Shown here: positions 1 through 32,185 of the stretch, piece by piece
Position numbering within the stretch: the first letter of the stretch is position 1
How the letters are laid out: each line of letters opens with the position of its first letter
Assembly (NCBI GenBank): GCA_014730235.1
Contig: WJIO01000166.1
Location: 1-32,185 of the forward strand
Reading direction: 5' to 3'
Length of the DNA stretch: 32,185 nucleotides
From: Candidatus Poribacteria bacterium
Lineage (GTDB): Bacteria > Poribacteria > DTPJ01 > WJIO01
Notes under the pieces: model-generated
Told to the model about the DNA's origin: nothing
Database searches by the model: none
Seen by the model: the letters and a program-made list of their open reading frames with translations, nothing else
Translations under genes and position numbers: made by a program

Positions 1-395
1 GTAGTGAGGTATCCCTTTATGGTTCTGCCAGATTTCATCTCAAGCCGGTTATTATTACTGCCTTTATAAAGGACACCATAAAATCAGAAAGCGACGTAAT
101 TCGGGAATATTTGGTAACCAATAATCTCTTCCATAACAGGTTGAGTGGCTCAATATCCGCCATATATCCATTGTTTGCTGATACTTTAATTCTGAATGTA
201 AATACCAGCACCCTTTTTTATTTTATGGACGGAGTTAAATCAAAAAACTTTTACCTTGAGGCCGGAGGTAGTTTTTTTATTACTAATGGCTTGGCTTTAA
301 GTATTTTATCAGGTTTTATCACAGGAGATATGGATTCTGGTGATACGGATATATCGGGTTTCAATTTTGGTTTAAAGGTGACCTATGGCTTTTAG
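1..395 (+). CDS. C-terminal part of a probable outer-membrane beta-barrel protein (5' truncated)
   Basis: The frame is open from the first complete codon at position 3, so the gene begins upstream of the window; the in-frame GTG at 111 is unlikely to be the true start. The visible 130 residues consist of alternating hydrophobic/polar strands of about ten residues separated by short Gly/Asp/Asn-rich turns (for example a GDMDSGDTD turn), and the protein ends in the strand FGLKVTYGF. A terminal aromatic residue closing an amphipathic strand is the usual barrel-assembly signal of outer-membrane proteins. No enzymatic motif is visible. It overlaps the next gene by 11 bp, indicating an operon with the cohesin-like lipoprotein and the giant PKD protein, so a role in their export or surface display is possible but unproven. 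Confidence 0.6.
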   Translation, partial: SEVSLYGSARFHLKPVIITAFIKDTIKSESDVIREYLVTNNLFHNRLSGSISAIYPLFADTLILNVNTSTLFYFMDGVKSKNFYLEAGGSFFITNGLALSILSGFITGDMDSGDTDISGFNFGLKVTYGF

Positions 396-1206
396 AATCG
401 TTAATTTTATTATAATTATTTCAATTATATCTACCTTTGGATGCGGACAGGATAATCATATTCAGAGGAATACAGAGGATCAACACAGCATAAGTTTTCA
501 TCTATCCCCCGATACTCCAGCCCAAAATAATGTTACCGAGATAGAGCTAAAAATCACAGTGTCAGATGCAGAGCCTGAGTTTTTAAGAATAACAAATGTA
601 AACCCCGGTCAGCATACAGCGAGAACTTCTATCAGTGTCCCGGTTGAATCCAGTATAACCCTATCTGCTATCGCTTTTGATGGTATCTGCCCGGTGCTTA
701 GAGGAAATCTGGAGAATCTGGAAGTAAGTCCAGAGCAAAATTCACCCATAACAATTGTCCTGAATCCGGTGCAGGCAGTAATAGGCATCAGGTCAAATCA
801 ACAGCAAATAAGTCCCGGAGAAAACTGGGATGTGGAAATATATATTGAGGATGCTCCGAAATTGCTGGCTGTTACGATGGAGTTACAGTTTAACGAGCAG
901 TTGTTAACCCCTATTGAATCAATCACCGGGGGGGGGTTCGGATCAGATGCGATATTTCTTGAGGACAGCGGTTTTAACCGACGAGAGGAAAACATTTTAT
1001 CATTGGGCCTTGCCCGACCTTCAGGAAATGCTGGTGTCTGTGGATCAGGTGTTTTATTCAGGATTACTTTTGAAGCTCTGGTATCAGGAAACGCTTCTGT
1101 CAGAATCCTGAGAAATAATATGTTTACATTAACAACACCGGATTTTGAGCGTATAGATAACTCCCGTATAATAATCAGACCGGATATAAGCATAGAAATC
1201 AGATAG
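385..1206 (+). CDS. Lipoprotein with a C-terminal cohesin-like domain
   Basis: A 273-residue protein. The N-terminus has a hydrophobic stretch (about residues 5-18) ending in STFGC with Cys20, a plausible lipobox, so the mature protein should be lipid-anchored. Residues ~35-125 look like a beta-rich domain with no recognised family. Residues ~130-265 have the features of a cohesin domain: an opening strand, a segment resembling the cohesin pattern of a buried strand followed by a partly hydrophobic loop (AVTMELQFNEQLLTPI), and a GVLFRITFEAL strand near the end. Cohesins bind dockerin modules, and the next gene encodes a dockerin-like pair. The gene starts inside the last codons of the upstream barrel gene and ends 12 bp before the likely start of the next. 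A run of nine Gs encodes three glycines (residues 182-184) in the cohesin-like domain. The cohesin assignment is by pattern only. Confidence 0.65.
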   Translation: MAFRIVNFIIIISIISTFGCGQDNHIQRNTEDQHSISFHLSPDTPAQNNVTEIELKITVSDAEPEFLRITNVNPGQHTARTSISVPVESSITLSAIAFDGICPVLRGNLENLEVSPEQNSPITIVLNPVQAVIGIRSNQQQISPGENWDVEIYIEDAPKLLAVTMELQFNEQLLTPIESITGGGFGSDAIFLEDSGFNRREENILSLGLARPSGNAGVCGSGVLFRITFEALVSGNASVRILRNNMFTLTTPDFERIDNSRIIIRPDISIEIR

Positions 1207-1218
1207 GAAGTGTATGAT

Positions 1219-4200
1219 ATGATGAATACCACGAAAAAAGGCTTATTAATTCTGGTATTTATTCTGATGTTAATCTGGATACCAGGTAAATCGTATGCTC
1301 AAATCCTTCCTCCTATTGATTTTCCGCCTATTGATATAAGGTTATTACCCCCTGTTATAAAAAATATTTCTCCGAATTCAGGCCCTGTAAGTGGTGATAC
1401 CAAAGTTACAATAACAGGTCAGAGTTTCTTTGAGGGTGGATGGGTTTACATCGGTAATGTTGAAGCGGGTATAGTGGATTTCTCCTCCACAAGGCTTGTG
1501 GTTATCACACCGCCGGGAACTCAAGGCCCGGTTGATGTAATGGTTATAAATCCTGACAAGCAGTTCCATACTCTCCAAAACGGCTTTACATATCTGTCGC
1601 CGCCGTTGGTAGAAGCCGGGGATAATCAGAAAACAACTGAAGGTCAGATTGTTGAAATTGAGGTAAGTTTTACAGACAACCTTAACGATACCCACTCAGC
1701 CGTAATAGACTGGGGTGATGGAACAATATCCAGACCTGAAATAACATATCTGCCACCTGTAATTTTTGGTCGAATGTCCTTGACAATGGGGGGGGTAGAA
1801 GCAGAGCATGTATATCAGGATAACGGAAGTTATCGGGCTACTGTCCAGATCACTGATCAATATGGCGCAAGGGGAACTGACTCTTTGAGCATAAGTGTTA
1901 ATAACGCAGATCCCAACCTGCCTCGTTTCAGAAACCAGAGCGTTTCGGAAGGTTCACCCTTTGAATTCAGCTTTGAATTTACCGATCCCGGAATACAGGA
2001 CACCCACACCACAATCATTGATTGGGGTGACGGAATTATACAAACAGAAGAAAGGTCTTCGAATCCCATCCACGCAGAACATAATTATCCTGCTGATGAT
2101 GGTGAATATAAGGTCGAAATCACCGTAATTGATGATGATAAAGATTCTGATACCGCATCTTTTACCGTCTCGATATACAATGAAGATCCATATATTGAAC
2201 CCGTTGATAATGTAAAGCTTACCGAAGGGAACCCACTGCTTGATGTTAATGTTGCCTTCAGCGACCCTGGTACCCTTGATAAACATACAGCCTTAATTAA
2301 ATGGGGTGATGGTCAGGTAGATAACTTAAGATTAACCAGCAAACGTATTCAGGCTTCTCATAAATATCCCGGCGATAACGGTCAGTATATGGTTAATGTT
2401 ACCGTAAAAGATGATGATGGAGACGATTATACAAGGTCTTTTAACGTCACAGTCAGCAATGAACCTCCCGTAATGGCAGTAATACCAGATCAAGTAATTG
2501 ATGAAAGCGATACTGTGATAAGTTTCAACGTCGAATTTACCGATCCCGGTGAACTTGATAAACATATGGTTATTATTGAATGGGGCGATGGAACTCAAGA
2601 CGGTGTTGATCCAGCCTTAACCCCTGTTGAGGTTGATCATGTTTACCTGAATGAAGATGGTGAGTATAATATAACAGTTACAGTAGCCGATGATGATAAT
2701 GCCTTTGACATACAGACTTTAACGGTAACAGTTGAAAACACCGATCCTATCCTTGAACCTATTCCGGATCAGATAATCAACGAAGGCACGCCAGAAGTGG
2801 CCTTCGACGCTGTATTTCAGGATGCCGGTAAGCGGGATTTGCATATCGCCATAGTTGACTGGGGTGATGGGGAAAAGGACACAATACACCTTGCCCAAAG
2901 CCCTCTTTTTCTGGAACATATATATCCTGCCGATTATGGCACATATACAGCAAGTGTAACCATATCCGATGATGACGGTGGAGTCGATACCGAGAATTTC
3001 ACGGTAACGGTAAGAAACGAAAATCCTGCCGTCGAATCTGTAACAGATCAGGCAGTTCCAGAAGGCAATCCAAATGTAGTAATTAATATAGCCTTCACAG
3101 ACCCGGGAGAATTGGATAAACATACAGCACTTATAGACTGGGGCGACGGGAAGCAGGACACCATAACATCTGCTGTTAGTCCAATTCAGTTGAAGCATAC
3201 ATACCCCGGTGACAACGGTAAATACTTTGTAAATATTACAGTTACAGATGATGATGGAGGAAGCAATACAGTATCTTTTAACGTAACAGTAGATAACCAG
3301 AATCCCAAAATAGATTCTGTGGATGACATGGTAATTACAGAAGGTGAACCGACCATTGAATTGATGGTCGACTTTGCAGACCCCGGCAATCTGGATAGAC
3401 ATTCCGCAACAATAGATTGGGGGGATGGAAAACAGGATACTTATGGATCCGTTGTAAGTCCATTGGAAGCAGTACATGAATATCCCGGCGATGATGCCCA
3501 GTATAATGTAACAATCACAGTTACCGACGACGATCAGGGAGATGATACAAATTCTTTCATCGTTACTGTAAATAACGAAAATCCTGTGATTAATCCCGTA
3601 AGTAATCAGACTGTTTTCGAGGATAATCCGCTTGTATCACTCAAAGCCAGTTTTACCGATCCCGGTAAGCTGGACAAACATTCAGCAATAGTGGAATGGG
3701 GAGATGGTGAAACGGATGTTTTGGATTCAGCAATCAGCCCTATAGCTTTAGAGCATACATACACCGGTGATGATGGGTTATATACAGTTAATATAAGCTT
3801 GACGGATGATGACGGGGGAAATGATACAACATCTTTCAACGTAGAGGTTAATAATCAAAACCCTGAGATCATGCCAATTAGCAATTTAACCCTTATGGAG
3901 GGTGATCCCACCGCCGTATTAAATGTGGAATTTACGGATGCAGGTAAACTTGATACCCACAACGTAAACATAAGCTGGGGTGATGGAAATGAAGAAGCCT
4001 TTGAATCGGTTGAAAGCTCTCTGGAAGTCGTCCATGAATATCCCGGTGATGTTGGGAAATATGTTGTAAGTGTTACTGTTACCGATGATAATCAAGGCAG
4101 CGATACAGCGTCTTTCAACGCGACGGTAATTAATGAAAACCCCATACTTAAACCTCTAACAAATCAGACAGTTTCAGAAGGCAAGCCCGTTGTTACATTA

Positions 4201-7200
4201 AACGCGGTTTTTTCCGATCCCGGTCTGCTGGATGAGCATATCGCAACAATCGACTGGGATGATGGAAGCGAGGAAACTATTGATCCCGCTGTAAGTCCTG
4301 TTGAACTTACACATGCATACCCCGGTGATGATAACCAGTATACAGCAAATCTTATTATTAGGGATGATAACGGAGGAGAGGATTTAAAATCTTTTAATAT
4401 TACGGTGAATAATGAAGCACCGGTTATTGATGCTTTAGATGATGTGAATGTGCTGGAAGGTAAAACCATTGTGGATGTTTCCTTAACCTTCAGTGATCCC
4501 GGAATTCTTGACACCCATTCAGCAACTATTGATTGGGGAGATGATAATATAGAAATTATAGATCCTGCTACCAGTCCAGCAGAAATACAGCATACATATC
4601 CCAGAGGTGAAAATCAATATACAGTAAGCGTAGTAGTTCAGGATGATGATGGTATGGCTGCCACAGCGTCTTTCAGAGTCAACATAAGCAACGAAAATCC
4701 TGTATTAGCACCTTTAAGCGATCAGATTGTTAAAGAGAGTAACCCTGTAGTAAATGTTTCAGCATCGTTTACAGATCCGGGCACTACAGGTCTGCACAGC
4801 GCGGTAATAGATTGGGGAGACGGCAATATTGATAATATCGAATCAGCAGTAAGTCCAATTATCAGAGAGCATACATACATCGGTGACGACGGTAAATATA
4901 CGGTCAGCGTTACAGTATTTGACGATTCAGGTGGAAGTGATACAAAGTCATTTAATGTAACAGTGGAAAATGAAATTCCAGTTATCCCGGCTATAGGTGA
5001 TCAAAACTTAACTCAGGGTAATCCTGTTGTTGATTTAAACGTGGTATTCTCAGACCTCGGTGCTGTAGATCTGCACACAGCAAGCGTTGATTGGGGGGAT
5101 GGCGAAACTGAAACCATAGAACCTGCCGTAAGTCCTCTGGCTGTAAAGCATACATATGTCAGCAATGATGATGTATATAATGCAGTTATCAACGTTACAG
5201 ATGATGACGGTGGAAACATCCGGAGATCATTTGTCGTGACGGTTACAAATGAGCCGCCTGTCATAGAACCTATAGATAACTTCAGCGTTACTGAAGGAAA
5301 GCCGGTTGTTGATGTTAATGCAGTCTTTACAGACCCAGGAACTCTCGACACCCATACAGCTATCATAGACTGGGGTGATGGAAGCACTGACATGATCGAT
5401 CATGCCATCAGCCCTATTACAACAAGCCATAAATTTACAGGCGATGATGGACAGTATAACGCATCCGTTACAATTACAGATGATGCAGGTGAAACTTACA
5501 CAGAGACCTTTAAAGTCACAGTAACAAACGAAAATCCAGTTCTCTCGACTGTGAATAACCAGAACATAACAGAAGGCGATCCAACAGTAGAGATTTCAAC
5601 CGTTTATACAGATGCAGGAATAATGGACACACATACAACCATCATAGATTGGGGTGATGGCAACATCGAAACACTGGAAACAACCGACGGTGTTATAAAT
5701 GCCAGTCACACTTATCCCGGGGTCAGCGGCGTGTATAATGCAAGCGTTACAGTAAGCGACGATGACGGTGGATTAGTTAAGTCGGATTTCACCGTATCCG
5801 TATCAGGCGAAGCGCCTTTAATCGAAGCTGTAGACGATCATAGCGTTTCAGAAGCTGATCCCCATGTTGAGATAAGTTTTAGCTTTACCGATCCCGGAAC
5901 TCTCGATACACATAACGCCTATATTGACTGGGGAGATAATACAACGGACAGCATAGACAACATCATAAGTCCATTTTCTGCATTCCATACCTATCCAAAG
6001 GATGACGGCAGCTATAATGTAGTAATAACAGTTACTGACAACGACGGAAATACAGGTTCACAATCCTTTAACGTAATGGTCAACAATGCTGCACCAGTAA
6101 TAGATTTAGCGTTAGACCAGACCGTAAAACGAGGTGAAGCTCTGTCAATCAACATCGGCTTTTCCGATCCCGGTGTTCTGGACACCCATACTGCAACGAT
6201 TGAATGGGGTTATGATGATGTCAGTGATTCAGGGAATATTAGCGAATCCGATGGATCTGGTATTGTAACCGGAAGCCATCTATACGATCAAAGCGGTGTA
6301 TACAATGTATACGTTACTGTAGCTGACGATGATAACGGTAAGGATACAACAGCATTTACCGTTACAGTAGAAGCTGATCCACCGCCTGTTATAAACTCAA
6401 TCTCACCAGCAAGCGGCAGTGTAGACGGAGGAACACCCATTACAATAACAGGAAGCAATTTTCAGGAAGGCGTTACAGTTCTTGTTGGAGGAAATACAGC
6501 GGAAGACGTTGCGTTAATTTCTGAAACCCAGATCAAAGCCACTACACCCACAGGAGTGATAGGAAACGCTGAAATACTGGTTACCAATCCCAACGGTCTT
6601 TCATCATCCTTAACAGATCAGTTTACTTATATTGGGCATCTGGCGAAGCTTGAAATTACACCTGAAACAGCTACATTAGAATCGGGTCAAACGCTGCAAT
6701 TCACAGTTACAGGTCATGACAAGCAGGATTTACCTGTCTCTGTTGAAGCTACGGACTTAGACTGGACAATAGTTGACACAAGCGTGGGAAACGTTAATTC
6801 CCAGGGAGTATTTACGGCGGACAATTATGGGAATACAATAATAAGGGCTGCTTTTAAAAAAGATGTATCTATTTTTGCCGAAGCCTCTGTAAATGTACCT
6901 GATACGGATATGCCGGAAGTTTTGTCTGAAAGACTTTTCCCACATCTGGAAAATACAGATATACCCATTACATCCAGCATACAGATAAGCTTTACAGAAC
7001 CTATTGATCCGCAGAGCGTAGCCGGCAGTATAAGTCTTTCTGGTGATAATAACAGGGAAATAGATTTTGACGTTGACGTTTCGGAAGATACACTTATAAT
7101 TAATCCCATTGAATCTTTCAGAGACGAAGAGATCATAACCCTCTCAATTACAACAGATATACTGGACTTATACGGAAACCCCTTAAATTCTATATTTCAG

Positions 7201-7944
7201 GATACTTTCACCACAGGTGTTGGAGTCTGGCCCGGAGATACCAATAACGATGGCGAGGTGAATATTCTGGATATTTTACCCGTAAGCCGATACTGGCAGA
7301 TCAGCGGTAATCCTAGAGAAAACATTATAACTGTAAACACCAGAAATCCCTGGATTATTCAACCCACAGTATCTTGGAAACCGGATAATCAGGTAACTTA
7401 TGCCGATGCCAATGGTGATGGTGTTGTAGACGAAATAGATATTATTCCTATCGCTCTTAACTGGAAACTTTCCCATCAGCCGAATAACCTTACAGCACCT
7501 GATAAGTCATTAGAAAGCGACATAAACCATGAGCAGTTGATGAAGTTTTATATGATTTTAATATCCATGCCATCAGATATTGATGGTGTTAAAGAGCTAA
7601 AGGAATCTATCCTGAATACTCTTCATAAAATAAAGGATTTATACATCCCTGAAAAAAACAATCTTCTGCAAAATTACCCCAATCCATTTAACCCCGAAAC
7701 CTGGATACCCTATCAGTTGGCTGAAAATGAAAATGTCATTATTGAGATATACAACTCAACAGGTCAGCATGTCAGGACATTAGACCTGGGATATAAACCA
7801 GCAGGTTACTATATAAGTAAAAAAGAGTCTGCCTGTTGGGATGGTAAAAATAATAAGGGTGAAAAGGTTGGAAGCGGCGTCTATTTCTATACTATAAAAG
7901 CTGGTAGATATGCAGCCATCAATAAGATGATCTTAATGGAGTAA
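1219..7944 (+). CDS. Giant secreted multi-PKD protein with TIG, Ig-like, dockerin-like and C-terminal sorting-type domains
   Basis: I chose ATG 1219 because AGGAAG at 1205-1210 lies eight bases upstream; the in-frame GTG at 1210 overlaps that site. The product is 2241 residues. Order: signal peptide (~1-27, ending SYA/Q); TIG/IPT domain (~44-128); 17 tandem PKD domains (~129-1718), each with a core near WGDG and a TVxDDDGG-like strand; second TIG (~1720-1806); Big_2-type Ig-like domain (~1808-1892); SbsA-type Ig-like domain (~1898-2001); two calcium-loop motifs, GDTNNDGEVN (~2006) and ADANGDGVVD (~2062), forming a dockerin-like pair; a linker; and a 93-residue C-terminal domain starting LLQNYPNPFNPETW, of the FlgD-Ig/type A sorting style. 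No catalytic motif is visible. It is probably a long calcium-stabilised surface stalk or adhesin, possibly docked on the neighbouring cohesin-like lipoprotein. Confidence 0.85.
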   Translation: MMNTTKKGLLILVFILMLIWIPGKSYAQILPPIDFPPIDIRLLPPVIKNISPNSGPVSGDTKVTITGQSFFEGGWVYIGNVEAGIVDFSSTRLVVITPPGTQGPVDVMVINPDKQFHTLQNGFTYLSPPLVEAGDNQKTTEGQIVEIEVSFTDNLNDTHSAVIDWGDGTISRPEITYLPPVIFGRMSLTMGGVEAEHVYQDNGSYRATVQITDQYGARGTDSLSISVNNADPNLPRFRNQSVSEGSPFEFSFEFTDPGIQDTHTTIIDWGDGIIQTEERSSNPIHAEHNYPADDGEYKVEITVIDDDKDSDTASFTVSIYNEDPYIEPVDNVKLTEGNPLLDVNVAFSDPGTLDKHTALIKWGDGQVDNLRLTSKRIQASHKYPGDNGQYMVNVTVKDDDGDDYTRSFNVTVSNEPPVMAVIPDQVIDESDTVISFNVEFTDPGELDKHMVIIEWGDGTQDGVDPALTPVEVDHVYLNEDGEYNITVTVADDDNAFDIQTLTVTVENTDPILEPIPDQIINEGTPEVAFDAVFQDAGKRDLHIAIVDWGDGEKDTIHLAQSPLFLEHIYPADYGTYTASVTISDDDGGVDTENFTVTVRNENPAVESVTDQAVPEGNPNVVINIAFTDPGELDKHTALIDWGDGKQDTITSAVSPIQLKHTYPGDNGKYFVNITVTDDDGGSNTVSFNVTVDNQNPKIDSVDDMVITEGEPTIELMVDFADPGNLDRHSATIDWGDGKQDTYGSVVSPLEAVHEYPGDDAQYNVTITVTDDDQGDDTNSFIVTVNNENPVINPVSNQTVFEDNPLVSLKASFTDPGKLDKHSAIVEWGDGETDVLDSAISPIALEHTYTGDDGLYTVNISLTDDDGGNDTTSFNVEVNNQNPEIMPISNLTLMEGDPTAVLNVEFTDAGKLDTHNVNISWGDGNEEAFESVESSLEVVHEYPGDVGKYVVSVTVTDDNQGSDTASFNATVINENPILKPLTNQTVSEGKPVVTLNAVFSDPGLLDEHIATIDWDDGSEETIDPAVSPVELTHAYPGDDNQYTANLIIRDDNGGEDLKSFNITVNNEAPVIDALDDVNVLEGKTIVDVSLTFSDPGILDTHSATIDWGDDNIEIIDPATSPAEIQHTYPRGENQYTVSVVVQDDDGMAATASFRVNISNENPVLAPLSDQIVKESNPVVNVSASFTDPGTTGLHSAVIDWGDGNIDNIESAVSPIIREHTYIGDDGKYTVSVTVFDDSGGSDTKSFNVTVENEIPVIPAIGDQNLTQGNPVVDLNVVFSDLGAVDLHTASVDWGDGETETIEPAVSPLAVKHTYVSNDDVYNAVINVTDDDGGNIRRSFVVTVTNEPPVIEPIDNFSVTEGKPVVDVNAVFTDPGTLDTHTAIIDWGDGSTDMIDHAISPITTSHKFTGDDGQYNASVTITDDAGETYTETFKVTVTNENPVLSTVNNQNITEGDPTVEISTVYTDAGIMDTHTTIIDWGDGNIETLETTDGVINASHTYPGVSGVYNASVTVSDDDGGLVKSDFTVSVSGEAPLIEAVDDHSVSEADPHVEISFSFTDPGTLDTHNAYIDWGDNTTDSIDNIISPFSAFHTYPKDDGSYNVVITVTDNDGNTGSQSFNVMVNNAAPVIDLALDQTVKRGEALSINIGFSDPGVLDTHTATIEWGYDDVSDSGNISESDGSGIVTGSHLYDQSGVYNVYVTVADDDNGKDTTAFTVTVEADPPPVINSISPASGSVDGGTPITITGSNFQEGVTVLVGGNTAEDVALISETQIKATTPTGVIGNAEILVTNPNGLSSSLTDQFTYIGHLAKLEITPETATLESGQTLQFTVTGHDKQDLPVSVEATDLDWTIVDTSVGNVNSQGVFTADNYGNTIIRAAFKKDVSIFAEASVNVPDTDMPEVLSERLFPHLENTDIPITSSIQISFTEPIDPQSVAGSISLSGDNNREIDFDVDVSEDTLIINPIESFRDEEIITLSITTDILDLYGNPLNSIFQDTFTTGVGVWPGDTNNDGEVNILDILPVSRYWQISGNPRENIITVNTRNPWIIQPTVSWKPDNQVTYADANGDGVVDEIDIIPIALNWKLSHQPNNLTAPDKSLESDINHEQLMKFYMILISMPSDIDGVKELKESILNTLHKIKDLYIPEKNNLLQNYPNPFNPETWIPYQLAENENVIIEIYNSTGQHVRTLDLGYKPAGYYISKKESACWDGKNNKGEKVGSGVYFYTIKAGRYAAINKMILME
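1600..6372 (+). repeat. Tandem array of 17 PKD-encoding repeats, 279-bp period
   Basis: The Trp codon of the WGDG core falls at 1711, then 2023, 2302, 2581, 2860, 3139, 3418, 3697, 3976, 4255, 4534, 4813, 5092, 5371, 5650, 5929 and 6205. The fourteen steps from 2023 to 5929 are all exactly 279 bp (93 codons). The first step is 312 bp because PKD 1 has an 11-residue insertion, and the last is 276 bp. Units differ in sequence but share DPGxLDTHTAxIDWGDG, SPxxxxHTYPGDDGxY and VTVTDDDGG segments. Cores 10 (WDDG), 11 (WGDD), 16 (WGDN) and 17 (WGYD) have changed residues. The repeat is a protein-level tandem duplication, not a CRISPR or satellite. Confidence 0.95.
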
Positions 7945-7949
7945 ATAAT

Positions 7950-8082
7950 ACTGATATTCCTAAAATTAACTAAAACCAGATGTTGCGTTAGAGCCGCCCT
8001 GCAAAAGCAGGAATGACATAGAAATATATTTTTGGAGCGTTAAAATAAGGTTCTTCCGGTTTTAGTGTGGTAAAGTTAAAAC
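7950..8082 (+). repeat. Composite intergenic repeat (copy A) with family ends and a degenerate palindrome
   Basis: This stretch follows the giant PKD gene. Its first 37 bases (7950-7986) match the reverse complement of 23580-23616 at 36 of 37 positions. Next comes a small hairpin (CCTGC, AAAA, GCAGG at 7998-8011) running into GCAGGAATGACATAG, which is also found on the minus strand of the 23.5-kb copy. The stretch ends with GGTTCTTCCGGTTTTAGT at 8049-8066, an end motif seen again at 13379 and 24487. The remaining bases to 8202 hold the promoter and leader of the next operon. Confidence 0.7.
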
Positions 8083-8105
8083 AGATACCATTCTTTATGA
8101 TATAA

Positions 8106-8134
8106 TTGACAACATGCTCTGGATATTATAAAAT
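8106..8134 (+). promoter_or_regulatory. Sigma70-type promoter for the PHP/aldolase/dehydrogenase operon
   Basis: A perfect -35 box TTGACA (8106-8111) is separated by exactly 17 bases from TAAAAT (8129-8134), a five-of-six match to the -10 consensus. Transcription would start near 8141, giving a leader of about 60 bases with AGAGG a few bases before the ATG at 8203. It lies 24 bp after copy A of the dispersed repeat. Confidence 0.65.
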
Positions 8135-8202
8135 ATCTACAGGGCTAATTTCCAGGTGTTTTATCCAACAACCAAAAATATTCATCCAAAGAGGAATTTC
8201 CT

Positions 8203-9444
8203 ATGCCAGATTCTTTATTCGGGAATTTTCCAGATATTGATAAACTTTTAGAAAAATTATTAAATAATCCCTATAGATCATCAGAATTTACCAACCTGCA
8301 TATTCATACTCCTTTTTCCTTCTCTGCTTTTTCATCTGTAAGTGAAGCTGTAAAACTTGCATACGAGCAAAATATAAAAATACTGGGAATAAGTGATTTT
8401 AATACTACAAAAGGCTACAAGGAATTCACGAATCATTGTCTTAAAAGAAGGATCTTTCCAGTCTGCTGCATGGAAACCATAGCTCTATCTATTGAGGATC
8501 AAAAACAAAACATTCGATGGAACGATCCCAGTAATCCCGGGCGTATATATTTTTCAGGCAAAGGACTTAAATATCCTCTGGAAATCAGTCCTGAAACCAG
8601 TCAAAGGTTAGAAAGACTTTCAGAAGCAATGGGAAACAGAACTCATAAAATGCTGAATAAGCTTAATGAGCATCTAAAACAGGTATTACCTGATATAAAA
8701 TTAGATTATGAATATATACGGGATAATATGACTAAAGGAACTGTCAGAGAAAGACATCTGGCAAAAGCACTTCAACAATCACTATACGATAAATTTTCAG
8801 ATACAAAACAACTTAAAGAAGCAATAGCGAAATTATATGATACATCAGGAAAAGCTGATGTTAATGACAAAGTTTCAATACAAAACGAACTCCGCTCAAA
8901 TCTTTTAAAAGCTGGTAAAGTTGCCTTTGTGGAGGAAAAACCCGAATCTTATCTGAGTATGGAAGAAGCCAAAAACCTGATGCTGGATATGGGTGGAATT
9001 CCATGTTATCCGGTTCTGGCTGATGACTCAAAAGGTGAACTAAATGAAGCTGAAAAAACTCCTGATTATCTTTGCGATCAACTCCTTGATAAAGGCATAT
9101 ACTGCGTAGAATTTATCCCAACGCGCAACCGGATAGAACTTCTTAAAGATTACGTTTCTGTATTCAGGGATAATGGAATTATAATGGTTGCAGGAACAGA
9201 GCATAATACACCTAAAATGGAATCCATGGTTCCCATGTGTAAGGGTGATGTTCCGATGGACGAGGAGTTGAAAGAAATTTTCTGGAAAGGTGCTTGTATT
9301 ATAGCAGGTCATCAATTCCTTATAAGTATAAATGAAGATGGATTTGTGGATAACAATGGAGAAAGAACAATAAAAGATAATTCACAGCTTGAATCCCTGG
9401 GAGAAGCTGTTGTTTCTTATTATATGGAAAATACGAAGGAGTGA
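8203..9444 (+). CDS. PHP-domain protein (predicted metal-dependent phosphoesterase)
   Basis: A 413-residue cytoplasmic protein. The PHP signature is clear near the N-terminus: NLHIHTPFS (His33, His35), GISDFNT (Asp65) and METIAL (Glu91). Near the C-terminus, VEFIPTRNR and AGTEHNT (with a conserved His) complete the metal-binding set expected of PHP proteins, which usually carry two or three metal ions and hydrolyse phosphate esters. The middle (~125-260) is a mostly helical, charged insertion. An AGAGG site precedes the start. The stop lies 10 bp before the aldolase/dehydrogenase start, so the two are surely co-transcribed, and a role in removing phosphate from a sugar-phosphate intermediate, or in its regulation, is an inference. 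It is not a histidinol phosphatase of usual size (about 270 residues) or a polymerase PHP domain. Confidence 0.8.
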   Translation: MPDSLFGNFPDIDKLLEKLLNNPYRSSEFTNLHIHTPFSFSAFSSVSEAVKLAYEQNIKILGISDFNTTKGYKEFTNHCLKRRIFPVCCMETIALSIEDQKQNIRWNDPSNPGRIYFSGKGLKYPLEISPETSQRLERLSEAMGNRTHKMLNKLNEHLKQVLPDIKLDYEYIRDNMTKGTVRERHLAKALQQSLYDKFSDTKQLKEAIAKLYDTSGKADVNDKVSIQNELRSNLLKAGKVAFVEEKPESYLSMEEAKNLMLDMGGIPCYPVLADDSKGELNEAEKTPDYLCDQLLDKGIYCVEFIPTRNRIELLKDYVSVFRDNGIIMVAGTEHNTPKMESMVPMCKGDVPMDEELKEIFWKGACIIAGHQFLISINEDGFVDNNGERTIKDNSQLESLGEAVVSYYMENTKE

Positions 9445-9454
9445 GGTAAGTATT

Positions 9455-11518
9455 ATGGCATCTGAATATAAATGGGAAGATTTTCATTGGGCAAAGATGG
9501 ATGATCTGGATATAATAGTTTCCATATCCAGATTTTACGGTAGCGATCCGGATTTTCTTCTGGCTGGCGGCGGTAATACATCCATGAAAGACGATGATAC
9601 TCTATACATCAAAGCTAGCGGCTACAGTCTGGCCAATATTGACAGAGATGGATTTGTACCCATGGATCGGGAAAGAGTCCGGGATATATTAAACAAATCC
9701 TACAGCAGAAATAGTGAAGAACGTGAAGAGGAAGTAAAAAATGACATGATGGATGCCAGAACTGATAAGGAAAGCGATAAACGTCCATCAGTGGAAACCA
9801 TGTTCCATGAACAAATAAGATATAAATTCATATTACACACTCACCCAAGCCTTATAAATGGATTGACATGCGGCAGAGATGGTGAAGATATAACAAAACA
9901 ACTTTTTGGTAATGATGCCATATGGGTCGAATATGCACCGGGTTATGAACTGGCAAAAAAAGTTCAAAAAGCACTGGCAAAATACAGGAAAGAAAATGAC
10001 GATAAAGAACCAATAATGATAATTCTGCAAAATCACGGTGTTTTTGTAGGTGCAGATAATCCTCAGCAAATCAAAGCTATCATGGATGGTTTAGTAGCTG
10101 GTTTAAAAGCCTACATGCAGCAGAGAAAATATAAATCTGTGTTTGGCAAATTATTACCGGATTTCCCGGAAGAAGTATACTGGGATGAAAAGTTGAAAAA
10201 GTTAGCACCGGCAATCAGGGGAATTATAGGCAGTAATGATGCAGAAAACCCACTACCTGTTGTAACTTTCTGTGACTCTGACATGGTTCTGGAATTTGTC
10301 TTATCCGAAAATGCAGAGGAGCTTTCTCAGGAAGAACCCTTTACACCGGATCATATAGTCTATTACAAACGTAAACCCATCTGGATTTCCCGTGACCCGG
10401 ATGAAGATGATCTGGAAGTTGTTATATCTGATATCGAAAAAAATGTTGATAAATTCATAAAACAATTTGGTTACACACCGCGTATAATTCTGATTCAAGG
10501 TTTAGGTCTATTTGGAATTGGTAATACTCGTAAAGACGCGGAAACCGCAGTTGCCCTTTATGAAGATAATTTACAGATTTTAAAAAATACATCTGCCTTT
10601 GGTGGTCCACATTTCATGACTGGCAGACAGGCCAGGTTTATTGATGAATGGGAAGTTGAACGTTACCGCCGAAAGATTGGAGGCACTGAAAGCGCTGGCC
10701 GAGTTGCGGGAAAAGTTGCAATCGTAACTGGCGCAGCCCAGGGGTTTGGCGAAGGAATAGCCAGAGATTTAGCCGCTCAGGGTGCATACATAGTTATTGC
10801 TGATATAAATCTGAAAGGCGCACAGGAACTGGCTGATGAATTCAACCAGCAGTATGGACAGGGAAAATCCATTGCCATAGAAACCAATGTCACTGATGAG
10901 GATTCTGTGGCAAATATGGTTACTCAAGCGGTGAAAACCTACGGCGGAATAGACATATTTGTAAGTAATGCAGGTGTTTTAAGGGCCGGAAGTGTTAAAA
11001 CTTTGTCCTTGAAGGATTTTGAATTTGTCACGAAAGTCAATTACATCGGCTATTTTATTGGTGTTAAGCATGTCTCACCAATAATGGCAAATCAACGTAA
11101 ATGCAATCCTGATTATTCTGCTGATATAATCCAGATAAATTCAAAGTCGGGCCTTCAGGGAAGCAATAAAAACGCCGCTTATGCCGGGAGTAAATTCGGT
11201 GGCATCGGACTGACTCAGAGTTTTGCATTGGAGCTTGCGGAAGATATGATCAAAGTCAATTCCATATGTCCGGGTAACTTCCTGGACGGTCCTTTGTGGT
11301 CAGACCCGGATCGCGGGCTTTTTGTCCAGTATCTAAGGACGGGTAAAGTTCCCGGTGCAAAGACAATCGAAGATGTAAGAAAAGCCTATGAGGATAAAGT
11401 TCCTATGGGCAGGGGATGTACCGTTGCTGATGTTATGCACGCTATTTACTATGTTATTGAGCAACCATACGAAACCGGTCAGGCCATCCCTGTTACCGGT
11501 GGACAATTGATGAGATAA
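9455..11518 (+). CDS. Bifunctional class II aldolase / short-chain dehydrogenase (RhaEW-type)
   Basis: ATG 9455 is the chosen start, with GAGG eight bases upstream; the reading frame extends further up into the previous gene but without a ribosome site. The product is 687 residues, the usual size of fused rhamnulose-1-phosphate aldolase/L-lactaldehyde dehydrogenases such as RhaEW of Bacillus. Residues 1-~400 are a class II aldolase/adducin domain with the phosphate-binding AGGGNTS (37-43) and zinc ligands in HTHP (His128, His130) and NHGVF (His194). Residues ~415-687 are a short-chain dehydrogenase: VTGAAQGFG nucleotide loop (~423-431), SNAGV, and the YAGSK catalytic pair (Tyr576, Lys580). 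The fusion would split a ketose 1-phosphate and oxidise or reduce the aldehyde. Substrate may be rhamnulose-1-phosphate or a related deoxy-ketose phosphate; no rhamnose isomerase or kinase is present here. Confidence 0.85.
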   Translation: MASEYKWEDFHWAKMDDLDIIVSISRFYGSDPDFLLAGGGNTSMKDDDTLYIKASGYSLANIDRDGFVPMDRERVRDILNKSYSRNSEEREEEVKNDMMDARTDKESDKRPSVETMFHEQIRYKFILHTHPSLINGLTCGRDGEDITKQLFGNDAIWVEYAPGYELAKKVQKALAKYRKENDDKEPIMIILQNHGVFVGADNPQQIKAIMDGLVAGLKAYMQQRKYKSVFGKLLPDFPEEVYWDEKLKKLAPAIRGIIGSNDAENPLPVVTFCDSDMVLEFVLSENAEELSQEEPFTPDHIVYYKRKPIWISRDPDEDDLEVVISDIEKNVDKFIKQFGYTPRIILIQGLGLFGIGNTRKDAETAVALYEDNLQILKNTSAFGGPHFMTGRQARFIDEWEVERYRRKIGGTESAGRVAGKVAIVTGAAQGFGEGIARDLAAQGAYIVIADINLKGAQELADEFNQQYGQGKSIAIETNVTDEDSVANMVTQAVKTYGGIDIFVSNAGVLRAGSVKTLSLKDFEFVTKVNYIGYFIGVKHVSPIMANQRKCNPDYSADIIQINSKSGLQGSNKNAAYAGSKFGGIGLTQSFALELAEDMIKVNSICPGNFLDGPLWSDPDRGLFVQYLRTGKVPGAKTIEDVRKAYEDKVPMGRGCTVADVMHAIYYVIEQPYETGQAIPVTGGQLMR

Positions 11519-11549
11519 TTAATTTTAAAATATCAGGAGATAGATTATT

Positions 11550-13193
11550 ATGATACCAGATAAACAGACAGCAGTTCAGCTTGTAGGCCCGGATGAACTG
11601 GTGCTGAATACTGACAAGGAAGTATATAAACCAGGCCCTTATCAGGTTCTTGGAGAAGTAGAAGCCGTTGGCCTGTGCTTTTCGGATATGAAACTTCTGC
11701 ATGCCTTTACCGGACATCCCCGCAAAGGCCCTATTGTAGAAGGTATAGAACCGGAAGTCCTGAATGAAATCCCCAGCTATGTTCCCGACGAACTTCCCAC
11801 TGTTCCCGGTCACGAAGTTGTGGTAACAATCGTTGCTGTAGGTGATAAAGTAGAGGAATTCAAGGTTGGCGAAAGATACCTGGTGCAAACCGATTACCGT
11901 CATCTTCCTACGGATGGAAGTAAAGCCGCCTTTGGTTATAACTTCGAAGGTGCTTTACAGCAATATGTCCTTATGGATACCAGAGTCATTGTTGCACCAG
12001 ATGGTGAATCTTTCCTGCTTTCAGTTACAGAAGAACCCAGCGCGTCTGCCATCGCCCTTTCCGAACCATGGGCATGTGTAGAGGATTCCTATAACAGCAA
12101 AGAACGTCAGACAATAAAAAAAGATGGCAAGACCCTGATTGTTAAGGAGGGTAAAGGTTTCGATCCTGAGAATATTCTGCCATCAAGTGCAAAACCAGCG
12201 GAAGTTGTAGCTGTTGGTCTTGATGGAGATGAAATTAAATCCATAAAAGCTAACGTCACCTTAGCAGATGAAGTTCCTGATGATATCTTTGATGATATTA
12301 TATACATGGGAAGCAGCAAAGAAACAGTGGAAATTCTGGACAGCAAACTGGCAGACCGGGGGTTAATGAATATAGTAACAGGCGGCGAAAAATTCGGTGA
12401 ACCTGTGATGATTGACGTGGGTAGAATCCACTACGGCGGAACGCGCTATATTGGCAACACCGGTAAAAAAGCTGCTGACTCATACAAACATATTCCAGCT
12501 ACAAGCGAAGTTCCAGCCGGTGCTGATATTCTTGTAGTAGGCGCTGCCGGACCCATGGGAACTATGCATGTTATCAGGGATATAGCGTTACCTGAACATC
12601 CAAAGTCTATTGTAGGATCAGATATTAACAGCGAACGTCTGGAAATTCTGAAAAATTCTGTAAAAGAAGCTGCTGAAAGCAAGGGTATTGAATTTATAGC
12701 CCACAATCCCAAAGAAAGCGGAAATTATGAAGGAAAAGCCGATTACGCAGTATTTCTGCCCCCGCTTCATGTATTACTTCCTCCAGTATTGTATAACCTG
12801 AAACCTAACGGCGTTTTGAATATTTTTGCCGGTATAAAATCAGGTACTCAGGCCCCTGTTGATATGGATAATTATACCGAAAATAACCTTTATATGATTG
12901 GTACAAGCGGATCAACTGTAGAGGATATGCGTATTGTCCTGGCGAAACTTGACAGTAAATCCCTGGATACAAACTCTTCTGTTGCGGCAATATCAGGTAT
13001 GAAAGGTGCTATAGAGGGTCTTAAAGGGGTAGATTCCCAGAGATTCTATGGCAAGGTGGTGGTTTATCCCCAGATTCCTGATATGGAGCTTATTGAACTG
13101 CCGGATCTTGAAAAGGTTATGCCAGAAGTGGCAAAGCATCTGAAAAACGGTGTATGGACAAAAGAAGCCGAAGAGGCTTTGTTAAACAAATAA
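11550..13193 (+). CDS. Zinc-type medium-chain alcohol/polyol dehydrogenase with a second Rossmann-like segment
   Basis: A 547-residue protein, about 200 residues longer than ordinary medium-chain dehydrogenases. Residues 1-180 form the catalytic domain: GLCFSD (Cys43), PGHEV (His88, Glu89) and SEPWACV (Glu172, Cys176). The four-cysteine structural zinc lobe is missing, as in sorbose-1-phosphate-reductase-like members. Residues ~215-303 look like the second half of a nucleotide-binding domain (DDIIYMGSSKETVEIL, then IDVGRIHYGGTRYIG). After that comes a complete Rossmann domain starting ILVVGAAGPMG (327-337) with the acidic residue GSDIN (Asp358) expected to hold NAD. It follows the aldolase/dehydrogenase by 31 bp, behind AGGAGA, so it should act in the same sugar pathway, probably on a sugar or polyol, perhaps phosphorylated. 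Confidence 0.75.
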   Translation: MIPDKQTAVQLVGPDELVLNTDKEVYKPGPYQVLGEVEAVGLCFSDMKLLHAFTGHPRKGPIVEGIEPEVLNEIPSYVPDELPTVPGHEVVVTIVAVGDKVEEFKVGERYLVQTDYRHLPTDGSKAAFGYNFEGALQQYVLMDTRVIVAPDGESFLLSVTEEPSASAIALSEPWACVEDSYNSKERQTIKKDGKTLIVKEGKGFDPENILPSSAKPAEVVAVGLDGDEIKSIKANVTLADEVPDDIFDDIIYMGSSKETVEILDSKLADRGLMNIVTGGEKFGEPVMIDVGRIHYGGTRYIGNTGKKAADSYKHIPATSEVPAGADILVVGAAGPMGTMHVIRDIALPEHPKSIVGSDINSERLEILKNSVKEAAESKGIEFIAHNPKESGNYEGKADYAVFLPPLHVLLPPVLYNLKPNGVLNIFAGIKSGTQAPVDMDNYTENNLYMIGTSGSTVEDMRIVLAKLDSKSLDTNSSVAAISGMKGAIEGLKGVDSQRFYGKVVVYPQIPDMELIELPDLEKVMPEVAKHLKNGVWTKEAEEALLNK

Positions 13194-13206
13194 GGTTTTT
13201 AATCAT

Positions 13207-13344
13207 CTATACTTTCGCACTTTTTATATATCAAAACGGTAAATACAGATTTCATAAGGGTTCTTGGGTTTTAGTAGGGGCACGGCATGCCGTGTCCTTA
13301 CAAGCGCATAAATAATATGTCTTTTAAAAAGTGCGAAAGTATAG
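13207..13344. mobile_element. 138-bp MITE-like element with perfect 20-bp terminal inverted repeats
   Basis: CTATACTTTCGCACTTTTTA at 13207-13226 is the exact reverse complement of 13325-13344. The flanks TAATCAT (13200-13206) and TAATTAT (13345-13351) match at six of seven positions and could be a worn target duplication; alternatively, the TA inside each end could be a Tc1/IS630-type TA target. The interior contains GGGTTCTTGGGTTTTAGT (13258-13275), related to the other repeat ends, and the 14-bp palindrome CACGGCATGCCGTG (13281-13294). There is no coding capacity, so movement would need a transposase elsewhere. The element sits 13 bp after the dehydrogenase stop codon. Confidence 0.65.
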
Positions 13345-13378
13345 TAATTATGTAATAGTTAAAAAATGAAAGATATGT

Positions 13379-13410
13379 GGTTCTTCCGGGTTTAGTGAGA
13401 TTATAATTGA
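13379..13410 (+). repeat. Dispersed-repeat end (copy D)
   Basis: GGTTCTTCCGGGTTTAGTG matches 8049-8067 (one change) and the left end of the 24.5-kb element. As in copy A it is followed by TATAATTGA and then a -35-like box (TTGATA at 13407-13412). With TACATT at 13430-13435, 17 bases on, this could be a weak promoter, but its start point would fall inside the terminator stem. No palindromic centre is visible next to this copy, so it may be a solo or decayed end. Confidence 0.5.
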
Positions 13411-13438
13411 TATTCATTTTTTAAAAAATTACATTATG

Positions 13439-13468
13439 AAAAAGGCTTAGGAAATAATAAGCCTTTTT
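13439..13468 (+). terminator. Rho-independent terminator-like hairpin
   Basis: An 11-bp perfect stem (AAAAAGGCTTA at 13439-13449 with TAAGCCTTTTT at 13458-13468) and an 8-base loop GGAAATAA; the descending arm ends in five Ts. It should end the 8203-13193 operon. It lies only 26 bases before the ATG at 13495, so it may also reduce readthrough into the URO-D genes or act as a leader hairpin. The A-run gives some activity on the minus strand as well. Confidence 0.75.
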
Positions 13469-13494
13469 GTCCATTTGATAAACGGGAGAAAATC

Positions 13495-14610
13495 ATGACA
13501 TCTCAGGAGCGTTTTCTGGGTATAATGGAATATAAGCCTGTGGATAGAGTTCCCAACTGGGAACTGGGAGTCTGGCCCCAGACCCGGGAAAGATGGCTCA
13601 GGGAAGGACTTCCCAAAGATAAATTTACATGGAACTGGTTTTTCAGGGAAGATGCCATAGACCTGGATTATCGAGAGTTTATACCAATACACATGGGCAT
13701 GAAGCCAGCTTTTGAATCAAAGGTTATAGAAGAAACAGAGCGATATCAGATAATCCAGCATGCTGATGGACGGATAACAAAAGCCCTGAAAGAAGGTTCT
13801 ATTGGTGGGGCAAGAATGTCTATGGATCAATATCTGCGTTTTCCTGTGGAAAATCTGGATGATTTCCGGGAATTGAAAAAACGCTATGATCCAACCGATC
13901 CCGAAAGATACCCACAAAACTGGCAAGATAAAATTCCCCAATGGAATAACCGGGAGCATGTTCTGATCCCAGGGCTTAACTGCTGTACCGGTTTTTACGG
14001 TGTGGCAAGGAACTGGGTAGGAACGGAAAACCTTTCCCTGGCTTTTTATGATCAACCAAAGCTCTGTGAGGAGATGTTTGAATTTATTGCCGATTTTGTA
14101 ATTGCGGTAACTACTCCCATATTAAAAGAGGTAAAGTTTGACTACTTCAACTTTTTTGAAGACCTGGCCTTTAAATCCGCGCCCCTTGTAGGCCCGAAGT
14201 CCTTCAGAAAATTCATTTTTCCCCATTACAAACGCACCATAGAACACCTTAAAAAACACGGGGTGCGATATATAAGTCTGGATAGTGACGGTAATACGGA
14301 AGTACTTATTCCTATGTTTCTGGAAATGGGTGTGGATGCCCACTGGCCCTTTGAACGGGCGGCTGATATGGATCCTATTCGTATAAAAAAGCAATACGGA
14401 AAACAACTGCGTGTATGGGGCGGTGTGGATAAAAGGGAAATAGCTAAAGGTAAAAAATATATTGACGGTGTTATGCGCGAACTTGCTCCATTGATTGAAA
14501 ATGGAGGATTTATACCGACTCTGGATCATACCTTCCCTCCAGATATATCCTGGGACAACTTCTGTTATTACATTGAGCAGAAAATGCGCCTGTTGGAAGG
14601 TAAAATTTAG
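13495..14610 (+). CDS. Uroporphyrinogen-decarboxylase-like protein (URO-D superfamily), first of two
   Basis: A 371-residue soluble protein with the TIM-barrel URO-D pattern: an N-terminal RFLGIMEYKPVDRVPNWE opening, a central GPKSFRKFIFPHYKRTIEHL helix region, the strand YISLDSDGN, and near the end LRVWGGVDKR and GGFIPTLDHTFPPDISWDNF. These match the methylcobamide:CoM methyltransferase (MtaA/CmuA) branch rather than HemE: the HemE N-terminal arginine signature RPVWxMRQAGR is absent. LDHTFPPDIS, with its His, is where zinc-type MtaA/CmuA members hold a metal ligand, but the usual HxCG is not seen, so methyl transfer is uncertain. GGGAG at 13484-13488 sets the start. A 21-bp gap separates it from a second URO-D gene, so they form a pair. 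Function unknown; not a haem gene. Confidence 0.8.
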   Translation: MTSQERFLGIMEYKPVDRVPNWELGVWPQTRERWLREGLPKDKFTWNWFFREDAIDLDYREFIPIHMGMKPAFESKVIEETERYQIIQHADGRITKALKEGSIGGARMSMDQYLRFPVENLDDFRELKKRYDPTDPERYPQNWQDKIPQWNNREHVLIPGLNCCTGFYGVARNWVGTENLSLAFYDQPKLCEEMFEFIADFVIAVTTPILKEVKFDYFNFFEDLAFKSAPLVGPKSFRKFIFPHYKRTIEHLKKHGVRYISLDSDGNTEVLIPMFLEMGVDAHWPFERAADMDPIRIKKQYGKQLRVWGGVDKREIAKGKKYIDGVMRELAPLIENGGFIPTLDHTFPPDISWDNFCYYIEQKMRLLEGKI

Positions 14611-14631
14611 AATTAAAGGGAATATTATATT

Positions 14632-15822
14632 ATGAATCATTATCAGAGAATGATAAATACGATTGCCGGAGAATATACAGACCGGATTCCCTGGGCTCCC
14701 CGTATGGATTTGTGGTATATAGCAAATCGTTCTCGTGGTACGCTACCTTCTGAATTTGTAAGGTTAAACACTGTTGAAATATCAGAACTGCTGGATGTTG
14801 CATGTCATGCTGTCAGGGCGGATTATACACTTCCCGGTGCCCGCGATCTCTCCCTGCGGGGATTGGGAATGGACAATCATCCGGATTATCCATTTCGTAT
14901 AGAACTCAAGGGTTTGCCAGTAAAATTCAGCGATGACGGCGTGGATATGAAAACCCTGATCTCTACCTCAAAAGGTGAAATATTTACCCATTTGCATAGA
15001 AATCCCGATATGACAAAAGCAGGTATATCAATTCCCTTTGTAAAATCCTACGCCATAGAAAATCCTGATGATATACAGGCTTTAATGCGGGTGTTTCAGC
15101 ATCTTGAGGTAATTCCAAATCCTGAGGGTTATGCCGATTTCCACAAGCGTATAGGTCAACAAGGAGTCGCTGTGGCCAGCGGTCCTATAGCAGCATCACC
15201 CATGCATCTTATCCTGCATGAACTTATGCCTATGGATAGATTCTTTTATACATACGCAGACAATCGAAATATTCTATGCCAGCTTGCCAGCAGCATGGAG
15301 GAATTCTTCCATAAGCTTCTGGATGTCCTTGTTAGTTCTGATGCTGAGGTGGTATTCTGGGGAGGTAATTATGACCAGGATTTGACCTGGCCCACTTTCT
15401 TTCAAAAAGAGATCACTCCCTGGCTCAGTAAAGTAAGTGAAAGATTGCATTCGGTTGGTAAGTATCTGTTGACCCATACAGATGGCGAAAATAAAGCTCT
15501 TATGCCATATTATAAAGATTGTGGTTTTGATGTGGCTGAATCAGTATGTCCTGCACCAATGACTCAATGCAGTCTAAAAGAAATCCGACATGGTATGGGG
15601 GAAAATATTACTGTCTGGGGCGGTATACCTTCTGTGGCACTTTTGGAAGGCTCTATGGACGAAGCCGAATTTGATGATTATCTGGATAAAATGTTTTCTG
15701 AAATTGGCAGTGGTAGGCGTCTGATTCTAGGAGTATCGGATAACGTTCCTCCGGATGCAAAGCTGAAGAGGTTTAAAAAAATAAAAGAACAGATTGAGGA
15801 TTTTGGTTCTGTATCAAATTAA
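14632..15822 (+). CDS. Uroporphyrinogen-decarboxylase-like protein, second of two
   Basis: A 396-residue member of the same superfamily as its neighbour, but clearly divergent from it. The opening HYQRMINTIAGEYTDRIPWAPR is the family start; the middle has VFWGGNYDQDLTWPTFFQKEI, followed by LSKVSERLHSVGKYLLTHTDGE (a helix, then a strand with His/Asp) and DVAESVCPAPMTQCSLKEI. The end has ITVWGGIPSVALLEGSM and RLILGVSDNVPPDAKLKR, the family's last barrel strands. THTDGE and SVCP could supply metal ligands, as in corrinoid-dependent methyltransferases, but no corrinoid-binding protein or activator is nearby. AAAGGGAA lies nine bases before the ATG. Its stop codon overlaps that of the convergent methyltransferase gene, so transcripts from the two strands must meet here. 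Confidence 0.78.
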   Translation: MNHYQRMINTIAGEYTDRIPWAPRMDLWYIANRSRGTLPSEFVRLNTVEISELLDVACHAVRADYTLPGARDLSLRGLGMDNHPDYPFRIELKGLPVKFSDDGVDMKTLISTSKGEIFTHLHRNPDMTKAGISIPFVKSYAIENPDDIQALMRVFQHLEVIPNPEGYADFHKRIGQQGVAVASGPIAASPMHLILHELMPMDRFFYTYADNRNILCQLASSMEEFFHKLLDVLVSSDAEVVFWGGNYDQDLTWPTFFQKEITPWLSKVSERLHSVGKYLLTHTDGENKALMPYYKDCGFDVAESVCPAPMTQCSLKEIRHGMGENITVWGGIPSVALLEGSMDEAEFDDYLDKMFSEIGSGRRLILGVSDNVPPDAKLKRFKKIKEQIEDFGSVSN

Positions 15823-16892
15823 AAAACGGTAATAACAAATATAAAAGCCTGAGTTCCCAGCAAATTTATTTCATTAATTTGCCGCAAATTCATATTTTTA
15901 TAATTACCTAACACACCCAAGATCAACTGTTTTTCACTGGTTAGTAATACCATCATACCGCCGGATTTTAATATTTTATTCATTTCTCTAAAGAAATCAG
16001 GATACATTTCTTCATTTTGCAGGTGAGATCCTATTTTCTTACCAAAAGGCAGATTGCATACAACCTTATCTACAGAATTAGCAGTCAATGGTATTGCATT
16101 GACATCCCAGACACCCAGATAAATATTTCTTCGACTGGATTCGATGTTCTCGCGAGCCGTATGTATTATGCCTTCTTCCACATCACCAGCTATCAAAGTT
16201 TTATAGGGTCCAGCGTAAGTTCTTTCCATAGGAATTGTACCAGCTCCGCACATGGGATCGACAAAGACATCCATAGGCGAAGGTTCAGACATTAAGCACA
16301 TACAATAGGCCAGTGTAGGTTTCAAAGAAGCAGGAAGATGGGCAATTTTGTATTTTTCAGTTCTTTCGTGTTCGTCGATGAGTTTAAGTCCAAATATGGC
16401 CTTCTCGTTTTTCAAATCGATCCGAAATTCAATGGTAGGATTTTGTATATCCATCTTCCATTTGTAATTTCTCATTATTGCCGATTCCACTGATTTCTGG
16501 GCATCAATACGCCGGAAGTTATGACGGCTGTCCATCGTAGAATATACCCTGAAGGTTAAATTCTTCTTGCCTTTGCTTCTATGAGCATTTTTATGGATCA
16601 TGGAATATGCCAGTAAATCCAGCGATCTGACCTGCCGGAATATATCACCCAGAGATTTACGACTTCTGGTAACCCCTGTCATGGTTCTGATATGTATATA
16701 TATCCTATCCACACACCTCAAGTGAAGAAGGTTTCCGGGATCACCGGAGTAAGAGAAATAGATACGCCCCCATTCTCTTTCTAACAGCTCAACTTCGATA
16801 AGCTTTTCCTCAATATCTCGCCAGGCGTTTTTTTCCAAACCCGGTATGACATCGGCATAATATCTATCTTGATGAATAGTTTTTTTTCTCAT
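15819..16892 (-). CDS. THUMP-domain RNA methyltransferase (Trm14/RlmL-like)
   Basis: A 357-residue protein. Residues ~15-175 contain a THUMP-type RNA-binding region (LHLRCVDRIYIHIRTM, then FGLKLI, the last strand). Residues ~185-357 are a Rossmann methyltransferase: VDPMCGAGTIPME (211-223) binds S-adenosylmethionine, AGDVEEG (235-241) is motif II, and NLPFGKKIG (280-288) is the catalytic motif IV in the LPFG form typical of the Trm14/TrmN/THUMPD group that methylates guanine N2 in tRNA. RlmL is much longer (about 700 residues). The start overlaps the MazG-like stop by 4 bp, so the two are translationally coupled. The target nucleotide cannot be read from sequence; tRNA is more likely than rRNA. 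Confidence 0.8.
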   Translation of the reverse strand: MRKKTIHQDRYYADVIPGLEKNAWRDIEEKLIEVELLEREWGRIYFSYSGDPGNLLHLRCVDRIYIHIRTMTGVTRSRKSLGDIFRQVRSLDLLAYSMIHKNAHRSKGKKNLTFRVYSTMDSRHNFRRIDAQKSVESAIMRNYKWKMDIQNPTIEFRIDLKNEKAIFGLKLIDEHERTEKYKIAHLPASLKPTLAYCMCLMSEPSPMDVFVDPMCGAGTIPMERTYAGPYKTLIAGDVEEGIIHTARENIESSRRNIYLGVWDVNAIPLTANSVDKVVCNLPFGKKIGSHLQNEEMYPDFFREMNKILKSGGMMVLLTSEKQLILGVLGNYKNMNLRQINEINLLGTQAFIFVITVF

Positions 16893-17191
16893 TTATTTTC
16901 CCTGTCTTCATTGCATATACAGGGGATTTTGTTACATTTAGGGCATCCCTTTGCATATTTTTCTGCTGATTCCTCCAGATCAATATTTGCAAGGCTTGCC
17001 AGAGTGGAAAGCCAGGCCAGCACATCTGCAAATTCCTCTTTCAGTCTTTGCTCATTTTCACATGACCTTAGTTCTCTGGATAACTCACCCACTTCCTCCA
17101 CAAACCATGCAAACGTTCCCATTAAACCTCTTTTGGAATCCTTTGTAAAATATATCTCCTCAATTAATTTCTGAAATTCGCTGATCTTCAA
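16889..17191 (-). CDS. MazG-like nucleotide pyrophosphohydrolase with a C-terminal zinc knuckle
   Basis: A 100-residue all-alpha protein. VEEVGELSREL (31-41) carries the EExxE metal-binding motif (Glu32, Glu33, Glu36) and EEFADVLAW (52-60) supplies Glu53 and Asp56, the second half of the MazG site. Such enzymes hydrolyse NTPs or dNTPs, often damaged ones, to the monophosphate plus pyrophosphate. The tail GCPKCNKIPCIC has four cysteines (83, 86, 91, 93) that could bind zinc; this tail is found in other small single-domain MazG-like proteins, notably from archaea. It begins 4 bp after the lyase stop and overlaps the methyltransferase gene by 4 bp. Substrate unknown. Confidence 0.85.
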   Translation of the reverse strand: MKISEFQKLIEEIYFTKDSKRGLMGTFAWFVEEVGELSRELRSCENEQRLKEEFADVLAWLSTLASLANIDLEESAEKYAKGCPKCNKIPCICNEDRENK

Positions 17192-17195
17192 TACT

Positions 17196-20100
17196 TCACC
17201 TCACCAAAATTGAAAAAGGGGCTTTTGCGCCTCTGCAAATTGGGATTATATAATCATCTCCCGGTTTTACAAGATACTTATAACCCGATGTATAATCTTC
17301 AGGATTCCAGAAGCCCTTTATAATTGTAATATCACCGGTAGAGATATATCCGTCCCCGATTTCTTTTATAGTGTAGCTTGTATCCATGGGCTGATTACCG
17401 TAAAAATGTATAACCTTACCTTTGACTTCTGCATCTGCTGGCAGCGGCGGATCAATATATATCTTATGGTTTTCAGGATCGCTGGCATCAACTGCCACAA
17501 CTTTACCCCTGTAGGCTTCCGAATCGTAATTTAGCATTACACGACCAAAACGCAGCATTTTACCTTCTACCATACGCATCAATCTTGGATTATTGTTAAT
17601 TGTTCTTACCAATAAAAACCGACCGTTAAACTCAATATTATTTTCAACTCTTACATGGGTTGGCTCTTCACAGCTTATTATATAATCCGCTCTACCATTT
17701 TCCAGTTCCACCATTAAAGCGATAACAGAATCAGGATCAACATCATGTTCAACAGAAAGGCTTCGGACACTCTTTATAAAAGGATTTCTATCATAAGGTT
17801 CAAGCACAGATACAAACTGGCTTTCCATTTCATCTCCAAGACGGCTCTGTATGAAATAGCGAAGCCTTCTTGGATTACCGGCCTTATTCTGAGGGGGATC
17901 TCCGCTGGCCAGGGCTACCTCATCACATGGGGTCAGGCAGTGAATACGTAAATGAGGCTCTTTGCCTTCTTCTATACGTCCTCTTTTGTCTTCGGCTTTC
18001 CAGTCAACCGTAAAATATGATTCAACCGAATCAGCCGATCTCTCTACATCATACAGATACGAAAATCCGCTTTGTGCGTGGCCTTGGGCTCCAAATTCTA
18101 CATCATTCCCTGCAAATGTACCGACTTGCTGTTTAACCATCTGGATACCATCAATAACATTAGTTTCAGCCGGGCCGTGATACGAAAGACGATGGTTTTT
18201 ACCACCACGAGCGCGGAAAATATCCACAACATAGCTGTCCTCGTCGGATATATCCACAAGGGCAACTATACGCCGGTAAGATTCGATTCCCTCATATGCT
18301 CTTTCGGATGAAACATCTATCACCCTGAGGGGAGGGTCAACGTCAAACAGATTAACCATACCGCCAGGACTGTAGCCCGACTGGGTATCATTTACCAGTA
18401 GAGTATTATGGCTTATGGTATTCGATGTCCATGCATAACGTTTCGGCCATGCGCTTGCGTATTCAGGATAGCCAAGATCCGGAAGCATATCAATATTTTT
18501 GGCATATAAGCCGATATTCAGGCAGTCTCGGTGAGAATGACCTTTGCCATAACCATAATGTATCCATAAAGCTCTACCGTTTTCCTTTTTCTCCGTTTGC
18601 AAAACGGCCTGACCATATCTACCCATGTGTTCGGATTTTATCTCAAAATCCCCGGAATCTTTTGCTGCTTGTTCAACTTCTTCCCCTAAGTCCTCTGGAT
18701 TTTCCATATATATGTCACCGGGCAGGCGTAAAAGATCGGGATCACCTTCGGCAAAATGCCATGCCAGAACAGCCATTTCTGGCTCTTTGTATAACCTGTA
18801 ACCCCTTAGAAATAAATAAGCCGAACCTGTGCGCCCCCAGCTTCCGGTAGAGCCAGCATCTCCGATAGGGGGTATAACACTATCAAGGCAGTTCAACCGC
18901 GATTCCACCAGAAAACATTGCTTTAGTTTTGGATAATCCTTCACCATGTCATGTTTTTCATATTGGGTATATGAAGCCAGAATTTCAGCCAGTTCAATAA
19001 AGCTGCGAGACCATATCAAACCGTAATTGCCACATTCAGCCCCCATACCATCCCGATCAAGCCCTTCTACCATCACCCATGGAACAGGATCTCTTCTTCC
19101 CCCATGTTCCCCTGGAAAGCCCGGATCAAACAACCAGTCCAGCCAATCCTCAACTTCCTCTTCATCGCTTAAAGCAATAGCACATACGGCCAGGCATGTT
19201 TGAGTCATGCCTGTATTTCCCAGTATCCGCCTGTCTTTGACGGATTTAAGTGCTTCTTTCAACAGGTTATTCTCTATATGCTGGCATATATCCCCTATGC
19301 TGTTTTTTTTACCAAGCTCATATTTTTCTGACTTTTGCATGCAAAAATTTACCAGTTCCCCATCATCCAGAATAGCGTCATAGATATAATCATAGGCATA
19401 GGCCATCATTGTAGCAAGCCGGGTTTCCCATATACAACCCTCGATCCTTCCTTTACCTGAACCGCCGTGAGAATGTTCAAAACCCAATTTATGAAGCGGC
19501 ATAAAATCCATATCCGGATAGACATCGGCTATTCTATCCAGCAGAATTGCTGCTTTATGAGCATATACCTTATCACTGGTCATAGTATAGGCCCGGGCTA
19601 ATGCTGTTAAGCCTGTATAGATAGTTCGCCAGTGTCCCCACTGGGTATAATAAGCTATCGCTCGGTGTTTATCGCCGTTTTCATCTATCATCCCGTAACC
19701 ATCATCCACATATATTTTATGAAGGGGATCCGAAGGATCAGGATGTTCTGCGTTAAATAAAAGCGACCTATCTCCCAATTCTCTCCGAAACATTCCATGT
19801 TTGTCCAAGGCCGTTTTATAAAAAGCATAAAAATCATTTTTTGGATATACTTCGCCGCAGTTTGGACATTCGATCTTCCAGGGCCTGTCCCAAAAATCTG
19901 TCTTCCAGGGATAATTACCATAGGGTACGATGCCGTCTTTACAGTTAGGACAGCCGTATTCTTTGTTTGTATGAATATCCCGGGGCAGTTCCTGAGACGT
20001 TATCATATCCCATAATTCATCATCACTCATTTCAACCCAGTATCTAGCCTGGATCAACATCCTATCAGCAATTCGTTTAGCCCAGTTATAGCGTCCTGTG

Positions 20101-20219
20101 TTTTTCTGGGCATTTTCCCGCATATCTGATGTTATAAACCGGCTGGATTTTCTGGAACATCCGGTGAATCCTGCAAGAACAATTATTAATATCGTTTTCA
20201 GGAAATTTGATATATTCAT
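17196..20219 (-). CDS. Large heparinase II/III-type polysaccharide lyase lipoprotein
   Basis: A 1007-residue exported protein. Residues 1-21 form a signal peptide ending FTGC (Cys21), a somewhat unusual lipobox. Residues 90-121 have two CxxC pairs (Cys90, 93, 118, 121), probably a zinc knuckle. About 135-520 is helix-rich, in the manner of an alpha/alpha toroid (repeated Trp/Tyr-rich helices; EHSHGG, NTGMTQ, GDAGSTGSWG). From ~530 the protein is beta-rich, opening with GYGKGHSHRDCLNIGLYAK (His561, His563, Asp565) and DMLPDLGYP, the signature start of the heparinase II/III-like sandwich. Known relatives cleave uronic-acid polysaccharides by beta-elimination; the substrate here is unknown. It is followed 4 bp later by the MazG-like gene and preceded 45 bp upstream by the PP-loop gene. 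A purine-rich site precedes the ATG. Confidence 0.8.
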   Translation of the reverse strand: MNISNFLKTILIIVLAGFTGCSRKSSRFITSDMRENAQKNTGRYNWAKRIADRMLIQARYWVEMSDDELWDMITSQELPRDIHTNKEYGCPNCKDGIVPYGNYPWKTDFWDRPWKIECPNCGEVYPKNDFYAFYKTALDKHGMFRRELGDRSLLFNAEHPDPSDPLHKIYVDDGYGMIDENGDKHRAIAYYTQWGHWRTIYTGLTALARAYTMTSDKVYAHKAAILLDRIADVYPDMDFMPLHKLGFEHSHGGSGKGRIEGCIWETRLATMMAYAYDYIYDAILDDGELVNFCMQKSEKYELGKKNSIGDICQHIENNLLKEALKSVKDRRILGNTGMTQTCLAVCAIALSDEEEVEDWLDWLFDPGFPGEHGGRRDPVPWVMVEGLDRDGMGAECGNYGLIWSRSFIELAEILASYTQYEKHDMVKDYPKLKQCFLVESRLNCLDSVIPPIGDAGSTGSWGRTGSAYLFLRGYRLYKEPEMAVLAWHFAEGDPDLLRLPGDIYMENPEDLGEEVEQAAKDSGDFEIKSEHMGRYGQAVLQTEKKENGRALWIHYGYGKGHSHRDCLNIGLYAKNIDMLPDLGYPEYASAWPKRYAWTSNTISHNTLLVNDTQSGYSPGGMVNLFDVDPPLRVIDVSSERAYEGIESYRRIVALVDISDEDSYVVDIFRARGGKNHRLSYHGPAETNVIDGIQMVKQQVGTFAGNDVEFGAQGHAQSGFSYLYDVERSADSVESYFTVDWKAEDKRGRIEEGKEPHLRIHCLTPCDEVALASGDPPQNKAGNPRRLRYFIQSRLGDEMESQFVSVLEPYDRNPFIKSVRSLSVEHDVDPDSVIALMVELENGRADYIISCEEPTHVRVENNIEFNGRFLLVRTINNNPRLMRMVEGKMLRFGRVMLNYDSEAYRGKVVAVDASDPENHKIYIDPPLPADAEVKGKVIHFYGNQPMDTSYTIKEIGDGYISTGDITIIKGFWNPEDYTSGYKYLVKPGDDYIIPICRGAKAPFSILVR

Positions 20220-20264
20220 TTAAAGCTCTTCCCCCTCTATATAGTGGCCAACTACTTATATCCG

Positions 20265-21239
20265 TTATATCCGAATTTTTTCAAGCCTTTCATCCGGATA
20301 CGCAGAGGCTTCGATTTCCTCTGTTTTACCGCCGTTTTTGTATCTAACCAGAACTTCCTCACCGCCAGGGGCATCGCTGTAGCGCACACATATGGAAGCG
20401 GCTGTATTAATATCATTTATCGTCCCACCATAAGGAATTAAAGTAACAGGACTGGGATAATCCCGGACTCTCATAATTACATCTGAATCATTTGCCATTT
20501 CCATTATATTCTCGTTATCTGCTTGGTCTCTGCCTACTATTATTTTGTTTCCATCCGCCAACCGAAAATGACGACCCACGTTAAGAAGATGAGCGTCTCT
20601 GGGTTTTACTATCAGGTTATGATCTTTAAGCTCTTTAAGTCTGCGGATATATTCTTTATCAGTTAGTAAACACCCACCTGCCGGTTGATCATAATCTGTG
20701 ATTCCAAAACGTTTCGCCAGTTTTATCTGCGGTTTTCGAGATCTGCCTGATATGCTTAACAATTGTTCTCTATCAACCTTGCCATCCCTTTCTGGCTGTG
20801 TTTCAGGTAAAAGCTTTGCACTAAGGGGACGTATAATTACATCCGCATATCCTGATTCTTCCGACACCAGTTTCAGGGATTTTTTATTCTGAGACATGGG
20901 TCTTTCCCCCAGTACCTCTCCAGAAAACAAAAAATCAGCACCTTCTTGTTCCATAATCTTTCCGGCTTGCCGAAACATCATGGCATGACAGTCAATACAG
21001 GGATTAAGTTGTTTTCCATATCCGTGTTTTGGATTCTGAAGCATTTTTAGGTGAATTTCTGTTATGTCAATTATTCTATGATCTATATCGAGATAAGCGG
21101 ATGCTTTTTCCGCTTTTTCTGAACCAAAGAAGGGCGTGACAAATGTAACAGCTATTATATTTATATCCTGTTCCTGTAGGACTTTTATGGCAAGTATGCT
21201 GTCCAAACCACCGGAAAAAAGTCCAATACCAGTAACCAT
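20265..21239 (-). CDS. PP-loop ATPase (ThiI/MnmA-like) with NFACT-R-like C-terminal domain
   Basis: A 324-residue cytoplasmic protein. GLFSGGLDSILA has the PP-loop SGGxDS (9-14) used to adenylate a base before sulfur transfer. NPCIDCH (Cys81, Cys84) and GGCLLTD (~Cys189) supply cysteines in positions like those of tRNA 2- or 4-thiouridylases. The last ~115 residues (DAHLLNVGRHFRLADGNKII onward) resemble the NFACT-R/DUF814 RNA-binding domain. Proteins with this pairing are often labelled tRNA thiolation enzymes. The exact base is uncertain; MnmA itself is longer, with a different C-terminal domain. GGAG seven bases before the ATG supports this start. It sits 18 bp after the membrane-protein gene, in one unit with the lyase and the THUMP methyltransferase, a second RNA-modification gene. 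Confidence 0.75.
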   Translation of the reverse strand: MVTGIGLFSGGLDSILAIKVLQEQDINIIAVTFVTPFFGSEKAEKASAYLDIDHRIIDITEIHLKMLQNPKHGYGKQLNPCIDCHAMMFRQAGKIMEQEGADFLFSGEVLGERPMSQNKKSLKLVSEESGYADVIIRPLSAKLLPETQPERDGKVDREQLLSISGRSRKPQIKLAKRFGITDYDQPAGGCLLTDKEYIRRLKELKDHNLIVKPRDAHLLNVGRHFRLADGNKIIVGRDQADNENIMEMANDSDVIMRVRDYPSPVTLIPYGGTINDINTAASICVRYSDAPGGEEVLVRYKNGGKTEEIEASAYPDERLEKIRI

Positions 21240-21257
21240 TAAATAACTCCGATCTAT

Positions 21258-23180
21258 TTAGAAAATCCAGAATACATACATCTTCTTCTGTATCAAAACA
21301 CTTAAGGCGTTCCAGAAGCTCCCCACTGCATATTCACCCAGTATTAAACCCAGAAAGAAGGGGGTAGCCTTTCTAAGTGCACCCAGTCCACCAAACCTGA
21401 GAATACCCCATTTAAGTGCAGATCCTATAACCAGTGTAAACCATATATAGTCCACACCAAAATTCATTGATAGAGCGTAACCCACAGGATGGAAGGGCCA
21501 CCATAAAAATCTTATCCTCATGAAAGTCAGGAATACGGTAAACAAGCCACCCAAAAACATGAAGTTTATTGCACCTAAATCCGGATCTCTGAGAAAGCTC
21601 AATCGCCATGTAAGCATCCTCATGCTCTCCCACGAAAATCCCGATCCCGGTGCGCCGGGAACTTTATAAGAAATATGCAGGTCAGCCCAGAAGGCTGATA
21701 CAAGCCCGAAAACCGTACCAATTAAAACAGCATAGACTATTATCCGGGGTTTTGTGCCGGTACGCTGAGTCATCTTAAGTCCCTCAAGCTGATGGGGCAT
21801 GGCATGATTTCTATATGTCCTGTTGAAGAACCAGAAATAATGGGAGATCATCAACAGATTTCGGGGACCAATCCGTCTTGATCCAAAAACATTAACCATC
21901 ATCTGTCCGGCGTTCATGCCTGTTAACTCATGGGTTGGCGGGCCCAGTTCTGCCCTCATTCTGGTTATGGCTACGGAAATGGCAAAATAAAGGAAAAAGA
22001 ATAATAATACAACCCATAAATCCATTCCTGCCCTCAGGCAGAAAAATGTAATAAAAGCCATTCCCAGCAATATCCCGGCAAAAGCCCCTACATACCTTAT
22101 AGGCTCTTCTTTATCATCCGGATGTCGGGAGAATACCTGTCTTAAATGCCTTCGGGACAGGTAGATAGCCACACCAAATAGCACAATAAAAGCCCCGGCT
22201 GATTGCTCAGATAAATATGGAAACCGCGCGATCTGGGTACTGCCCAGAAATCCACCCAGAGATGATGAGCCTATTGCGCTGGATAAGACCATCTGCATCT
22301 TTCTAAACAGGTAAAAGAACCATGTGGAAAAAGCCAGATCCAGGGGCATAAAGAACGAAAGCCCTATGGAGAAGGGGTAAAAAGATATAGGAGTCCAGCC
22401 CATAGCGTTAAAAGGTCGCTCATTAAAATATTTGCCTATGTCATGTAATTTAACAGGAATAACAGGCACAGATGGCACAAGGTAACCTATACCGTTTAGT
22501 AAATCTAATGCCGCAGCCACTGAAAAACCAAGCCATAACATCTTATTCTTAAATATATTGGATCTCTCCGCCTGAACCAGAGCCAGGGGTAACTGGATAA
22601 TGGGATATGACAGCTTTTCGTTTTCCGTCCACTGCTTTCTGAATAATGTATTTATACTCAGCATTATCCAGTACATGGCAAATATGAAAAGTGACCACCA
22701 TATTATAGGGGATAGCCATGCCTTAACCCGTTCTGCTGTATAAAAAGTTGATTCACCCTCATAGTAGCCTATAACAGGTTTTTCCTCTGTTATAGCAAGC
22801 CATTCAGGGATATGATTACCGAAAAGCTCCATCCATTCGTTTTCCGGTGTCGCATACTGGGAAAGATGTGGGATAGTTGGTACAAGTATCTGCATCAGAT
22901 CGTGAGAAGCCACAGACGAAGCCATGACAACTGTTATATATATAAATATTAATTCACCTTCTGAAAATCTCAATATTCTCAGACGTTTAAGAAGCAAACT
23001 CATTACAGACACAACCAACAGACTGAAAACGGCGTTCTGAAAAAGAGATATACACGTTGGATGTCCTGAATACCAGATGATCTCCACCTGGATTATCCAG
23101 TAGCAGTTAAGGGGTATAAGAATTAAAGCGACCAGTAAAGACTTGATGGTGATGGCTCTGTCCTTAACTTTAGATGGCAT
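21258..23180 (-). CDS. Multi-pass membrane protein (DUF6785/DUF6784-like)
   Basis: I chose ATG at 23180 because GGAAGGAA lies ten bases upstream; a TTG further up (23225) has no ribosome site. The product is 640 residues with about twelve hydrophobic segments, for example SLLVALILIPLNCYWIIQVE, FIYITVVMASSVAS, WWSLFIFAMYWIMLSINTLF and WVVLLFFFLYFAISVAITRM. A hydrophilic stretch with AELGPPTHELTGMNAGQMM separates the last helical blocks. The family occurs mainly in planctomycetes, poribacteria and related groups, and its function is not known; it looks like a permease. Being first in the unit, ahead of the polysaccharide lyase, suggests transport of a breakdown product, but that is a guess. The DUF number is from memory. 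Confidence 0.7.
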   Translation of the reverse strand: MPSKVKDRAITIKSLLVALILIPLNCYWIIQVEIIWYSGHPTCISLFQNAVFSLLVVSVMSLLLKRLRILRFSEGELIFIYITVVMASSVASHDLMQILVPTIPHLSQYATPENEWMELFGNHIPEWLAITEEKPVIGYYEGESTFYTAERVKAWLSPIIWWSLFIFAMYWIMLSINTLFRKQWTENEKLSYPIIQLPLALVQAERSNIFKNKMLWLGFSVAAALDLLNGIGYLVPSVPVIPVKLHDIGKYFNERPFNAMGWTPISFYPFSIGLSFFMPLDLAFSTWFFYLFRKMQMVLSSAIGSSSLGGFLGSTQIARFPYLSEQSAGAFIVLFGVAIYLSRRHLRQVFSRHPDDKEEPIRYVGAFAGILLGMAFITFFCLRAGMDLWVVLLFFFLYFAISVAITRMRAELGPPTHELTGMNAGQMMVNVFGSRRIGPRNLLMISHYFWFFNRTYRNHAMPHQLEGLKMTQRTGTKPRIIVYAVLIGTVFGLVSAFWADLHISYKVPGAPGSGFSWESMRMLTWRLSFLRDPDLGAINFMFLGGLFTVFLTFMRIRFLWWPFHPVGYALSMNFGVDYIWFTLVIGSALKWGILRFGGLGALRKATPFFLGLILGEYAVGSFWNALSVLIQKKMYVFWIF

Positions 23181-23230
23181 ATTTCCGGGTTTCCTTCCAT
23201 TTAGAACAGAAATGTGTATATTCAAAATTT

Positions 23231-23253
23231 AGGGCAGCTAATTTAGCTGCCCT
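23231..23253 (-). terminator. Perfect hairpin, possible terminator or leader stem
   Basis: AGGGCAGCTAA (23231-23241) and TTAGCTGCCCT (23243-23253) pair perfectly around a single T. On the minus strand it is followed by AAATTTT, a poor U-tract. It lies about 50 bases upstream of the membrane-protein start, so it may either stop readthrough from the gene at 23657-24325 or fold in the leader. Confidence 0.4.
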
Positions 23254-23461
23254 GTATACGAATAAGTAATTCTCAATAAATATTTTCAACTTTTTCCTAA
23301 TGGGATTTGCCCATTATTCCCTCTTATAAATGGGGTGAGGGGAATTTTTAGCGCATCTGAAAACTTAGTAATCATTTTTGAAAACTACTTAAAAATCAGT
23401 TCTGAGAATTCTAAAAAATCTCTAAAACCAATGTTTATAAGAATTCAGCATGAAGAAACAG

Positions 23462-23616
23462 ATGAAAATGCTCAAAGAATATATTTCTATGTCATTCCTG
23501 CTTCAAGCTTTTTCAAAAAGCTTGAAGCAGGAATGACAGCCTGATAGCATTTTCATTTACTAGTGTCTCTTTAAACACTGCAACATCTGGTTTTAGTTAA
23601 TTTTAGAAATATCAGT
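23462..23616. repeat. Palindromic intergenic repeat (copy B)
   Basis: The centre is a perfect inverted repeat with 24-bp arms (23490-23513 and 23515-23538) around one base, built on GTCATTCCTGC/GCAGGAATGAC. It is bracketed by a second, 11-bp inverted pair (ATGAAAATGCT at 23462-23472, AGCATTTTCAT at 23546-23556). The right part (23580-23616) is the near-identical reverse complement of 7950-7986. The same GTCATTCCTGC core recurs at 24534-24561 and, in half form, near 8007. Confidence 0.8.
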
Positions 23617-23638
23617 CAGTGTTAGTTTAATTTATTTC

Positions 23639-23658
23639 AAAACCACAAAATTGGTTTT
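23639..23658 (-). terminator. Weak terminator-like hairpin at the end of the secreted-protein gene
   Basis: AAAACCA (23639-23645) and TGGTTTT (23652-23658) pair across a 6-base loop. Read on the minus strand, the stem begins at the stop codon and ends in UUUU. GC content of the stem is low, so efficiency is doubtful. Confidence 0.35.
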
Positions 23659-24325
23659 ATTCAGCAAATTTAACTTTGCCCCATGTAGACGTAAGTTTGT
23701 CCTGTGGTTCAACAGGCATAATACCCATTACCAGTTGTTCCAGTTCCTCCTCAGTCCATGCCAAATATATAGAGTCATAATACCCAACGTTATCAAACTG
23801 AGTCAGGGCCATTCCGGAAAGGTTGAATTCACCGAAATCCTCGAAAAGATCTCTTATATGGTATTCCCATTCTATCGGCGCTTCGTCGGAAACCTGAATT
23901 CCTGGCCAGGTGGCTTTATTAACTCCTGCGAAGTATCGACCTCCGTTGGTCTGGACTCCCCAGCTTCCACCGTCAGGGAATTGGATCATCATACCTTCGC
24001 CGCCGTCTTTTTTCCATGCAAAAAGAATCCAGCGCATTTCCATTTCATCAGACGGGTCTTCGACGATGCTGTATCCCCATCCCGGTACGTTGGGATTATA
24101 TTTCTGACCGTTGTTGACAGCGGCATCCGATTCAAGCCTGACGGATATTTCCCCGTTGAAAAATTCGTCTTCTGAAATTTCTATTGCGGTGGCAGTATCC
24201 TGGTTTGTCATCTTATCCAGAATATCCTCACCTTCGTCAAATAATTCTACAACATCGGCGCGTAACCCTAATCCCATAGCCAATACTAACGTCAAAACTG
24301 CGGAAAAGAGTTTAACACCTCTCAT
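23657..24325 (-). CDS. Small secreted protein with a beta-sandwich-like domain, function unknown
   Basis: Two adjacent ATGs are possible (24328 and 24325); AGGAGG at 24333-24338 is seven bases from the second, which I prefer, giving 222 residues. The N-terminus is a classical signal peptide (hydrophobic to about residue 20, cleavage likely after LRA). The mature part is acidic and aromatic-rich: MRWILFAWKKDGGEGMMIQF, then WPGIQVSDEAPIEWEYHIRDL and FEDFGEFNLSGMALTQF. It resembles a jelly-roll or carbohydrate-binding-type module recurrent in secreted planctomycete and poribacterial proteins, but I cannot name the family. No catalytic motif is visible. It appears monocistronic, with its own promoter upstream and a weak hairpin at the stop. 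Confidence 0.7.
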   Translation of the reverse strand: MRGVKLFSAVLTLVLAMGLGLRADVVELFDEGEDILDKMTNQDTATAIEISEDEFFNGEISVRLESDAAVNNGQKYNPNVPGWGYSIVEDPSDEMEMRWILFAWKKDGGEGMMIQFPDGGSWGVQTNGGRYFAGVNKATWPGIQVSDEAPIEWEYHIRDLFEDFGEFNLSGMALTQFDNVGYYDSIYLAWTEEELEQLVMGIMPVEPQDKLTSTWGKVKFAE

Positions 24326-24408
24326 CATATAACCTCCTGAAATAGAGCAATTGTTCTGATCAAAAACTCAAAAAAAAAACACTAAATAAAAATTAATATA
24401 TTAATATA

Positions 24409-24437
24409 ATATTAGCACAGAAACAGAATATTGTAAA
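24409..24437 (-). promoter_or_regulatory. Probable promoter of the small secreted-protein gene
   Basis: Read on the minus strand, TTTACA (24437-24432) is followed after exactly 17 bases by TAATAT (24414-24409), with several more AT-rich hexamers just downstream. The leader would be about 75-80 bases and contains a run of ten T residues. The match is moderate and the area is very AT-rich. Confidence 0.45.
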
Positions 24438-24486
24438 TAATCATTCTCCGAAAGTACCTGTCCCAATTTAGTAGGTTAAAATTTTT

Positions 24487-24607
24487 GGTTCTTCCGGGTT
24501 TAACTTGGTAAAGATAAAAAAACTTATTTATGCTGTCATTCCTGCGAAAGCAGGAATGACAAGCTGAGAGAATTTTCAACTATCACCACATCAAACCCGT
24601 AAGAGCC
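24487..24607. repeat. 121-bp palindromic element with terminal inverted repeats (copy C)
   Basis: The left end starts GGTTCTTCCGGGTTTAAC (24487 on) and the right end, read on the other strand, starts GGCTCTTACGGGTTTGAT (24607 back). The first 15 bases agree at 13 positions and similarity continues for about 35 bases. The centre is TGTCATTCCTGC (24534-24545), GAAA, GCAGGAATGACA (24550-24561). The element ends four bases before the stop codon of the glycyl radical enzyme gene, so its transcript would fold right after the message and may work as a terminator or stabiliser. It has no coding capacity. Confidence 0.75.
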
Positions 24608-24611
24608 AAAA

Positions 24612-26822
24612 TTATAATCCTTGCTCTGTTCTTGAAATAACATCGTTCTGCAAGGCAGGAGATAATCGGACAAAGTAATCACTGAAGCCGCCCACCCGAA
24701 CAATGAGATTGGTATACTGTTCCGGTTTCTCTTTTGCTTTCAGCAAAGTTTCTTTGTCTACGACATTTACCTGTATCTGCTGACCTCCCTGCCGGAAGTA
24801 TGTCTGGAACATAGATATAATCTTATCCCTGTTTTCTCTGACAATATCAGGTGTAAATTTAACGTTAAGGACATAAGCACTCTGGGCCAGTACCTGGGGA
24901 ACTTTGGCTACTGAACTAAAGACGGCTGTTGGGCCTTTTACATCCCGGCCCTGGGTTGGGCCTACTGAATCGGCTAAAGGTGTATAGGCCTTTCTTCCAT
25001 CGGGAGTCGCACCAACCTTTGAACCAAAAGATACAGCTCTGGTGAATACGATAGAACCGCCGCCAAAAATTCCACCCCGCCATGTCCTGTATGTGTTGAG
25101 ATGGTTATAAAAGTGGTCTATAATTTTTGCCGCAAATTCGTCCACATAGTCTTCATCGTTACCAAATTTGGGAGATTCCTTTATCAGCATTTGCCGGAAT
25201 GATTCATCGGGGAAGTTGTTATCTATTGCATCCAGAAGCTCTTCCATGTCTATACGCTTTTTCTCAAACACCAGCTTTTTTATTACCGCTAGAGAATCGG
25301 CCGTGTTTGCTATCCCCTGAGTTAATATCTGGCCGTGATTATACCTGGGACCGCCCCTTTTGAAATCAACCCCTTTTTCGATGCAGTCTTTGATTAAAAG
25401 AGATCTGATTAAGTTTGGGGAAGTTTCACCATGGGCTTTCTGGAAGATATTTGTTGCATCAGTAAGACGCTTGCTGAAGTATTCCACCTGGGCTTGGTAT
25501 GCTTCCCACAACTGGTCAAAGCTGTCAAAACCCCTGGGATCACCAGTATGAGGGCCTATTTGCTTTTCTATGTTGGGGTCAAAACCATCGTGCAGGGCCA
25601 GTTCCAGACACTTGGCCAAGTTCATCTCACCATCTTCCAAACCCATGTGTGATTTACCCTGAATATCCACCTGACTGCATCCATTCATGGCATAATCCCT
25701 GGCATCTTCCTGAGTAATTCCATAGCGCATCATAGCCGGTATAAGTGTTTCATCGTTGTAAAGAGCAGGCATACCAACGCCGGTTTCTATGACTTCCAGA
25801 GCTTTTTCCCATACTTCCGGTGGGGAGTTTTTATGAAGCCTTAAAGACAGGTTAGGAGCTACTTTCTGGATACGTCTTGTGGCTTCCATGGCCATAAAGG
25901 TCAGGTCGTTTGTTCCGTCTGTTCCGTCGAGACGGATTCCGCTTATACAGACATTCCATGAGCGAGTATCATTAAATCTTTTCCACAGGTGATCCATCCA
26001 TTTCTGGGCTTCATCCATATTAATTTTTCCTGAATCCAGATCACGCTGATAGTATGGATACATATACTGGTCAAAGCGTCCCGGTGAATCTGTTCCATCA
26101 AGAAGATGTATGAACCAGAAAGTCTGCAAGGCTTCCGGGAATGATCGCGCTCCGTTTTTGGGTGTATGGGAACATCGCTGGGAAATGTCTTTGAGCTGAC
26201 TTTGCCTGTGTTCGTCGGTTTCATCTTCTGCCATTTCAGCCGCATGTTTCGCATAATTTTCAGCAAAGGCATCTATGCCATCACAGACTATGAGTAAAGC
26301 TTTTCTGAAAGCATGTTTTTCAGGGTCAGTTTCACTTTCGTTATAGTCGCGGATCGTTTTGCGTATGCCATCCGTCCCCTGGGCCAGAAGCTGGTCAAAA
26401 CCTAGTATTCCATGACCACCCCAGCCAGCCCAGTAAACGTTTTGACCACTCATGAAACGTTCATCCTCTGGATAGCTCATACGACTGCCGGGAGTCCACT
26501 TTTTCCAGTGGATAACCAATTCATCCAGGTGATCTGACCATTGGGGATATTCTCTTTTCAACTCCTCAGCTTTATCGCCGCTGTAGAAAATACCGGAACT
26601 GAAAGCAAATCCTGCAATTCCCCCGGATTTTATCCTTCCTACTATTTTATCATCAGATTCTATTATGGCAGGCATACTTGCCCAATACCAGCGTAAAGCG
26701 TTGGCCAGACGGACAGTATGATATTTTGATTCGCAGGACAGATAACCCCATGAAAACGGGCAAATTTCCCGCAGCAAATCCAGCCATTCAGCTTCTCTTA
26801 AATCTACAACCTCACTGATCAT
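24612..26822 (-). CDS. Glycyl radical enzyme of the pyruvate formate-lyase-like family
   Basis: ATG 26822 with GGGAG nine bases upstream is preferred to a TTG 27 bases earlier; the product is 736 residues, close to the usual 750-850. RVGGFSDYF (709-717) is the glycyl radical loop, with Gly712 as the radical site, and YAMNGCSQVDI carries the thiyl cysteine (Cys382). The C-terminal block (HLNTYRTWRGGIFGGGS, GATPDGR, YFRQGGQQIQVNV) is typical of the family. After the cysteine comes Ser-Gln, unlike the Cys-x-Glu of the dehydratases and lyases or the Cys-Cys of pyruvate formate-lyase, so the reaction is unknown. Activity needs a radical-SAM activase, and none is encoded in this window. It is the last gene of a minus-strand cluster with two Gfo/Idh/MocA enzymes and an aldo/keto reductase, which suggests a sugar- or polyol-derived substrate. 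Implies anaerobic operation. Confidence 0.88.
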   Translation of the reverse strand: MISEVVDLREAEWLDLLREICPFSWGYLSCESKYHTVRLANALRWYWASMPAIIESDDKIVGRIKSGGIAGFAFSSGIFYSGDKAEELKREYPQWSDHLDELVIHWKKWTPGSRMSYPEDERFMSGQNVYWAGWGGHGILGFDQLLAQGTDGIRKTIRDYNESETDPEKHAFRKALLIVCDGIDAFAENYAKHAAEMAEDETDEHRQSQLKDISQRCSHTPKNGARSFPEALQTFWFIHLLDGTDSPGRFDQYMYPYYQRDLDSGKINMDEAQKWMDHLWKRFNDTRSWNVCISGIRLDGTDGTNDLTFMAMEATRRIQKVAPNLSLRLHKNSPPEVWEKALEVIETGVGMPALYNDETLIPAMMRYGITQEDARDYAMNGCSQVDIQGKSHMGLEDGEMNLAKCLELALHDGFDPNIEKQIGPHTGDPRGFDSFDQLWEAYQAQVEYFSKRLTDATNIFQKAHGETSPNLIRSLLIKDCIEKGVDFKRGGPRYNHGQILTQGIANTADSLAVIKKLVFEKKRIDMEELLDAIDNNFPDESFRQMLIKESPKFGNDEDYVDEFAAKIIDHFYNHLNTYRTWRGGIFGGGSIVFTRAVSFGSKVGATPDGRKAYTPLADSVGPTQGRDVKGPTAVFSSVAKVPQVLAQSAYVLNVKFTPDIVRENRDKIISMFQTYFRQGGQQIQVNVVDKETLLKAKEKPEQYTNLIVRVGGFSDYFVRLSPALQNDVISRTEQGL

Positions 26823-26860
26823 GTATAAACACTCCCTTATTGTATGCAATTTTAATAAAG

Positions 26861-26904
26861 TAATCCCTATCCCCTAATGACTAAACCCTAATCCCTTAAT
26901 CCTA
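26861..26904. repeat. Degenerate heptamer tandem repeat
   Basis: Six successive 7-base units starting at 26861, 26868, 26875, 26882, 26889 and 26896 follow the consensus TAATCCC (TTAGGGA class on the other strand), two of them exactly, and the last bases overlap the stop codon of the aldo/keto reductase gene. It fills most of the gap before the glycyl radical enzyme gene. Function unknown. Confidence 0.6.
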
Positions 26905-27885
26905 GGCGTGCCCCGGCCCTTTATATTGTTGTCCAAAGGGTAACCCGAAAGGTTCTTCAAAAGGTCGAAATGGAACCATATTTGCAATATCCTGCAATTC
27001 GTCCAGAATATCCTGAGGTAACGGGCCTGCTTCTACCGATTTTACGTTCTGTTCCACCTCTTTCACTGACCTTGCACCCATTAAAACTGTGGATATGTGA
27101 GGGTTGGAGATAACCATTCTCAGGCATGTTTCCGGTAGTGACATATTAATTTCATCAAGAAAACCGTATAAACGCTTATATTGATCCTGTCGCGGTTTGC
27201 TTAACCACCATGCACCGGTTTTAACTTCCTCATATCTTCTGGCCAGCGCGCCTTGCTGTAGCGGAGAGCCAACAACAATCCCCATGTTCCGTTTTTTTGC
27301 TTCCGGCAGTATGGATATTTCGGCTTCACGCCATAGAAGACTATAATTAAACGCCGTCAGCACCACGTCGTATTCCCCGGTAGCCATAATATGGGGCAGT
27401 TGATAAGCCGTTGTACCTCCTAAGCCTGTAAATTTGATAATTTTTTGCTCTTTAAGCTCAGACAATACTTCACACACAGGGCCGTGAAAATTATCGTAGT
27501 CATCCCACCAGTCGTATTGACCGGGACGATCAGGTTCATGAATTAAAAGAATATCAATATAGTCGCGTTTCAGCAATCTTAAACTTTCGTCAACAGACCA
27601 TTTCAAGGCATCTTTGTCTTTGGGATCAAAAGGTTGTGGTCTGCCACCCAGCTTTGTAGAAAGGTAATAGGACTGCGAAACGCCTTCCAAAGCTATTCCC
27701 AACACTTCCTCGCTATTTGCATAACCCGGGGCAGTATCAACGTAATTAACTCCTGATTCCAGGGCAAGACGAACGGCTTTATTAGCTTCGTCCTGCCCTC
27801 TACCCCCGATGCTGGAAACGAATAAACCACCCATTCCTAAAACACTGACTTCCAAACCCGTTCTACCAAGAATTCGTTTTTCCAT
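26902..27885 (-). CDS. Aldo/keto reductase
   Basis: ATG 27885 is preferred: a TTG at 27900 would overlap the previous gene and has no better site. The product is 327 residues, normal for the family. The catalytic tetrad is complete: YVDTAPGY (Asp50, Tyr55), STKLGG (Lys78) and LLIHEPD (His116). The beginning KRILGRTGLEVSVLGMG and the strand VVGSPLQQGALA are also standard. The enzyme should use NADPH or NADH to interconvert an aldehyde or ketone and an alcohol; bacterial relatives in sugar clusters act as L-fucose/D-threo-aldose or similar dehydrogenases. Only one base separates its start from the upstream stop, so translation is coupled. Substrate cannot be determined; the neighbours suggest a sugar. 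Confidence 0.9.
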   Translation of the reverse strand: MEKRILGRTGLEVSVLGMGGLFVSSIGGRGQDEANKAVRLALESGVNYVDTAPGYANSEEVLGIALEGVSQSYYLSTKLGGRPQPFDPKDKDALKWSVDESLRLLKRDYIDILLIHEPDRPGQYDWWDDYDNFHGPVCEVLSELKEQKIIKFTGLGGTTAYQLPHIMATGEYDVVLTAFNYSLLWREAEISILPEAKKRNMGIVVGSPLQQGALARRYEEVKTGAWWLSKPRQDQYKRLYGFLDEINMSLPETCLRMVISNPHISTVLMGARSVKEVEQNVKSVEAGPLPQDILDELQDIANMVPFRPFEEPFGLPFGQQYKGPGHA

Positions 27886-27886
27886 T

Positions 27887-28942
27887 TTATATATCACCAA
27901 GATAATCAGCTATTCTTTTTGGTTCACCATCCAGAGTGGTTTCCATAGCGGCTATTATCATAGTAAAGCTCTGGATATTGTCCTCAATACGAGTTGCTGA
28001 AGGTTCGCCACCGTCAAGCCAGTTGAGGAACTCATGGAAAAGATAATCATGACCAGCAAATATAAATTCGCGACCGCTTAGAGGTTCTGATGGTGCATCA
28101 TATAATCTGGTATCTTCCCCTGCCTTGTGGATTCTCATCTGTATTCCTTGATCAATTTCTACTGTACCTTCCTCAAATTCCGCCCTGTAATATTCGCTGT
28201 GCCAGCAGTTAATAATCCCGGCGGCAGAACTGTTTCCCTCGTATAGTGTGTGAATATCGTTATCCATTTTCATCAGATACATGCCGCTGGAATAATGCTT
28301 AAAGCTTGACCATTCGGGATTCCACCCAAATCCGGTAAGAACCTCACAATTTCCACCTGAGAGAAACCTGAGCATATCCATATGATGGACTGATCCTTCA
28401 AACAGCAGACCGAAATCCATGTCATGCCGCCATGCTCTACCCCATGCACCGTATTTCCTGTAATCGCAGGCATATCTACCGACTATATGTTGTAATCTTC
28501 CCAGTTCTCCCTCATCCCGGATTCTCACTAATTCCTGCTTGTTGGGAGAATAACGATAATTCTGTATGATTGCGCATGGCAGCCCGGTCTTTTTCGCTGT
28601 GCGAACCATAGCTTTTGCTGCATCCAGATTATCCGCTATGGGTTTTTCACAGATAACCGGCATACCTTTTTCCATAGCCGCTACGGCCTGAGGGCTGTGG
28701 AACTGAGGAGGTGAGGCAATACCACAGAAATCGGATTTTACATCTTCAATGGCATCCAGATAATTTGTGAATAACTGCTTATCGTTTAAACCAAGGTTTT
28801 GCCCCTGGGTTTTGAGTATATTTTCATCAACGTCCACCAGTCCGACTATCTTTATACGATCACTGAATTTCTCTGTAAATCTGCTGATCCATCCGCCGGC
28901 CATTCCACCAGCACCAATCATTAAACATGTTTTAACAGCCAT
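27887..28942 (-). CDS. Gfo/Idh/MocA-family oxidoreductase
   Basis: A 351-residue protein with an N-terminal Rossmann domain (CLMIGAGGMAGGW, residues 6-18; LVDVDEN) and the family signature CEKPIADN. The catalytic/substrate region contains EGSVHHMDMLRFLSGG, with the His-His pair expected near the reacting carbon. Members oxidise or reduce sugars, inositols and related compounds with NAD(P). It lies 11 bp after another member of the family and 1 bp before the aldo/keto reductase. The two Gfo/Idh/MocA proteins are not close copies. Its role is probably in a sugar or sugar-acid pathway; a D-apiose-type dehydrogenase is one candidate because D-apiose dehydrogenases belong to this family. Confidence 0.9.
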   Translation of the reverse strand: MAVKTCLMIGAGGMAGGWISRFTEKFSDRIKIVGLVDVDENILKTQGQNLGLNDKQLFTNYLDAIEDVKSDFCGIASPPQFHSPQAVAAMEKGMPVICEKPIADNLDAAKAMVRTAKKTGLPCAIIQNYRYSPNKQELVRIRDEGELGRLQHIVGRYACDYRKYGAWGRAWRHDMDFGLLFEGSVHHMDMLRFLSGGNCEVLTGFGWNPEWSSFKHYSSGMYLMKMDNDIHTLYEGNSSAAGIINCWHSEYYRAEFEEGTVEIDQGIQMRIHKAGEDTRLYDAPSEPLSGREFIFAGHDYLFHEFLNWLDGGEPSATRIEDNIQSFTMIIAAMETTLDGEPKRIADYLGDI

Positions 28943-28953
28943 TTTATCCTCCG

Positions 28954-29952
28954 TTATTTCATCATGTTTTCTAAGGGATTATCCTTAACATCCATAGGTA
29001 GCTCAACTAACCGACGGCTTCTGGATGATTCAAATACGGCCATAATTATTTCCAGGCCATTGCGTCCTACCTTGCCGCTGGATATGTGTTCTCTATCCTC
29101 TTCTATTGCTTTGATTAACTCAACCATCTCGGCATTTCTGGGATCACATGATTCCAGTTCCGGCACAACCCATCCGTTTGTGTCTGTTGACATATATCTT
29201 AACGATGGACCATCGGGAACATTTACATCAATTATGCCATCTGTTCCAACAGCATGAAACTGCCAGGTCTGAGGTGCAAATTCACCTAATTCCACCGTTG
29301 CCCGAACTCCGTTTTTATAAAAGATTCTGCCTAAGGCCATGTCCTCTGCTACCATATCGGGATGATTTACATAGCCCTTGCGTTTGTTTCTTGTATCAAT
29401 CTGACCCATCACCCATTTGGCTTCCTGATCGTTATTCAGGAAGTTTATCATGTCCACCACATGAGAGCCGTTATTAAGGAGATCAAGGCTGCAATGCCCC
29501 CACAAAAGCACTAATTCACCTATCACCTTTTCGTTTATTAATTCCTTTGCCTTTACCAATTGGGGATCGAATCTGTGGTGATGGCCTATAGCCAGACGGA
29601 CATTATTTTCCCGGCATGCCTCAAGCATCTTATCCGCTTCATCGAGATTTGTTGCCATAGGTTTTTCGCACATTATGCCTTTAACACCTGAGCAAGCAGC
29701 TTTGCATACGGCATCATAGTGAGTTTTGGGCCAGGTGCAGACATTCACCAGATCGAGAGATTCTTTATCCAGCATTTCATCATAGCTTTCATACGAAGTT
29801 TTGAGATTATAATCTTCCGCAAATTTCTCCCTTCTCTCTGAATCAACTTCTGCGCCGGTTATAATTTCAACATTTGGTATTTTGCTGTAAGCTCTTACAT
29901 GGTCTCTGGCAATTCCGCCACAACCGATTATTCCGACTTTGTAATTACCCAT
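28954..29952 (-). CDS. Gfo/Idh/MocA-family oxidoreductase
   Basis: A 332-residue protein. VGIIGCGGIARDHVRAY (residues 6-22) is the nucleotide-binding loop, MCEKPMATN is the family EKP signature (Lys and Pro near the nicotinamide), and LLNNGSHVVDMINFL has the conserved His-x-x-Asp pattern of the catalytic region. GGAGG lies seven bases before the ATG. The HD-domain gene ends 12 bp upstream and the next Gfo/Idh/MocA gene starts 11 bp downstream, so this is within one operon. Substrate unknown. Confidence 0.9.
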   Translation of the reverse strand: MGNYKVGIIGCGGIARDHVRAYSKIPNVEIITGAEVDSERREKFAEDYNLKTSYESYDEMLDKESLDLVNVCTWPKTHYDAVCKAACSGVKGIMCEKPMATNLDEADKMLEACRENNVRLAIGHHHRFDPQLVKAKELINEKVIGELVLLWGHCSLDLLNNGSHVVDMINFLNNDQEAKWVMGQIDTRNKRKGYVNHPDMVAEDMALGRIFYKNGVRATVELGEFAPQTWQFHAVGTDGIIDVNVPDGPSLRYMSTDTNGWVVPELESCDPRNAEMVELIKAIEEDREHISSGKVGRNGLEIIMAVFESSRSRRLVELPMDVKDNPLENMMK

Positions 29953-29964
29953 ATATAACCTCCA

Positions 29965-30510
29965 TTATAAACCCAGATCATCAGCAACGCTGGTCATAGC
30001 TTTCAGGGATATGGTAATAAATTCCTCAAGGGAAAGACCGATATTTTCGCAGGTTTTGATATTATCCCTGTTAGCACCAGCCGCGAAACGTTTTTCTTTA
30101 AACCTGTTCATCACAAACGGAGTATCAACATTTTCCAGCTTCTTTGTTGGGTGCATAAGAGCAGCGGCGACTATCAATCCAGTAAGGGGATCAACAGCGA
30201 ATAAGGCTTTATCCATAAGGCTTTTGGTCTCTACAGAACCAGTATGGGATTTAACCGCGTATATTATCCGATCATCCGCACCCAGTTCTTCCAGAATCTC
30301 TGCGCCCATAACACCGTGTTTTGAGAAATCGTCGGATGTTTTATCATAATCCACATCATGGATCAAACCCGTCAAAGCCCACAACTCTTCATCCTCGCCA
30401 AAATGTTTTGCCAGTTCCCGCATACATGCTTCTGTTGCGATCATGTGCTTGATCAAGTTTTTATTCTTAACATTGGCTTTTACCAATTTCATAGCTTCAT
30501 CTCTGGTCAT
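29965..30510 (-). CDS. HD-domain phosphohydrolase
   Basis: A 181-residue protein with a full HD metal site: His22 in the first helix, LIHDVDYD (His51, Asp52), KSHTG (His89) and AVDPLTG (Asp107). HD proteins of this size often hydrolyse nucleotide or other phosphate esters. The enzyme stands first in a minus-strand operon of sugar-type oxidoreductases and could act on a phosphorylated intermediate or be a housekeeping enzyme. The start codon is the first in-frame ATG, 110 bp from the divergent cupin gene. Confidence 0.85.
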   Translation of the reverse strand: MTRDEAMKLVKANVKNKNLIKHMIATEACMRELAKHFGEDEELWALTGLIHDVDYDKTSDDFSKHGVMGAEILEELGADDRIIYAVKSHTGSVETKSLMDKALFAVDPLTGLIVAAALMHPTKKLENVDTPFVMNRFKEKRFAAGANRDNIKTCENIGLSLEEFITISLKAMTSVADDLGL

Positions 30511-30535
30511 TTGTAATCCCTTTTATTTATATCTG

Positions 30536-30564
30536 TTGAATTATACAATAAATACTGCTAGAAT
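30536..30564 (+). promoter_or_regulatory. Probable promoter for the cupin/apionate-type genes
   Basis: TTGAAT (30536-30541) is separated by 17 bases from TAGAAT (30559-30564), matching the consensus at four and five positions. Transcription would begin near 30571, leaving a leader of about 50 bases with AGGAGG ahead of the ATG at 30621. It overlaps a minus-strand TATAAT at 30545-30540, so the two divergent operons may compete or share control. Confidence 0.45.
30540..30545 (-). promoter_or_regulatory. Possible -10 box for the divergent HD-led operon
   Basis: A perfect TATAAT on the minus strand 30 bases before the HD-gene start. No convincing -35 hexamer lies 16-18 bases upstream, so the call is weak; an activator could substitute. 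Confidence 0.3.
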
Positions 30565-30620
30565 TGGAATATATAACAAAAAACACATTTTGTCTATAGT
30601 TTTTATTCAGGAGGTATTTT

Positions 30621-30968
30621 ATGCCGATAATAAAGCAGGAAGATTTTGGAACGGAAAAAGCCCCGGAATGGGCAAAAGTCCGGGGTGGAATTAACGCTAT
30701 GGGATGTTCTACACGAGATAAAGATGGTGCTGTAGAACTGCATTTTCACGATGCTGAGGAATTCTGGTTTGTCGTTAAGGGCAAAGCAAGAGTTATGACC
30801 GAAGGTAAAGAATATATAGTTGAAAAAGGTGACATAGTATGCACAAAAATGGGTGATGAACACGCTATTCTTGAAATTATCGAAGCACCATATACCCAGA
30901 TATGGATCGAAAGCAATCTGAGAGGCAAGAAACGCAGAGGACATCTTCATAAAGGTGAAGACGAATAA
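30621..30968 (+). CDS. Small single-domain cupin
   Basis: A 115-residue cupin. The two motifs are present: HFHDAEEFWFVVKG (His41, His43, Glu47) and KGDIVCTKMGDEHAI (His81), a full four-ligand set for a divalent metal. Such small cupins work as sugar isomerases, lyases, or sugar-binding sensors. AGGAGG lies seven bases before the ATG. It is the first gene of the plus-strand unit with an apionate-type oxidoisomerase 24 bp downstream, so it may isomerise, hydrolyse or bind an intermediate of that pathway, but this is not established. Confidence 0.85.
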   Translation: MPIIKQEDFGTEKAPEWAKVRGGINAMGCSTRDKDGAVELHFHDAEEFWFVVKGKARVMTEGKEYIVEKGDIVCTKMGDEHAILEIIEAPYTQIWIESNLRGKKRRGHLHKGEDE

Positions 30969-30992
30969 ATCTCTAAGGCAGGAGGAAAATTC

Positions 30993-31832
30993 ATGATAAA
31001 GATAGCCATATTCGGCGCAGCCGGTAAGATGGGCACTCGGATAAGCAATAATCTGGCAAAACATGACGAATATGAATTGATATACGTTGAAGCCGGGGAA
31101 GTAGGGAGATCCCGTTTACAGGAAAGAGGAATTTTACCAACAGAGCAGGATGAAGCCGCCAGAAAAGCTGATGTTATCGTTCTGGCCGTTCCTGATGTTG
31201 CTATAGGAGCAGTAGCCAAATCCATAATATCATCTCTGAAAAGTGGGACCATGATTATTTGTCTTGATCCGGCTGCTCCTCATGCCGGTGAACTTCCTAA
31301 GAGAGATGATATATCATATTTTGTCACTCATCCATGCCATCCGCCGCTTATAAATGACGAGACAGATCCGGAATTAAGAAAAGATTTTTTCGGCGGAACC
31401 AAGGCAAAGCAAAATATAGTCTGCGCATTAATGCAAGGCCCCGAAAAGGATTATAAATTGGGTGAATCCATTGCCTGTAACATGTTTGCCCCGGTAATGA
31501 ATTCTCATCGCATTACAGTAGACCAGATGGTTCTGCTTGAACCAGCTATGGCTGAAACAGTGGTATTGACCTGCATGTCGGTAGTCCGGGAGACTATGGA
31601 CGAAGTTATAAAGCGCGGTGTTCCACCTGAAGCGGCAAAGGATTTTCTTATGGGACATATGAATGTAACCATAGGTATTCTTTTTAACTATATAGATGCT
31701 GTAGTTTCCGATGGCGCAAGACTTATGATGGAAAGGGCGAAGAAAAATATCTTTAAGCCTGATTGGAAAAAGGTATTTGAACCGGAGAACGTTATGGAAC
31801 AAGTTCAAGCAATAGTAAAAGGCATCGATTAA
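30993..31832 (+). CDS. apnO: D-apionate oxidoisomerase-like dehydrogenase (ApnO family)
   Basis: A 279-residue protein. IAIFGAAGKMGTR (residues 4-16) is an N-terminal NAD-binding loop. The stretch THPCHPPLINDETDPE (112-127) is distinctive, as is MQGPEKDYKLGESIA; the C-terminal helical part matches the phosphogluconate dehydrogenase (decarboxylating) C-terminal family (GHMNVTIGILFNYI). I recognise these features from D-apionate oxidoisomerases, which oxidise and rearrange D-apionate to 3-oxo-isoapionate in D-apiose breakdown. GGAGG precedes the ATG. The next gene, a TIM-barrel protein, would suit the 3-oxo-isoapionate decarboxylase step, which supports the assignment. The family is widely distributed and other hydroxy acids cannot be excluded, so the gene name is tentative. 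Confidence 0.65.
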   Translation: MIKIAIFGAAGKMGTRISNNLAKHDEYELIYVEAGEVGRSRLQERGILPTEQDEAARKADVIVLAVPDVAIGAVAKSIISSLKSGTMIICLDPAAPHAGELPKRDDISYFVTHPCHPPLINDETDPELRKDFFGGTKAKQNIVCALMQGPEKDYKLGESIACNMFAPVMNSHRITVDQMVLLEPAMAETVVLTCMSVVRETMDEVIKRGVPPEAAKDFLMGHMNVTIGILFNYIDAVVSDGARLMMERAKKNIFKPDWKKVFEPENVMEQVQAIVKGID

Positions 31833-31846
31833 CACAAGGAAATATA

Positions 31847-32185
31847 ATGAAACTAGGCATAAGTTCTTACACATATACATGGTCTGTGGGTATACCGGGT
31901 AATCTCCCTGAAAAGCCTATGAAGGCAATGGATTTAATGGGCAAGGCTTTTGAATTGGGCGTAGAAGTTTTACAGATAGCCGATAACCTGCCGCTGGACA
32001 AACTCTCGGATCAGGAACTTAAGCAACTGAAACAGGAGGCAGAAAACCAGAATATAGACATAGAAGTAGGAACCCAGGGTATAAATCATGAACACCTGAA
32101 AAGATATATTGAAATTTGCCAGTTATTTAATTCACCATTCCTTCGGGTTGTGATAGACACAAAAGAGCATAAACCTACTGAAGAC
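31847..32185 (+). CDS. Xylose-isomerase-like TIM-barrel protein (3' truncated), possibly 3-oxo-isoapionate decarboxylase
   Basis: The first 113 residues are present; the gene runs off the end of the window. AAGGAA lies six bases before the ATG. The opening KLGISSYTYTWSVG is the first barrel strand of the sugar-phosphate isomerase/epimerase family, followed by AFELGVEVLQIADNL (strand 2), IDIEVGTQGI (strand 3) and SPFLRVVID (strand 4). The metal ligands would lie beyond the window. The gene starts 14 bp after the ApnO-like gene. In known D-apionate pathways the decarboxylase OiaC is a barrel protein of this kind, which makes it a good candidate, but isomerase or epimerase activity remains possible. 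Confidence 0.7.
   Translation, partial: MKLGISSYTYTWSVGIPGNLPEKPMKAMDLMGKAFELGVEVLQIADNLPLDKLSDQELKQLKQEAENQNIDIEVGTQGINHEHLKRYIEICQLFNSPFLRVVIDTKEHKPTED

Follow-up and report, generated by a model that had tools for sequence, protein, structure and literature searches.

Two adjacent genes at the start of a contig from a Candidatus Poribacteria bacterium encode a cohesin lipoprotein and a giant dockerin-bearing protein, and we propose, with a probability of roughly two thirds, that they act as a socket and a plug that moor a type IX secretion system (T9SS) cargo on the outer membrane. This reading is based on the domains of the two proteins, their predicted folds, the gene order and the recurrence of the pair with unrelated cargo. 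The features found are listed in Table 1; the window is the whole stretch of DNA that was analysed (32,185 nucleotides), and its genome is referred to as G000.

Table 1. Position and basis of the features of the locus.
Feature	Position	Strand	Basis
Outer-membrane barrel-type protein, C-terminal 130 aa, cut by contig start	3..395	+	Contig overlap with G000:C254
Cohesin lipoprotein, 273 aa, proposed socket	385..1206	+	Pfam, family profile, predicted model
Signal sequence and lipobox-like TFG/C20	385..444	+	Sequence; Cys20 invariant
N-terminal beta-rich domain, residues 37-124	493..756	+	AlphaFold model, moderate confidence
Cohesin domain, residues 129-273	769..1203	+	Pfam and predicted structure
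Giant dockerin-bearing PKD protein, 2244 aa, with signal peptide	1210..7944	+	ORF, Pfam
PKD array, about 17 repeats, stalk	1600..6369	+	PKD_4, 17 stretches, E 6e-139
Second TIG domain, residues 1726-1807	6385..6630	+	TIG
Big_5 (PF13205), residues 1901-2002, directly N-terminal to dockerin	6910..7215	+	Pfam
W-insert dockerin, residues 2008-2085, proposed plug	7231..7464	+	Pfam, model, Foldseek
Calcium loop 1 DTNNDGEVNILD, residues 2010-2021	7237..7272	+	Loop pattern
Insert between dockerin halves, about residues 2036-2060, conserved Trp	7315..7389	+	Alignments A5, A7
Calcium loop 2 DANGDGVVDEID, residues 2066-2077	7405..7440	+	Loop pattern
T9SS-type C-terminal sorting tail (NYPNPFNPETWIPYQL...)	7648..7941	+	FlgD_ig, CHU_C, Por_Secre_tail

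The cohesin and the W-insert dockerin

The domain of the lipoprotein that had been described as cohesin-like is a real cohesin. Pfam Cohesin (PF00963) matched residues 143-245 with 28.5 bits against a cut-off of 24.1, and the predicted model has the jelly-roll cohesin fold: residues 130-273 align with the type II cohesin 4u3s_A with a Z of 14.0 (rmsd 2.3, 129 residues), and all 50 structural matches listed for this model are cohesin entries. A search of the PDB with the family profile returned only cohesins, the best being the type II ScaB (3e-17). As a single query the lipoprotein retrieved mostly other cohesins, and a four-row profile was needed to find its family. The N-terminal beta-rich domain gave no match in the Pfam search. 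As to the membrane anchor attributed to this protein, the lipobox cysteine is invariant across 14 family members, with relatives showing better lipoboxes, but T-F-G-C itself is not ideal, departing from the usual L at -3.

In the giant protein, Pfam Dockerin_1 (PF00404) matched residues 2008-2078 with 37.8 bits against a cut-off of 22.9. The calcium loop is duplicated, both copies having D or N at ligand positions 1, 3, 5, 9 and 12, and the calcium-loop pattern occurs only at these two sites in the 2244 aa, as compared with 0.02 per shuffled protein. These are the same loops originally placed near residues 2006 and 2062, which were numbered from ATG 1222 and not from GTG 1210 as in Table 1. 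Contrary to what had been assumed, their spacing is not that of an ordinary dockerin: the loops are 56 residues apart here and about 50 in G023, whereas the ordinary dockerins that this genome encodes have a spacing of about 34. The domain thus differs from the usual compact form (about 60 residues, loops about 34 apart), which is not universal, and because of this spacing and the Trp-bearing insert we filed it as a dockerin variant, here called the W-insert dockerin, which occurs across the FCB group. The insert is a candidate specificity element and is apparently absent from the solved dockerins matched here. The idea that the long spacing means that the domain is not a dockerin was rejected, since sequence, fold and conservation say otherwise.

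The predicted model of this domain (pLDDT 88.6, pTM 0.81) has the dockerin fold. Its first 11 Foldseek matches are all type II dockerins, with E values of only 0.14-1.8, and its best Z, 6.1 (2y3n_B, 59 residues), is weaker than that of the cohesin. When the dockerin profile was searched against the PDB, calmodulins ranked first because the EF-hand loop is shared, so this search is uninformative on partners. A divergent dockerin of tail genes in G057 and G061 (A9) was not accepted as a W-insert member (E 0.003, probability 10%) and is considered dockerin-like only. Domain HMMs and structural matches, two of the checks named in the original prediction, both came out in its favour: the cohesin and the dockerin pass their Pfam cut-offs, and both models match the respective folds, with type II structures nearest.

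Locus organization and predicted export of the giant protein

The two reading frames lie on the same strand with a 3-base gap, and the ATG of the lipoprotein overlaps the stop codon of the upstream barrel fragment. Read-through from the lipoprotein into the giant gene would stay in frame. Translation of the giant protein more likely begins at ATG 1219 or ATG 1222, which have an AGGAAG motif upstream, than at GTG 1210. The barrel fragment gave no match in the Pfam search or against the fetched proteins, and its match to the cassette barrel profile was weak (hhalign probability 4%); its identity was taken instead from a contig overlap. The reverse complement of contig C254 of G000 ends with exactly the first 23 bases of the window and the reading frame runs on, so that the first 250 aa of the barrel are on C254, where they match the cassette barrel profile A3 (1.7e-27, positions 16-251 of 381). 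The suggestion that the barrel is a third partner is plausible, since the protein could be completed in this way and its family recurs in other cassettes, where it comes after the cohesin lipoprotein.

No enzymatic domain was found in the giant protein by Pfam. Big_5 also comes before the dockerin in G023 and G067. The sorting-type domain predicted right after the dockerin was confirmed at the C-terminus, where FlgD_ig (32.1) and CHU_C (28.2) scored above cut-off and Por_Secre_tail (26.0) just below its cut-off of 27; this tail, which marks the protein as a type IX cargo, scored 165 bits with the sorting-tail profile, and 45 such tails are present in the genome. G000 also encodes PorV homologues and, in a frame of 2300 aa, a homologue of the SprA translocon (PF14349, 30.1 bits); the genomes to which L181, L182 and L188 belong likewise encode an SprA-like protein. 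T9SS-type tails number 39-114 per genome.

Recurrence of the pair in other genomes

At ten loci, a gene encoding a W-insert dockerin and a sorting tail directly adjoins a cohesin lipoprotein gene. Six of them are in Poribacteria (the window, G023:C57, G067:C363, G066:C221, G066:C332 and G066:C32), and the other four (L181, L182, L188 and L217) belong to Marinimicrobia, Krumholzibacteriia and one unclassified bacterium, their cohesin neighbours also bearing lipoprotein signals. In the window, the two genes follow each other in the opposite order to the other nine pairs. Socket and plug are constant, whereas the cargo differs, including the PKD stalk, a WD40 propeller, TIG/cadherin repeats, lectin-like domains and CotH. 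As it recurs in other phyla with different cargo, the pair looks like a general mooring of exported proteins.

Adjacency to a cohesin was observed for 6 of 13 W-dockerin tail genes versus at most 4 of about 502 other tail genes (p 1.4e-8). The members of the pair co-occur over 84 genomes (p 3.5e-6), with a p of 0.014 when counted by genus, and the paired cohesin and dockerin domains co-diverge (r 0.87), in G066 by pair and not by species. Moreover, in 32 of 80 loci a W-insert dockerin and a cohesin are found in one polypeptide. That related genomes should keep the two genes together was borne out at the ten loci, but in some genomes one of the two genes occurs without the other beside it. No adjacent cohesin was found at the W-insert dockerins G067:C11, G023:C65, G066:C111, G066:C299 and G057:C122, and four cohesin lipoproteins lie in a TPR-lipoprotein/barrel cassette that no dockerin gene adjoins; in G063, its neighbour is a truncated tail gene.

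Proposed mooring of the cargo, alternatives and known systems

In the mechanism that we favor, the giant protein would be exported by Sec, and its C-terminal tail would lead to passage through a type IX-like translocon, an SprA homologue being present. The dockerin, just N-terminal to the tail, would bind the cohesin of the lipoprotein encoded next to it. The lipoprotein would be anchored through its lipid in the outer membrane, facing outward at the surface. The PKD stalk, which may have an adhesion or surface-layer role, would be tethered to the cell through a calcium-dependent, non-covalent contact of type II-like character, with the barrel from the same operon probably assisting. This second anchor might be redundant, since in classical T9SS the cargo is already attached once its tail has been cleaved.

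It is also conceivable, although rather unlikely, that the dockerin attaches to cohesins carried by other exported proteins, the lipoprotein being one of several receptors in a larger adhesive matrix and not half of a private pair. Searches of the genome gave at least 17 cohesins and at least 17 dockerins, often within one protein (many Coh-Doc-Coh-tail), so other partners are possible; G000 has two W-insert dockerins versus one full-length cohesin lipoprotein, and orphan cohesins and orphan dockerins are found in other genomes. However, the ten-locus adjacency is specific to W-insert dockerins and the domains co-diverge as pairs, both of which argue against such a network. Less probable still is a periplasmic escort, in which the lipoprotein would transiently grip the dockerin on the periplasmic side and pass the giant protein to the translocon. 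The barrel in the operon, the closeness of the dockerin to the sorting tail and the presence in related cassettes of a TPR lipoprotein resembling CsgG, which represents a class of assembly factors of the periplasm and outer membrane, would be in line with this role, but T9SS-type tails without a dockerin are far commoner, which speaks against a general role of the dockerin in export, and cohesin-dockerin contacts are as a rule long-lived. It is hardly credible that there is no partnership at all, with a generic beta-sandwich, a calcium-stiffened spacer and an adjacency due to the common regulation of surface proteins. In three of the ten pairs, the cohesin similarity is modest and scores below the Pfam cut-off, but the best structural matches are a cohesin and a dockerin of the same type II, and the association is specific and extends across phyla with changed cargo.

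Type II cohesin-dockerin pairs are the cell-anchoring class of cellulosomes. The mooring proposed here resembles the type II anchoring of Clostridium thermocellum (SdbA/OlpB-CipA) and Acetivibrio cellulolyticus (ScaB), in that both modules match type II best and a long secreted protein would be kept at the cell. In contrast to those systems, the window pair belongs to a Gram-negative-type envelope, would have a lipid anchor and not an S-layer anchor, has no X module, and combines a Trp-bearing dockerin insert with a T9SS tail and a cargo without glycan-degrading enzymes. A cellulosome, with a multi-cohesin scaffoldin and dockerin-bearing glycan-degrading enzymes, was considered and rejected, since there is one cohesin, in a lipoprotein, and no enzymes; the original prediction of a cellulosome-like manner fits the anchoring principle but not the involvement of such enzymes. 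Non-cellulosomal cohesins and dockerins, as those of Archaeoglobus and of Clostridium perfringens glycoside hydrolases, were reportedly reviewed by Peer et al. in 2009. The window pair is likewise outside cellulosomes, and the solved examples 2xdh and 2vo8 are among the structural matches of its cohesin; to our knowledge, none of the known cases is a pair of a lipoprotein-anchored receptor and a T9SS cargo. With the type IX system and PorV/PorU attachment of Bacteroidota the window shares a type A sorting tail and SprA and PorV homologues, but it adds a putative cohesin-dockerin tether to the usual attachment after export. A cellulosome-like complex of Candidatus Stygibacter (Cloacimonadota) comprises dockerin proteins and a cohesin protein with a T9SS-type C-terminal domain (PMC8542988); there the cohesin scaffoldin bears the tail and collects enzymes, whereas in the window a lipoprotein carries the cohesin, and the tail is on the dockerin cargo. 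Our literature search, a weak negative as subscription papers were outside it, returned no paper linking Poribacteria with dockerin and none joining cohesin domain, lipoprotein and T9SS.

We see an even chance that the FCB group and its relatives have a general, undescribed docking system, in which T9SS cargo of all kinds bears a Trp-insert dockerin and is received by the cohesin lipoprotein of the outer membrane that the neighbouring gene encodes. The CsgG-like TPR lipoprotein and the barrel would be fixed partners in some lineages. This would be a swappable socket for surface display that does not depend on the known T9SS attachment, and the pair could serve as a protein-display tool on diderm bacteria. 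If true, a W-insert dockerin and a neighbouring cohesin lipoprotein would provide a partner-prediction rule for many unannotated genomes. Moreover, type II-like cohesin-dockerin anchoring, here by means of a lipid, would be placed in a Gram-negative-type envelope, showing how very large surface proteins may be moored in uncultured, mostly marine bacteria.

Domains and predicted folds of the pair

The source genome is metagenome-assembled (5.5 Mb in 451 contigs; phylum Candidatus Poribacteria), and the window is the whole of its contig C88. The cohesin and dockerin that the original prediction placed in the lipoprotein and the giant both exceed their Pfam cut-offs: the lipoprotein's cohesin scores 28.5 bits (cut-off 24.1), and the giant's dockerin, with a type IX-style sorting tail after it, scores 37.8 (cut-off 22.9). 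The giant's two calcium loops, noted before, are textbook loops, but their spacing is not the usual dockerin spacing: they lie 56 residues apart and not about 34 as in ordinary dockerins of the same genome. The extra residues between them carry a conserved pattern, W..QP...W. In our alignments, one of its Trp residues is invariant among 15 copies from Poribacteria and almost so among 51 from several phyla. We named a dockerin with this insert the W-insert dockerin.

The predicted dockerin model (pLDDT 88.6, pTM 0.81) retrieved type II dockerins as its top 11 Foldseek matches, with weak E-values (0.14 to 1.8), and a second structural aligner gave Z 6.1 against the type II dockerin of B. cellulosolvens. 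For the lipoprotein, the model has moderate overall confidence (72.6), with residues 130-250 mostly well predicted; its residues 130-273 matched type II cohesins with Z 14, all listed entries being cohesins. A profile built from the sequences of 14 lipoprotein relatives retrieved only cohesins from the PDB, the best (3e-17) being a type II adaptor cohesin. Thus, both halves of the proposed pair are, independently, nearest to the cell-anchoring type of cellulosomes.

Features of the window and of comparison loci (L, fetched locus; G, Poribacterial genome, G000 being the window's; C, contig)
Location	Coordinates	Strand	Feature	Remark
Window	3-395	+	Barrel-type protein, end only	First of three serial genes at window start
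Window	385-1206	+	Lipoprotein	11-base overlap with barrel-type protein
Window	1210-7944	+	Giant, 2244 aa	Begins 3 bases after lipoprotein
Window	13495-15822, 17196-20219		Two tandem URO-D-like genes and heparinase II/III-like protein, 1007 aa	
Window	24612-26849		Glycyl radical enzyme, pyruvate-formate-lyase-like	
L257 (G000:C254)	1032-12986		Type VI-secretion-like cluster (IcmF N-terminal domain, VipA, VipB, CsgG-like lipoproteins)	Divergently upstream of window's barrel gene
L084; L155; L159	6864-9966; 6777-9876; 4645-8491		Cohesin lipoprotein, TPR/CsgG-like lipoprotein, barrel; no adjacent dockerin gene	All adjoin the same GHMP-kinase-like and ABC-transporter genes
L156 (G063)	5476-9108		Same cassette, no adjacent dockerin gene	Cut sorting-tail gene immediately before
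L087; L158; L160	6662-6877; 13990-14205; 2717-2932		Divergent dockerin-like domain (LLGDYDEDMDVDFDD...DFEDLATFLVMWNW)	In giants with a sorting tail, each adjoining a cohesin lipoprotein
L065; L067; L068; L069	2953-5808; 2-2854; 5395-8265; 2-2833		Cohesin, dockerin and sorting tail on one chain	
L066	6202-13361		Second PKD giant of the window's genome; unusually long dockerin (~75 aa) and cohesin-like stretch	Downstream: 220-aa cohesin-dockerin protein without sorting tail
L079	3831-9055		Dockerin protein adjoining lipoprotein and C25 (gingipain-like) peptidase with FlgD_ig tail	

Recurrence and specificity of the gene pairing

Profile searches found 15 copies of the W-insert dockerin in 7 of 84 Poribacterial genomes and about 16 copies of the full-length cohesin lipoprotein. 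The two genes are direct neighbours in six Poribacterial cases: the window, G023:C57, G067:C363 and three separate sites of G066. When the dockerin profile was run against bacterial and archaeal genomes, 80 loci emerged. Almost all belong to Bacteroidota or neighbouring phyla, and 32 of the 80 carry cohesin and W-insert dockerin on one polypeptide. In four further loci (L181 and L217, Marinimicrobia; L188, Krumholzibacteriia; L182, unclassified) a cohesin gene directly follows the dockerin gene, and all four cohesin proteins start with a lipoprotein signal (LTSC, ISC, VTSC and LSGC). The predicted pair is kept at five other Poribacterial sites and at four loci beyond Poribacteria.

The Poribacterial genomes counted contain 39 to 114 sorting-tail genes each. 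In eight genomes the lipoprotein adjoins 6 of 13 tail genes with a W-insert dockerin versus at most 4 of about 502 others (Fisher p 1.4e-8, kinship only partly corrected). Three of these four carry a divergent dockerin-like domain and the fourth is truncated at a contig end. The divergent dockerin-like domain of the sorting-tail giants in L087, L158 and L160, which Pfam missed in L087, may be a second plug type. The lipoprotein is present in 6 of 7 genomes with the W-insert dockerin versus 4 of 77 without it (p 3.5e-6), or, by genus, 5 of 6 versus 3 of 15 (p 0.014), shared descent being only partly corrected in both. Dockerin and cohesin distances are correlated over ten pairs (r 0.87, or 0.76 when the near-duplicate G067 is left out), and one G066 pair lies closer to the corresponding pairs of other genomes than to those remaining in G066. 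This pattern of divergence indicates that the pair travels together, which is linkage as distinct from proof of binding.

The barrel protein was originally suggested as a third partner. Its gene is cut by the window start, and the window's first 23 bases also form the end of the reverse-complemented G000:C254. Since the reading frame continues onto C254, whose portion aligns with a barrel family over positions 16-251 of 381 (1.7e-27), since a G066 cassette runs dockerin gene, cohesin lipoprotein, CsgG-like TPR lipoprotein and barrel of that family, and since the nearest CsgG-like TPR lipoprotein in G000 is also on C254 (7 kb away, divergent), the barrel is likely an accessory of the pair.

Proposed export and anchoring of the giant

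One SprA-like protein each, together with PorV homologues, was found in G000 and five other Poribacteria, that of G023 lying just below the curated cut-off; SprA is also present in the genomes of L181, L182 and L188. The most likely reading is that the giant would be exported via the type IX route, after which its dockerin would sit in the cohesin that the adjacent lipoprotein carries, held non-covalently and in a calcium-dependent manner, with the PKD stalk pointing outward. The domains, their predicted folds, the gene order, its recurrence and its specificity are observed; that the two bind, which way the lipoprotein faces and what the stalk does are inferred. With at least 17 cohesins and 17 dockerins, the genome would also permit a many-to-many adhesion network in place of a private pair, and the lipoprotein might instead escort the giant transiently in the periplasm. 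The genome encodes at least four proteins that unite cohesin, dockerin and tail in one chain, some of them with two cohesins; they could self-associate into polymers.

Cohesin-dockerin pairs occur outside cellulosomes. Cohesins are combined with a T9SS tail in a Cloacimonadota complex (PMC8542988), where the tail is on the scaffold, whereas in the present pair it is on the dockerin-bearing giant. Among the papers searched, we found none that describes a T9SS-exported W-insert dockerin protein with a cohesin lipoprotein as its partner.

Across the paired loci the cargo varies, whereas dockerin, sorting tail and lipoprotein are constant. In the window the cargo is a PKD stalk. G023, G067 and G066 carry a WD40 propeller, G066 also has TIG and cadherin-like repeats, and L181 and L182 have a laminin-G-like domain and a CotH kinase, respectively. 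Thus, with the cargo swapped while the other three stay, the pair behaves as a plug and socket.
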